From contig CM035806.1 in NCBI GenBank assembly GCA_020466095.1, forward strand, positions 111,631,401 to 111,695,400: a stretch of 64,000 bases of DNA. Direction: 5' to 3'. Positions 1 to 64,000 of this stretch are shown piece by piece. The notes below the pieces were generated by a model. It searched no databases. It had not been told where the DNA came from and saw only the letters and a program-made list of their open reading frames with translations. This DNA comes from Chlorops oryzae. Lineage: Eukaryota > Arthropoda > Insecta > Diptera > Chloropidae. Numbering within the stretch: the first letter of the stretch is position 1; the number at the start of each line of letters is the position of its first letter. The translations under genes and the position numbers were made by a program.

Positions 1-1403
1 TTCTTCTTCCTAATCCCTGCAATGTGTTAGAGCTACGCTGCTTCAACATAGGCATATAGCATGAGGAAAAGAGAAGCACGCTATGGCAGCGAAATCTGTA
101 GCTCTGCTGTGGTGAAATGCATTGCCACTTTTATTTTTAATTTTGGAAGATTTTCGAGTTCATTACATATAAAATATCTACCAAAATCATAAAATGATAT
201 GAAAAGCTTGAAAAACATAAAACTAATCAAGGAAACTCAATATCAAGGAGAAAAATAAATTGTTTTTTTAGTTCTACCCTGTCCACTTAACTTTTTGATC
301 ACACTGTTTCAGCGAAAATACTAAATTCTATGTACAACCAAATTCGTAGCCGTAGTCAAAAATGTTTGTCAATTTATTACAAAATGAACACATTCGTGCA
401 TATTAAGCAAAAACATATCGTAATGCATTTATTAAAGCTTCAATTATAACTTCTAAAGCTATATAAAAAACCGATCCGACGACGTGTATCTTTGATAATT
501 TTCTTGCAAGTGGCATCATAGTGCCACTTTTTGTCTGCCCGTATTGTTGTTGGTAGCTTTCTGGTGAATTTCTCGGAAGAGTTGAATTTCCTATTCCTGC
601 TTAAGGTTTTTGTTGGTAGCTTTTTGGTGAATTTCTCGAAACAGTTGAGTTTCCTCAACTCTTTCGAGAAATTCACCAAAAAGCTACTAACAACAATACG
701 GGTAGACACAAAGTGGCACTATGATGCCACCTGCAAGAAAATTATCAAAGAAACACGGCGTCAGCTCGGTTTTTTATATAGCTTTAAAAGTTATAATTGA
801 AGCTTTAATAAATATATTACGATATACTTTTGCTTAATGTGCACGAATGTTTTCATTTTGTAATAAATTGACACACATTTTTGACTACTGCTACGAATTT
901 GATTGTATATAGAATTTAGTATTTTTGCTGAAAAAGTGTGATCAAAAAGTTATGTAGACGGGGTAGGACAAAAAAAACCATTTCTATTTCTCCTTAATAT
1001 TGAGTTTCCTTGATTATTTTTATGTTTTCCAAGCTTTTCATGGCATTTTATGAGTTTGGTAGATATTTTATATGTAATGTACTCGAAAATCTCCCAAAAT
1101 TAAAATTAAAAGTGGCAATGCATTTCACCACAGCAGAGCTAAAGATTTCGCTGCCATAGCGTGCTTCTCTTTTCCTCATGCTATATGCATATGTTGAAGC
1201 AGCGTAGCTCTAACACATTGCAGGGATTAGGAAGAAGAAGAGTTAGACCTTGTTGAATTTCCTATTCCTGCTTAAGGTTTTTGTTGGTAGCTTTTTGGTG
1301 AATATCCCCAATTTGTTGAATTTCCTATGCCTGCCTAATGGTGTATATCCCCATCGCGGCAGAGGCTTTTCGACGTCGACAGTTAGACCTACAGTCCTAC
1401 ATG
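1..1403. mobile_element. Family F P-like MITE, fold-back copy (copy 1)
   Basis: The first 1.24 kb is one large inverted repeat: the opening bases TTCTTCTTCCTAATCCCTGC return in reverse complement near 1220-1245, with the centre near 650. A further partial unit follows and ends ACAGTCCTACATG at 1403, the family F terminus. Complete copies elsewhere (25062-25817, 58751-59506, 60904-61660) are 756-757 bp and are not fold-backs over their full length, so this copy is a head-to-head rearrangement. The left end lies outside the window. Short ORFs here follow an internal repeat of about 50-60 bp and are not genes. Confidence 0.75.
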
Positions 1404-2078
1404 TTATGTGCGAAGGATCCAAAAATCAAGAAATTTATAAAAAAAATAAAAAAAAAAAAAAATAAAAAATTTATGAAGCAAGGGGGCTTTAACAGCAGGG
1501 CTCAGCCCGGGTTTAAATTTGCTCTTTGTTTCAAAAATATTTTTTGTTGCGTTCTTTTTTTCTTGGAATGGGGGGACGAATGAGGGTTTAGGCTACCGCA
1601 AAGCATGCCATAGTAGCGGCTTTACGCGTGAGGTCTTTACATGAAACATACCAAGTGCTAAGGCATCCTTTACATGAATGTAAAACATGTAAAGTGGGTC
1701 TTACTCATTACACATAAAAATAAAAGGGGGCGGGGATTAGTTGGACTCGAACATAACAAAACGGACAAAAAAAAGAGGGTCCATGAGGAACCCTGGAAAA
1801 GGGCTCCAAAAAGCATTAAGCAATCCAGTTAGAAAAAAAAAAAAGGAAATATAATATATATTATTTTTTTTTTGTAATCTGAAGAAGAAAGAAAAAATTA
1901 ATAAATACATACTTACCAATTCACCAATAAATAACAAACAGACAAGTTAAGAGAAGATATTTTTTGTTTATCGCTTTATTGAAAATTTTCCTTTGAAATC
2001 TTTTGAACATAGAATTTTTTTTGGTTTTTACGTTTATTACAAGGCAGAAGATAATAAAGAAAACATTTAGTTCTATTA
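1404..2078 (+). other. 5' flank and leader of gypsy element E1; LTR not identified
   Basis: No gene is visible. The stretch is AT-rich, with a purine run AAAAGGGGGCGGGG near 1724-1737 followed by TTGGACTCGAACATAAC, which sits where a primer-binding site might be. I could not match this stretch to the 3' side of E1 (19.3-21.5 kb), so the left LTR is unproven; it may be truncated by the family F insertion or lie before the window. Confidence 0.35.
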
Positions 2079-2543
2079 ATGGAGAAGCCATCTAATACAG
2101 ATTTAAATTCACAATTATCATCCAATCAACGACTGACCAGATACCAGACTAAGCGACTGCAGCAATTGCCGGCTGAAAACACGTTACTCAGTGTAGCACC
2201 TTCCGCCGTAATACCGAGTACACAGCCACTCTGTAAAGACATAGAAAAATCTTCAGATTCAGCTAGCTTCCCAACAAAATTAGATCAAATTTGCAATATG
2301 TCAGAAAAGGAAGAACAAGAAGTAGGGAATAACCACCCTCAAGACCATGCCAGCCTTGATACCAATTATGAGCAGGAACTAGTTATAGAACAGCCGATTC
2401 AAATACGAATTGAAGAAAATAGTGATAATACTCAAGCTCCATTGCAACAACAACTAGCTAACCTTGCCCTAATGATGTCTACAAATAATAAATTCATGCA
2501 TGATTGTATGAAAATGGTGATGGAATTGCAAAAAAAGTTTTAA
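2079..2543 (+). pseudogene. E1 gag, N-terminal fragment (154 codons)
   Basis: An open frame starts at an ATG just downstream of the E1 leader. The product is polar and Gln/Asn/Glu-rich, consistent with the poorly conserved N-terminus of a Ty3/gypsy Gag. It has no RING finger, unlike the Gag of E2. It ends at a TAA, and the capsid homology continues in another frame from about 2600. The gag assignment rests on position and on the capsid-like segment that follows. Confidence 0.65.
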
Positions 2544-2579
2544 GAAGGTTTAAAACCGAGTAAATAATATAGAAAGCAG

Positions 2580-3719
2580 TGGTTCCCAACCTGACAGGCC
2601 TCCCCAATCTACCCCCTTAGGACAACCACCAGGAGAACAACCAAGATCCAATTCAAATGAGCAATTCCAGCACTCTTACATAAATGCACCAATAAGAATC
2701 AGTGAGATGGAAAGAATGAACAAATTTGATTTAAATAAATGGCAGGTGAAATTTGACGGCTCTAATAAAGATATGACTGTCGAAAGCTTCCTATTTAGAA
2801 TCGAAAAATTGGCAGAAACGCATGGCATCCCTTACAACAACTTATTCAACAATTTCCATTGCTTATTGAAAGACAATGCTGTTAAGTGGTATTGGAAGTT
2901 GTTGGAGGACAACAAACATAACCTCAGTTTTGGGTATTAAAATGTGCGAGAGAGTTGTTAAACTATTATAAAACAAATCAGACGGACTTTGAAATCATTA
3001 GAGAATTAGTTGAAAAAAAAAAACAAATGATAGGTGAATTATTCGAAGACTATTATACAGACATACATAATATTAGTTTCAGACTCCAAAATAGAATGGC
3101 TGAACGAGAATTAGTGGAGATCATTAAAAATAACTTACGTGGTCCACTTGCGACGATGATGTTTGCCAGCAACGCCTCCACCTTGTCTGAATTAAAGATG
3201 GACTGTAAAAAAGCAGAAAAAATTCTGCGAGAGTCCAGGACAAGACCCAAGCAGATTAGCGAGGTCCAGAGCGTAGAAACTGATTTGGATTTCAATATGC
3301 CATCCACATCCACTCAAAGCATAGAGGCTTTGCGTCCAAACCATCTCCCTGTGCAAAGAACAGAAACTAGAAGATTTAAAACTGAGTTTCCACAAAAACA
3401 AACACAAATCTCACCTTCACACAGTGCGATTTCCAATCTTCCAAAACAGCCAACTCTATGCCCATCCCCTTTCCACTTGAATTTGTGCTACACCTGTGGA
3501 ATGCCCGGTGATTTTTTCAAAAAGAACAAAATATTATCTGAAAATAGTTGTAAAAGTTCATTCCATGAGATGAAGTGTTTTCTATGCGGTCAGTCAGACT
3601 CATTTTGTGTGTATGAAGGTGGGTTAATTAAAAAAAACCCCAAGTTAAACACACAACTGGCAGAGGTGTCCGGAGTCCCGAGCCAACAGAACTCAAATCC
3701 GGGTACATCACCATTTTAA
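2580..3719 (+). pseudogene. E1 gag, capsid and degenerate zinc-knuckle part (frameshifted)
   Basis: Two frames cover this part (to 2940, then 2955-3719), so at least one frameshift lies near 2940. The first contains a capsid-like segment (FDGSNKDMTVESFLFRIEKL, then VKWYWKLL) matching the E2 Gag segment IDEFIYRVNIL and LQWFWRYH. The second continues the helical capsid and ends in a nucleocapsid region with CYTCGMPG and CFLCGQSD. The histidine and last cysteine of the CCHC knuckle are missing from both, so nucleic-acid binding is probably lost. Dead copy. Confidence 0.7.
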
Positions 3720-4678
3720 AGCGAACACCTCAACTCAAATTTGATGAGCGAGAGCAAAAAGAGCCTAAGTCGCTTCATCAGCGTAAAATCGAATATAATC
3801 AGGCTTGTGCTCGAATTTTTTGTGAGGTTGTTAGACAAGAAAAAAGGAACAAAAAAAAAATCCGAAAAATTAATAACTTAAGAGAGAAAAATAAAATTTA
3901 CAAGAAACTTAGAAATAATGTAGTATCATCAGTCTGCACAATCCAGGGAGATAACCGACTGTTTGCAAAGACTAAAGTAGGAGGAATAGAGATCGTGGCC
4001 TTGTTAGATTCCGGGGCAACTTCTAGCTGTATAGGTAAGGGAGGCATGAGTTTATTGGAAGACCACCCAAATAGGATTATTACATTAAAACAAAAAAATG
4101 TGAAAACGGCAGATGGTGGAGAAACTCCAATAACAGGCATCATCAGATTACCAGTTCACTGGAATGGTGAAGTGAAAGACTTGGATTTCTGCATTGTCCC
4201 TGCATTGCAACAGGACGTGTACTTCGGAATAGACTTTTGGTACACGTTTAAAATAAATCCACTCGGAATAAGCCAAAATAAAACAAGCAATGCAGAAATA
4301 GCGCAGGATTCCATATCAGAACTTGTCAACGATGAGCCTATGTCCATGATGAAACAACATGATCTGTCCAAAGAACAATTAGCTAGCTTAGAAAAAGTCA
4401 AATTGAAATTCCCATCATATGCGACGCTGGGTCTAGGAAAAACGCACCTGGAGGAGCATGTCGTTGAAGTCACTAATGACGGTATACCGATAAAACAACG
4501 TCACTATCCTGTGTCCCCAGTCATTCAAACAATGATTTTTGAAGAATTAGATAGGATGCTAGCGCTAGGGGTAATCGAGGAGTCCAAAATGCAGCCCAGC
4601 GCATGTGTCGACTTATGGATAAGGTCATCCCAGCTAAAATCAGAGAAAGGGTATTTGTTTACCTTGACGATCTATTAG
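3719..4678 (+). pseudogene. E1 pol part 1: aspartic protease and start of RT
   Basis: The open frame contains the retropepsin active site LLDSGATSSCIG (about 4001-4036) and then the start of reverse transcriptase (PIKQRHYPVSPVI, DRMLALGVIEES). Compared with the intact E2 Pol, roughly 100 RT residues are missing right after GVIEES, including the segment with the first catalytic Asp. The frame then changes. The protease looks complete but the RT cannot function. Confidence 0.85.
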
Positions 4679-5697
4679 TTTGTTCAAATGATTTCGAGGA
4701 ACATCTTGCACTATTAATGGATGTGGCTACTTGTTTAACAAAGGCCAAACTGACTATAAACATAGAAAAAAGCAAATTTTGTTTCCAAGAACTCAAATAC
4801 TTGGGATTTATTGTGGGCAATGGGCATATTCGTACTGACGACAGCAAAGTTGAAGCAGTAAAGAATTTTCCGATACCAAAAACACCGAAACAACTCCGCC
4901 GTTTTCTCGGAATGTCCGGTTGGTATCGGAAATTCATCAAAGACTACGCTACAGTAGCCGCACCATTGCACGATTGTCTTAAAAAGGATAAATTTAAAAA
5001 AATCAATTTAGACAAGAACGCGCTCATAGCTTTTGACCAGCTTAAACTAGCCATGATCCAAGCACCCGTGTTGATTAACCCAAATTTCAGTAAGCCTTTT
5101 TTCATACAATGTGATGCATCTAGCGAAGGTGTAGGTGGTGTTTTATTTCAACAGGACGAAGAAGGGAATGAGAGGCCCATCGCATATATGTCAACTAAGC
5201 TCAATAAAGCACAGAGAAATTACAGTGTGACAGAGTTAGAATGCTATGCCGCAATATTGTCAGTACAGAGATTCAGGCCATATGTGGAGGGATTACCATT
5301 CACGATAATAACGGACCATGCGAGCCTAAAGTGGTTAATGAACCAAAAGGAGCTATCTGGCAGATTGGCACGGTGGAGTTTGAAACTCCAGAGGTACGAC
5401 TTTTCCATCGAACATAGAAAAGGGTCACAAAATATAGTACCTGACACATTATCCAGAGCCCATATGGAGGAAATACAGATAATAAAACCAATTGAAGTTG
5501 ATTTAGAGTCCAATGAATTTCAGTCCCTAGAGTATAAAAATTTGATTCAAGAAGTCCAGGAGAATAAGGAAAAATTACCTGATCTTTGTATATCCGAAGG
5601 TTTCTCTATAAGAGGACACAGCCTTATAATGGTGACACCATTCAGGAAGATCGTGCATGGAAGCTTTGGGTACCAGAACCACTCCGTGCTGATTTGA
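4603..5697 (+). pseudogene. E1 pol part 2: RT palm/thumb and RNase H
   Basis: This frame carries the RT active-site box FVYLDDLLVCS, the thumb (RRFLGMSGWYRKF) and a Ty3/gypsy RNase H (CDASSEGVGGVLFQ, ELECYAAILSVQ, TDHASLKWLM, IVPDTLSRAH). It overlaps part 1 in a different frame because of the internal RT deletion and a frameshift. It ends at a stop after a second frame disruption near 5640, where integrase homology starts in the next frame. Confidence 0.85.
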
Positions 5698-5756
5698 CCA
5701 ATCAAGCACATTCCGCTGAAGCTGCAGGCCATGGGGGTATCCAAAAGACTCTACAC
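5640..5756 (+). pseudogene. E1 pol part 3: integrase N-terminus (His half of zinc domain)
   Basis: In a third frame the sequence reads WKLWVPEPLRADL then AHSAEAAGHGGIQKTLHR, matching the E2 segment WKLVVPDELR and CHNPPSAAHGGIAKTLER. These are the two His ligands of the integrase HHCC zinc domain. The frame breaks into unrelated AT-rich sequence at about 5757; the Cys half resumes at about 6394. Confidence 0.7.
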
Positions 5757-6393
5757 AGAGAAAAAAATCAACCAGAAAACTGGTTAAATCAAAAGGAAAA
5801 ACATACAAAACGGCTTCAACAAGGAATATTTTTATTTTAACAAGTCTTCTTGTTGGAAAAAATAAAGATTTTCCTTTTGAATCAACTATGTTTCAGGTTG
5901 AATTGACATGATAATTTTCAAAAATGAATTTAAATTTAAATTGTTGAACCAACCACGGACATAGTTGAAATGACAAGATATTTTTTAAAAAAATTCCAAA
6001 AAAAAAAATACCTATACAAGAAGAAATGTCAAAAAAAATTTAATTAACGTTCAAAGCAAATGGCCATAGAGCACTCTGCTGAACATGACCCAAAAAATAG
6101 CCATCGGATGGACTTCATCCGATTTCGTCACTCCGTTTTGGTGACTGCTTTCGCAATGCTTAAAAAGTTCTAATATGAATAACATATCTTATATGTCTTA
6201 TTTTATAAAACAAATGAGAATTATACCGAACGAAAAGAAATGTAATTAAACATATTTCCTTTCAATTCAACCAAAAATGTTGTTGACTCAACAATTTTCC
6301 TTTTGAAATTTTTGTTCTGCTCGAAAATCAAAAGGACTGTGAATAACAATGCGCCCTTTTAAAAAAATCATGGTTACGTTCGCTCAGTGTAGA
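5757..6393. mobile_element. AT-rich insertion in the E1 integrase
   Basis: About 640 bp of AT-rich sequence separate the His and Cys halves of the integrase zinc domain. Related motifs occur at both sides (AATCAAAAGGAAAAAC near 5788, TTTCCTTTTGAAATTTTTG near 6297) and in the middle, suggesting a non-autonomous element with internal inverted repeats. No clear target duplication was recognised and nothing in it looks coding. Confidence 0.45.
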
Positions 6394-6908
6394 AAGATTA
6401 AAATTGAGATATTATTGGCCGGGCATGGCAAAAGATGTACAGAATACAGTCAATAATTGTGAAATATGCAAGCAAAATAAATCCGGGAATTTTATTAAAA
6501 GACCATCCATGGGTGTGCAGCAGAAGACACTCAGGCCCTTTCAGCGGTTGTATGTTGACTTTATGGGGCCATATCCTAGGATGAAAGAGGGAAATGCCTT
6601 CATATTTGTATGTCTAGACCATTTTTCAAAATTCATTTTCCTTAAACCAATGCGCAAAGCGGTAACTACAGAAGTTGTTAAATATCTGGAGAGGGAAATT
6701 TTTCACATGTTTGGAGTACCGGAGTTCATCCATTCGGACAACGGGAAACAGTTCACGTCAGGAGCATTCAAAAATTTCTTAAATAGATATGGTGTCACTA
6801 ATGTGAAAACTGCTTTCTATTCGCCCCAAGCGAATGCATCAGAAAGAGTCAACCGCTCAGTATTGCAAATAATCAGGTCTTTCATTAAAAATGACCAACG
6901 CGCATGGG
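6394..6908 (+). pseudogene. E1 pol part 4: integrase zinc Cys pair and catalytic core
   Basis: Begins with LRYYWPGMAKDVQ, then CEICKQNKSG (C-x2-C) and the DDE core: Asp in YVDFMGPYP, Asp in HSDNGKQFTS and Glu in PQANASERVNRS, matching the E2 integrase. The frame is interrupted by the E2 LTR after RAWDL. The same frame continues beyond the right target duplication at 18810. Confidence 0.88.
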
Positions 6909-6912
6909 ACCT
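6909..6912. repeat. Left target-site duplication of E2 (ACCT)
   Basis: ACCT directly precedes the TGTAACGG end of the left LTR, and the same ACCT follows the right LTR at 18806-18809. A 4-bp duplication is usual for Ty3/gypsy integration. Counting only one copy restores the E1 integrase frame. Confidence 0.9.
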
Positions 6913-9012
6913 TGTAACGGAACTACTACCTCTACCTCTACTTGAGTCTGAAGCTGAGGCGCTCATCCATAGCAATTCACTCTGCATACATGATGTTGCT
7001 CTTGGTTAGCTCGTCTAGGGGTCGTTAGGTTTCTGCTATAGATGAACTTTCAATTTAGTTTTCTTTGTGTCTGTGGAACCGTATCCAGAAGAAAAATCCG
7101 TATGCAGAGGGTTAAGATCCAGTTACTTCAAAAAAATGAAAAAAAAAATTCCGAGAGCCCAAGCAAACGCAAACGTTTGCGATGACTATCAAGGCGCTGG
7201 GATTGCAGTTGTTGATTCCCGCGCGCTCTACACCCTCCCTCCATGCTAACGAATTGAAATCTAACTTCATTAGCCCAATATTTACCCCAGCCCATTACCT
7301 ACATTTCGTACGACCGAGAATAATTCACGCAATCATAACGACACCGGATTTACGTTTTCAACACATTATTAATACAAATATAATTCATTTTAACTTAAAC
7401 CATTGCTAATGATATCGCTATAAATTCTAGCTATCGAAATATCATATCCTAATTTTAAGCAAATTAAAATCAAGCCGAAGATCGATCAGCTGAGTTTTAG
7501 CAGTTCAACTTAATGAAAAAAAAAAAAAAAACAACCTCCACGTATTCACAATTACATTAAATAAACATCTTACTCACGTTTAACATTACAGCAACTCCTC
7601 TCACGATCAGCAGGCCTGTTGAGACGTTAAGAGCAGCGACGTTTACCTGCTAGAAAGTTAACAGAAACTTAACATTACTCTGTAAAGGAATGAGTCTACA
7701 TAGCAAGAAGTGCTTTACAATTTGAATTTGCCAAAAGTCGTGGCCCGAAAACTGATTTTGTTTAGAAAGCGAGTGCGAAGCCAAAATCAGTAATAATTAA
7801 AATTTAATTATTCTAACTCAGTCGTAGGCGAAGAGAGAGAAAAGTCATCAATCAAAATTCTACGATAATATAATATGCAAGCGCGTTTCTGTGTGAACTA
7901 GTCATTTTACGAGTTATATTATTTTAAGCTTTGGATTGAGCTGAACTTTATTTTATTGTATTGAGTTGCTCTTCTTCGTTCACTGAAATAATATAGGTTT
8001 TTTTTATTTTTCTTTTATTTTCTTTCCACTTTTCTCTCTTTCGTTCTACAAAAAAAATGCACCAAAACGTGTCTAAGAGGGGAATCCAGCTTTTACGAAG
8101 ATATCAGCGACTTGCTCTTTCCGATCTGTTACTCTGCGATTTGGCTCTTGTTCGTCTCCTGCATTTATCACTTTGCAATAGCACCCTACGTTCCGCATAG
8201 ACACAAAATTGAGATTAGAATCTGACGCTGTAATTTGAGTAATTTCAGGCTTACCTCCACGAGGGTTTTGTACTGACAAGGTTAGAGGAAAATTTGTCGG
8301 ATAGAAGTCAGAGACAGAGTTTATTGCCCAGCACATGAGATTCTCAAGATGGGTGTTAAAATATTCGACCATCCGATGGTGAGGTAGAGACACGTGTAGA
8401 CGCTAATGGCAGGTTATCGAACAAAATTTTAAACGGGATTAGGACGACTGATAGCGACTTAAAACTCCAAGGATATTTACCTTTAATGAAGCTATGATGG
8501 GTGTGAATTTTTCAGATAAAGATTTTCACTTCGCACGTTCCAGAGCGATCCGTTTCCTCACGTGGAAATTGGCCCTTATGGGTTCTTATTCCCCTCTTCT
8601 CCTATTTTCCTTTTTGCGTTTTATTTAGGATTTGGTATAAAACTTTTTTTTTTTCACTTCTTTTACGGATTATTAATTCGTTTTATGTTAAATTGAAAGT
8701 CTTTTAAATTTTTATTTTTTTTTTTCTTTAATTGCCGAACGAAGGTGATCGCTTAACATCGTCTTTCTACAGTGAGCGGAAATTGATCTTCTCTTGACTA
8801 AGCGTGCGGTTGATCGCGTTTAACAGAAAGCTTGCAGTGATGCATTTTTGTTTTTAACAGCCTGTACTGTTGTTAACAGATTATGTTATACTAATCAACT
8901 ATGCAACCTAGCATGGTTGCATTATCCTTCGGTCTGCGACAAACGAAATTAAATATTTCAAATAATTTTTTTTGTTTTTTTTTTTTTTGTTTTTGGTGAT
9001 TCAACCCTCACA
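6913..9012 (-). repeat. E2 3' LTR (left-hand copy)
   Basis: A 2100-bp terminal repeat, TG..CA in element orientation (TGTGAGGGTTGAATC at 9012, ending CCGTTACA at 6913). By eye it differs from the right copy by homopolymer lengths (for example the A run near 7515 and the T runs near 8650 and 8980) and at least one substitution (7609 C versus 17402 G). Short ORFs inside recur identically in both copies and are LTR sequence, not genes. Confidence 0.93.
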
Positions 9013-9078
9013 AAACAGTTACGAAATAAAGTGGGCTGTGATTTAGTAACTGGAAAAGGTTGAATTTCAGTTTTAAAT

Positions 9079-12000
9079 CTACCAGATGTCTTTACAGTGA
9101 TATGTGCCTTTATTCCCGGTTTCTAAGTCTTCTAACACATAGTCCGTATTGCCTTTTCGTTGAACTATTTTTGACCGTATACCTTTTGGGGCCAATTTGG
9201 CGTTGAAATTTTCTGCGAGTTTGCTTTGAACAAAATTTCTTCGAACAACCTCTTGCCCAATTTCAAATTTTCTCTCCCTCGAACGGAGGTTGTAAATTTT
9301 TACATTTTTTTCAAAAGCTCTTCTCATACTCTCTCTTATGTTTTCGCGCAGCAGTGTGAGTTCGTCTTCCCTATTAAGTCTAAGGGTACCTTCGGCAGCT
9401 AGTCCTAGATTCTTCAATACTTTATAGTCGTCGCCATGCGTAGCCATATACTGACCAAACAGGACATAATATGGGGAATTTTCTATTGATTGGTGGAAGC
9501 TATTTCTTAGTGAGCTGTTTATGTCGCTAAGGTATAAGTCCCACTCTCTTTGGTCTCTTCGAATATATGACCGTAATGCTTCGTTTATCGAGCGGTTCAC
9601 GCGCTCCGAGGCATTCGATTGGGGGGAATAAACCGCGGTTAGAATGTGTTCAATGCCATGATTTGATAGAAATTTTAGGAATTCCTTACTGCGGAACTGG
9701 CTTCCGTTATCCGAGACAAGTGATTCTGGGGTACCAAAGGTATCAAAAATGTGTTCTTTTAAAAATTCGATAATGAGATTTGAATTGAATCTTTTTAGCG
9801 GCTTAAGGAAACAAAATTTTGAAAAGTGATCTAAGACAATGAGAATACCGATATTCCCTTTTTTGGTTCTAGGGAGCGGGCCTATTAAGTCAACATAAAT
9901 ACGCTGAAAGGGACGCAACGTTTCCGGTAGCTGACTCATTGGGGGTCGTAGGCAATGGGTGGGAGTTTTGGAAGTTTTGCAAAGCTCACAGTTTTGGATG
10001 TAGGTTTTTACTTCTTTTACTTGCCCAGGCCAATAGAAATGCCTCCGAATTCTCTCTAGAGTTTTTGCGATACCACCATGCGCCGCTGAAGGAGGATTAT
10101 GGCAGGCGTATATTACTTGATTTCTAAGCTCATCTGGAACTACCAATTTCCAGTTGTCCGATTCGTCAGCTTTGCCTTCATCAAAGCGGTTTCTATGGTA
10201 TATAAATCGGTCAATTACTTTAAAATCAGGCAAGTCGGCTTCTTTAAACTTTTGCTTTAGCATTTTATAAGACTCGCTGTCAAAACTTTCAGAATTAAGG
10301 TCTATCAAAGGAATTGTTTCGCTATCTAGCTCTACAATTTCTTCGTCTTCGTGGGTACGTGAAAGGGCATCGGCAACCAGATTTTCACTAGCTTTACGAT
10401 GTTCTATAGAAAAATTGAACCCTTGTAGTTTAAGTGCCCATCTGGCTAACCGCCCACTTAAATCTTTTTGGCGCATTAGCCATTTGAGACTAGCATGGTC
10501 GGTCACTACTGTGAATTCATGACCCTCAACATAATGTCGGTACTTTTTGATAGCTAGAACGACTGCCAAGCATTCGAGTTCTGACACTGAATAGTTCCTT
10601 TGACACCTATTTAATTTGTGCGACATGTAAGCTATGGGCTTTTCGACGCCACTTTCATCCCGCTGCGCCAGGATGCCGCCCACCCCGAATTGACTTGCGT
10701 CACACAAAATTACGAACGGCTTTTCGTAATTCGGCTGTTCGAGAACTGGTGCCGTCGTGAGTTTTTCCTTCAAAGCTTCAAAAGCTTTTTGTGCTGCTGA
10801 ATTCCAGCAAAAGGACCGTTTCGTGGTTAAAAGTTCGGTTAGCGGAAACGATATTGAAGCATAATCGGACACAAATCTTCTGTACCATCCGGTCATCCCC
10901 AAAAACCGCCTAAGCTGCCTCTGAGTTTTTGGAACAGGGTATTCTGTGATAGCAGTAATTTTGTCAGGATCAACCATCAGGTTACCGTGCCCTACCAGAA
11001 AACCTAGGTATTTAACTTTTGCAAGGCAAAAGTCGCTTTTTTTTATATTGATTGTGAGGCCTGCTTTTCGTAAACCCGTTGCTACATCACGCAAATGCAT
11101 TAAATGATCGTCAAAAGTCTGCGAAAGGATCAATAGATCGTCGAGATACACAAAAACATGCGATTTTAAATTGTAAGGGATCACTTTGTCCATTAACTTG
11201 CACATTGTTTGCGGGGCGTTACATAACCCAAATGGCATTCTTTTGAATTCATATAATGGACGATTGGGCACAGTGAAAGCTGTTTTTGGTCGAGAATCTT
11301 GCGAAAGGTTTATTTGCCAAAAGGCGTCTTTCAAATCTATTTTTGAAATTATGTGTACAGCAGGCAAGCGAGCAATCAAACCATCAATATTAGGGATCGG
11401 GTAGGCATCCTTGACGGTTACTTCGTTTAGTCTGCGGGAGTCTAAACAGAAGCGGACTTTACCCGGCTTTACAATTAACACCCCTGGTGATGACCAAGGT
11501 GAATTTACGCATTCTTGAATAACTCCTAATGCCAGCATTCTGTCAATTTCTTTTACTAGTAATTTTTCCATCGCGGGCGAAATCGGGTAATATCGTTGCT
11601 TGATAGGATTCGCGTTTCCTGTATCGATTTGGTGTTCAACTAAATTGGTATTACCCAAGCCTTCTTTTTCAAAACACGGAAATGTGGATATGACTTCAGC
11701 GAGTTTGAAGCGTTGCTCTGGAGATAGTGGAAGTTCCTCTGTGGAGTACTCCTTGGAATCTATTTGCGATATTTCATTGCCAAAATTGATTCGAATATCA
11801 AAAAGGTTCCAAAAGTCCATTCCACAGATCAGATTATGTTTTATTGAGGGTACGATAAGAAAAGTTATGGAATTTTGTTTTCCGTTAAATCTTATAGAGA
11901 GAGAGACCGAACCCACGACCTGCTGTTTCTGGCCATCGGCAGTACGTACGTTGCCTTTAAACTTTACGACTTTTTCGGTTGATTTACTTAGAAATTTTTC

Positions 12001-12435
12001 AGCTAGATTGCCGCCTATGCAGCTCCTAGTCGCTCCACTGTCTAACAAAGATAGCAAGGTTTCCCCTTCGACTTCCACCTTAACGTACGGACGGACATCC
12101 GGATTTTTCTGAGCAAGAGAAGCTATGTGACAACGATTGAGAATTTTTCTTTGAGACCAAAATGTTCGCATTCTCTTCACTGAGCGATTCGGGTTCTTGT
12201 TGCATTTAAAATTAGTGTTAAATATTTGAGCACGTAATTTATTATACTCTTCTACACGGACATGGTATGGTTTGAGTAGTGTTGGCTTAGGATTATTCCT
12301 AATGGGGTCGATCATTTTGGGATTTTTCAAGATTTTTGCAGGGCTTATAGTCGAGGCTGGGATTTCGGATGCTCTTTCCCTTCGGATCGAACATCCGTCC
12401 TTGGGTTTTCCGGTTTCACGGAACATTTTGAGCAA
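9079..12435 (-). CDS. E2 Pol polyprotein: protease, RT, RNase H, integrase
   Basis: Open for 1118 codons without stops or frameshifts. Domains by residue: retropepsin LLDSGATRSCIG (about 130-141); RT about 275-540 with catalytic Asp in SKIDLKDAFW (367) and YLDD (430-433); RNase H about 575-690 (CDASQFGVGG, ELECLAVVLAI, TDHASLKWLM, VADALSR); integrase zinc domain H779, H786, C816, C819; catalytic D849, D909, E944; then the C-terminal domain to the stop just inside the 3' LTR. The frame is -1 relative to gag and overlaps it, so Pol is probably made by frameshifting and the first Met need not be used. All visible catalytic residues are present, but upstream gag is broken by a LINE. Confidence 0.95.
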   Translation of the reverse strand: MLKMFRETGKPKDGCSIRRERASEIPASTISPAKILKNPKMIDPIRNNPKPTLLKPYHVRVEEYNKLRAQIFNTNFKCNKNPNRSVKRMRTFWSQRKILNRCHIASLAQKNPDVRPYVKVEVEGETLLSLLDSGATRSCIGGNLAEKFLSKSTEKVVKFKGNVRTADGQKQQVVGSVSLSIRFNGKQNSITFLIVPSIKHNLICGMDFWNLFDIRINFGNEISQIDSKEYSTEELPLSPEQRFKLAEVISTFPCFEKEGLGNTNLVEHQIDTGNANPIKQRYYPISPAMEKLLVKEIDRMLALGVIQECVNSPWSSPGVLIVKPGKVRFCLDSRRLNEVTVKDAYPIPNIDGLIARLPAVHIISKIDLKDAFWQINLSQDSRPKTAFTVPNRPLYEFKRMPFGLCNAPQTMCKLMDKVIPYNLKSHVFVYLDDLLILSQTFDDHLMHLRDVATGLRKAGLTINIKKSDFCLAKVKYLGFLVGHGNLMVDPDKITAITEYPVPKTQRQLRRFLGMTGWYRRFVSDYASISFPLTELLTTKRSFCWNSAAQKAFEALKEKLTTAPVLEQPNYEKPFVILCDASQFGVGGILAQRDESGVEKPIAYMSHKLNRCQRNYSVSELECLAVVLAIKKYRHYVEGHEFTVVTDHASLKWLMRQKDLSGRLARWALKLQGFNFSIEHRKASENLVADALSRTHEDEEIVELDSETIPLIDLNSESFDSESYKMLKQKFKEADLPDFKVIDRFIYHRNRFDEGKADESDNWKLVVPDELRNQVIYACHNPPSAAHGGIAKTLERIRRHFYWPGQVKEVKTYIQNCELCKTSKTPTHCLRPPMSQLPETLRPFQRIYVDLIGPLPRTKKGNIGILIVLDHFSKFCFLKPLKRFNSNLIIEFLKEHIFDTFGTPESLVSDNGSQFRSKEFLKFLSNHGIEHILTAVYSPQSNASERVNRSINEALRSYIRRDQREWDLYLSDINSSLRNSFHQSIENSPYYVLFGQYMATHGDDYKVLKNLGLAAEGTLRLNREDELTLLRENIRESMRRAFEKNVKIYNLRSRERKFEIGQEVVRRNFVQSKLAENFNAKLAPKGIRSKIVQRKGNTDYVLEDLETGNKGTYHCKDIW

Positions 12436-13730
12436 TTAGGCTTATAAGTATCTATCGCCCCGCAGCCGTAACAAAATACTCTGCGTTGTTTCAAACAATC
12501 GTGGTATCGATGTCCTATTTCATCACAGTTCCAACATTTTAATTGGTTTGGGGCTATGGCGCATATTTCGCTTCTATTTTCAGAGGATACCGCATATTCA
12601 TCCGGCATTTGTACATCTAATGAAGCCAGCGCTTGCCGTCGTGTAGACGAGAGTCTGTATGAAGCGGCGTGTAGGTCAAAAAAAAATTTTTCATGTTTCC
12701 TAGCTTCCCGCCTTAAAACAGAAACGTCATGGATTGCCAAGTGCAAGAGCTCATGGCGAAGTTCAGGTTTCAGATTCCGAACGAGAATTTCTACTAAATC
12801 CGATTCTTGCACCGGACGTCGAAGTCTGTCGCTAATATTCATTATAGCATCACAAAAGTCATCGAAGGATTCCGTTGACTTTTGCTTCCGTCTGCGCATA
12901 TCATCTTTTATGTCAGAGTCAGTTGCATGATCTTTAAACTGACGCCGCATAGCGTCGCACAAGCTCGTCCAATCGAATTCTTCGGTTGATCGATGATAAC
13001 GCCAGAACCATTGGAGCGCTTTCCCTTCAAAAAGCGAATGAATGTGCTGACAAAGGACGGAAAAGTTTCCTTGTAAATGCGTGGTTGTCAAAATATTCAC
13101 ACGATATATAAATTCGTCAATCGAGATATCATTGACTGTGCCTTTATACTTTATTTGCCAATTCCTAATGAGGCTGGAAATTTTTTCTGAGAGTCTTGAT
13201 TCCATTTCGACATTTGAATAAGGCTCTGACGTTCGATTTGGCACAATTCCTGACAACCTCCGAGGATCTCGTGGCCAGTCTGTCGTATTTTGGGTTTGCA
13301 AACGATTGGTGTTTGAAGGCGAGGCAGCTTCTTCAGTTCTAGCAGATAGGTTTCTGAAAAGAGCTTGTAGCTCATTTGAAATTGAAGAAGTTATTTCGGT
13401 TCTAAAGTCAGATAATGATTCTGCAATAATTGCTTGAACTCTTTGTTCAGAGACAGCAGCAATTAAAGGAATGATTGGACGGTTTGAACTTGGACTTATA
13501 GAAGGATTGCTTGCAGGGGCAGTAGCTGATACTACTTGCCTTTGAGTTTGTGCATTTTGTCGTGTATTTGGTCTATCTCGTGGAATTGCTCCTCCCCCTC
13601 TACCTCTACTTGGCGAAAGCCTATAAGATGCATTAGAAGGCGCAGCGGTGTCCCGAGGACCGAAAAGCACCCTTGGATTACACGCACTTCTGCAAACAGG
13701 GCACGTTGGGTTTGTCTCTACCCATCTTTT
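12345..13730 (-). pseudogene. E2 Gag, main part: second half of RING-H2, capsid, zinc knuckles
   Basis: This is the 3' part of a gag gene interrupted by a LINE. It begins with RWVETNPTCPVCR, the last two zinc-ligand cysteines (C-x2-C) and W signature of a RING-H2 finger whose first half lies at 15715-15876. Then follow a Ser/Pro/Arg-rich linker with RGRGGG, the capsid (IDEFIYRVNIL, LQWFWRYH, RQFKDHATDSDIKDDM) and a nucleocapsid with one canonical CCHC knuckle (CWNCDEIGHRYHDC) plus a second with Thr in place of His (CYGCGAIDTYKPNC). It ends inside the start of pol. Apart from the LINE, the frame is open. Confidence 0.9.
12402..12408 (-). promoter_or_regulatory. Candidate -1 ribosomal frameshift site A AAC CCA
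   Basis: In the gag frame the codons read GAA AAC CCA AGG, so A AAC CCA fits the X XXY YYZ pattern in phase. Slipping back one base leads directly into the pol frame (AAG GAC). It lies within the 91-bp gag-pol overlap. A short stem (GGATG with CATCC) can form about 10 bases downstream. YYY = CCC is uncommon among known sites, so this is a candidate only. Confidence 0.5.
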
Positions 13731-15714
13731 CATTTCATTTCAATTCATTTCATCTACAGGGTTTCCCCTCACAGATTACAATCTTAACCTACATATTTAA
13801 ATAATTAATAAAAATAATAATAATATAAAAAATAAATAATTTATAAAAAATTCAAAAAATTCAAATGGTTCTATACTTAGCTAATACTACGAACAATTCA
13901 AATTTCAAAAATTCAACAAAAACAATTTATTTTTAAAAGATTGCCGAGCTTCGTCGAAGTGCAGGACACTGCATATACGATTGCAACGGAACAAACACCG
14001 ATACATTGGCTCATTCATGCCATAATTGGTTCTGTGAAATTCCAATGAAAAGAGCTCTCGTTCTCTGAGATGTCTCTCAGGAACATACCAAGGAACTAAG
14101 CTTAGCAGCTGTGGTGAATCAATTTTTGAGTCAATTATGTCTTTTATAAATAGCACATTTTGTGCTTGGCGACGGAATGAAAGAGTTTTTAAACCAAGGA
14201 GTTGAAGTCTAACATTGTAAGCAGGCATAGTGTCAAAGCTAAACATGTTGCGTAAAGCGAATTTAGTGAACCTCTTTTGAATGCGTTCAATCCTATTAGA
14301 ATGGGCCTCATAGACAGGCTCCCACACAATACTGGCATATTCTAGAACGGAGCGAATCAACGACGAATATATCACTTTTAATGTGTAGGGGTCTATAAAC
14401 TCCTTCGAATTTCTTTTCAAGAAGCCAAATTGTGAGCTGGCTTTACAGATTACATGATCGATATGACGCTGAAAACTGAGCTTATTATCAAAAAACACTC
14501 CAAGATCTTTAACCACAAAGTCCCTAATGCATGATGTATCGTCACTAAGTTTGTAGTCGAAAACAATATTTCTAAGTCTTCGGGAGTAGGATAAAACTTT
14601 ACATTTGGAAAGATTCAGAGATAGACCATTATTCTGGCACCACACCAATAGTTTCGCAATATCAAGTTGGAATCTGGCGCAATCATTAATGTCCCTAATC
14701 GCAACGAAAAGCTTCATATCGTCTGCATAGAGTAAATACTTACAGAATGAAAACTCAACAGCCACATCATTAATAAAAACCAAAAATAGTAAGGGACCTA
14801 GGTGACTGCCTTGAGGAACTCCCGAGTTAACATAAATTGTTTTAGAAAAATGATTGTCAATTTTAACTATCAATCTTCTACCACTAAGATAAGATCCGAT
14901 TCCAGTTTAGAAATTCAGAATGCAAACCTAACGCATTTAATTTGCTCAATAATATGGAATGATTCAGACTATCAAAAGCCTTCACAAAATCCGTATATAA
15001 AACATCAACCTGCAAGCCCTGTTCCAAGTATTTGATGCAATAATTTGTAAACAAAACAAGATTTGTATCCGTAGACCTTCCTGGAAAAAAGCCATGTTGT
15101 TCAGACTCAATATAGTTTTTGAATTCAGAAAATAGACGCTTGCTAATAATTTTGTCAAGAATTTTCGGCAAAACAGAAAGTTTTTGTAACAGGACGATAA
15201 TTATTCACCAGATATTTTTCTCCACCCTTGAAAATGGGAGATATAAATGCAAGTTTCCATTCATCTAGAAAAATGCCCGAAGAAAGAGACTTATTAAACA
15301 ATATCAATAAAGCTGGCGCCAGTACGGTGGCGCAGTTCTTGAAGACAGAGGGGGAAGCAAATCAAAACCTGCTCCTTTACTGCTATCTAAAGAACAGATA
15401 GTATTAAATACTTCGTCATAAGAGAGTACGATTTTACCAATATTGGCTACCTCTGGCAGATGAAAGGAATCATATGGAAAATCAATTGAGTTGCAGTCTT
15501 CGAAAATTGATCCAAAATGCTCAGCAAAAAGATCACAAATATCACTCTTACTACTAGCAGTTTTAGAACCCAAATTCATTGATCTAGGGAACCCTGAGGA
15601 CTTTCTTTTACAATTATAAAAAGTCCAGAAGGACTTTGGATTAGACTTAATATTGCTTTCCATGAGAAGAATATAGTTCTTATACAGAAAGTTCGACAGA
15701 AATTCAAATTCCCT
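13731..15714 (-). mobile_element. 5'-truncated Jockey/CR1-type LINE inserted in E2 gag
   Basis: Minus-strand RT fragments in order: 15304-15711 (NPKSFWTFYNCKRKSSGFP, KGAGFDLLPP), 14884-15171 (HGFFPGRSTDTN, DFVKAFDSLNHSILLSKL) and 13905-14873 (SGVPQGSHLGPLLFLVFIND, LLYADDMKLF). Frameshifts separate them and the endonuclease is absent, so it is a dead 5'-truncated copy. A 3' UTR of about 170 bp ends in an (ATGAA)-like tail next to gag. AGAAGA at the 5' junction and AAAAGA at the 3' junction look like a short target duplication. Joining the flanks keeps the gag frame. Confidence 0.85.
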
Positions 15715-15876
15715 TCTTCTGAGGCAATTGCCATGAAATAAATGTTTGCACACAGTTTCTATTCTATCCTGGGAATTCTCGAGCGCCGAACTACAAATTG
15801 TACATATTAAAGCGGACGATCGCGTGTCAGGAGCGGAATTTTCAGATGCCGTTCCCGGGCTACGAGTGAGCGGCAT
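15715..15876 (-). pseudogene. E2 Gag N-terminus: first half of a RING-H2 zinc finger
   Basis: The ATG at 15876 opens MPLTRSPGTASENS, followed by CTIC, 14 residues, then CKHLFHGNC: ligands C-x2-C, C-x-H, H-x2-H and H-x2-C. The LINE interrupts the codons right after this motif. The continuation at 13730 supplies ten residues and then CPVC, so the split protein carries all eight ligands in RING-H2 order and spacing. RING-H2 domains normally recruit ubiquitin-conjugating enzymes. I know of no such domain as a standard part of Ty3/gypsy Gag. This is the N-terminal gag start, about 820 bp downstream of the primer site. Confidence 0.88.
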
Positions 15877-16031
15877 TTTCAAAATTTACGGAAAATCAGT
15901 CGATAAAGATACAGTAACAGATTATAAGTGTACTAACTTTCTCTTCGCGTACGATTCTTAATAATAATAAGTAATAAAGGGATAGTATTTCACAATTCTT
16001 CACAAAAATTTATATAAATATTTAATAAGAT

Positions 16032-16069
<38 letters not shown>

Positions 16070-16216
16070 CGTCCTCAATTGATCGGTTGTCTCTAGAATT
16101 TCAATATGTAAGATTCGACTACTCTGTAGGTAACAGGCTAAGTATTATTCTTGTAATTATCATCGCAAACATCGCGTTCACAGGATTCACAATTGAAATT
16201 TAATTTTTATTTTAAA

Positions 16217-16250
<34 letters not shown>

Positions 16251-16697
16251 CTTTCATTCTCTTCTTTTGAAGTAACCAGAATTTTTGAGCAAAAGATTAA
16301 ATCCTTATTATTCCGAGCATTCACTTGTACCATACAAATTAAACGTTCTGCGGAAATCAATAAGAATTAATTAATCGTATTTCTATTCCAAGGCATGACA
16401 AAAATTTGTCATTCTTCCCACAGGTCATTGAAATGCGATTAACCAAAAGAATTAATGCAACTATTCGCATATTGCGCGGTCACTGCCTGATTCTATCCAA
16501 GCAATGCAGTTCCGAAAGCAAACGTGCAAATAATGATGTTAATATATGTTTTTTTTTTTTTTTCTCGAAACAACTAATTTCCGAGGAACACACAACAGTT
16601 TTTTTTTTTCATCCAGCTCGAAACTAGAAATTTCAATATTTTTGTAAAATTTTTACCAAATGTTTTTCGTGTGGTCCTGGAAATCGGTGGCCTCATT
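15877..16697 (-). other. E2 5' untranslated leader with two long A tracts
   Basis: Between the primer site and the gag ATG there is no ORF. In element orientation it contains two long A tracts (T runs on the plus strand near 16027-16066 and 16219-16250) and a further one near 16551-16563. A packaging or translation role is possible but cannot be read from the sequence. Confidence 0.6.
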
Positions 16698-16708
16698 GTT
16701 GGGCGCCA
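16698..16708 (-). promoter_or_regulatory. E2 primer-binding site (tRNA-Lys type)
   Basis: In element orientation TGGCGCCCAAC lies 7 bases inside the 5' LTR. This matches the 3' end of lysine tRNAs used as primers by several gypsy-type elements and retroviruses; the match is lost after 11 bases. It fixes the right-hand LTR as the 5' LTR. Confidence 0.8.
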
Positions 16709-16715
16709 TTTTCTC

Positions 16716-18805
16716 TGTAACGGAACTACTACCTCTACCTCTACTTGAGTCTGAAGCTGAGGCGCTCATCCATAGCAATTCACTCTGCATACATGATGTT
16801 GCTCTTGGTTAGCTCGTCTAGGGGTCGTTAGGTTTCTGCTATAGATGAACTTTCAATTTAGTTTTCTTTGTGTCTGTGGAACCGTATCCAGAAGAAAAAT
16901 CCGTATGCAGAGGGTTAAGATCCAGTTACTTCAAAAAAATGAAAAAAAAAATTCCGAGAGCCCAAGCAAACGCAAACGTTTGCGATGACTATCAAGGCGC
17001 TGGGATTGCAGTTGTTGATTCCCGCGCGCTCTACACCCTCCCTCCATGCTAACGAATTGAAATCTAACTTCATTAGCCCAATATTTACCCCAGCCCATTA
17101 CCTACATTTCGTACGACCGAGAATAATTCACGCAATCATAACGACACCGGATTTACGTTTTCAACACATTATTAATACAAATATAATTCATTTTAACTTA
17201 AACCATTGCTAATGATATCGCTATAAATTCTAGCTATCGAAATATCATATCCTAATTTTAAGCAAATTAAAATCAAGCCGAAGATCGATCAGCTGAGTTT
17301 TAGCAGTTCAACTTAATGAAAAAAAAAAAAACAACCTCCACGTATTCACAATTACATTAAATAAACATCTTACTCACGTTTAACATTACAGCAACTCCTC
17401 TCAGGATCAGCAGGCCTGTTGAGACGTTAAGAGCAGCGACGTTTACCTGCTAGAAAGTTAACAGAAACTTAACATTACTCTGTAAAGGAATGAGTCTACA
17501 TAGCAAGAAGTGCTTTACAATTTGAATTTGCCAAAAGTCGTGGCCCGAAAACTGATTTTGTTTAGAAAGCGAGTGCGAAGCCAAAATCAGTAATAATTAA
17601 AATTTAATTATTCTAACTCAGTCGTAGGCGAAGAGAGAGAAAAGTCATCAATCAAAATTCTACGATAATATAATATGCAAGCGCGTTTCTGTGTGAACTA
17701 GTCATTTTACGAGTTATATTATTTTAAGCTTTGGATTGAGCTGAACTTTATTTTATTGTATTGAGTTGCTCTTCTTCGTTCACTGAAATAATATAGGTTT
17801 TTTTTATTTTTCTTTTATTTTCTTTCCACTTTTCTCTCTTTCGTTCTACAAAAAAAATGCACCAAAACGTGTCTAAGAGGGGAATCCAGCTTTTACGAAG
17901 ATATCAGCGACTTGCTCTTTCCGATCTGTTACTCTGCGATTTGGCTCTTGTTCGTCTCCTGCATTTATCACTTTGCAATAGCACCCTACGTTCCGCATAG
18001 ACACAAAATTGAGATTAGAATCTGACGCTGTAATTTGAGTAATTTCAGGCTTACCTCCACGAGGGTTTTGTACTGACAAGGTTAGAGGAAAATTTGTCGG
18101 ATAGAAGTCAGAGACAGAGTTTATTGCCCAGCACATGAGATTCTCAAGATGGGTGTTAAAATATTCGACCATCCGATGGTGAGGTAGAGACACGTGTAGA
18201 CGCTAATGGCAGGTTATCGAACAAAATTTTAAACGGGATTAGGACGACTGATAGCGACTTAAAACTCCAAGGATATTTACCTTTAATGAAGCTATGATGG
18301 GTGTGAATTTTTCAGATAAAGATTTTCACTTCGCACGTTCCAGAGCGATCCGTTTCCTCACGTGGAAATTGGCCCTTATGGGTTCTTATTCCCCTCTTCT
18401 CCTATTTTCCTTTTTGCGTTTTATTTAGGATTTGGTATAAAACTTTTTTTTTTCACTTCTTTTACGGATTATTAATTCGTTTTATGTTAAATTGAAAGTC
18501 TTTTAAATTTTTATTTTTTTTTTTCTTTAATTGCCGAACGAAGGTGATCGCTTAACATCGTCTTTCTACAGTGAGCGGAAATTGATCTTCTCTTGACTAA
18601 GCGTGCGGTTGATCGCGTTTAACAGAAAGCTTGCAGTGATGCATTTTTGTTTTTAACAGCCTGTACTGTTGTTAACAGATTATGTTATACTAATCAACTA
18701 TGCAACCTAGCATGGTTGCATTATCCTTCGGTCTGCGACAAACGAAATTAAATATTTCAAATAATTTTTTGTTTTTTTTTTGTTTTTGGTGATTCAACCC
18801 TCACA
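16716..18805 (-). repeat. E2 5' LTR (right-hand copy)
   Basis: A 2090-bp repeat of 6913-9012, starting TGTGAGGG in element orientation. It should contain the E2 promoter and polyadenylation signals; I could not place them with confidence. It is followed by the ACCT duplication at 18806-18809. Confidence 0.93.
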
Positions 18806-18809
18806 ACCT
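18806..18809. repeat. Right target-site duplication of E2 (ACCT)
   Basis: Matches the ACCT at 6909-6912 and is followed by the continuation of the E1 integrase frame. Confidence 0.9.
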
Positions 18810-19290
18810 ACATGTGAGCGAGGCCGCTTTCGCGTTGCGTAGTGCCTTACATAGCGCAATAAATCTAGAACCACATTATGTGCTATTCGGAATTCATATG
18901 ATGCAACATGGTGCATCCTATAAAATCAGCAGGCAATTGCAAACATTAGGCCAGGAAGATTTTGTAATTAACAATCAAACGGACAAACAACAGTTAATAC
19001 AGGATTGGGTTTTGAAAGATCTAAAAAAGTCACATGATAAAGGTACAAAAACGTACAATTTGCGTTGCAGAGATGTAAAATTTAAAGAAGGGCAGGTTGT
19101 GTTTAGGAAAAATTTCAGACAGAGCAACTAAGTAGAAGGTTATAATGCCAAACTTGCACCTACAAATGTGAAGTCAGTAATTTTGAGATGTACAGGAAAT
19201 ACAGGTATAGGAAATTCACTATATGGATTCGCAAACAATGCCGGAAAAAGTATAGGTGTCTATCACGCAAAGAATATATTTGCAGTATGA
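18810..19290 (+). pseudogene. E1 pol part 5: integrase C-terminus after the E2 insertion
   Basis: In the frame left at 6908 the sequence continues SEAAFALRSALHSAINLEP, then HYVLFGIHMMQHGASYK, matching the E2 segment YYVLFGQYMATHGDDYK. One in-frame TAA at 19129-19131 is followed by further homology (YNAKLAPTNVKS, GVYHAKNIFAV) up to a TGA at about 19290. The single stop is a decay lesion independent of the E2 insertion. Confidence 0.85.
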
Positions 19291-19970
19291 AACATAATAA
19301 TATTCTTTCTTTTCGTTCTCAAAAAAAAAAAAAAAAAAAGGACATCATTTTACCAAGTTAAGCATATCCTGTTAGCCCGACTGATGTTCAGGGCGTGGTC
19401 GAAGCCACACGTTGATACTAGGATTTGATAGAATTTGAAAAAAAAATAAAAATTAGTTAATAAGAAGACCAGAGGAATTTTTTTTACCATTCATTTATTC
19501 GATTCATGTAACAAGAAGATGGGAAATATACCAATATATACACGTATACATGTATGTGCATGAATGAAGATACAGGCACAAATATGAATATGAGAAAATT
19601 TTTTTTTGCGGAATCGTTCCATGCCGGCATTTCTCCATGAGGATATATTTATGTCATCGACGATTCCGAGCCTGTTACGTGACATGCCTGTTAAAGAAAA
19701 GAAAAATGTGGGTTTAAAAAGTTCAATGAGAGAATAGAAAGAAAAGTGTAAAATATGAATTTTTTTAAATATAAAAAAAAACAAAATTTAAATTTAAAAA
19801 AAAAATTCTAAGTGTTTCTACATATGGCAAGTGACGACCTAATCAAGTAAATACGTACCACTGACAAACACATCTACACTTTATGAACATATATACACGC
19901 CACGAATACATATACACATTTACATACATAATATCACACCTTAATCTACTCCTAGAAAGACACAAAAATC
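19291..19970 (+). other. E1 spacer between pol and the third ORF
   Basis: 680 bp, AT-rich, with A runs near 19321 and 19440 and T runs near 19478 and 19600. No ORF with recognisable similarity was seen. A splice acceptor for a subgenomic mRNA of the next ORF could lie here but is not evident. Confidence 0.4.
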
Positions 19971-20504
19971 ATGAGCTCCACGGAAAAAAAGTTGGCTCTA
20001 ATTAATAAGCGAATTCATGCTAAGACGATCCAAAGGGCCAGTATGGTCAACAAAACAAAATTACTCCCAGCCGATATGATCGAGGTATATAACCCGAAGA
20101 CGAAGGCCATTAATTTAGCTCCGCGACCGCAGCCGAAAATATCACCAGAACCTGGACTGGTGGACATGACACGCGATCCACGAAACCTCTGTATAATTAA
20201 AAGCGATAATGCCACGATACCACCACCCCAAATAATTCTACCCAGTGGGAAAGATGACGACGACGACGACATTCTAAGCATCGGAAGCTACGACCTAGAA
20301 CTGGACAATTGGGAAGAATTTGGAATTGACGATGAGCCAGTTTTTCCAAAAAAGGCACCAATCAATGTTTTCGACCGCACATTCCAAATCCCAGAAAGTG
20401 AGCTGGGTGATGCGATTCCCAATATTATTCGGGAAGTGGCCAGGAAGGCAGAAGATCACCGAAAGAAAAACGACCAAGGGTTTAACTCGAACATCAACTA
20501 TTAG
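19971..20504 (+). CDS. Third ORF of E1, unknown acidic protein (177 aa)
   Basis: An intact ORF from ATG to TAG, 680 bp downstream of pol on the same strand, in the position of env in retrovirus-like elements. The product has a basic N-terminus (about residues 1-35), a proline-rich middle (APRPQPKISPEPGL), an acidic run (KDDDDDDILSIGSYDLELD, about 94-112) and a charged C-terminus (REVARKAEDHRKKNDQ). There is no signal peptide, transmembrane segment or Cys pattern, so it is not an envelope protein. I do not recognise a family. It is open while gag and pol are broken. Its last codons run into a short tandem repeat. Expression is unproven. Confidence 0.55.
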   Translation: MSSTEKKLALINKRIHAKTIQRASMVNKTKLLPADMIEVYNPKTKAINLAPRPQPKISPEPGLVDMTRDPRNLCIIKSDNATIPPPQIILPSGKDDDDDDILSIGSYDLELDNWEEFGIDDEPVFPKKAPINVFDRTFQIPESELGDAIPNIIREVARKAEDHRKKNDQGFNSNINY

Positions 20505-20632
20505 CCAAGGGTTTAACTCGAACCTTCGTCCTTTTCTTGGACAGATTTCCTTGCGGTAATATATACAGAAAATTTTTGATGCAAGGGTTTAACTCGAACA
20601 TCAACTAGCCAAGCCAAGGGTTTAACTCGAAG
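20475..20632 (+). repeat. Four copies of CAAGGGTTTAACTCGAAC
   Basis: Copies start at 20475, 20506, 20582 and 20615; the last ends CGAAG. Two are followed by ATCAACTA. The first overlaps the end of the E1 third ORF. The core ACTCGAACAT also occurs at the putative E1 primer region near 1746, so these may be duplicated element-terminal sequence. Confidence 0.7.
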
Positions 20633-21036
20633 CTTACTTTTTTTGACAGACTTTTTTTTTGTAATGATACAGTTAGAATTTTTATTTTGTAGGCAGAGCT
20701 TAAAAATTCAATAAAAAACCAAATTTTTTTCTCTCTCTTTTTGAACTTTCATTCCTAATTTTTTTTTATACGAAATATTGAAGAACGATACACGGAAGAA
20801 ACAACAAATGCGTGACATAGTGTCATCATCCGATGTTCCGTTTCCTTTTTTTTCTCTCATTCCTTCTTCTCAATATTATTTTATTAATGTTACAGCTTAC
20901 ACACTCTACATTACAAGACCTTTATGTTAATACATATAAATATTTCACTAATAAGAACAAAAAAAAATTATGAATTTATGAATAAAAGAAATTTTTTTTG
21001 CGTGATTTTTAAATGATGCCTTTTTTTTTCTCCCAT

Positions 21037-21054
21037 AAAAGGGGGTGGAAGAAA
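21037..21054 (+). promoter_or_regulatory. Possible E1 polypurine tract
   Basis: AAAAGGGGGTGGAAGAAA is a purine-only run downstream of the last E1 ORF, where a polypurine tract would precede the 3' LTR. No LTR pair confirms it. Confidence 0.3.
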
Positions 21055-21060
21055 TTGCTA

Positions 21061-21542
21061 AAAAAAAAAATGGAAGGCTGAAGTAAGAAGCCTTTTTGGA
21101 GCCCGTTTCAGGGTAACTTTGGGCCCCTTTTTTATACGAAACATGGACAAACGAACTAGAATTTAATTAGGACGAACAAAAAGTACAGTACCAAGGGGAG
21201 CACGCTACAACTGTAGCCGGAGCAAAGCGTGCTCATGGACTGTGGACCGCAGAAATGTCCACAGTGGGAGGGCCACTCCAGACTTAGGACAGTGACGGTA
21301 GGCGGAGTACATGAGGGGTGGGCCTTTTTGTCTTCACAGTTAGCAGTATGATAGAATTATGAATGAGGGTGGTATGAGTAGTGCGTGTTCGGAGTGTTTG
21401 GGTAGAATGAGTGTGGCGAAACTTAAGTTAGCAATTAGGAGTGTGAATTTTTCTTGTTTCGGACTGTAGGTGTTTGTATAACCCAATTATTTCTTTTTTT
21501 CAGCTATCATCTTTGAACCCCTACTGGCACGACAATTTCATG
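21061..21542. other. No gene; possible E1 3' LTR remnant
   Basis: About 480 bp less AT-rich than its surroundings, without ORFs or recognised repeats. It could be 3' LTR of E1, but no matching left copy was found in the window. Confidence 0.35.
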
Positions 21543-21670
21543 TTTAATTGGAGAGAGGTTGCTGTGCGGTGTGGCAAGGCCCCACCCCAAACGGCGAGCT
21601 AGCCGGCCTTAAGCCAACGTGCCAAACCGCCCCTGCACACAACCAAGGCACCTTTCTTTTCCAATTACAG
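21543..21670. mobile_element. Short palindromic MITE
   Basis: Starts TTTAATTGGAGAGAGG and ends CTTTCTTTTCCAATTA, with imperfect inverted arms (TGCTGTGCGG against CTGCACACAA) and a GC-rich centre. About 130 bp, non-coding. It abuts the 275-bp repeat that recurs at 42893-43182. Confidence 0.5.
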
Positions 21671-21945
21671 TTTTGAAGAGCAACACTTACAAAACAGCTG
21701 GTCCCTACTATTTCAACAAAGTGAAACGTGCAACTTTTCGTATTTAAAACAAAAATAAAAAGGTAAATGATGTATAGCATACGCCACTATTGTCGGCTTA
21801 TAAAAGAAGAAAAAAAGCGTTTACTTGCGGGGACGGAGCACATGAGAACTTCGAACGATGAAGCGGAAAGTTCTTTTGATGGCCCAACGGACGAAAATAA
21901 TGAATGAAGGCTACCTTTTGGTTTGATATTTTTAATTTTAAAGGT
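21671..21945 (+). repeat. 275-bp dispersed repeat with a 46-codon ORF (copy 1)
   Basis: The same sequence recurs inverted at 42893-43182. Both copies keep a short frame that starts Met-Met-Tyr-Ser, contains CRLIKEEKKRLLAGTE (RRLIKEEKKRLLAGTE in copy 2) and ends FDGPTDENNE before a TGA (about 21769-21907 here). It may be the 3' end of a transposon or host gene; the family is not recognised. Confidence 0.6.
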
Positions 21946-22545
21946 AAAAAAAAAGACTATAATAAATAAACAAACATAAATTCCAAAAATGTGTGTTATT
22001 TATTTCCATGGTTAGTAATGCATTATTTTTCTTATTCCCCAAGGGCGAAATTTCCCACTGGGATTGACTGTGTTCTGGGCAAACCCGTATAGCCGTGTGC
22101 ATTTTAAGCACCGACGTAAAGCGAATATCCGCTTACGCCGTTATTCCCTTTACAGCATTATACCTAAAAGATACACGAGGGAAAATAAACCATTTTACAA
22201 ATGGCTCTGCCAGACACATTTATTACTCTATCTACCAAACTTGTAGAAACTTGTGTCCATTTTCAAACTTTCACAGTACATTTCTAAAGCTTAGTGCGGA
22301 AAGGCAAATGAATGAGCCAAAGGAATTGAGGTTGAATAAATTTCATTTTCGTCGATGAAATTTTTGACAGGTCTCTTTGTGACAGCTAACTCAAGGCGCC
22401 AAATTTGAGCTCGAATCTATCAGCTGATTTGCAAAAGTCAGGATTGAAATTGGTGTGTTAAAAATGAATTCTAGGACTCGGTAAGAAGCAATGATATTTA
22501 GAAGAGTGCTTAAATAAAACGATATTTCTTTTAAACATAGTGAAT
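21946..22545. other. Flank before the Harbinger transposase; contains one dispersed repeat
   Basis: No gene visible. 22010-22060 (ATGCATTATTTTTCTTATTC, then AAGGGCGAAATTTC) recurs inverted at about 40370-40428. The left end of the Harbinger element probably lies here, but I could not pair its terminal repeats. Confidence 0.4.
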
Positions 22546-23059
22546 TAGCTGACGAAAGCTCAAGTCGTGAACGTCGATATAATGTTAGCCCGTATCTTAA
22601 ATAAAGGGATACGAAAGGCCGTTTCTCCATTGATGTAAGCCCTTGATGTAACTTTTAGATATTAGTAAATGTATTGTTGCAATTCCAGTTCGAAGACATG
22701 TGCAAAGATAAAAACTTATTTGCTGAAAATTTCCACATGAGTCTGGAAACATTCAATAAGCTTTACGACATGGTTTTGCCATACCTTATGCCGAAAAAGA
22801 TTTTAAGAAAGGATTTAATTCCCCCTAAAGCGAAATTGGCCATTGTGTTGAAGTATGTATATACATTTATGATGAAATTACAATAGCTTAACATATACTG
22901 TCCAGATTTCTCGCGTCAGGATGTCTTCAGCGTCACATAAGCTCTTTCTATCGCATTAGCAAACAGCACTTTGGCGATATAATAGACCAAGTTTGCGATG
23001 CAATTATAGCAAATCTTAGCGGCGAACGACAGTGGACGACACAAAATTTTAAAACCATT

Positions 23060-23067
23060 GCTGCGAG
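23060..23067. repeat. 8-bp target duplication GCTGCGAG (left)
   Basis: Recurs at 24678-24685 on the other side of the hAT MITE. Confidence 0.9.
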
Positions 23068-24677
23068 CAGGGCCGGATTATGGGGGGCCAGGGGGGCCAG
23101 TGGCACCGGGCCTCCACCACGTGGGGGCCCCCATCAGCAGTGATCAAATTAATTTTTTTTATTTATTATAGTTTTCAAGATATTCAGTAACTACTCTCTT
23201 AAAATTTTCACTTGTTTATACGGTTATTCAGTGGACTTAAGAATTGAAAAACCCTTTTATCAATCACAAAACGTACTTTTGCTAACAATCAATCTGTCGT
23301 TTAGTGAAAATATGCTACATAGTAAATTTTATTTTATAAGACTCGCACTTGACCGCTTTTTCGTGGAGCAGCAGATTTGTGTTGCGGAGTAAGTGATTTT
23401 ATGACGATTTATTTTAACCCTTTCGCCCTTACTGAGACAATACGTCGAAGCAATTTTCAACTCTTCATAACATCTTTATTACTTCCAATATTTCTATATT
23501 TGAAAAATTTCAATAAGGCCATAAGTATTCTATGTGATGAAATTGCCATATGTATGTGGTGGAAACAAGTATAACGAAATAAGTCTGAAGGATCATTATA
23601 AAAAGCAGTGATGCCTGATCAGCAGATTTTCGGCTAGATCTAGCAGATTTTGAAGTTGGACAGCGGAGAAAAATGCATTCTTGCGGTTAGCAAAAAATCG
23701 AGCGGAATTTTTTCCGTACATTTTTAACCGAATTTGAATTACATGTTCTGTGGTCGTGCGCAAAAAGATCAAAAAAAATTTATGTTCCATTTGTCCTCAC
23801 CGAGCAGAGAAAAAAGAATTCCCCTGATCTGGGAATAATGGTCCACTACTTGTGAACATATACCTACCAGAAGTTGTTTTCAACTGTTGGTGAGGTTTTC
23901 CGAAATTCTGTGCGAGTCATGTCTCTGACAAACAACTTGTATTTTTTTTCTATTAGTAACCTTTCTTATGTGGCTCTGGGATAGCGTAGGGGATGTGTGC
24001 TATGCTCTTGATCCCAGGGTCCGAGGTTCGATTCCCGGCACAGGCGAAACGGAGTGTAATGTTCCAAGCCTAGCACTGGTTTTTCAAAAATCGCATGTTA
24101 GGGGCACACTACATAAAAAAGACATACACTCACACAAACACAAGAAAACCTCCTTGGTATCACAATGGGCCGATTAACGGCCTAAGTGGCAGCCACTTCA
24201 ACCTACCTACCTACCTACCTTTCTTATCATACGAATTTCTGGGACAGAATCATTTTTTTAAGAAAACTACACTTCTAATTCGAGAATAAAACTGCTATTT
24301 TTGAACTAACCGCAAAAAAAGTGTTGCCAATTCTTCAGCGAAATATTCCGCTGAATGTATCCAAAAAAGGTCGAAATTCCATAAAATTTAATTTTAAAAT
24401 TTCTTAAACAGTAATTTGGTCGCATGATATATTATACACATGTATTTTATAATTCCGCGGAGATTCCGTTAAATTTAAAAAAAAAAAATATTTTATGAAA
24501 ACTGTTAAATAAACAAAATGTGAACGTTGAAAAATATTTTCATTCTTATAATTGATAACCTTTCTACAAACACATTTTCTGCTATTGTGTGAAATTTCAT
24601 TATATATCTTTCAATTAAGAGAGGGGCCACCACCATTCTCTGGCCCCCGGGCCCCCGGCAACCTTAATCCGGCTCTG
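23068..24677. mobile_element. hAT MITE, 1.6 kb, in a Harbinger exon
   Basis: Terminal repeats CAGGGCCGGATTA and TAATCCGGCTCTG (one mismatch) with 8-bp GCTGCGAG duplications are the marks of hAT transposition. Subterminal sequence is G/C-run rich (GGGGGGCCAGGGGGGCC; GGCCCCCGGGCCCCCGG). There is no transposase ORF; the interior holds a SINE. Removing the element and one duplication leaves the transposase exon in frame. Confidence 0.92.
23970..24216 (+). mobile_element. tRNA-derived SINE inside the hAT MITE
   Basis: A 247-bp unit with an 11-bp duplication ACCTTTCTTAT on both sides (23959-23969, 24217-24227). Its head resembles a tRNA gene: an A-box-like stretch (TGGGATAGCGTAGGGG) and a clear B box (GGTTCGATTCCC, near 24026). 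A tRNA-unrelated body follows, ending in (ACCT)n. Orientation and tail fit LINE-assisted retroposition. Confidence 0.85.
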
Positions 24678-25061
24678 GCTGCGAGCTTTGAAAAAAAATG
24701 TAACTTGCGTAATTGCGTCGGCGCGTTGGATGGCAAACACGTCGCAATAAAGGCACCACGAAACAGCGATAGTCTTTTGTATAACTACAAGGTAATAAAT
24801 TAAAACTTTGTGAATTTGTCGATGAACTTTATATATATATATATGTCGTAGATACGTCGTGGTTGTGACTTTTCATAAGACCGTGGCATCGCCAAATGGC
24901 CTCGCCTTCTGAGAACTGGGTGTCGCAACAGAAAGAAAAATAAAATAAAAGAGATCGAAGTAGGCATACTTATGAATTTACAAAAAATAAGAAGTATTAA
25001 GGGAAGAGAAATGATTGGAAAAATATACTTTTTGAATATATTCGAAAAAGAAACTTGTGTG

Positions 25062-25817
25062 CATGTAGGACTGTAGGTCTAACTGTCGACGTCGAAAAGC
25101 CTCTGCCGCGATGGGGATATACACCATTAGGCAGGCATAGGAAATTCAACAAATTGGGGATATTCACCAAAAAGCTACCAACAAAAACCTTAAGCAGGAA
25201 TAGGAAATTCAACAAATTCGAGAAATTCACCAGAAAGCTACCAACAACAATACGGGCAGACAAAAAGTGGCACTATGATGCCACTTGCAAGAAAATTATA
25301 AAAGAAACACGGCGTCGGCTCGGTTTTTATATTGCTTGAAAAGTTCATAATTGAAACTTTAATAAATATATTACGATATGTTTTTGCTTAATGTGCGCGA
25401 ATGTTTTCATTTTGTAATAAATTAACATACATTTTTGACTACGGCTACGAATTTAATTGTACATAGAATTTAGCATTTTTGCTGAAATAGTGTGATCAAA
25501 AAGTTATGTGGACAGGGTAGGACTAAAAAAACAATTTATATTTCTCCTTGATATTGCGATTCCTTGATTATTTTTATGTTTTTCAAGCTTTTCATATGAT
25601 TTTATGAGTTTGGTAGATATTTTATATGTAATGTACTCGAAAATCTCCCAAAATTAAAAAGAAAAGTGGCAATGCATTTCACCACAGCAGAGCTAAAGAT
25701 TTCGCTGCCATAGCGTGCTTCTCTTTTCCTCATGCTATATGCCTATGTTGAAGCAGCGTAGCTCTAACACATTGTAGGGATTAGGAAGAAGAAGAGTTAG
25801 ACCTATAGTCCTATATG
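25062..25817. mobile_element. Family F P-like MITE, complete copy 2 (756 bp)
   Basis: Starts CATGTAGGACTGTAGGTC and ends GACCTATAGTCCTATATG, with 8-bp duplications CTTGTGTG (25054-25061, 25818-25825). It lies in the intron between Harbinger exons c and d. An internal direct repeat of about 50-60 bp (GGAAATTCAACAAATT..., AAGCTACCAACAA) occurs twice near the left end. CA..TG termini and 8-bp duplications fit the P or hAT superfamilies; the CATG start favours P. Confidence 0.9.
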
Positions 25818-25901
25818 CTTGTGTGTTTGCGACCCCAGGACCAGCTCGGTACTTTGTAGAAAATGAGTAACGCAAAGAAACCTCAGTACGTGGTAGAGGA
25901 G

Positions 25902-25997
25902 AACTTGCAAGGATCTCCGACAAAGAACTTGCAAGGATCTCCGACAAAGGACTTACAAGGGTCTCCGACAAGGGACTTGCAAGGATTTCCGACATAT
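25902..25997 (+). repeat. 24-bp tandem repeat, four units
   Basis: Four diverging units of AACTTGCAAGGATCTCCGAC plus AAAG, followed by (TA)n that runs up to the putative acceptor of the last Harbinger exon. An ORF through it reads NLQGSPTK repeatedly, but it lies in an intron and is probably not coding. Confidence 0.8.
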
Positions 25998-26716
25998 ATA
26001 TATATATATATAGGGATATTTTTCTATTGTAATAATGGCAGTTTGCGATGCTGACTGCAGGTTTACATTCCTTGACGTTGGAGCCTATGGAAGCGAGGGT
26101 GATGCAAATGTTTTTCGAAAATCGAATTTTGGAAGAACTATACTGCAAGATCAATTGCCCTTCCCTGAAGAGCAGGATGTTGGTGGGATAAAGCTGCCAC
26201 TTTTCATTGCAGCTGATGACGCTTTCCCATTATGTAAGCGTGTTATGAAGCCATACGACTCAGCCCTGACGCAAGAGTTTTCAACTATCGCCTCAGTCGA
26301 GCAAGGATGACTATAGAACACACCTTTGGCATTATCTCATGGAGGTGGCTGTGCTTGCAGAAAAAAACTCTTTTGTAAACCGTACCGAGCGCAAAAGATT
26401 GTAACTACATGCTGCTTGCTGCACACTTTTTTAATCTCTACAGACAACGTCATTTACACCCAAAATACTTCCGTAAATAGTCCGAGTGGTGTGCAACAAT
26501 TAACAAGCATAAAATCGTCTAGTGGTCGTTCAAGTGATTATGCTAAGTTTGTACGTAACACCTTGAAAGATTTTGTGAATAGCCCCTCAGGATCTGTGTC
26601 ATTGCAGGACAAAGCCGCAGGTGTCATTAAGTGTCATATCATGAGTCATTTAGTAATAAAATATTATTAAAGTTCAAAACCCAAAACATTTATTACTCTC
26701 TGTACATACTCTAGTA

Positions 26717-29700
26717 TTAAAAAATAAATATAATAAAGTTCACTAGCGAAAAGTATTTCCGAAAATAAACGAATAAAAATGTATCCGTTTCCTCTAGTTT
26801 ATTGAAAACTACATGAAGAATTTCTTTCTGCAAATCTCGAACTTTTTGCATACTTAAATCTTTTGTCAATCCATCTAAAAAGATCCAAAAATCCTCGTAA
26901 ACCATTTTTGATGTGGGCTGAGTGGCAATCAATTTCTTTTGTGTCTCCAATAATCTTAAAATTGCTTCGTTTTTTGCAGCAGTAAAGTTTTTACCTGAAG
27001 ATTGGTTCTGAAAAATTGCAATATATCAAGAAATTAGAATAATGCGAGATGAAAAACATGACAATGATGTAAAATATATGTAGCTTTTGCACACTTACAG
27101 GTTACCGCGACTGGGTTTGCTCCTAAAACTAGTTGCAAACTGGCCGGTTTCCTACAGAAAAGCCAAAAATGCCAAGTGAAGTAATCCACTAACAATCCTC
27201 GTAAATATATTTTGGAAATAACGCAACAAATTTTAGTATCGATGTTTGTTACTGGATTAGCTCCAAACCCATCACTTGGGGGTTTTGGCTTTTCTGTAGG
27301 AAACCGGGCAGTTTGCAACTAGTTTTAGGAGCAAACCCAGTCGCGGTAACCTCGTAAGTGTGCAAAAGCTATTAAAGTAGAAGGTAAATTTCAATTGGTT
27401 ACAAAGTAATATTAAAATCTCAAAACTTACGTAAAAATAGTTTTTTCCCTTATTATACTCGTCGTTAGTGCTATCACCATCCAAAGAATTTTCGATAGAA
27501 TTGAACGTTCTAAAATTCAGAAACAAATATCGATATATTTTAATTTAATTTCAAAATATGTCACACAACCTCCTTTTTTTAGCTGTCTCTTCCAAAAACG
27601 ATAGGTCTTCAGCAAACTCCCATGCGCTTAGGCCATCGGCGAATGAAGGGGAAGCTAACGGCGTTCCTCCTGAGGAACCGCTTTTAGTTTTAGCAGAAGC
27701 TTTGGTGTGATACCAATATGATTCCCTCATCGATTTCCATGCGATCTTACACTCTGCAACTATCAAAATAGGAGATAGTGTAGAGCATATATTACTATAT
27801 ATGTCACTCTCATGGATTTTGGGCGGGACATTTCGCGCCAGTTAGAAAGAGATGTTACTCGGCAGGCAAAAAAAGAGCGAGAGAGAAATACTTTTGGTGA
27901 GTACCTAAGTGAGAAATGCTCATTTTGGTTGGTACCCAAGACCGTGGTGGGTTCCCAAGACCGTGTTGAAAAGAGCCAAAATAGAAACGGCTCCTGAGTG
28001 ACATATATAGTTATATATGGTGTAGAGAATTGAAATATCTACTAACATTTTTGTCTAGCCGTTCACGTTTTTTTTTTGATTAAAAAAATGAACTTTAAAA
28101 GTGAAACGGGTTAATATAAGTGTCCGACCGAAGGTGGATTTTTAGCCGAAGCCGAACAATCGGCAGAGTTGAAGACTTCGGCCGAAGACCGAAGGCCGAA
28201 GCCGAATGCAAAAAAATTTATAGTAAGGAAACAAAATCAGTCTTTATTCATTTGACAAGCACAAAAAAAAACCGCTCAAATTTTCACTAAATTCTTTCGC
28301 TTTAGTCGCCCACAAAGTGAGAATTTACGGCAGTAATTCACTAGTGTAAAAGGTCTCAATGACCCAAGTACAAATATTTGTATTTATTTTGCACGCCCAA
28401 AGCACGCCCAAACTGGGCTCAAATAATGAACAGTATCTCGCCCAAATCGAGCCCAAACCGGGCCCAAATCTAGAAAGAATGCGCCCAAATCGAGCCCAAA
28501 CCACGCCCAAATAATGAACAGACTCGCGCCCAAATCGAGCCCAAAACGGGCATGGGTAGTGAACAAACGCGCCCAAAATCGAGCCCAATTCGCGCCCAAA
28601 TCAAGCCCAAATATAGCCAAAATGGGCCCAAATTAAGAAAAAAATTTTCAAACAAGTAAGAAAGCTAAAGTCGGTCAAGCCCGGCTTTGAAATACCCAGC
28701 GTCCCGACGTTATGAGCGCACTATGTTTTGCTTCTCTATTTATGGGCGTGGCAGTAGGAGGGCCACATAAATCATTTCCCTACACCTTTCATTCGCCTTG
28801 GTGGACCTATGTTGCGAATTTGAAGCTTCTACGCCTTTTACTTTGAAAATTAAGAAAAATCTTCATTTGTGGGCGTGGCAGTGGGCGGGCCACATAAAAT
28901 TTTTTCCTACACCTTTCATTCGCCTTGCTGAAGCTATGTTGCGAATTTGAAGCTTCTACGCCTTTTACTTCGGAAGTTTCGTAAAATCTTTATTTGTGGG
29001 CGTGGCAGTGGGCGGACCACAAAAAATTTTTTCCTACACCTTTCATTCGCGTTGGTGAACCTATGTTGCAAATTTGAAGCGTCTACGCCTATTCATTCGG
29101 AAGTTACTAAAAATCTCCATTTGTGGGCGTGGCAGTGGGCGGGCCATATAAATTTTTTTCTTACACCATTCATTCGCCTTGGTCAACCTATGTTGCGAAT
29201 TTGAAGCTTCTACGCCTTTTACTTCACAAGTTACGATAAGCCCTTATTTGTGGGCTTATTTGTGGGCGTGGCTCACGGAGGGCGGCGTCCATTTTTCCCC
29301 AGGATATGTCCCTTTTTGTAGTTTACCAGTACACCAAATATCAATGAAATATGTTGAGTGGTTCGCAAGTTACAGGCATTTTACTGAAAACACAATATAT
29401 TCATTTGTGGGCGTGGCAGTGGGCGGATGTCTCCCATTTTTACTTAGGATCATACTCGGATCCCGATTTACCTGTGTGCCAAATTTCGACTTGATTGGTC
29501 CAGCCGTTTCGGAGGAGTTCCGACCACGGACGGACGGACAGACGGACAGACGGACGGACGGACAGACGGACAGACGGACATGTCTAAATCGATTCAGTTT
29601 TTGATCCTGATCATTTCTATATATATATGTCTATATCTCCGGAGCTTAGTTCTCCCTGTTACAAGATTCGCACAAAACTAATATACCCCGCTTACGCTGG

Positions 29701-32700
29701 GTATAAAAATTAAATAAATTAAAACCTTAAAAATTTAGGAGAAAATTTTTGTCTTCCAAAACAACTACACTCTGAACAAAAAAAAAAAAAAACTGTAATT
29801 AAAAAAAAAAATCCAGAAAAATTCCCGCCGCCAGCAGGGATAGAACCCCGAAGCTCACGACGGTCAAGTCACAGCTTAAACAACTGAGCTATTGAAAACT
29901 CCGGAGACGGTTGATCAGAATGCGAACTTATACGTCTAAGTGAACGAAAGCGAACTTGAACATAAAAAGTGACTATTTTTCAACTGTTGATTTGACTTCC
30001 TTTTCCTGTGCATTTAACGGAGAATACAGTTTATTTGAACACTCTTACTTTAACTGTTCTAAGTGGTTGATTTAACTGTTCTTATTTCTCTCGGTGTGCG
30101 AATGTCAAAATCGGCTTAGTTATAATAACGATGTCTTCGAAGACTTCATGCACGATTTTGTCTTGAACGACCGATTTCCGAAAGTGTTATTATTATTATT
30201 ATTATAATTATTATTATAATTATTATTATTACCGGGGGCTAAGACTCATTGGTCATGTCTATAAGTAGGCATGGCTGATGAGCCAGAGGGAGTTGTCAAC
30301 GCCCTAAGACCGACCATACGTGGCGAAGAGTCACACCCTGCTAGAGGTGCCCCTGCGGATTCTACGTCTTCCCCTTGAAGGCGCCTCCTGTCTCCAGCAG
30401 CGGGTACCTTCTCGTGGAAGACGTGAAGCAATGCTAAATATGGCGGATCTAGAGAGGACAACTCGATAAAACCCGGAATCCTATAGGTGTCAATCGAACC
30501 GTGCTTTCAGGATGAATGTCGCAACGTTACTGCTTCATTAACGGTGTACTCCAGAACATGGCGACCTCTGGTTTTATAAAATTTCGCCTTCCCGGGGCAA
30601 GAGGCTCTACTCCGGGTGACCTTCTGTAATTCCTCATTACTCGTGGGACCTTGTATGGAAACCTTTAAATTTTTAAACAAAAATGCTCTCGTGCAACCAA
30701 CTGCAGCAGATTCCGAAGGGCAGTCCTTGCCCACTGGAGTCGATGCACCAATGGAGATCGCATCCGACCACATGGAGACCACTCCAACCGGTCAGGAGCG
30801 ACCCCCAACGGGAGCTCAACCTACCCAAATGGATCTCGATCCAACCGGGCAGGATGAGCAAATTCCCACAGATGAGGAGGATGCACTGTTGTCCTCCCCA
30901 TCTAAAAACGTTAGAACGGAGGACAGAAGAGCTGGACCTGAGAGACTATCTGGGGCGAAGCGCAGACGTCTCAAGTTCTACATGTCCAAGGGACTATGCT
31001 AGGACGATGCCAAAAGGCTAGCTGAGCTGCCAATGGCTGATGGCAAAAAAGAGATGGCCAACATCTTGCAAGCGGCGAAGAAAAGAGACCGCTCTGAAGG
31101 CTCAATGTCTACGCCACCGCAAAACACCCCCAAAAGGCTAATGGGACCACCGGATGCAAGATCCGCAGCCAGGAAGCAGCAAATCGGGAAGAAAGCTGCA
31201 CCGGCCAAGGGACCAACCGCCGACAGAGACACGGGGAAAGAGCACTCGACGGGTATAAGGCTGGGAATCGTCCCACCAGATTACCCTGAGAGCACTTGGT
31301 CGTCCTCTCAGCTGTGCTCTTTGCAGAACGCCATCCTTGACAGGGTGCGGCAGTTGAAAACTGGGTCTGTGAAGCCCTCTTTCAACGGCTGTACCTTTAG
31401 ACCGGGATGGCTTTCTGTAAACTGCGCAGACGAGGACACGGCTAAATGGCTTAAAGACAATGTCTCAGCCCTTGTGCCGTGGAAGGACGCAAAGTTACGC
31501 CTTGTGGATGAGAAGGAGGTGCCTCGTCCGCAAATTTTCGTAGGATATTTTCCGGAGAAGCCAACAACTTCGAACGAGAATATCCTAAGCCTAGTGCAAG
31601 GCCAGAACACCGGCCTCAGGGTGAGCGACTGGCGAGTGCTCAACAGGGCGCAGAGAGGCGCCGCAATTGAGCTAACGCTGGCACTTGACCCGGTATCAGC
31701 ACGGACCCTGTCTGAAAGAGAATGCAGGGTCAACTACGGCTTTGGAAAGGCGAAAATTCATCCCAAATCCAAAGCCAACCCGAAGGATGAAGGTACCGTA
31801 ACGGATGCGGCCACAGAGCAACCAAGCTGCTCAAAGGACGCAAAGAGCTCGGGAACAAATAAAGCTCCGGTAACCAAAACTGAATCGGGCAGGGCCAGGG
31901 TTCCGCAGACATCGACCCCATCCTCATTGGCTCCTCCCTCCAGATTACCTCTTCGCCCACCAGTGAACCCATTCCCAGGGCGAAGAAGTGGAGGTAGGAC
32001 CGCAGAGGAGCGAGTCATGGCTAGCGGAAGGAGCAAAAAGGTCGCCAAGCGCGCCTTTAAAGGTCAAAAATGACCAAGCTCCGTCCCAAGCTAAAGGCCC
32101 TTCAAGTGAACCTCCATCATGCTAAGGCTGCCTCGGACGTAGTATGCAGGTGGTTCACAAACGAAGTCCTGGATATAGTCTTTATCCAGGAGCCATGGGT
32201 TCACTCTGGGACAATCAAGGGTCTCAGCGCAAGCGATGGCAAGGTAATATATGCCAAAAATCACTGCAGACCTAGGGCTGCAATCTTATTAAGGAACAAT
32301 AACATTAAATATCTCCTCATTTCAGAGCTTTGTTCACAGGATCTAGTAGCTGTAAGAGCAAGGATCCCAACGCTCAGAGGGGAACAAGAGGTAGTACTTG
32401 CGTCAGCCTACCTTCCAGGAGATAGCATTGAAATGCCCACAAGGGAACTTACGGCCCTACAGGAGTACTGCTGCGAAAGGAACTTAAAATGGCTAGTCAG
32501 ATGTGATGCGAACGCTCACCATACGGCATGGGGAAGTACTGACACTAATTCGAGGGGTGAGTCTCTTTTGGAATATATTATAAACAAAAATATAACTATT
32601 CTAAACCGGGGTAACGAACCTACATTCATTAACGCAATAAGGGGGGAAGTCCTAGACTTAACTCTCTGCAGCTTGAATTTATTGTCCGTTATCTCAAACT

Positions 32701-35700
32701 GGCACGTCTCAAAAGAGGCCTCCATGTCGGATCATAGGCATATAAGATTCGACATTGACGTCCCTACAGAGGAATTCGCAGTTTACCGCAACCCAAAGAA
32801 AACCAACTGGGACAGCTTTCGGTTCTACTTAGAACAGAAAGCTAGCTGCTCATCGTCCGAAATTAATTCGACAGATGAGCTTGAGACTGAGGCTATACTT
32901 CTTCAAGAGAGTCTCAAACACTCATTCGAAAAGAGCTGCCCGCTGAAGGCCAAGAAGGCGCATAGGGATGTTCCCTGGTGGAACAAAACACTGGGAAAAC
33001 TCAGGTGTCTCACCAGGAAGCTCTTTAACAGGGCAAAGCGATCGGGCGACTGGATCGCCTACAAAGCTGCCCTCACAAGTTACAACAAAGAATTGAGGAA
33101 ATCAAAAAGAGCCACATGGAGAGAACACTGTAGCAGGGTCTCAAACCTGCCTGACATGTTTCGTCTCCAAAAGGCTATAGCGATAGATCACTCAAACGGC
33201 CTCAGTACCCTTAGGAGGCCAGATGGTAGTTATACCTCATCGATATGCGAGACAGGAAGTCTCTTGTTGGAAACACACTTCCCTGGCTGCGTACCACTGG
33301 TTTTACGTTCATGCCAAACGCCTGTAATTCCAAATACAGCAAATGGCAGAGCCAGAAGTCTCGCGGGGAAAATAATTAACCATCGTACGGTACAGTGGGC
33401 TATATCCACTTTCAGCCCATATAAATCCCCGGGCCCGGACGGAATACGTCCTTGTCTGCTTCAGCAGGGGTCCGATATAATATTAACACAATTGGTAAGG
33501 ATACTAAGAGCCAGTCTTCTGATGGCCTATATTCCATCAAACTGGAACGAAGCGAAGGTAGTGTTCATCCCGAAGCCAGGGAAAGCAAATGAACACTCGC
33601 CAAAGGCATTTAGGCCTATAAGCCTCAGTTCCTTTTTCATCAAAACGATGGAAAAACTCATTGATCAGTACATAAGAAGTAATAGTCTCAAAGACTACCC
33701 ACTGAACAAAACACAATTTGCCTACCAACCGGGTAAGTCAACGGTGACTGCCCTTCATAGCCTGACTACTGTCATAGAAAAGGCTCTACAGGCAAAAACC
33801 ATAGCCCTCTGTGCATTCATAGACATCTCGGGGGCCTTCGACAACACATCCTACAGTGCCATCGAAACCGCCATGAACCAAAAAGCTATACCACCCCTGC
33901 TAGCTAACTGGATTCTACACATGTTGAAAAACAGGGAAATAAGTAGTGATTTAGGTGGGGTGAAGCAGTCGATCAACGCCTCTAAAGGCTGTCCTCAAGG
34001 TGGAGTACTTTCTCCCCTACTATGGATAATCGTGATCGATGACCTCCTAAACCTACTTAACGATCATGGCGTTATAGCGCAAGGATACGCAGATGACCTG
34101 GTCATATGCGTGGCTGGCTGGGACGATAGTACAATATCGTCTCGAATGCAATCGGCCCTAGAGCTCGTCATAAATTGGTGTACTGGTAAGGGCCTTACCA
34201 TACACCCAAACAAGACAAAGCTTGTGCCTTTCACGAAAAGGACTAAGATTAATCTTAAAAGTCCCATCATCGCAGGCAAGCAAATAGAGTTCAGTGACGA
34301 AGCTACGTATCTGGGAGTAGTCCTAGACAAAAGGCTAAGCTGGAACCCCCATATTGACTATATTGTCAATAAAGCCTCAAAAGCATTATTCATATGCCAA
34401 AGGCTTTATGGGAAAACTTGGGGTATCTCCCCGCGCATGACATATTGGTCCTACTCAAGCGTTGTAAGACCAATAATAACCTATGCTGCTTTAATCTGGT
34501 GGCCTAAGGTCAGACAAAGGACCACTGAGAACAAACTAGGGAAGCTCCATAGGCTGGTATGCGGAGGCATCACAGGGGCAATGAGAACATGCCCCACAGA
34601 TGCACTGGGTGTCATAACGGGCATCCCACCAATTACCATCCAAATCCAAAAAGAGGCAATGGCGAGTGCACTTCGATTGCACAACACCATAAGCCTAAAA
34701 AGTGGAGATCTCCAAGAGCACCTCTCGATACTCTTAAACGTATTCGACGACCCAATTATGAAGATACCAGACAACATACAGAGAAAACTGTATCTAACTC
34801 GCAGGTTCGAAGTTAACATCACTGAACGCGGGGAATTCAATAACGTCCTGCTCCAATTCGACAAGGATTCGCAAATCTGGTACACAGATGGATCCAAACT
34901 TGAAGATGGAAGCACGGGCGCGGGCATCATGGGACCTAGGTTCCAAAAAGCCCTCCCAATGGGAAACTACCCAACCATCTTTCAGGCAGAACTATATGCG
35001 ATAGAAATCTGTGTCCGAGAATGTCTCAAAAGGAAGACTAAAGGGACCACTATCCATATACTGTCTGACAGCCAAGCTGTACTAAAGGCCCTGAAGGCCG
35101 CATACGTTAAGTCTGCAATGGTAGACAGCTGCTATAAACTCCTGAATCAACTCAGCTGTCACAACAAAGTGGCACTGTGGTGGGTTCCAGGACATGCAGG
35201 GCACGAAGGAAACGAAAGAGCTGATTGCCTCGCAAAACGAGGAGCTCAAAGGTGCTTCATAGGCCCTGAGCCTTTCTGCACTCTTCAGAAATCGTACAAT
35301 GCAGAACTTATTCGGATTTGGGAGCCAAGATGCCTTAAAGCATCCTGGATGAACTCAAAAGGTCAAAGGCAGGCTAAAAGATTCATCGCTCCCAACGAAA
35401 ACGTCTCAAAGAGATTACTCTGCCTTGGCAGAGAGGATCTAAAAATCCTAACCGGATACCTGACGGGGCACTGCAAATTGAGATATCATCTCAAAAAGAT
35501 AGGCCTCTCTAATGAATCAACATGCCGATTCTGTGAAATGGACGAAGAAACGCCAGAACACATTCTCTGCGACTGCCCTTCACTGAGCAGCCGCAGGCTG
35601 TTCCACTTTGGGGACGCAATGATCGCCCCCTATAAATTTTGGAACGTCTTTAAACCGTCCAAAGTGCTCAACTTCATAAAGAGCCTAAGGATGGAGAATT

Positions 35701-36985
35701 AAAGAACCACTGGGGTTAGCACAATAGATCCTCTGTGGTCGCGGTGCGCATTATTCCCCAACTTTAATAATAATAATAATTATTATTATTCTAATTATAC
35801 GTATTATTATTATTATTATTTGAGTATTGCGCCTTAATGAATTAAGACGCAATCTTAAAAAAAATAGAGAGGCAGTAGGTTCTGAGTCTATCGCCCTCGA
35901 ATTTCTTGAAATAAACCCAAAACGGGAAAAATTAAAATAAAAAAAATTCCGGCCTTAAACAAGGCCCGGTGGTGTACACACATTTAATATCAAATATTGT
36001 TTTTCCCTATTTAAAATTCCAAATACCTTTTGTTTTTAAAATTGTTAATTTCTCGATTTTGATCTCCCTCGTCGTGGGATTTGAATCCCGGAACTCTCGA
36101 CTGGTGGTCGAGTGCTCTTCCTCGACACCGTCTTTGCCAAATTGAAAAGACTGGATTTTTTACGTTTATAAGTTTAAAGTCAAATTGTCAAAACCTTTCA
36201 TAATTTTTTCAATTTTGGGATTGATTTGGGCGCGCATTGGGATCAATTTGGGCCCATTTTGATTTTTTTTGGGCTTGATTTGGGCACGCATTGGGCTCAA
36301 TTTGAGCCCATTTTGGTTATGTTTGGGCGCGCATTGGGCTCGGTATGGGCACGTTTTTGTTAGATTTGTGCTTGGTTTGGGCTCGATTTGGGCGCGATAC
36401 TGTTCATTATTTGGGCCCAGTTTGGGCGCGTATTGAATTTTGGGCTCAATTTGAGCTCGATTTGGGAGCGTTTTGATTTTATGGCGTCATTTGGGCCCGA
36501 TTTGGGGCTGCATATTTTTACTCGGGGAAGCAATTGAAAATCTATCGTGACTTTTTTACTTCCATTAAAATGCAAAAATATTCGGCTAAAATATTGGGCG
36601 TTTTCTAGCCGAAGCCGAAGCCGAATATTAAAAATTGGCCGATTATGCCGATTACCGAAGCCGAAGCCGAAGCCGAACCTTCGGTCGGACACTAGTTAAT
36701 ATAGATATCACCTTCTTTTCCAACCGACTGTGCAATCGAATTCCACGCACTATTGAGCGCGTTCATATTACAATGGTCTTTGCATTGCAAATCCCATATA
36801 CTTCGTTGGTCTTTTACAGCATGGACTAATTCTTTTATTTCCTGGACAGAAAAATTTTGAAGTCTTCTGGACTTCTTCCTTTTTTTAGGACGGGATTTTG
36901 GAATTTGGTTTGATATTTGGTCGTTTTCATCTAAATCATCTAAATATTCTTCCTCTAAATATTCTGGATCCATATTCGATTTCAT
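26717..36985 (-). CDS. MADF-BESS protein of the Harbinger element (4 exons, open frame)
   Basis: Exons 36712-36985, 27570-27759, 27431-27509 and 26717-27007 have GT..AG borders and together give 834 bp (277 aa) in one open frame. Exon 1 ends and exon 2 begins within a MADF domain (FSVQEIKELVHAV, IWDL, AWNSIAQSVGKE; then VAECKIAWKSMRESYWYHTK, SAWEFAEDLSFLE), a Myb/SANT-like DNA-binding fold. The last exon has a BESS-type motif (EDFWIFLDGLTKDLSMQKV). Such proteins accompany Harbinger transposases and help them bind DNA. Intron 1 is about 9 kb because of an 8.6-kb insertion and a 234-bp MITE. Unlike the transposase it shows no stop, so it is recent or still used. Splicing is inferred; the donor after exon 2 (GTTGTG) is weak. 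Confidence 0.78.
27083..27369. mobile_element. TA-flanked MITE (Tc1/mariner-like) in a MADF gene intron
   Basis: Terminal inverted repeats of about 90 bp (GCTTTTGCACACTTAC at the left, GTAAGTGTGCAAAAGC at the right) with TA on both sides (27081-27082, 27370-27371). 287 bp, no ORF of its own. TA duplication suggests Tc1/mariner mobilisation. Confidence 0.82.
27786..28019. mobile_element. Family C MITE, complete copy (234 bp)
   Basis: Starts CATATATTACTATATATG and ends CATATATAGTTATATATG, with 8-bp duplications GTGTAGAG (27778-27785, 28020-28027). Complete copies at 58486-58719 and 62292-62525 have the same length. Short terminal inverted repeats extend to GTCACTC/GAGTGAC. It lies in intron 1 of the MADF gene. 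Confidence 0.9.
28385..28640. repeat. Left array of GCCCAAAT-type subterminal repeats
   Basis: About 20 degenerate units such as GCGCCCAAATCGAGCCCAAA, with higher-order spacing by TAATGAACAG. The ORFs across it (GLDLGARFW-type translation) are repeat artefacts. It matches in reverse the array at 36215-36500; such subterminal arrays often hold transposase-binding sites. Confidence 0.85.
28653..29709 (+). repeat. Dispersed repeat with a 127-bp tandem array
   Basis: Starts near AAGTAAGAAAGCTAAAGTCG and ends CTTACGCTGGGTATAAAA. Inside, GGGCGTGGCAGT recurs at 28744, 28871, 28998 and 29125, exactly 127 bp apart, and less regularly at about 29264 and 29409. The 3' part has GACGGACAGACGGACAGACG and CTATATATATATGTC. 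The same architecture (GACAGACAGACATGGC, ATATATATATGTC, GGTATAA end) is seen at 41500-42892. Its mobiliser is unknown; a Helitron/DINE-1-like element is one possibility. Confidence 0.75.
29824..29906 (-). repeat. tRNA-like sequence, probable SINE head or tRNA pseudogene
   Basis: On the minus strand an A-box-like TAGCTCAGTTGTTTA and a B-box-like GGGGTTCTATCCC have tRNA spacing. The acceptor ends do not pair, so it is not a functional tRNA gene. An A-rich stretch lies beside it. Confidence 0.5.
30187..30231. repeat. (TTA)n microsatellite at the LINE 5' end
   Basis: 45 bp of TTA/ATA repeats directly precede the LOA LINE. A similar array follows its 3' end. Confidence 0.85.
30616..32073 (+). pseudogene. 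LOA LINE ORF1 with a single in-frame TAG
   Basis: The frame from the ATG at 30616 to the TGA at 32071-32073 is open except for one TAG at 31000-31002 (after YMSKGLC, before DDAKRLAE). The C-terminal half has the conserved block LVPWKDAKLRLVD then RPQIFVGYFP, typical of the DUF4780 domain in LOA-clade ORF1 proteins, which bind the LINE RNA. The N-terminus is Pro/Thr/Asp-rich. It could be one recent nonsense mutation or read-through; translation from the internal Met at 31033 would give 346 aa. Confidence 0.8.
32070..35702 (+). CDS. LOA LINE ORF2: endonuclease, reverse transcriptase, RNase H (1210 aa)
   Basis: Fully open and overlapping ORF1 by ATGA, which suggests termination-reinitiation. 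Domains: APE-type endonuclease about 1-230 (LQVNLHHAK, FIQEPWV, CDANAHHTAWGS, SDHRHIRF); RT about 460-800 (KSPGPDGIRP, GCPQGGVLSPLLW, GYADDLVI near residue 673); RNase H about 930-1070 (WYTDGSKLEDGS, QAELYAIEI, LSDSQAVLKAL, HEGNERADCLAK); C-terminal Cys/His motif (CRFCEMDEETPEHILCDC near 1151). It makes and inserts DNA copies by target-primed reverse transcription. All key residues visible are present, so this copy could be recently active apart from the ORF1 stop. Confidence 0.94.
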   Translation: MTKLRPKLKALQVNLHHAKAASDVVCRWFTNEVLDIVFIQEPWVHSGTIKGLSASDGKVIYAKNHCRPRAAILLRNNNIKYLLISELCSQDLVAVRARIPTLRGEQEVVLASAYLPGDSIEMPTRELTALQEYCCERNLKWLVRCDANAHHTAWGSTDTNSRGESLLEYIINKNITILNRGNEPTFINAIRGEVLDLTLCSLNLLSVISNWHVSKEASMSDHRHIRFDIDVPTEEFAVYRNPKKTNWDSFRFYLEQKASCSSSEINSTDELETEAILLQESLKHSFEKSCPLKAKKAHRDVPWWNKTLGKLRCLTRKLFNRAKRSGDWIAYKAALTSYNKELRKSKRATWREHCSRVSNLPDMFRLQKAIAIDHSNGLSTLRRPDGSYTSSICETGSLLLETHFPGCVPLVLRSCQTPVIPNTANGRARSLAGKIINHRTVQWAISTFSPYKSPGPDGIRPCLLQQGSDIILTQLVRILRASLLMAYIPSNWNEAKVVFIPKPGKANEHSPKAFRPISLSSFFIKTMEKLIDQYIRSNSLKDYPLNKTQFAYQPGKSTVTALHSLTTVIEKALQAKTIALCAFIDISGAFDNTSYSAIETAMNQKAIPPLLANWILHMLKNREISSDLGGVKQSINASKGCPQGGVLSPLLWIIVIDDLLNLLNDHGVIAQGYADDLVICVAGWDDSTISSRMQSALELVINWCTGKGLTIHPNKTKLVPFTKRTKINLKSPIIAGKQIEFSDEATYLGVVLDKRLSWNPHIDYIVNKASKALFICQRLYGKTWGISPRMTYWSYSSVVRPIITYAALIWWPKVRQRTTENKLGKLHRLVCGGITGAMRTCPTDALGVITGIPPITIQIQKEAMASALRLHNTISLKSGDLQEHLSILLNVFDDPIMKIPDNIQRKLYLTRRFEVNITERGEFNNVLLQFDKDSQIWYTDGSKLEDGSTGAGIMGPRFQKALPMGNYPTIFQAELYAIEICVRECLKRKTKGTTIHILSDSQAVLKALKAAYVKSAMVDSCYKLLNQLSCHNKVALWWVPGHAGHEGNERADCLAKRGAQRCFIGPEPFCTLQKSYNAELIRIWEPRCLKASWMNSKGQRQAKRFIAPNENVSKRLLCLGREDLKILTGYLTGHCKLRYHLKKIGLSNESTCRFCEMDEETPEHILCDCPSLSSRRLFHFGDAMIAPYKFWNVFKPSKVLNFIKSLRMEN
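35767..35811. repeat. (AAT/ATT)n microsatellite at the LINE 3' end
   Basis: AAT repeats change to ATT repeats. The first part may be the LINE tail and the rest the original target array. Confidence 0.8.
36058..36140 (-). repeat. tRNA-like sequence
   Basis: On the minus strand an anticodon-like stem-loop (CTCGACCACCAGTCGAG) is followed at tRNA distance by GGGATTCAAATCCC. The T loop has an extra base and the acceptor stem does not pair, so it is a tRNA pseudogene or SINE remnant inside the 8.6-kb element. Confidence 0.45.
36215..36500. repeat. Right array of TTTGGGC-type subterminal repeats
   Basis: The inverted counterpart of the array at 28385-28640, with units such as TTTGGGCTCGATTTGGGCGC and the spacer CTGTTCATTA. 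Head-to-head arrangement around the whole element. Confidence 0.85.
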
Positions 36986-37631
36986 AATCTAACGAACACA
37001 ACTAATACGAACATATAACTAATTTTGTTTTTTTTACAGCAAACAGCTGACATTTCCAACATTTCTTCACGATTTATTCATCCCGAGCATTAAATCGCAA
37101 AGAGAATGTCTCCCTACCGCCATCTGTTGGCGAGTAGCTCAAATTCAAACTGTCACATTTTCGTTGCCATAAAATTCAGTCTTCCGTACTAGCAAAGGAA
37201 TTAATTTTCGCTTCGCGTTTCTTCGCGTTTCGCGGCGGAATTCTCACATACATTTTTATATGGGAGGTAGAATTAATTTGCCTTTCCGTACAAGGCTTAA
37301 CATTTGAAGTTGAAGACATCCTTTACATATAATATAAACCGATAATTTTTTGTTAAAAATTTTGCCTCATATATTGTAATTAGTCGGTCAACAAAAATAG
37401 GGCCGATAAACTACACCAGTATGCTGGCTCACCTAAAACGTATAAATATATTATTAGCATGACGATGCGGTTTTATGTGCAGCATTTTTTTTTTTTAAGG
37501 AATTATTAGATAAATAGCAATTCGGCTTAATTATACATAAATTGTTCGAAAAACAAATTATACATTGAAGATACAGAAGCAGGCGAAAATCTCTGGCAAC
37601 ACAGAATAGTAGCCAGTTCGCTACAATTGTA
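36986..37631. other. No gene; right part of the Harbinger element and flank
   Basis: Upstream of the MADF start codon the sequence is AT-rich with the repeated phrase TTCGCGTTTC near 37215-37235. The Harbinger right terminus should lie here but no inverted repeat with the left side was convincing. Confidence 0.35.
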
Positions 37632-38095
37632 AGTCGGCTTCTACATTGAACGATTATCGACGCGATTTTCACAACGATTTTTTCAAATTCCCTTTTGAAA
37701 TTGTCTTCTGTCGGTGTTCGCTTCTACACTACACGATTTGCAAGCAACCGATTTATACTTTGTTGTGTTTTTCTTATGACATTCGTTTATTGGATTTATG
37801 CGAATTAAGTAAGTAAGTAATAAAATAAGTGGTTGTGACGCATTTTAAAATATATAAATTAAATTAGAATGGATTCAGACACTTCATAAAAAATTATTCG
37901 AACAATTCTTTGAAACTGTTTTCCGTTCTACGAACGGCGGGAAAGGCGACTGTCAAAAATCGGCATGGAAATCGATGACATGGCTAGTACAAACGATTTT
38001 GACCGCTTCACTTTCGTCTCTCCTCCCTTGCCAACAAACGCAAAAATCGGTGAGTGCTGTTGGCCGACAATCGTCCAATGTAAAAGTAGACTAAC
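37632..38095. mobile_element. Palindromic MITE
   Basis: Left arm TCGGCTTCTACATTGAACGA pairs imperfectly with the right end near 38065-38095 (reverse complement CTTTTACATTGGACGATTGTC). No clear target duplication. The outer phrase CTTCTACA resembles that of the nested MITE at 38406. Confidence 0.55.
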
Positions 38096-38431
38096 CAAAC
38101 GGCAGTACAGTGCTGCCATTCGTAGGGAAATTTCCCTATTTTAGGGATTTTTTTGGATGAAAAATTGCTTGTACGGAAAAAAGGAAAGGTTTTTCCAAAT
38201 CGGCAAAATGAAGGGAATTTTAGATTTCTCAAATATGACAAACAATTCCGACAAGTTTGCTTTTTAAATAATTAGAAAGATAAAAAAAGTTATTCCAACC
38301 AAACTGTGCTCGTGTAAAAAAGTTCAGTAAAAACTATCGGTGTTCATCGGAAGTCTACAAATTAAAAAACTCTCGATATTATGTCACCTCTACTTTGGCA
38401 TCATTGAGGCCTTCTACACTATGCAATTTTA

Positions 38432-39510
38432 GAGGCTGTTTCCACTGTAGGCGCATCTTGCTTTCGCATCTTCAAGATGCGAATTTTTGCGATTTGTGTT
38501 TCCATTAGCATTTTGCCTGTAGCATCTTTCAAATCAGCTGATTTTTGTTTACAATCGAAATGCGTATGTCCAGCATACTCGCTCGTCTTCATTTTTTTCA
38601 TTGAAACAAAGGAATTTAATAAATTTTATTATAATTTGGAATGGTTTTCTTACATTTCTTCTTGGTTTCTACCGCCATTGTTTCTGAAAATTTCTGAAAT
38701 ACTGGGTATTCACATATGTTTCAATAGATATGTGCTGTTAAAATCGATAGATAATCGGAAAAAAAATCGAATTCTCTTCGCATCTTTTAACCCGACAACT
38801 CGACACGCAATTTTTCATAGCATGCCATCTGTCAAATTCATGTCTTGCCATTAGCAATATTGCCAGGGTGGGTTTGTTTATGTTATGCCAGTGGCATTTA
38901 TGAAATAACCACCAAGAAGTTAATACATTGCGCACGCGCCTTGGTTGTCATTGAAAAGCTAATATTATTGAGTTCATCTTGTTTTCGGGTCATGAATATA
39001 TGATTATTACTTATAATTACTTATAATTTTTAATTTCAATAAAAGATTGGTTTTAATATTTTTTTTCCTATTAGTTAAATACGCTTTAAATCAAAGTGTT
39101 ATAATGGCATTCATTTAAAACTAATATTCCAAAGGTAAAAATTAATATTAATATGAAAATATCCGAAATGAACAATTCCTCGCTACGATGTGAACACATC
39201 GAATTTTTCTGAAAAATGTATTTCGGCTGTCAAACAACCCAAATGGCGCTCATTGCCAACTTCATGGCAAGCAATTTATGGCAAGCAATATTGCAAGACA
39301 TAAATTGCCATCTTGCGGTCTCCATTGGCAATATCTATACTTTGACAGATGGCATGCCATGAAAAATTGCGTGTCGAGATGCCGGGTAAAGATGCGAAGA
39401 AGATGCGCTTCAGCATACAACAACAATTGCATATATATTCATACGGCATCTTTTCGCATCTTGCCAAAATGCTGAAAGATGCAAGATGCGGCTATAGTGG
39501 AAACGGCCTC
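38432..39510. mobile_element. GAGGCCGTTTCCAC MITE, copy 1 (TTA duplication)
   Basis: Ends GAGGCTGTTTCCACTGTAGG and (reversed) GAGGCCGTTTCCACTATAGC, with TTA on both sides (38429-38431, 39511-39513). A 3-bp TTA duplication and G-rich start fit PIF/Harbinger. Copy 2 at 52753-53231 is uninterrupted and shows the empty site of the inner insertion. Confidence 0.85.
38791..39386. mobile_element. piggyBac-type MITE, copy 1
   Basis: Terminal inverted repeats CCCGACAACTCGACACGC and GCGTGTCGAGATGCCGGG inserted at TTAA (left TTAA; the right copy has lost one T). CCC..GGG ends and the TTAA target are diagnostic of piggyBac. The inverted repeats extend about 80 bp (GGCATGCCATCTGTCAAA). Related copies at 44860-45560 and 56922-58025. 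Confidence 0.85.
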
Positions 39511-39807
39511 TTAGATGCGTAACTCGCGGGTTTGTTTGAGGGACGAGGTAGGTGGAAGGTAAGGGGAAAATTGATGTCGCGAGTTGTCGTACAGGAATTT
39601 TGTGCAATACGCTTTGTGCATCTCTTTCTTACTTTCAAACGTGAAAATTACATCTCTTTCTTACTTTCAAACGTGAAAGTGGCGTCGGGGTCGTTTTTGA
39701 AGATCGCGCAACTCGAGTTGCTGGCCCAATGTAGACACGAAAGCAACTCAAAAGAGAATTCGATATGAGTTGCACAACTAAAATTTCCTAGTGTAAAAGG
39801 CCTCACT

Positions 39808-39926
39808 AGTGGTATTCAAGCAACAGTGCAAATCGCAGTGTGCAATATTTGCACTGCTTTTTTTGTACGCAATTTGACAAGTGCAAACATTGCACACTGC
39901 GTTTGCACTGTTGCTTGAATACCACT
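39808..39926. mobile_element. 119-bp palindromic MITE (AGTGGTATTCAAGCA ends)
   Basis: Nearly perfect hairpin from AGTGGTATTCAAGCAACAGT to its reverse complement, with ACT duplications (39805-39807, 39927-39929). Relative of the 844-bp element at 40435-41278. Confidence 0.88.
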
Positions 39927-39956
39927 ACTATTTCAAAAAGTTCCACGGAATTGGGG

Positions 39957-40010
39957 ACATATAATATATTACTATATATGCCACTCAGTAGCCGTTTCCA
40001 TTTTGGCTCG
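39957..40010. repeat. Family C fragment
   Basis: CATATAATATATTACTATAT through CGTTTCCATTTTGGCTC matches about 55 bp of one end of family C; the rest is missing. Confidence 0.7.
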
Positions 40011-40434
40011 AAAGTTAGAGATTGATCATTATGTAAGTATAGAAATTAATGAAAAGGTGAAATTATAATTATATTAATATACAATCTCCGTCTTAATCTC
40101 TGTTAAAATTTTAGAGGAGCTCAAAGGTATGCATGCAGAGTTGAAGTTGAAAATTTATTTTTTCTTTGACATAAGTTTTTTTTTCTGTTGTTTAGTGTGT
40201 GTTTAGATTTGTGTACATCCAGCCAATGAGGTCAAAATTAAAAATATTTAATCATTAATGATGTTTTTTCATAAAACGCGTTTTAACTTTGCGCGCGTTT
40301 TAACTTTTTTTGGAAAATCACGTAGAATTGGAGGTGTTTTCGCTCATAAAAAACAAAAACCGCTGCAGCCCAGTGAGAAATTTCGCCCTTGAGGAATAAG
40401 AAAAAGAATGCATTAACTCATTACAGAACACATT

Positions 40435-41278
40435 AGTGGTATTCAAGCAGGTGGGCATCTTGGACATTTGGGCAAATTGGTTTGTATGGAAAATCGTTTC
40501 CGCAGCTGGGCAACTATTGCACATCGATTTTGATGTGCAACATATGCCCGATTTTGTGTGCAAATGAGTGCTATGGCGACCCTACAGTGTCAAATGAGTA
40601 TGAATGTATGAAGAAATACAAAACCTATGATTTATAAAGTTCAATAAGTGAAAAACAAGTGAAATTGAATGAATGCCATGCATCTATTTAATAACACGGC
40701 AGCCACACGTTCAATTTTTGGCTTTCAAGTTCCCATACACTCAAAACAATTTACTAACACACTCACACTTTTAGGACTTGAACGCCAACTTGACTTCAAT
40801 TTTTCTTTCAAGATCCGTTTCAATTTTACGTTCAAGTTTTTAACAGCTGATCATAGTTGCATAGAATTCTAAGTTGTTTCCTTGACGACGGCAGTTTGAA
40901 AATAAAATTGCCTTTCAAGTTGCGTGCAGCCTACGTCATAGCTTCAAATTTAAAGAAATTTGACAACCAGTAGGTGTGCTCAACTTGAAAGCAAATTATT
41001 GAACGTGTGGCTGCAGTGTAATACGACTATCGTTTTTCCAAATAAATATTTTTTTTCCAAAAAATTTTTGCATCTTAATTTTTTGATATCAATTATATCT
41101 GCGTAATATAAATGTGAAAGACCAAACATGTTTGACTGTCCGTATGGATCTTAAAATCAAACAGCTGTTATCGTTGAATTTTTGAACTCGTTCTTCTGAG
41201 GGTTGTTCATGCAAAAGTGCAAATTTTGCTAGTGCTAAATTTGCCCACTTCAATTGCCTCATCTGCTTGAATACCACT
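40435..41278. mobile_element. Palindromic MITE with AGTGGTATTCAAGCAG ends (844 bp)
   Basis: Left AGTGGTATTCAAGCAGGTGG, right CTGCTTGAATACCACT, ATT duplications (40432-40434, 41279-41281). Contains a second MITE at 40694-41019. Directly upstream (40370-40428) is the inverted copy of the 22010-22060 repeat. Confidence 0.85.
40694..41019. mobile_element. Nested MITE (GCAGCCACACGTTCAAT ends)
   Basis: Inverted repeats ACACGGCAGCCACACGTTCA and TGAACGTGTGGCTGCAGTGT with AATA outside both. 326 bp, non-coding. Confidence 0.75.
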
Positions 41279-41499
41279 ATTGCTTTCATCCACATCGATG
41301 TCCTACGATTTTCGCTCATTCCCACTCACGAAGGAAAGACATTCCTCTGTAATTAGAAAGAGAACGTGTTAACTGAACTCACCTCACGACGATTCTTTGT
41401 ATTACCAAGTAATGAAAATTATAATCAATTACTAAGCATGGAAATAAATAACACGCATATTTGGAATTTATGTTTGTTTATTTATTATTGTCTTTTTTT

Positions 41500-42892
41500 T
41501 AACTTTAAAACGAGTAAAGAAGTTTAGATCGGCTAAGCCGATTGCACAAATACCTTTTCCTCAGCCTAAAATATGTTGAAACATTACCTTAACAAAAATT
41601 CCTGCCGTTTTCGTTGTTCTAGCTTGGATATCTATTTATACCTTATCTGTTCTTCGATTTAGCTTCTCAAACTCGAGATTATGACTAAGCACAAAATTTT
41701 CGCGGATAGTGGGCATGGTCAAGTTATAACCGTTAGAGGAAATTTTGTTTAGCTGCGAAACACGCAATTCAAAAAAGTGAAAATCATATTTTTGCGAATT
41801 TCGTGAATGGTGGTCATGGTCAAAATTTAACCTTAAGTGACGACTTTATTTGACGACAAAATACACAATCAGAAGAAGCAAAAAAAAAATCATTTTTGTA
41901 TACAGATATGAGAATAAGAGAAAGAGTGTTTTTTTCTAATGTGTAGGACGATGACCATAAATATAGCGATGTCGCAATTTTTTTTCAGCGAAAGCTTAAG
42001 TCTACATAATAGCTATACACACACCAAATTTCAATAAGCTGGGATGTATAGTAAAAAAAAGTTATTCACGAAAAACGTTAAAAATCATGATTTTTTAAAC
42101 TTCTGAACCACTTCCCACGACCCAAGAAGGGACTACGAAAAAAAATTTGTATGCAGTTTTTCGGACATTTACCTGGTTCAAGTCCATGCCAAATTTCAAT
42201 ATGATATCTTTCATGGCTTAAGAGTAAATTACGAAAAACTAAAGTGTGACCGACAGACAGACATGGCTAGATCGACTCCTCTTGTCACGCTGATCAAGAA
42301 TATATATATATATATGTCTTTATCTATTGCGACTCCTTTGGTATGTCACACACTCCGTGCCAAACTTAATACAGTAGAATCTCGGAAAAGTTAATAGATT
42401 TGTCCCAGGGGTAATCAACTTTTCCGAATTATTAACTTTTCCAAATTTTTTTCAAAATCGAAAAAAATTAAAGAAATAGCGACTACATGCTTAAAAATCT
42501 ATTTTTGCAAACATAACATGCTTATTTTATTAAAATCTTTTGATTTAAACCATATTTTTAATTATTTTACATACACAAGATCTACTCGCGCACAACTCCT
42601 ATTTCATAATAAGGTTGCACGCTTAGATAGAATTTGTCACTTTTAAGTGCTATCGTTATGATTTGCGTTGTCTTCTTTTGTTTTTCTTCGCTATTCCACG
42701 TAATACACATGAAATGGGGTTGATTTAAGGAAAAAAAGGAAAAGAAAAAAATTACGCTCAGAAAAGTTAACGCCAAAATTAACTTTTTAGAACGCTACTT
42801 GGGCGCTGAAATTCGATTAACTTAACCAAGCGTTTAACTCATTCGAGCGGTAACTTTTGCGAGATTCTACTGTATACCATTTCCTTCGGAAA
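41500..42892 (+). repeat. Dispersed repeat related to 28653-29709
   Basis: Starts near AACGAGTAAAGAAGTTTAGA and ends AAAAGGTATAAT. It shares with the other copy the order: start phrase, GACAGACAGACATGGC, CTGATCAAGAATATATATAT, terminal GGTATAA. It lacks the 127-bp array and is interrupted by a 501-bp MITE. No coding potential. Confidence 0.65.
42372..42872. mobile_element. Pogo-like MITE (TA duplication)
   Basis: Ends CAGTAGAATCTCGGAAAAGT and (reversed) CAGTAGAATCTCGCAAAAGT with TA at 42370-42371 and 42873-42874. CAGT-type ends and the TA target fit the pogo/Tigger branch. 501 bp, no transposase. Confidence 0.85.
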
Positions 42893-43182
42893 AGGTATAA
42901 TTAAAAATATTAAACCAAAAGGTAGCCTTCATTCATTATTTTCGTCCGTTGGGCCATCAAAAGAACTTTCCGCTTCATCATTCGAAGTTCTCATGTGCTC
43001 CGTCCCCGCAAGTAAACGCTTTTTTTCTTCTTTTATAAGCCGACGATAGTGGCGTTTGCTATACATCATTTACCTTTTTATTTTTATTTTATTTTTGTTT
43101 TAAATACGAAAAGTTGCACGTTTCACTTTGTTGAAATAATAGGACCAGCTGTTTTGTAAGTGTTGCTCTTCAAAACTTCATT
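42893..43182 (-). repeat. 275-bp dispersed repeat with a 46-codon ORF (copy 2)
   Basis: Inverted copy of 21671-21945. The short frame is still open; two of about 46 codons differ (Ile to Lys, Cys to Arg). Confidence 0.6.
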
Positions 43183-44859
43183 ACTTTGTAATACAGAGCT
43201 TCCCTCAAAGCTACATTTTAATTATTCTTTGCATTCCTTTTTTAGAAAAACGGTAATGCATTCCCTTAAACTAGAATTATGCAATGCTTGTCTATCAATG
43301 AATTCATTTATTCCTATAGAATTGAATATTTAATGAAAGACGAAGAGAATGACTTCTAAAACTTCCCACTGAGTGGATGTACACTTGTCTAAAAATTACC
43401 CACACCAAAAATTGTAAATTTGCCGGTACACTAGTCCAATTGGTTTTTCACACGTACATTTTTTGGTGCGGCTTTTTTGCTGGGCAAAAATGAGACAAGC
43501 TACCCCTCACGTCTTTGCGTCTCTCTGTCACCGAAAGTTGGGCAATTGCCTAAGTGTATATTCAGCCACTGGGAGGACTCAGAAGAACACAATGTGGAAA
43601 CATGGCATTAAATTTTTACTCGGTAACAAATGTTAAAAGACGGCAACTCTTAACCCGATTGGAACAGCCCTGCAGGAAATACGAATAGCTAAACTCTAGC
43701 GTGGACTTGTGGACTTGAACTAACGCTTTACTAATGCTTTCGGAACCAATTGGGTAAATCAGATACATTAAACACTAGTTCTTTTTGAAAGGTTATTAAC
43801 CATAATTTGTGGTTTTTGTTTGTTTCTTTTTTCAATAAAAGCCCAGCCGGAAATTTCACTACTTCTGCAGTACTTCCGAAGTGGTGAAAATTCATACTGC
43901 GACTACTTGCATTACTAACCCTTACTTCTAATAAAGTTTGGTAGGAGATGGCCGCTATTTTCAGTACTCAAAAATTCATGTGTTATTCATTAGGTAAAGG
44001 AGTGTATGACCCTGGTCCGCATGAAAACTTCATTTGGGAAAATTGCACGTGCTGGCTGGCTAAAATGGCTCCAATGTGCATGATTATTTCATTTAAAAAT
44101 AGAGTATATGCTGCTAACATGAATCATAATATCATTCTGAACAAAGACTATGGTGCCAACGGGAATGAGAATTTCATTTGAACAAATTTTATGTATACGC
44201 CGCTGGGATCTGAGAGGAGAAGGAAAATAAATGTTTAAAACTTTTTAAATTTTAATAAGCGCCTTCCAACTTGTATTTTTTCAATGAATATTATATAAAA
44301 ATTGGCGGATATGGCCATATTTCGTCACTTCGTGACTGTGACACATTATCGCCTTCGGAAAGTCTTAAAAGTTTCAATTATTAAAACATCTTAAGTACAA
44401 CAAAATTATAAAAATTTTGAGAATTGTAGCACACAGATTGAAAAGCATCTTATCATGACAATTTCATAGGATCTTCATTGAAAGTAGGAGTATACAACCC
44501 TCTTTCAAATGAAAATTTCAAGCTCTTGCTTCTGAGATATTTTCACAAGAAGATCGTTTGAAAAGTCACCAATTGGTCTCTTGCGATATTAATGCTTCAC
44601 TACTTCGGCATTAATGATTTCTTCATGCATGGGATAAAGTCCGGCTGGGAGGCTTCATCTGTGTAATTTTTAAGGGTAGATTTTATTTTTGATTTCGCTG
44701 TATCAACGCTTTTTGCAGTAACAATATCATGGCAACTTTTATTACCGACACGAAAAACAACTTTTTCAACGTTTGCACTAGTTCTTTATTTCTCGTGAAA
44801 GTACTAGTAACCTTTAGGCAATTTACCCCATGCTTACTGCAGGGAACACACTTGCCTAA
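43183..44859. other. No gene recognised
   Basis: AT-rich non-coding sequence with scattered short ORFs (one of 77 codons at 43948-44181) of no recognisable family. Several phrases (ATTTCATTTGAA, AATGAGAATTTCATTTG) recur loosely. No terminal repeat pair was found. Confidence 0.4.
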
Positions 44860-45560
44860 CCCGGCATCTCGACACGCAAAATTTCATGGCATGCCATCTG
44901 TCAAATTCATGTCTTGCCATTAGCAATATTGCCAAGGTTTGTTTTGCTTATGTTATGCCATCGGCATTTTTGATAAGACCACCAAGAAGTTAATAGTTAA
45001 TACGTTGCGCACGCGCCTTGGTTGTCATTGAAAAGCTAATACTATTGAGTTCATCCTGCTTTCGAGTCATAAATATATGATTATTACTTATAATTACTTA
45101 TAATTTTTAATTTCATTCTTTTATTGGTTTTAATATTGCTTTCCTATTAGTTAAATACGCTTTAAATCAAAGTGTTATAATCGCATTCATTTAAAACTAT
45201 TATTCAAAAGGTAAAAAATAATATAAATATGAAAATATCTTAAATGAACAATTTCTCGCTACGATATGAACACATCGAATTCTTCTGAAAAATTTATTTC
45301 GGCTGTCAAACAACTAAAATGGCTCTCATTGCCAGCTTCATGGCAAGCAATTTTTGGCAAGCAATATTGACCTTAAGCTCGAAAAAAACGTGTAGTATTT
45401 CTACAAAAGAGGAATTAATTCTAAAGGTCGAACAAAAACGGAATATATTTTCCATAAAAAGAATATTGCAAGACATAAATTGCCATCTTGCGGTCTCCAT
45501 TGGCAATATCTACACTTTGACAGATGGCATGCCATGAAAAATTGCGTGTCGAGAGCCGGG
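44860..45560. mobile_element. piggyBac-type MITE, copy 2
   Basis: CCCGGCATCTCGACACGC at the left, GTGTCGAGAGCCGGG at the right; CTAA left and TTAA right. An extra segment of about 94 bp (45371-45464) sits between two copies of AATATTG and is absent from copy 1, so it is a later insertion of unknown type. Confidence 0.82.
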
Positions 45561-45900
45561 TTAAGTCGATTCGAATAACTACCAAAAGAATCGAGCCATA
45601 CTCATGTGCTAATATGGATTTACCCAAGAAAAAGTGTTTTATGACTTTTTTGTTTTTTGTTTTTTACGAACAAAAATGAATTCAAAAGACTTTAAAGGTT
45701 CACAAAACTAGTACCCTACCCTATTCATGACTACTTACACAATTTAATATGGAAAAGGATTATTTTAGAAAATATTATAACGATGTTTTTCGTAGGGAAA
45801 AAAGTTAAAGATTTTTTTTGCTGCGTAAAGAATTTTAGGGATTTTTTTTGTAGTTTGTGGGGAGTTTTTATTTTTTCTTCTGGCAACACTGCGGCAACAT
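45561..45900. other. RpL29 upstream region
   Basis: Between the piggyBac MITE and the RpL29 start site; AT-rich, no ORF. The native promoter is confined to at most about 340 bp. Confidence 0.5.
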
Positions 45901-45901
45901 C

Positions 45902-45913
45902 AGTTTCTTTTCC
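45902..45913 (+). promoter_or_regulatory. TCT initiator of RpL29
   Basis: TTCTTTTCC fits the polypyrimidine TCT initiator (YC+1TTTYY) of insect ribosomal-protein genes, with +1 at C45907. A short 5' exon follows, then a GTAAGC donor at 45935. This promoter class serves growth-linked expression of translation genes. Confidence 0.6.
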
Positions 45914-45934
45914 GCTGAGCTGTCACTGTTATAG

Positions 45935-46074
45935 GTAAGCAAGAATATTGGAAAATAAATCATCAATGAATTCTAAAGCCATCGATTTCAAATGATTAAA
46001 TAGCATTGCGGAAATCTGCGAAGCTTATTTGAATATTACTGTTTTTAACGATATTTTTTTTTATCTATTTGAAG
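45935..46074 (+). other. RpL29 5' UTR intron
   Basis: Donor ATAG|GTAAGC and acceptor TTTGAAG just two bases before the ATG. A 140-bp intron directly upstream of the start codon is common in fly ribosomal-protein genes. Inferred from splice signals. Confidence 0.55.
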
Positions 46075-46076
46075 CA

Positions 46077-46370
46077 ATGGCCAAGTCAAAGAATCACACC
46101 AATCACAATCAAAACAGAAAGGCCCATCGCAATGGAATCAAGCGTCCCATCCGCAAGCGTCACGAAGCGACCTTAGGTGTAAGTAAAAGTGAGCAACATG
46201 AATACCCTATTCTATTAAAACGATTTCCATCCATATTCCAGATGGATGTGAAGTTCCTAATTAACCAACGCTACGCTCACAAAGGCAACTTGTCCCGATC
46301 TGAAGCAAACAAACGTTGCGAGGAACGTGTTGCGGCGCACAAGGGCAAACCAGCACCGATTAAACTGTAG
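46077..46370 (+). CDS. RpL29: 60S ribosomal protein L29 (eL29)
   Basis: Two coding exons, 46077-46178 and 46242-46370, with a 63-bp GT..AG intron, encode 76 residues, the usual insect length. The N-terminus [20 protein letters not shown] is the eL29 signature, followed by IKRP and KRHEATLG, then [18 protein letters not shown] after the intron. It is a small, very basic cytosolic protein of the large ribosomal subunit. A TCT initiator lies upstream and AATAAA (46399-46404) downstream. It is convergent with the QNG1-like gene, whose stop lies 102 bp away. Intact, apparently functional host gene. Confidence 0.97.
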
Positions 46371-46398
46371 AGACTACCACCACACTATGTGTAAAAAC

Positions 46399-46404
46399 AA
46401 TAAA
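46399..46404 (+). terminator. RpL29 polyadenylation signal AATAAA
   Basis: AATAAA lies 29 bases after the RpL29 stop codon and before the convergent gene's stop at 46473. Confidence 0.7.
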
Positions 46405-46472
46405 GAAATTGTGTAAATGTCCAGAATCCCACTTTATTAGTTGTATACAATTTGGTCAAGGTGAATTCATCT

Positions 46473-47607
46473 TCAGTAATAAACACTTAGGACCTTGTGA
46501 AAGGGAATATAGTCCAGTTCTTCGGCATGCTGGCGCCTATAGTCCCATAAGAAGTGGTCAATTAGTATGGAGTTGACGTTTGATAGTGGAATATCTGGTT
46601 GTTCCTTTAATGCTTTTATCACAATGTCCTTTACTTGTTCCACAATGTAAATAGACGCCCCACGAATTTCGACTTCCATAATATTACCATTTTCCATGAT
46701 TTCGTCCTTGCGTAGGACATCCATTAGATCGTCGGAATATTGCAAGCAACCAAAGTGCACCAGCACCTGTGGTACACGATAATCGGCGAACATTGTAATG
46801 CAATCCAGATCATTAAAAAAACCCAACCTCTCCCCACGATAGCAAGCCCACAAGTCACCAATCAGTATCTGAGCGCGCTTATACAGTGCAACATGTTCTC
46901 CAGCATAGTCGGCTTCATCTCTAAAGCATGGGAACTCTGAAACAATTAATTTTAATAGCTGTGCGGCGGAATTTTGTGCAGCACGGACAACGTTTTCAAA
47001 TTTCCCTTGCCACTTAGCAAGCAGTCGCTGACCAACTTCATGCAGACAGTTCAGGCGCTCCTTGATAAGCGGAACTTTTGTCTGACCATCGTCCGACCGG
47101 AAAATGTGCTCCAAGGTACTGAGGTATAGCTTTGAATACACACTTGCATTGATTATATCCACACCTTCTGATATGGCACGGTTTATAGCAGCACATAGAG
47201 CAAAGTAGCCAGTGTAACCTTGATGGAAAGATTTACTTTTAAATCTTATTATAAACGTTTCAATTAGTTGTAATTACCTTTTACCTTGTACTTGGTATAG
47301 TCGGCTGAAAGGCGAAATCTATGTTGAAATTTTCGTCTGAATTCTTGAAAATTTTGCACTTACTTGGAGTCCAGAAGCAAAAATTCAATGTATCAACGAC
47401 TAAAATCCATTCAATGGCGTTAGCATCTTCAGGCTTTGGATGAAGTTCATGCTGGGAAAAGTTGGCTACATCGATTCGTTTCGATTTGATGCCTTCGATG
47501 ATTTCTTGGCTCAAGTTTTTAATGCCTTCCGGCAGTACTTTTAGGTATTTTGAATTTTTTACGATGTGCTCACCGGATTCACGTGGACTCAGAGTTTTCG
47601 ACGGCAT
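46473..47607 (-). CDS. QNG1: Queuosine 5'-phosphate N-glycosylase/hydrolase (queuosine salvage protein)
   Basis: Three coding exons (47364-47607, 47278-47304, 46473-47218) with GT..AG borders give 1017 bp, 338 aa, close to the roughly 340 residues of animal members (DUF2419; human C9orf64). Family blocks: LSPRESGEHIVKNSKYLKV near the N-terminus, AIEWILVVDTLNFCFW, then GYFALCAAINRA, and C-terminally FADYRVPQVLVHFG and IPFHKVLSVYY. The enzyme releases queuine from queuosine nucleotides so that the diet-derived base can be put back into the wobble position of Asp, Asn, His and Tyr tRNAs. The first ATG at 47607 is chosen; the frame upstream has no other ATG. Convergent with RpL29. Confidence 0.93.
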
Positions 47608-48411
47608 TTTTTGAATTACCAACTTTCGAGTTCGAACGCAAAAGCGGCAAAGTTGAGTTCATATAGTAATATAGGGGACACTTACAACAACAACCGAATT
47701 CCGTGGTGAACTAGTGATTCTATAATTTTTGTAGTATTCACTCAATTTTGTAACTAAACATAATTGCGATGAAATTTTTAAATGTTTTCTTTCTAATGTA
47801 AAGTTTTTTTTTTAGTTTTTTATGATAGCTTTGCAATTCTGTACCCTTTTCACTCAGAAAAGATCCAAAAATATATAGTTTATGCATTCTATTTATCATG
47901 ATATCTAATAAGTACTTGAGCCAATAGTTATGTATCGGGCAATTTTAGTTATGATATCACTGAATATTTCATATCAGCTGTTCTGTTGTGGAATTCAAAC
48001 TTTTTGAGAATCGGTCATATTCGCGCATGAGTACTCTGCTTTAGCGTTCCTCAATAATATGAGCAAGATTTTATCTAATTATTTTTAATTGTATAAAAAT
48101 AACATATTTTGCTGAAAAATTAAATGAGTTCTTATGAAAAACCATTGATTAACACTTATACATATCTGATTTTTTAACAAAAATTTTAGTTCATGTTACA
48201 AGATTATAAAATATTTGTTAGACCGGCACCGGAATTTTCAGGGGGCGTGCTACGTTTTTGATTTTTCCATAAGAATGCATGCACAGGGGCCCTACTTCAA
48301 TTCAACACACGCTTTTTGCCAAGTTCCATCTATAGTACTATATGCTGCTACTAACAATTTTAGGTATGGTGAATAAAACCCAAGCTACTTTAAGATTTTA
48401 AAAATAGTAAG
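47608..48411. other. Upstream flank of QNG1-like gene; nothing else recognised
   Basis: Contains the presumed promoter of the minus-strand gene (no TATA box noted). Otherwise AT-rich, without ORFs or identified repeats. Confidence 0.4.
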
Positions 48412-48545
48412 CATATATAACTATATATGTCACTCAGGAGCCGTTTCCATTTTGGCTCTTTTCACCACGGTCTTGGGTACCCACCATGGTCTTGGGTACC
48501 CACCAAAAGAGCATTTTGTACTGAGGTGTTCACCAAAAGTATTTT
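48412..48545. repeat. Family C fragment
   Basis: Begins CATATATAACTATATATG and follows the family C consensus through TCTTGGGTACCCACC, which is duplicated here, then fades. The other end is missing. Confidence 0.75.
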
Positions 48546-49254
48546 TATAAGCTTGAAAATTTTTTTATTTTTTATTTGAATAAGAAGGAAAGGAGAAGAA
48601 AACAAAGAAAAGAACATAAGAAGTAAAATTTGTTTGACTGAAAAAAAAATATTAATTTAAAAATTGCAATTTTCTTTTTTTTTAATTTGGAAAAACCTCG
48701 TAAGCGAAAAAATTTGCAAATTTTGATTTGCGCAAAAAACACGTAAGCGACAAATTTGGCGAGAGCTACTTGTAACAAGTAAATAATTTCAAAACAAAGT
48801 TGTGTACCGTTGGTGGAGTTACAAAACTATATTTTGATAAAACGAAATTGAATTTAAAACACCGATTTAAAAAACTATTAGGTTTTTACGTTTTCTTACG
48901 TGGTTTTTGAAGAGTAGCGACGAGCTGCCATTTAGGATGGTGAAAATGCAAATCTGTGATTAAACGACAATTCGTATTTAAATATGCTTGGTGAAATTGG
49001 CTCTAAGAATTTGGAAAGAAAAATTAATGTGGAAATTGGAAATTAGTTTTAGAAAAGTAAAAAAAAAACTCAGTTCTTCACTTATAGAAACATATATTGA
49101 AATCTCTTACAGTGTAAATCCTGCCATACAAAATTTACTTATTGATGCTGACAGTCATGTTTTAATATATCGACATATCGATGTCTCAAAAAAATGTATC
49201 CATTTGAGAGGCAGCGTATCATTGTATCATTTCATTTTAAAAGTATCCAACATA
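48546..49254. other. No gene recognised
   Basis: AT-rich. Two phrases containing CGTAAGCGA (near 48698 and 48741) and GTTTTCTTACGTGG near 48890 hint at a decayed palindrome. A 99-codon ORF (48988-49287) shows no family resemblance and runs into the next MITE. Confidence 0.35.
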
Positions 49255-49634
49255 TACTACGTTTATGCGTCAGCTATACGCAAATAAAAATAATTCGCAA
49301 ATAGTTAACTCACTGTTTATACGGCAGTTCAAATACGCAAATAGCGAAACTTTTCAGTGCTGCCCGACTAAAAAATACAATTGCGTGGCAACATATTCAT
49401 TTGTCAGAAGCCTATGTTTTGCATGGGATAGTTATACCATATCGTAGAAAATAGGAAAATCGTCAAAAATAAGTGGCAGCACCTTGAGCTTTATTTGCAA
49501 ATAGCTTCGTTATTCAAGACTTATTTTCGCGACTTGCTTATTTTCAAATAAGAATTCAACTCACCGTTTATGTGGGGAAATTTGCTGTTTGCAATATTTT
49601 TATTTGCAAATAAGGCATTCGCATAAACGTAGTA
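49255..49634. mobile_element. TACTACGTTTATGC palindromic MITE, copy 1
   Basis: Left end TACTACGTTTATGCGTCAG, right end CGCATAAACGTAGTA, 3-bp ATA duplications (49252-49254, 49635-49637). 380 bp, imperfectly palindromic with TTTGCAAATA motifs. Same outer ends as 51661-52088 but different interior. Confidence 0.8.
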
Positions 49635-49774
49635 ATATATGGTATCCAATTTGATACAATTGTATCCAAAACGGCAACGCTAAACACATATTAAACAAAA
49701 GCGCTGCCTGATCGTCAAAAAGAGAGAACTCAGCGAAAAATGTGGCATCACCTCTCAAGTTTATCGCGAATAGT

Positions 49775-49968
49775 CATGATACAAGAAAACAAGATAGCGC
49801 CACTTCAGCCCGATGATGTCACAAATACAAAATGAGAGCTTCGTTGTTGTTGTTTTGCACGCTAAACCCAACGTCACAACTATACTTTAGCATGGGAAAC
49901 AACAACAATGCGAATGCTACAAAATAGCGGTACCCGAAGTGGCGCTATCTTTCTCTCTTTGTATCATG
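49775..49968. mobile_element. 194-bp palindromic MITE (CATGATACAA ends)
   Basis: Left CATGATACAAGAAAACAAGA, right reversed CATGATACAAAGAGAGAAAG, then the shared TAGCGCCACTTC. GCGAATAGT precedes and GCGAATAAT follows, a 9-bp near-duplication. A 9-bp duplication would suggest Mutator-like mobilisation. Confidence 0.75.
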
Positions 49969-49986
49969 GCGAATAATCTCACTCAT

Positions 49987-50135
49987 ATAGAACTATAGCT
50001 GCAACTTCGGCCAAATTTTGGCGCGTTATGGCATGATTTGGTGAAAAAAGTCAACTGTGGTGAACCACGCCATAAATCGAGTGTTGTGGTGAACCACGTA
50101 ATAGCTTTTGGCCGAAGTTGCAGCTAGAGTTCTAT
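49987..50135. mobile_element. 149-bp palindromic MITE
   Basis: Inverted arms AGAACTATAGCTGCAACTTC and GAAGTTGCAGCTAGAGTTCT, followed inward by GGCCAAA, with ATAT beside both ends. Confidence 0.75.
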
Positions 50136-50137
50136 AT

Positions 50138-50664
50138 GTCGTCGTTCATACTATGAGACAAGACAAGCGAGAGACACGGTGGTTGTAGGCAAGGGACGTT
50201 CGGGGTAGAGAGAGGGGTACGTGTCTTACGTACTCGGCGACACGCTTTGTGCTTGTCCTTCTCATCATAAAAATAGTGCTGCCATATTTGGGTAAATATT
50301 CTCTTCTTATGAAGAAGCATATCTACAGATATCGGAAATAATTTAAAAAGTTAGCTTTGAAGTATTAAATACGAAAAATTGTGGAGAATAGCTTACACTT
50401 TTTCTAAAAAAGATCTTTGGACCAACTTATTTTGTCGAAAACCGTGATAATAATTTATTTATCTTATTTCAAGAGCGTAGGGGATTTTTAATTCAGATTG
50501 TAGGTATTTCAAAATATTTTTTCTGGCAGCACTGTATAAAACCAGTTTCTTCTTCTATTTCAAATGTCGCAGAGACAATTTTTACTAGTATGAACACGAA
50601 TAAGACACCAAAAGAGAATTCACCGTGTCTCTCGCTTGTCTTGTCTCATAGTATGAACGACGAC
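50138..50664. mobile_element. Palindromic MITE (GTCGTCGTTCATACTATG ends)
   Basis: Perfect inverted repeats of about 44 bp beginning GTCGTCGTTCATACTATGAG, with TAT duplications (50135-50137, 50665-50667). 527 bp; includes part of a 62-codon minus-strand ORF of no recognised family. Confidence 0.85.
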
Positions 50665-50808
50665 TATGGTCTCACTATTCACGAACAACTTTCGTGAATT
50701 AGCTATTCGTGAATAAGACCGTTTATACGGTAAAATTCGCTATTCATTAATTCTTATTCACGAATTAGGCGTACGTATAAGCGTAGTGACCATGTAGGAG
50801 TGTAGGTC

Positions 50809-51307
50809 CAGCGTTGCCGCTTTGGCTAAATTTAGCCAAAATTGGCTATTTTTATTTTTAAAAAACGTTTTTGGCTATTTGGCGATTTTTTATTTGATAT
50901 GGCCATTTTTATTTTGCTGAAAGCTGTATTATATTTCCCCTAAATTTTGCTCTCGTAAGGTAGATTTTCTGTGCTATAAAACGATATTGAGTTTTCTTTG
51001 TCTTGTGGCAGCACTTTTACTTGAAAATGAACAGAAGTATTGAAAACGCATGGAACAAAGTCAGGTGAACGTAGACGTACGTTTGGATTTCGATAGCCAA
51101 TATGGATAAGTAAGTTTTAAGTCATTTTAATATTAGTCCATTAATTTGCACTTTTAATATGTAGATTCTTAAAACGCTCACGAAAGGGAGAAGAAAATGA
51201 GTCTAGTAGCAAGTAAGAATTATTTATATATTAAATTTGTTTTGGCTATTTTGGCTATTTTTTTCTTTACCTGTGGCTATTTTTAAAATTTGGTCGCGGC
51301 AACGCTG
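50809..51307. mobile_element. hAT MITE (CAGCGTTGCCGC ends)
   Basis: Terminal repeats CAGCGTTGCCGC and GCGGCAACGCTG with 8-bp duplications TGTAGGTC (50801-50808, 51308-51315). 499 bp, with TTGGCTATTT motifs near both ends. Removing it restores the family F sequence. Confidence 0.92.
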
Positions 51308-51660
51308 TGTAGGTCTAACTGTCGACGTCGAAAAGCCTCTGCCGCTAATAAGAAATTCACCATTGAGCAGGTATAGGAAATTCAACTCTTTAGAGAAATT
51401 CACCAGAAAGCTACCAACAACAATACGGGTAGACACAAATGGCACTATGATGCCACTTGCAAGAAAATTATCAAAGAAACACGGCGTCGGCTCGGTTTTC
51501 TATAAAGCTTGAAAAGTTCATAATTGAAACTTTCATAAATGTATTACGATATGTTTAATGTGCACGAATGCTTTCATTTTGTAATAAATTTACATTCATT
51601 TTTGACTACAACTACGTCTTTGATTGTATATAGAAGTTAGTATTTTTGCTGAAACAGTGT

Positions 51661-52088
51661 TACTACGTTTATGCATCATGTTAACCCGGGTATATTCAAC
51701 TCAGGTCAATTCAACCCCCTCGCATAAACGCTATTTATAACCGAGTTAGAGAATTTAATCGGGTTGAATAAACACATTTATTTAAAGTGGGTAGAAAATT
51801 CAACTCGAGTTGAAGTTTGTGCATAAACACGAGGGCTTAGGCAAATCGAAGCGAATGACAAAAAATCCAACTCATTTCGACTTTTAGTCATGCATTGTAA
51901 TGTGTGTCCCATACATTTATATTTCTAAAAACATAATTTTCGTGTATGTCATGCCGCATCGCTGTTCAGTGTCTCTTAAGAATAAAACTGGGTTAGTCTT
52001 TTAACTCAAGTTCAAAATTGCCCGTTTATGCTCAGGTTTTTTACCCGGGTTGAATATACCTGGGTTAACATGATGCATAAACGTAGTA
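51661..52088. mobile_element. TACTACGTTTATGC palindromic MITE, copy 2
   Basis: Left TACTACGTTTATGCATCATG, right CATGATGCATAAACGTAGTA; TGT duplicated (51658-51660, 52089-52091). The empty site ACAGTGTGATC is preserved in other family F copies, which confirms the 3-bp duplication. Confidence 0.88.
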
Positions 52089-52107
52089 TGTGATCAAAAA
52101 GTAATGT

Positions 52108-52315
52108 CATATATAACTATATATGTCACTCAGGAGCCGTTTCCATTTTGGCTCTTTTCAACACGGTCTTGGGTACCCACCAAAATGAGCATTTTTCACT
52201 TAGGTACTCACCAAAAATATTTCTCTCTCGCTCTTTTTTTTCCTGGCGAGTAACATCTCATTCTAACTGGCGCGATACGTCCCGCGCAAAATCGACGAGA
52301 GTGAAATATATTAGG
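52108..52315. mobile_element. Family C copy, truncated at one end
   Basis: CATATATAACTATATATGTC at the left; the right end breaks off in GAGAGTGAAATATATT, where a sequence starting AGGGTGACCAAACGTCC takes over. Confidence 0.8.
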
Positions 52316-52752
52316 GTGACCAAACGTCCTTTTTTAAAAGGACATGTCCTTTTTTTTTTGGCGATTTGGGTAAAGCAATTAATCGGCCTTTGATTGTCCT
52401 TTATTTTATTCATTTTTCTGGTGATATTAATAAACCCCGTTCCAGTGTATATAACTTATTACTAATAAGTACTAGGGTGTTCAAAAAAATTTTTTTTAAA
52501 CGTTAAAATGTCCACACGGAATTCGGAAGATAATTGCCTAGGAAGATTTTGAGAATTTTTTCAGATTTTTTTGTAAAATTTTATTGTGAAATGTAATCAT
52601 GTCCAAATAAAATGCATTGAGCTTTATTTTGAAGTGTAAAGAAGGGGGCTTAAAAACGTTTTTCTGGACCCGCTAGGCCGCGAAATGGGTTTCTTCTAAA
52701 ACAAAGTAAATTTTTTGGAAAAAACCCCAAAAAATAAGTAAAATTCGTTTTA
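52316..52752. other. No gene; possible hAT remnant
   Basis: Starts AGGGTGACCAAACGTCCTTT, similar to hAT-type ends, with TTTTAAAAGGACATGTCC just inside. No matching right terminus was found. Confidence 0.35.
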
Positions 52753-53231
52753 AAGGCTGTTTTCACTATAGCCGCATCTTGCTTTCGCATCTTCACGATG
52801 CGAATTGTTCCGATTGATGTTTCCATTAGCATTTTGCCTGTCACATCTTTCAAATACGCTGATTTTTGTTTATAATAGAAATGCGTATGTCCAGCATACT
52901 GGCTCGTCTTCATTTTTTTTTATTGAAACAAAGGAATTTAATAAATGTTATTATAATTTGGAATGGTTTTCTTACATTTCTTCTTGGTTTCTACCGCCAT
53001 TTTTGCTGAAAATTTCTGAAATTCTGGTTATTTACATATGTTTCAATAGATATGTGCTTTTAAAATCGATAGATAATCGGAAAAAATCGCATTTTCTTCG
53101 CATCTATTAAAGATGCGAAGAAGATGCACTTCAGCATACAACAACAATTGCATGTATATTCATACGGCATTTTTTCGCATCTTGTCAAAATGCTCAAAGA
53201 TGCAAGATGCGGCTATTGTGGAAACGGCCTC
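52753..53231. mobile_element. GAGGCCGTTTCCAC MITE, copy 2
   Basis: 479-bp uninterrupted relative of 38432-39510, TTA duplications (52750-52752, 53232-53234). Its interior CATCTATTAAAGATGCG is the empty site for the piggyBac-type MITE of copy 1. Confidence 0.87.
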
Positions 53232-53234
53232 TTA

Positions 53235-53588
53235 GATGTAAAATCTGAGTATGCAGATTTAAAGTCCAATCAATTCTTAGCAAATAAAAAACAACGTTCA
53301 TTTACCTTTTATTTAGACGAAGATTTGCTAATTTAATATTTGTACTCACCTGTGTGCGCGCGATTTGCTACTATGAACTTAGCTTTCGTAGTGCAACAAT
53401 GAAAATCTCATAGTTTTTCTAAATTTTCAATGCAACAAGAACTTTTTTATATTGAGAAGATAATAAAAAAAAACCAACTGTGTGCTGGTGATTTGTCGCC
53501 GCCCTGCAGAAAGTGGGACTAGTCCGGGGAGTAGTCCCCGGAGAAGCCCAAAAATAACTAGGACTCATCCCTCTTAATTTGCGTATGC
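53235..53588. other. No gene recognised
   Basis: Non-coding stretch with a small GC palindrome (GGACTAGTCCGGGGAGTAGTCCCCGG near 53517, split by GGGG). Borders the large hairpin element. Confidence 0.35.
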
Positions 53589-54652
53589 GGGGCAAAACAC
53601 GTCAAGTGTACCACCGGCAAAATTTTTTCTCCCCGATTTGGATGAAACTTGGTACAGTTGTTAAGATGTAAGAGTACGTTAAATGTGCAAAAACAGAGTA
53701 AATTTTAATCACAGGTTGCCGAGATACAGGGTGTCAAAGTTTAGATTTTTTCTTCGAAGAACATATTTCATTGAATTACAATGGGGCTAAAATCGCCTCG
53801 CTTCAAAAATTTTTCGAATGTTTCTTTAAAAAAAATTTCTGAACTTTTCGAAAACAATACTTAAAAAATTTTTCGATAACGGTAAATGAGAAAAATTTGG
53901 CATTTTAGTTTTATTTCTTGATTTTCTAGGAGAGACGTCATTTTTTTTATATTTTTATTTTTTAATTTTGAAATAAAGCTTAGTTGTTCCCCTTTAAAAT
54001 GATGCGTAAATCAGAATGGGCGGACCATGATTAGTGGTCCAAATACACCTTTGAAGATGCTTACCGAGCATATTTCCCTCAATAACCACTAAGCGAGCGC
54101 ATAATTGTCAAGCGCAATCGTTGCGTTCTGTTTTGATATAGCGCTCGCTTAGTTGTTATTGAGGGAAATATGCTCGGTAAGCATCTTCAAAGGTGTATTT
54201 GGACCACTAATCATGGTCCGCCCATTCTGATTTACGCATCATTTTAAAGGGGAACAACTAAGCTTTATTTCAAAATTAAAAAATAAAAATATAAAAAAAA
54301 TGACGTCTCTCCTAGAAAATCAAGAAATAAAACTAAAATGCCAAATTTTTCTCATTTACCGTTATCGAAAAATTTTTTAAGTATTGTTTTCGAAAAGTTC
54401 AGAAATTTTTTTTAAAGAAACATTCGAAAAATTTTTGAAGCGAGGCGATTTTAGCCCCATTGTAATTCAATGAAATATGTTCTTCGAAGCAAAAATCTAA
54501 ATTTTGACACCCTGTATCTCGGCAACTTGTGATTAAAATTTACTCTTTTTTTGCACATTTAACGTACTCTTACATCTTAACAACTGTACCAAGTTTCATC
54601 CAAATCGGAGAGAAAAAATTTTGCCGGTGGTACACTTGACGTGTTTTGCCCC
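53589..54652. mobile_element. 1.06-kb hairpin element with 512-bp arms
   Basis: Arms 53589-54100 and 54141-54652 are inverted copies of equal length that differ at only a few positions by eye, with a 40-bp loop. ATGC flanks both ends (53585-53588, 54653-54656), consistent with a 4-bp duplication. Ends read GGGGCAAAACACGTCAAGTG. No ORF of note. Either a foldback transposon or a recent inverted duplication. Confidence 0.85.
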
Positions 54653-54855
54653 ATGCATGGGCTCAACTGACGCATTTAACATTGCGTTAACCTAGGAAAA
54701 TAACTAGTCACAGTTTTTGCACATATGAACTAGACCGGGAAGTATATACAGTTGGGTCGCTTTTTGGTCAATTTGTATTTTTGTAACTTGAATGAAAAAA
54801 AAAATGTTTTTTATTTTGTTTGCTTTTTTCAAATATTTTTTTCTTACTTTTTAAT

Positions 54856-54935
54856 TTTCTCACCTCGGCCGAACCTCGAACCGCTGATCTCTGGGTTGGT
54901 AAGTCTGCGTCTTAACCATTACGCTAAAAGACCAA
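54856..54935 (-). repeat. tRNA-like sequence, probable SINE
   Basis: On the minus strand a box A-like TAGCGTAATGGTTAAGACG and a box B-like GGTTCGAGGTTCGG have tRNA spacing; stems are incomplete. A second, weaker tRNA-like stretch with the same TTCTCACCT..GAG edge lies at about 55148-55205 in the same orientation. Confidence 0.5.
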
Positions 54936-55457
54936 ATTTAATGTGTTGATCAAAACGCTGGGTTGAGTTTTTGGTTGTTCAAGTTTTTATGAAACGCACG
55001 TATAGAATGTTTCAATACAAAACTTTTTTAATTGAAAAATAAATATTAAAACAATTAAATTAGGAAAAAATGCTTACAAATTTAAAACTATTAAAAAAAA
55101 TTAATTAAAATATGTACATAACAAAACAAAGGTAATTAAAAAAATATTCTCACCTGAGCCAGGTATCAAACCTCGACCTCCTCCGCGAGATGCACCTACG
55201 ATGTCTGACGGAAAATGAAAATCTTTGTATTTTTCGTCAAGCAGGTAACGATGTTAGACGGTGTGTCTGAAGGTCTATATCTATGTTGTTCAACCATCAT
55301 TTGTGCGCGAAATTCAACGTGTGATCACAGAACGGAAAGCGGAAATTTTTTTTAAAAGCGAGCGGAAATTAATTGAAAAAATGAAAGAAAAAATTTTATT
55401 TTGGAACTAATAGAAGTTTATCGTTGTTTGCCGGCTTTGCGGAACGTTAAGTCAAAA
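54936..55457. other. No gene; SINE-like remnants
   Basis: AT-rich sequence around the second tRNA-like stretch; nothing coding recognised. Confidence 0.4.
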
Positions 55458-56725
55458 CAGGCACGTCCAGGATTTTCAGACGGGGGTGGGGGAGGGGTTT
55501 TATATTTCCAATTTTTTGCTGCGTAACAATTTACATTCTTTCGAAACAATACGTCAATGAAACCGATAGTCGTAACAAAAGTATAAAAAAGTAAGAAACA
55601 GAACTCCAAAAGAAGAAGCACCATAGTGTGCGTATAAAAGTTGCTGAAAATTTTATAACTTAAACCAAACCAAACAATCATTGCTGATTTTATTAATTAA
55701 TAGTTTTAATAATTTTTTACAATCAGAACAGGCTTTACCCGAGAGGGAGTTGATCGAGAGTGTGTTTTGCTGTGGTTCAGTGGTATGGAAAGTTCCAACA
55801 AAATGGACATACCAATATCAAGTACATTAAGAGATAATAAAAATATTATTTCATATTACACATTTAATAACGAAAATTTACACTTCATTTAAAAAAAAAA
55901 AATCTAAAACTTCTGAAAGTAGTCGGTGAATATAGTAAATCCCGATACTTGGTTAAGTCAGATTGTCTTAATTTATTTTTTCGATCTCAAAATGTCACTA
56001 AAAATTAATATTTGGACTAATATTGAAAAACTTTCGTGATATTCCTACAGAGTGAAATATTTACTTGAAAAATTTCGAGTGGGTAAAATACCCATGTAAA
56101 CGGCGTTCTGCCGTGCCTGTATTTGATTATCTGCATACACAACTGCATATAAAAAGTTTACGATTGCGAAAAAATTCAAAAATAATCGTGATTATTTGTG
56201 ATTAATGAAAAAATTCGAACCATTCAAAAAATAATACGAATATTTTTTTTTTTGTTGGGTAACATTTAAATGATGCAATGGTGCTCAAAATTTGAAACGG
56301 AATTTTCTCGAAATCCTTACGTGATATAATTTTTTTGATATTTTTCAATTTTTCGGGAGACAAAATCAAACAGAAGCACTAATAAACTCTAAAGGAGGGT
56401 TTCGTTGTAGAACAGTGTAATTTTCATACCTGCTTAAATCGAGTGGGCAACACTGAAGCAGCGCTTAGACGTTCATGCATCTTGAATGGAATTTTATTCT
56501 CGATCACGATACGAGAACAATCTGCCATTTGGACATTGCTCGTCGAACCTAGTAGAGTATGTTTGAACTTCTGAGCTCCGCTCCAATTTTGTAACCGTTT
56601 CCGTTTTGGCTTCTTGAAGTTTTAATTTGTGCCAGAGTGCTTTGGAAATACAATTTAAAATGACATAGTCAGATTGACGACGGGGGGGTTTTAACACCCA
56701 AAATTCCCCCTTGGCTACGTCCCTG
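55458..56725. mobile_element. hAT-like MITE, 1.27 kb
   Basis: Ends CAGGCACGTCCAGGATTTTC and (reversed) CAGGGACGTAGCCAAGGGGG, both followed by C/G runs; 8-bp duplication AGTCAAAA (55450-55457, 56726-56733). No transposase ORF. Confidence 0.85.
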
Positions 56726-56921
56726 AGTCAAAAGAATATACCCAGCGAACATTTATGTCAGACGTGTCTGACGTCAGACAAAATCCGATATTTTGTCAGA
56801 CGATTTACCGATATGTCCGAATTTCCTCTAATTTTTTTTTGCGATATTTATAAGAAATGTCTGGAAATAGTCTGAAGTTCCCTTCATTTCACTATCCGCA
56901 CTTTCTTAGAAAAATCTGTTA

Positions 56922-58025
56922 CCCGACATCTCGATACGCAATTTTTCATGGCATGCCATCTGTCAAAGTGTAGATATTGCCAATGGAGACCGCAAGATGG
57001 CAATTTATGTCTTGCAATATTGCTTGCCATGAAGTTGGCAATGAGCGCCATTTTGCTTTTTTCACAGCTGAAAATCATGATACAGAAAATTTCAAAGTGT
57101 GAAGAACTAAAAAAAATGGAGTGGCGTGCATCGGACGTTATAAAGTTAATTTTGGAATTCTCCCCTATCTTCCCACAAAATATCTTTTAATAGATGTGTT
57201 TCCAAATTGTGCATGTCACGTCCTACTAAAAACGGGTTCTCCCAAAATTTCGGCTTTTTCCTTTTTTCTTCTTCTTCGAATAAATCACAAATATTTTTTA
57301 GAGCATCGAGTGCGCGTACGCAGCGAATTAGAGTTGTGTAGTTCGCGAACGAACTAGTTCAATTGAACTATTCACTCAAATGAACTAGAGATCTAGTTCG
57401 CAAGAATTCAGTTCAGTAGTTCTTTTAGTTCAGTAGTTCGTTTCGCCCAACTTGCTCATTTTACTCTTTCGTTCTTTCTTCATGTACGTTGGGTTGAAGA
57501 GATTAGTTTTCTCTTTTATTAAAAATTTTGCGCTGCCATTTCGAGAACTCGTCCTATTTGAACAAAACTACCAAATTGTCTTCATTACTTTTTATTCAGA
57601 AAACGCACAATTCGAGTGAGATCAAAAACAGTTCGGTAGCTCGCAACAGTTCAATAGCTCTTCTAGTTCAATAGTTCTTCTAGTTCAATAGTTCTTCTAG
57701 TTCAATAGTTCATAATAGTTCGCGAACTAAAAGACCTAAATAGATCGAAGTATTTCGCGAACTATAAGAATGAACTAGTTCGTAATAGTTCGCGAACTAA
57801 AAGAACTAAAAGAACGAACTAGTTCGCGAGGAACGAACGAACTAAAAAGAGCGGTCAGTCAAACGAACTAGAATTGCCAACTCTACAGCGAATTAGCTTG
57901 TTCGTCGCCATTTCACATACGCGGATGGCATAAGATAAACAAGCCCACCCTGGCAATATTGCCAATATTAAGACATAAATTTGACAGATGATATGCCATG
58001 AAAAATTGAATATCGAGACGTAGGG
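56922..58025. mobile_element. piggyBac-type MITE, copy 3
   Basis: CCCGACATCTCGATACGC at the left, ATATCGAGACGTAGGG at the right, with GTTA and TTAT beside the ends, a decayed TTAA. Interrupted by the hAT MITE at 57329. Confidence 0.75.
57329..57885. mobile_element. hAT MITE made of AGTTC/GAACT repeats
   Basis: Ends TAGAGTTG and CAACTCTA with 8-bp duplications CAGCGAAT (57321-57328, 57886-57893). The interior is a degenerate array of TAGTTC and GAACTA motifs in both orientations, able to form many hairpins. No ORF of note. Confidence 0.85.
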
Positions 58026-58485
58026 TTATTTCAGCAGATAAGGTTTGTACATTGTCTGAATTTTTCTAAGGCAGTGATGTCATTTGTTGGGAAATTTTCC
58101 TTTTAAAACGAACTTTTGAAAGTAATGCAGCCTGTAGGAGAAATAAACAGATTTGTTATACTTCCCAAAGGTAAGGATTGTTAGGTATTTTTCCCGAAAG
58201 ATTTAGGGAGTTTTTATTTTGTGATTTAAACAGCACTGTTTTGATTTCAATTTCTAAAGAATTGTTTTTCTATTTTCACGCATCGTGTTAGCTATTTTAA
58301 AGTGCAATTAATTGCTGGATTAAAAAACAACAACAAAAGCTAAGAAGTTAACTTCATAGTTATGATATCACGCCAAGAAATCCGTCGGAAAACGAAAAAG
58401 CCGGTGGAATTGTTGGTTCGAGTATTCTTGGCGCTCGAGTCTAAAGTGGAACAACTGAAAGTTGTAATTTACTCAATGTTGCCAG

Positions 58486-58719
58486 CATATATAACTATAT
58501 ATGTCACTCAGGAGCCGTTTCCATTTTGGCACATTTCTCCACGGTCTTGGGTACCCACCACGGTATTGGGTACCCACCAAAATTAGCATTTTTCACTTGG
58601 GTACTCACCAAAAGTATTTCTCTCTCGCTCTTATTTTGCCTGCCGAGTACCATCTCTTTCTTACTGGCGCGAAATGTCGCGCGCAAAATCTATGAGAGTG
58701 ACATAAATAGTAATATATG
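58486..58719. mobile_element. Family C MITE, complete copy (234 bp)
   Basis: 8-bp duplication GTTGCCAG (58478-58485, 58720-58727). Opposite orientation to the copy at 27786. Confidence 0.9.
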
Positions 58720-58750
58720 GTTGCCAGTACCCCCGAAGCTTCAATTGGAG

Positions 58751-59506
58751 CATGTAGGACTGTAGGTCTAACTGTCGACGTTGAAAAGCCTCTGCCGCGA
58801 TGGGGATATACACCATTAGGCAGGCATAGGAAATTCAACAAATTGGGGATATTCACCAAAAAGCTACCAACAAAAACCTTAAGCAGGAATATGAAATTCA
58901 ACAAATTCGAGAAATTCACCAGAAAGCTACCAACAACAATACGGGCAGACACAAAGTGGCACTATGATGCCACTTGCAAGAAAATTATCAAAGAATCACG
59001 GCGTCAGCTCGGTTTTTTATATTGCTTGAAAAGTTCATAATTGAAACTTTAATAAATATATTGCGATATGTTTTTGCTCAATGTGCGCGAATGTTTTCAT
59101 TTTGTAATAAATTTACATACATTTTTGACTACGGCTACGAATTTGATTGTACATAGAATTTAGTATTTTTGCTGAAACAGTGTGATCAAAAAGTTATGTG
59201 GACAGGGTAGGACTACAAAACAATTTATATTTCTCCTTGATATTGAGTTTCCTTGATTAGTTTTATGTTTTTCAAGCTTTTCATGGCATTTTATGAGTTT
59301 GGTAGATATTTTATATGTAATGGACTCGAAAATCGCCCAAAATTAAAAATAAAAGTGGCAATGCATTTCACCACAGCAGAGCTAAAGATTTCGCTGCCAT
59401 AGCATGCTTCTCTTTTCCTCGTGCTTTATGCATATGTTGAAGCAGCGTAGCTCTAACACATTGCAGGGATTAGGAAGAAGAAGAGTTAGACCTATAGTCC
59501 TATATG
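58751..59506. mobile_element. Family F P-like MITE, complete copy 4 (756 bp)
   Basis: 8-bp duplication AATTGGAG (58743-58750, 59507-59514). Starts CATGTAGGACTG, ends AGTCCTATATG. Confidence 0.92.
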
Positions 59507-59947
59507 AATTGGAGAAGCTGGCGTTATGCATTTAGAAAGTGCAGTGAAACGGAATACTGCATACTATTACAAATGTAATAAACTAAAAAAATTGTTTAAT
59601 AAAACTATTTGTTTCAAATATGAATATGTCTGTTTTTTTTTACAAAAATTCTAAATAAGACATTCCTGAGAAAATCAGACGTTTATCGAATAAAAAGTTC
59701 GATTTCTTTACGAAATCTAAGCGACAAACCGTAAAAAATGTCCGACATACATCAGAAAGTTCGGTTATTTTTGCCGAATGTGTTAAGACATATGTATCTT
59801 AAATTCCCTCTAGAACTTCTCAAGAATTTCACTACGAATACTTTACGAAATCAGCCCAGAATGTCGAAAATTCCCTCAGAAATTTCTCAGAAAAAACATT
59901 CCGATATCTTTTCAACCGCTTATACAACTTTCGGTACAGTTTCTAAT

Positions 59948-60812
59948 GCGCCCGTTTAGACGTGCTTCAACATCGTTCAACAAAACGCAGTTCGTTGGAG
60001 AGACGCTAGCGGGGAGAGGAAGATGGTTTTTGTTGAACGTACTCGGCTATTCTCTTTGTGCCTGTATTCTTAGCGTGAAACTTGAAAACAACCCCTGTGC
60101 GATTTTTACATTTGCTTCAAATATTTTTGTCATTCGAGCGGAAAGGTTCGAATGCCTTCGCTAAAAATTTTTTTTTTTTTTTTAGCATTTCGTTTAATAT
60201 TTTTCATTTTATTAGCTTTTTAATTATTTTAAATTCGAAATTTGATTTTTATTTTTGAACGAAAAATAATATAAATCAAGCAATAAGATTTATTTTTGAT
60301 TGTTTTAAATAAAACTTATAACTGTTACAATCTCTCCTATTTATAAATTAAGATGAAAATAAAAACAAACATATCCAAGCAATATTAAATAGTTTTTGTT
60401 TTTCTGAAATTGCATTGCTGTATTCAGTGCCGTAGCAATTCTGTTTTGCGTGAGGGGGAAAAATTATTTTTCCAATTTGCGTGGGGGGAACAATAATTTT
60501 TTCAATTTTATTCATGGGCAAAAACAAAAATGCGTGGGGGGGAAATCCCCCTCTTGCCCCTATGGTTGCTACGGCACTGGTTGTATTTGCGTTCAATACA
60601 TTCGGAATATCAATCCTTTTTGAGAGATGCATAAGGAATAATTTTCTTTCATTTCTAACATCGTTCCTACGCGCAAGAGGGAAACGTCGAAATATAAAAT
60701 GTTGAAGCATTTGTTGAACGAAGCAGTTTTTGGCTGTGTGGACACGAACGAAACATGAAAAGGGAATCTGATAATTTGTTGAACGATGTTGATCATACGT
60801 CTAAACGGGCGC
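59948..60812. mobile_element. Palindromic MITE (GCGCCCGTTTAGACG ends)
   Basis: Inverted ends GCGCCCGTTTAGACGTGCTT and CATACGTCTAAACGGGCGC; AAT duplications (59945-59947, 60813-60815). Contains a 155-bp hAT MITE. Confidence 0.82.
60425..60579. mobile_element. 155-bp hAT MITE (CAGTGCCGTAGCAA ends)
   Basis: CAGTGCCGTAGCAA left, TTGCTACGGCACTG right; GCTGTATT and GTTGTATT beside them (one mismatch). G-run rich interior. Confidence 0.85.
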
Positions 60813-60903
60813 AATGGAAATCGGCATCAGACTCGGCAATTTCTTCAGACATTCTGTCAGATGTCTGACGGAAATCGGCAAAAAATGTTCGCTGGGTAGT
60901 GAC

Positions 60904-61660
60904 CATGTAGGACTGTAGGTCTAACTCTTCTTCTTCCTAATCTCTGCAATGTGTTAGAGCTACGATGCTTCAACATAGGCATATAGCATGAGGAAAAGAG
61001 AAGCACGCTATGGCAGCGAAATCTTTAGCTCTGCTGTGGTGAAAAGCATTGCCACTTGTATTTTTAGTTTTGGGCGATTTTCGGGTACATTACATATAAA
61101 ATATCTACCAAACTCATAAAATGCCATGAAAAGCTTGAAAAACATAAAACTAATCAAGGATTTTCAATATTAAGAAGAAATAGAAATTGGTCTTTTAGTC
61201 CTACCTTGTGCACATAACTTTTTGATCACACTGTTTCAGCAAAAATACTAAATTCTACGTACAATCAAATTCGTAGCCGTGGTCAAAAATGTATGTCAAT
61301 TTATTACAAAATGAAAACATTCGCGCACATTAAGCAAAAACATAACGTAATATATCTATTAAAGTTTCAATTATGAACTTTTCAAGCAATATAAAAAACC
61401 GAGCTGACGCCGTGTTTCTTTGATAATTTTCTTGCAGGTGGCATCATAGTGCCACTTTGTGTCTACCCGTATTGTTGTTGGTAGCTTTCTGGTGAATTTC
61501 TCGAATTTGTTGAATTTCCTATTCCTGCTTAAGGTTTTTGTTGGTAGCTTTTTGGTGAATATCCCCAATTTGTTGAATTTCCTATGCCTGCCTAATGGTG
61601 TATATCCCCATCGCGGCAGAGGCTTTTCGACGTCGACAGTTAGACCTACAGTCCTACATG
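60904..61660. mobile_element. Family F P-like MITE, copy 5 (757 bp), first of a tandem pair
   Basis: Reverse orientation to copies 2 and 4. Preceded by GTAGTGAC (60896-60903). Its right end CAGTCCTACATG joins directly to an internal family F sequence without a duplication. Confidence 0.88.
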
Positions 61661-62547
61661 GTGTTAGAGCTACGTTGCTTCAACATAGGCATATAGCATG
61701 AGGAAAAGAGAAGCATGCAATGGCAGCGAAATCTTTAGCTCTGCTGTGGTGAAATGCATTGCCACTTTTATTTTTAATTTTGGGCGATTTTCGAATGAAT
61801 TACATATAAAATATCTACCAAACTCATAAAATGGTATGAAAAGCTTGAAAAACATAAAACTAATCAAGGAAACTCAATATCAAGGAGAAATATAAATTGT
61901 TTTGTAGTCCTACCCTGTCCACATAACTTTTTGATCACACTGTTTCAGCAAAAATACTGAATTCTATGTACAATCAAATTCGTAGGCGTAGTCAAAAATG
62001 TACGTCAATTTATTACAAAATGAAAACATTCGTGCACATTAAGCAAAAACATATCGAAAAACATTTATTAAAGTTTCAATTATGAACTTTTCAAGCAATA
62101 TAAAAAACCGAGCTGACGCCTTGTTTTTTTGATAATTTTCTTGCAAGTGGCATCATAGTGCCATTTGTGTCTACCCGTATTGTTGTTGGTAGCTTTCTGG
62201 TGAATTTCTCGAAGGAGTTGAATTTCCTATTCCTGCCTAATGGTGAATTTGTTATTAGCGGCAGAGGCTTTTCTACGTCGAGAGTTAGACCCATATATTA
62301 CTATATATGTCACTCTCATAGATTTTGGGCGGGACATTTCGCGCCAGTTAGAAAGAAATGTTACTCGGCAGGCAAAAAAAGAGCGAGAGATAAATACTTT
62401 TGGTGAGTACCTAAGTGAAAAATGCTCATTTTGGTGGATACCCAAGACCGTGGTGGGTACCCAAGAACGTGTTGAAAAGAGCCAAAATAGAAACGGCTCC
62501 TGAGTGACATATATAGTTATATATGGTTAGACCTACACCCCTACATG
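61661..62547. mobile_element. Family F P-like MITE, copy 6 (left-truncated), second of the pair
   Basis: Begins inside the family at GTGTTAGAGCTACG and ends CCCCTACATG, followed by ATAGTGAC (62548-62555), which matches the duplication before copy 5 at 7 of 8 positions. Contains a complete family C copy. Confidence 0.82.
62292..62525. mobile_element. Family C MITE, complete copy (234 bp)
   Basis: 8-bp duplication GTTAGACC (62284-62291, 62526-62533) within family F sequence. Confidence 0.92.
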
Positions 62548-63156
62548 ATAGTGACCGGAATTTAAAAAACGCTAGCTACGAAACGAAAGAAGTGACGCTG
62601 GATATAGTAGAGGTGGAGAAATATCGATAGTCGGGACCATCGATAGTGGTCGATAGTTTTTGTAAAACCATCGATATACTATCGATAGTTTTTGATAGTC
62701 TGTAAAGTCAGGCATTTTTTAAAAACCTAGTTTTTTATTCTTAATGAAAAATTCACAAAATAAACGAAAGTTTGGAATACGAGGTAAAATCGGTTAACCG
62801 AAAATGATGGGTGGACATCTTTGAAAGCAAAAGTTGATGAAAGAGTCAGCTGATTTAAGCTATATATTGGCTTGCCATTTTTTTTCATCACGTTGCACCC
62901 TTGCTACTAAATCGCTACAATTCGAAAATTTTTAAATCAATTTCTTATACGTTCGACTACAGTTTTCTGAAAGAAACTCCACACCTATAAAATTAACTCT
63001 TCCTTTTACTGATGCAGAGTAATTTGAAGTTCGAAAAAAATATATGTTTCAAGAGAGATTGTATGATTTGCGTTAAATGCAAATTTTGAATTGTTCCGAT
63101 TTAGTAAGGTGTGATACAGACGAAATTTAAATTCCCACATTTAAGATTACCCGTAA

Positions 63157-63531
63157 TAGCATGTCCTCACTATAGCCCAAATTAAGTAATTTCAGAGTTT
63201 TCGTAATTTCGCTTGAAATTACACAGAATTTGCGTCATTTCGCCATACTGGAATCTGTGAAATGAAATTACTCTACTGTCGTCATTTCACCGAAATTATT
63301 CATGAAATTAATATAAAACCGCATGCAGCCCTGATTTTGTAGTAGATTTTGCTTGAATCCTCTGTAAATGCATCCCTGGAACTTTGAATGAAATTTCGTT
63401 CATTTGAAATCTTGTAAACGGAAAGCAAATGAAATTACGATTACCGAAATTACGACTATGTGGACGGGTTTGAGGTTGAAAGTACGAAAACACCGAAATT
63501 ACTTAATTTGGGCTATAGTGAGGACATGCTA
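63157..63531. mobile_element. Palindromic MITE (TAGCATGTCCTCACTATAGC ends)
   Basis: Inverted ends TAGCATGTCCTCACTATAGC and GCTATAGTGAGGACATGCTA, extending inward to CCAAATTAAGTAATTTC; TAA duplications (63154-63156, 63532-63534). 375 bp. Confidence 0.87.
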
Positions 63532-63654
63532 TAAGATATAATTCCCTATTACTTGAAATAAATGTTTGAGTCAAATTCCCACAAAAAGGGAAAATTGGCA
63601 TTAGTTCCCAGCACTGCTGTGGGCCTGAATAAAGAGCTAGATCATGCGCAATAC

Positions 63655-63811
63655 GCTATTTACACGTTAAGACATTTCGATAATGAAACAAATTTTCGAT
63701 TGCAAGGGAGGCAGGGGGAAGAGAGAAAAACACTACCATACCACATCCCCGTGCGTCCTTAGCCCACAAAAATGGTGTTTCATTATCGAAATGTCTTAAC
63801 GTGTAAATGGC
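63655..63811. mobile_element. 157-bp palindromic MITE (GCTATTTACACGTTAAG ends)
   Basis: Arms GCTATTTACACGTTAAGACA and TGTCTTAACGTGTAAATGGC, continuing through TTTCGATAATGAAACA. No clear target duplication. The 66-codon ORF across it is incidental. Confidence 0.7.
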
Positions 63812-64000
63812 CTCCAAGAAGGGCCACGTCGACATTACTTAATACTTGATTAGACTATCGAAAACTATCGATAGGTGAGGACTATCGATGGCTATTCGAT
63901 AGTGCCAAACCCTCGATAGTGCCGATAGTACTATCGATAGTTCTCCACCTCTAGGATATAGGATCACTCATAATATTTTTTAGGTTTTGCCGACGGGAAA

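Follow-up and report, generated by a model that had tools for sequence, protein, structure and literature searches.

Element E2 and its surroundings

The 64-kb window of Chlorops oryzae DNA analysed here contains a Ty3/gypsy retrotransposon of 11.9 kb, element E2, which is read from the minus strand and carries a LINE within its gag gene. Its features, in the direction of transcription, are as follows.

6913..18805, minus strand: element E2, LINE included (LTR pair, open reading frames, Pfam, direct repeat)
16716..18805, minus strand: 5' LTR, about 2.09 kb
16698..16708, minus strand: primer-binding-site-like stretch TGGCGCCCAAC, just inside the 5' LTR (from the sequence)
15304..15885, minus strand: open frame with the gag N-terminus, start codon at 15874-15876, running into the LINE
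15724..15804, minus strand: first part of the RING-H2, ligands 1-6 (CTIC ... CKHLFHGNC; Pfam)
13728..15715, minus strand: LINE insertion, edges within about 10 bases (RVT_1 at E 4.1e-15, junctions read)
13689..13724, minus strand: second part of the RING-H2, with Trp, ligands 7-8 (CPVC) and then Arg
12345..13739, minus strand: remainder of gag, with linker, helix, capsid and zinc knuckles (Pfam, homologues, model of relative P0001)
9079..12435, minus strand: pol, with protease, reverse transcriptase, RNase H and integrase (open reading frames, Pfam)
6913..9012, minus strand: 3' LTR, about 2.10 kb

The element has the defining parts of a Ty3/gypsy (Metaviridae) LTR retrotransposon, namely two LTRs, a target duplication, gag, and a pol whose Pfam domains follow the Ty3/gypsy order PR-RT-RH-IN. 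The pol frame encodes 1,118 aa and overlaps gag in a different frame. No env ORF was found between the end of pol at 9079 and the start of the 3' LTR at 9012. The stretch TGGCGCCCAAC is presumably a primer-binding site of the Lys-tRNA type. The alignment of the two LTRs spans 2101 columns, with one mismatch and ten gap positions (99.48% identity), and judged from this identity the copy is young. A 4-bp direct repeat, ACCT, read from the sequence, borders the element at 6909-6912 and 18806-18809. Both LTRs also contain an identical open frame of 109 aa (8073-8402 and 17873-18202, minus strand), for which a homologue search (query 17876-18172) and a Pfam scan were empty.

Element E2 is inserted within an older related element, E1. 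E1 is of the same kind and occupies about 2058-6912 and 18810-19300, split by the E2 insertion; its gag is broken, with a first open frame that has no RING, and pieces of it are 55% identical to E2 over 348 residues of pol and 29% over 135 residues of gag. Elsewhere in the window lie an inverted repeat with 585-nt arms (1-585 and 655-1239, 93% complementary, 69 nt apart), two long frames, 356 and 1213 aa in length, which by eye resemble LINE ORF1 and ORF2 (31003-35702, plus strand), and a repeated frame with the motif GLTVDVEKPLP (25001-25339, 51210-51512 and 58714-59040 on the plus strand, 61371-61679 on the minus strand), the copies of which probably belong to another repeat family.

A RING-H2 domain divided by a LINE

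The initial annotation had described a gag that begins with a RING-H2 zinc finger and is cut in two within that finger by a LINE, and both parts of this description held up. The first gag half matches Pfam zf-RING_11 at E 7.1e-7, above cut-off; its match to zf-RING_2 (E 2.7e-5) lies below cut-off, which is no surprise for a domain that has been cut. The last two ligands are found beyond the LINE, in the second part of the RING, RWVETNPTCPVCR, which opens the ORF 13739-12345 (minus strand). Between them the two separated halves hold all eight C3H2C3 ligands in RING-H2 order and at normal spacing. The six-ligand pattern and the Trp plus two-ligand pattern each occur once in the six frames of the 64-kb window, and neither was matched in 20 mononucleotide shuffles of it. 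A comparison of the first 46 Gag residues with PDB sequences gave no significant match (best E 0.66, to RING ligases). The annotation had also pointed out that the two halves share a reading frame; this carries little weight, because the intervening LINE contains stops and frame changes.

The second ORF carries the rest of the Gag. Pfam finds Retrotrans_gag at E 2e-9, above cut-off, Ty3_capsid at 13157-12741 (E 4.3e-6, just under cut-off) and a weak zinc-knuckle match (E 0.023); the knuckles lie at 12539-12426, a region that matches solved nucleocapsids.

The LINE has a 3' tail of ATGAA-like units and, from the short frames that remain, is 5'-truncated; the ORF of its reverse transcriptase has been interrupted and now spans several frames. 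No clear target duplication was seen by eye at the junctions. The LINE hit element E2 after E2's own insertion and, since it splits the RING, a whole RING is no longer made by the window copy.

Relatives with and without the RING

Of the uninterrupted relatives, proposed in the annotation as a check, the nearest full-length ones do carry the whole domain at the same place. The homologue search used the second gag piece as query, which holds just the end of the RING, and returned 126 proteins, 120 of them listed. The four best relatives, P0001-P0004, are full-length Gags of 505-546 aa that are 41-47% identical to the query over 99-100% of its length, and all four start with a complete RING. When 15 distant members were aligned (A2) and used as a broader query, 14 matches came back, among them seven new Gags (P0121-P0127) and three already known. 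Four others were set aside: P0128, P0129 and P0131 carry RING domains and cover 8-10% of the query, and P0130 has other Pfam domains. With P0128-P0131 left out, all counts of relatives rest on 127 Gags.

A complete N-terminal RING is present in 64 of the 127. The pattern that picks out these 64 itself demands all eight ligands; it allows 8-14 residues between ligands 6 and 7, yet the spacing there is 10 in every one of them, and between ligands 2 and 3 it is 13-18. Gags that lack the RING, which the annotation had named as evidence against its proposal, also exist: 38 of the 127 have the family's N-terminal start (MPLTRSxENL-like, a pattern made for this analysis) and no RING, and they are nested among the RING bearers. 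The N-terminus of the other 25 could not be judged. A search of the 63 Gags outside the RING set with the domain profile and for N-terminal cysteines found no partly decayed RING except in P0119, which starts inside the domain. The RING profile, likewise suggested as a check, bore the domain out as well, with zf-RING_2 found in 43 and Retrotrans_gag in 49 of 51 aligned relatives. The six relatives named by organism among the 120 listed come from six fly species, Drosophila ficusphila (P0059), Lucilia sericata, Rhagoletis pomonella, Eurosta solidaginis, Musca autumnalis and Lucilia cuprina, and all have the RING; the L. cuprina protein is titled a RING-H2 finger protein in its own record.

Gags without a detected RING do not carry late-domain motifs in its place. 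In a comparison of the 64 RING Gags with the 63 in which no RING was detected (including the 25 with an unjudged N-terminus), PPxY occurs in 2 vs 0, PTAP-like motifs (P[ST]AP) in 2 vs 2 and YPxL in 4 vs 0. In the linker, a Thr-Arg pair (P0001 residues 101-102) is at least 90% conserved over the 51 aligned Gags, as are some capsid residues, within surroundings that are otherwise disordered; the dipeptide TR falls within 110 residues past the RING in 57 of the 64 RING Gags.

Predicted structure and fold matches

Structure models drew on two alignments, A1 with 51 of the 120 listed relatives and A3 with 38 of the 127. A predicted N-terminal structure had been suggested as a further check, and the AF2 model of P0001 does contain a RING, at about residues 21-70, with block means of pLDDT 87-97. 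The chain before it and the linker after it are modelled as disordered. A long helix follows at residues 142-178 (block means 82, 91, 90, and 67 at its end), then the capsid (85-98) and the knuckles (74-90). The pTM is 0.41, so the relative arrangement of these domains carries no prediction.

Foldseek with the P0001 model gave 14 matches at E 0.001 or better. The capsid matches dArc1, dArc2 and rat Arc; the RING matches TRAF6, RING1B-PCGF5, LNX1, LNX2 and RNF38, and for some of these the solved structure includes an E2 enzyme; RNF125 and TRIM21 follow at 1.6e-3 to 3.7e-3. A profile built on 51 Gags, of which 43 have a RING, matched 168 PDB sequences with E values no higher than 0.01. The best 60 of the 168 are headed by RNF4 (1.6e-15, one chain with two matched stretches), RLIM (2.8e-12) and Arkadia (3.7e-12), and also include BMI-1, which alone is not known to act as a ligase.

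Relation to known elements and proteins

The initial annotation assumed that a Ty3/gypsy Gag normally has capsid and knuckles only. This needs amending, as one paper (PMC3630058) already reports a RING for the Osvaldo lineage. An Isis-like element of Calliphora vicina, placed there in the Gypsy Osvaldo lineage, has a RING finger in a 531-aa Gag, LTRs of 2.57 kb, a 4-bp target duplication, a 1,137-aa pol and no env (PMC3630058). Element E2 shares with it the RING Gag, the 4-bp duplication and the absence of env; as far as the descriptions go, E2 differs in its LTRs (2.1 vs 2.57 kb) and in the length of pol (1,118 vs 1,137 aa). The C. vicina Gag is one ORF, whereas that of E2 is split by the LINE. 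E2 is probably an Osvaldo-type Ty3/gypsy element, an assignment made by its likeness to the published Isis-like element in the RING of its Gag, the length of its LTRs, the 4-bp duplication, the size of pol and the lack of env.

Within that lineage the RING is a trait of some members, and E2 has it as well. In the same source, Osvaldo of Drosophila buzzatii has a Gag with a RING finger and is thus like E2, by description, whereas Isis of D. buzzatii, of the same lineage, is described with an env domain and a Gag without a RING (PMC3630058); we would expect Isis to group with the Gags that lack a RING in the present set. The OSVALDO/ULYSSES group is divided into Osvaldo, Ulysses, Isis, Osiris and Isis-like clades in a survey that covered 20 Drosophila species (PMC5408442). 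In a 2026 paper on Drosophila virilis, a figure legend on its transposons lists a RING domain without naming the element there (PMC12910113). A RING finger is also marked in a C. vicina Pao element in a legend of PMC3630058, and more than one LTR lineage may have one.

The presence of a RING in such Gags is thus already known, and E2 is a further copy of a little-studied domain. The accessible portion of the open-licence literature yielded no functional test of a Gag RING, nor a description of the repeated absences and of the division between full E2-enzyme faces and bare zinc folds set out below.

Three kinds of cellular protein invite comparison. The RING-H2 E3 ligases RLIM, Arkadia/RNF111 and RNF38 have the eight ligands and the Ile, Trp, Pro and Arg that are seen in the two window halves, and they resemble the relatives of E2 by profile and fold matches; unlike them, the E2-family RING is fused to a retrotransposon capsid and is known from sequence and models. 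The domesticated Ty3/gypsy Gags of flies, dArc1 and dArc2, share the capsid fold of P0001 but are host genes and are not known to have an N-terminal RING. TRIM5-type restriction factors carry a RING and a helix on a single polypeptide that comes into contact with a capsid. Their likeness to the E2-family Gag is one of analogy alone, since TRIM5 is made by the host and binds the capsid of an invader, whereas in the E2 family the RING belongs to the capsid protein itself.

Residues that face the ubiquitin-conjugating enzyme

The residues expected of an active RING E3 ligase are a hydrophobic one before ligand 2, the Trp, a Pro after ligand 7 and an Arg or Lys after ligand 8. The two RING pieces of the window have Ile, Trp, Pro and Arg at these sites. 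The importance of the Trp is illustrated by Arkadia, in which its change to Arg abolished E3 function, according to PMC8905620.

The relatives were compared on a tree of capsid and knuckles with 103 rows, rooted at its midpoint, from which the 25 relatives with an unjudged N-terminus were left out. In the half that contains the window, all 15 RING rows have the hydrophobic residue, Trp and Pro, and 12 have Arg or Lys after ligand 8. Among the 49 RING rows of the other half, Trp is found in 3, the hydrophobic residue in 29, Pro in 45 and Arg or Lys in 21; the usual-place Trp is therefore missing from 46 that have kept their zinc ligands. All four residues occur together in 12 of 15 rows vs 3 of 49. 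An earlier tree puts the midpoint on a neighbouring branch, so that P0058, P0061, P0065, P0067 and P0111 change sides; under that root the Trp counts are 10 of 10 vs 8 of 54, and the contrast persists.

The reading that we favour, and consider somewhat better than an even bet, is that in the lineage of the window the Gag RING acts as an E3 ubiquitin ligase tethered to the capsid. In its favour are the complete RINGs of 64 relatives with their constant ligand 6-7 spacing, the lack of half-decayed copies, the full E2-enzyme face in the window's half, the confident model with its profile and fold matches to solved RINGs, the parallel divergence of RING and capsid, and the Arkadia mutant. The domain, its conservation and absences, the E2-facing residues and the predicted fold are treated here as observations, and the E3 activity, the clustering, the targets and the equation of absences with losses as interpretation. 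The family Gag would from early on have had a RING-H2 ahead of a long helix, followed by a capsid of the Ty3/Arc type and by zinc knuckles. The RING would bind a host E2 enzyme through its isoleucine, tryptophan and proline, with the Arg after the last cysteine as linchpin. Through this link to the capsid, many RINGs would come together on each particle as it assembles, and ubiquitination would then fall on proteins at the Gag shell, either Gag itself or a bound host factor.

The most serious alternative, which we regard as possible but rather unlikely, is that the RING is a structural zinc module in all lineages, aiding Gag oligomerisation or the binding of RNA or a partner, with no ligase activity. 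The other half of the tree speaks for it: eight ligands persist there where the Trp has gone, and the RING of P0073, from the Trp-less group, is still confidently predicted (residues 21-60, block means of pLDDT 92-96) and scores above cut-off for zf-RING_2. The fold can thus be maintained without the standard E2-enzyme face. The 28 rows of that half without Arg or Lys, the 20 without the hydrophobic residue and the low identity of the RING outside its ligands (21%, near the 17% of the linker) likewise count against E3 activity, as do the 38 RING-less relatives and the match to BMI-1. However, a purely structural role would not need the hydrophobic residue, Trp and Pro together, and this trio is complete in all 15 rows of the window's half even though non-ligand positions vary across the family.

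History of the RING

In the 103-row tree, rows with a RING occur to either side of the midpoint and of the deep forks. The RING-less rows fall in three nested places, a 34-row clade (support 97/93), the group P0019/P0025/P0035 (100/100) and the single row P0050, so that RING presence changes three times, two of these changes being forced by starred branches. P0026 and P0094, labelled RING-less in the earlier tree, probably start at inner methionines and were left out of this one. A constraint that unites all 38 RING-less rows is rejected (AU p 6e-55). Of two further sets, picked after the tree had been inspected, the 37 rows without P0050 held together are not rejected (AU p 0.31), and the 34-row clade with P0050, without P0019/P0025/P0035, is rejected (p 7e-74). 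These outcomes argue for two or three changes. Losses are preferred over gains because RING rows occupy both sides of deep forks, the root being the midpoint, and on that basis the RING was probably lost two or three times in the family.

Median pairwise identity among the 64 RING Gags is 36% for the RING and 21% for the RING without its ligands; the corresponding value is 17% in both linker and helix, and rises to 43% in the capsid and 59% in the knuckles. The zinc fold is thus strongly held and its surface changes fast. Identity of the RING outside its ligands tracks that of the capsid (r 0.70, reached in 0 of 2000 permutations). As the RING is spread over both sides of the tree and diverges with the capsid, it most likely belonged to the family from an early stage and was passed down together with the capsid, and was not captured repeatedly.

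These data bear on three further explanations. That the RING was captured long ago, has persisted through inertia alone and is by now in decay would fit its absence from two or three separate places in the tree and its rapid change outside the ligands; it is improbable given that the domain is either complete or absent, the one half-decayed example among 127 Gags being the start-cut P0119. The annotation had entertained acquisition from a host gene; the view that E2 took up a host RING recently, or that a host RING exon merely lies beside a retrotransposon, draws on a general likeness to host E3 RINGs and on nothing more, and is made highly improbable by the constant position and spacing of the domain in relatives across deep forks, including those from six fly species. 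Chance cysteines and histidines can hardly be credited, given the Pfam match of the first half by itself, the empty shuffles and the whole domain in relatives.

Possible role of the Gag RING

The recurrence of complete absence among the relatives suggests that the RING has an accessory, host-dependent role and is not an essential step of assembly. The annotation's proposal that it may ubiquitinate host factors or the capsid is a possible one; between the two targets the odds appear about even, with a slight lean towards a host protein. Extended further, the capsid of a fly retrotransposon clade would be a ubiquitin ligase that is activated by assembly and directed against a host factor, dropped once that fight was over, and ligase-dead in the sister clade; we offer this as a speculation that is more probably wrong than right, and by a good distance.

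Relatives with a complete RING, with a tryptophan-less one and with none provide a natural comparison set for the role of the domain. If the RING is active, these Gags would bring their own ubiquitin ligase rather than borrow one.
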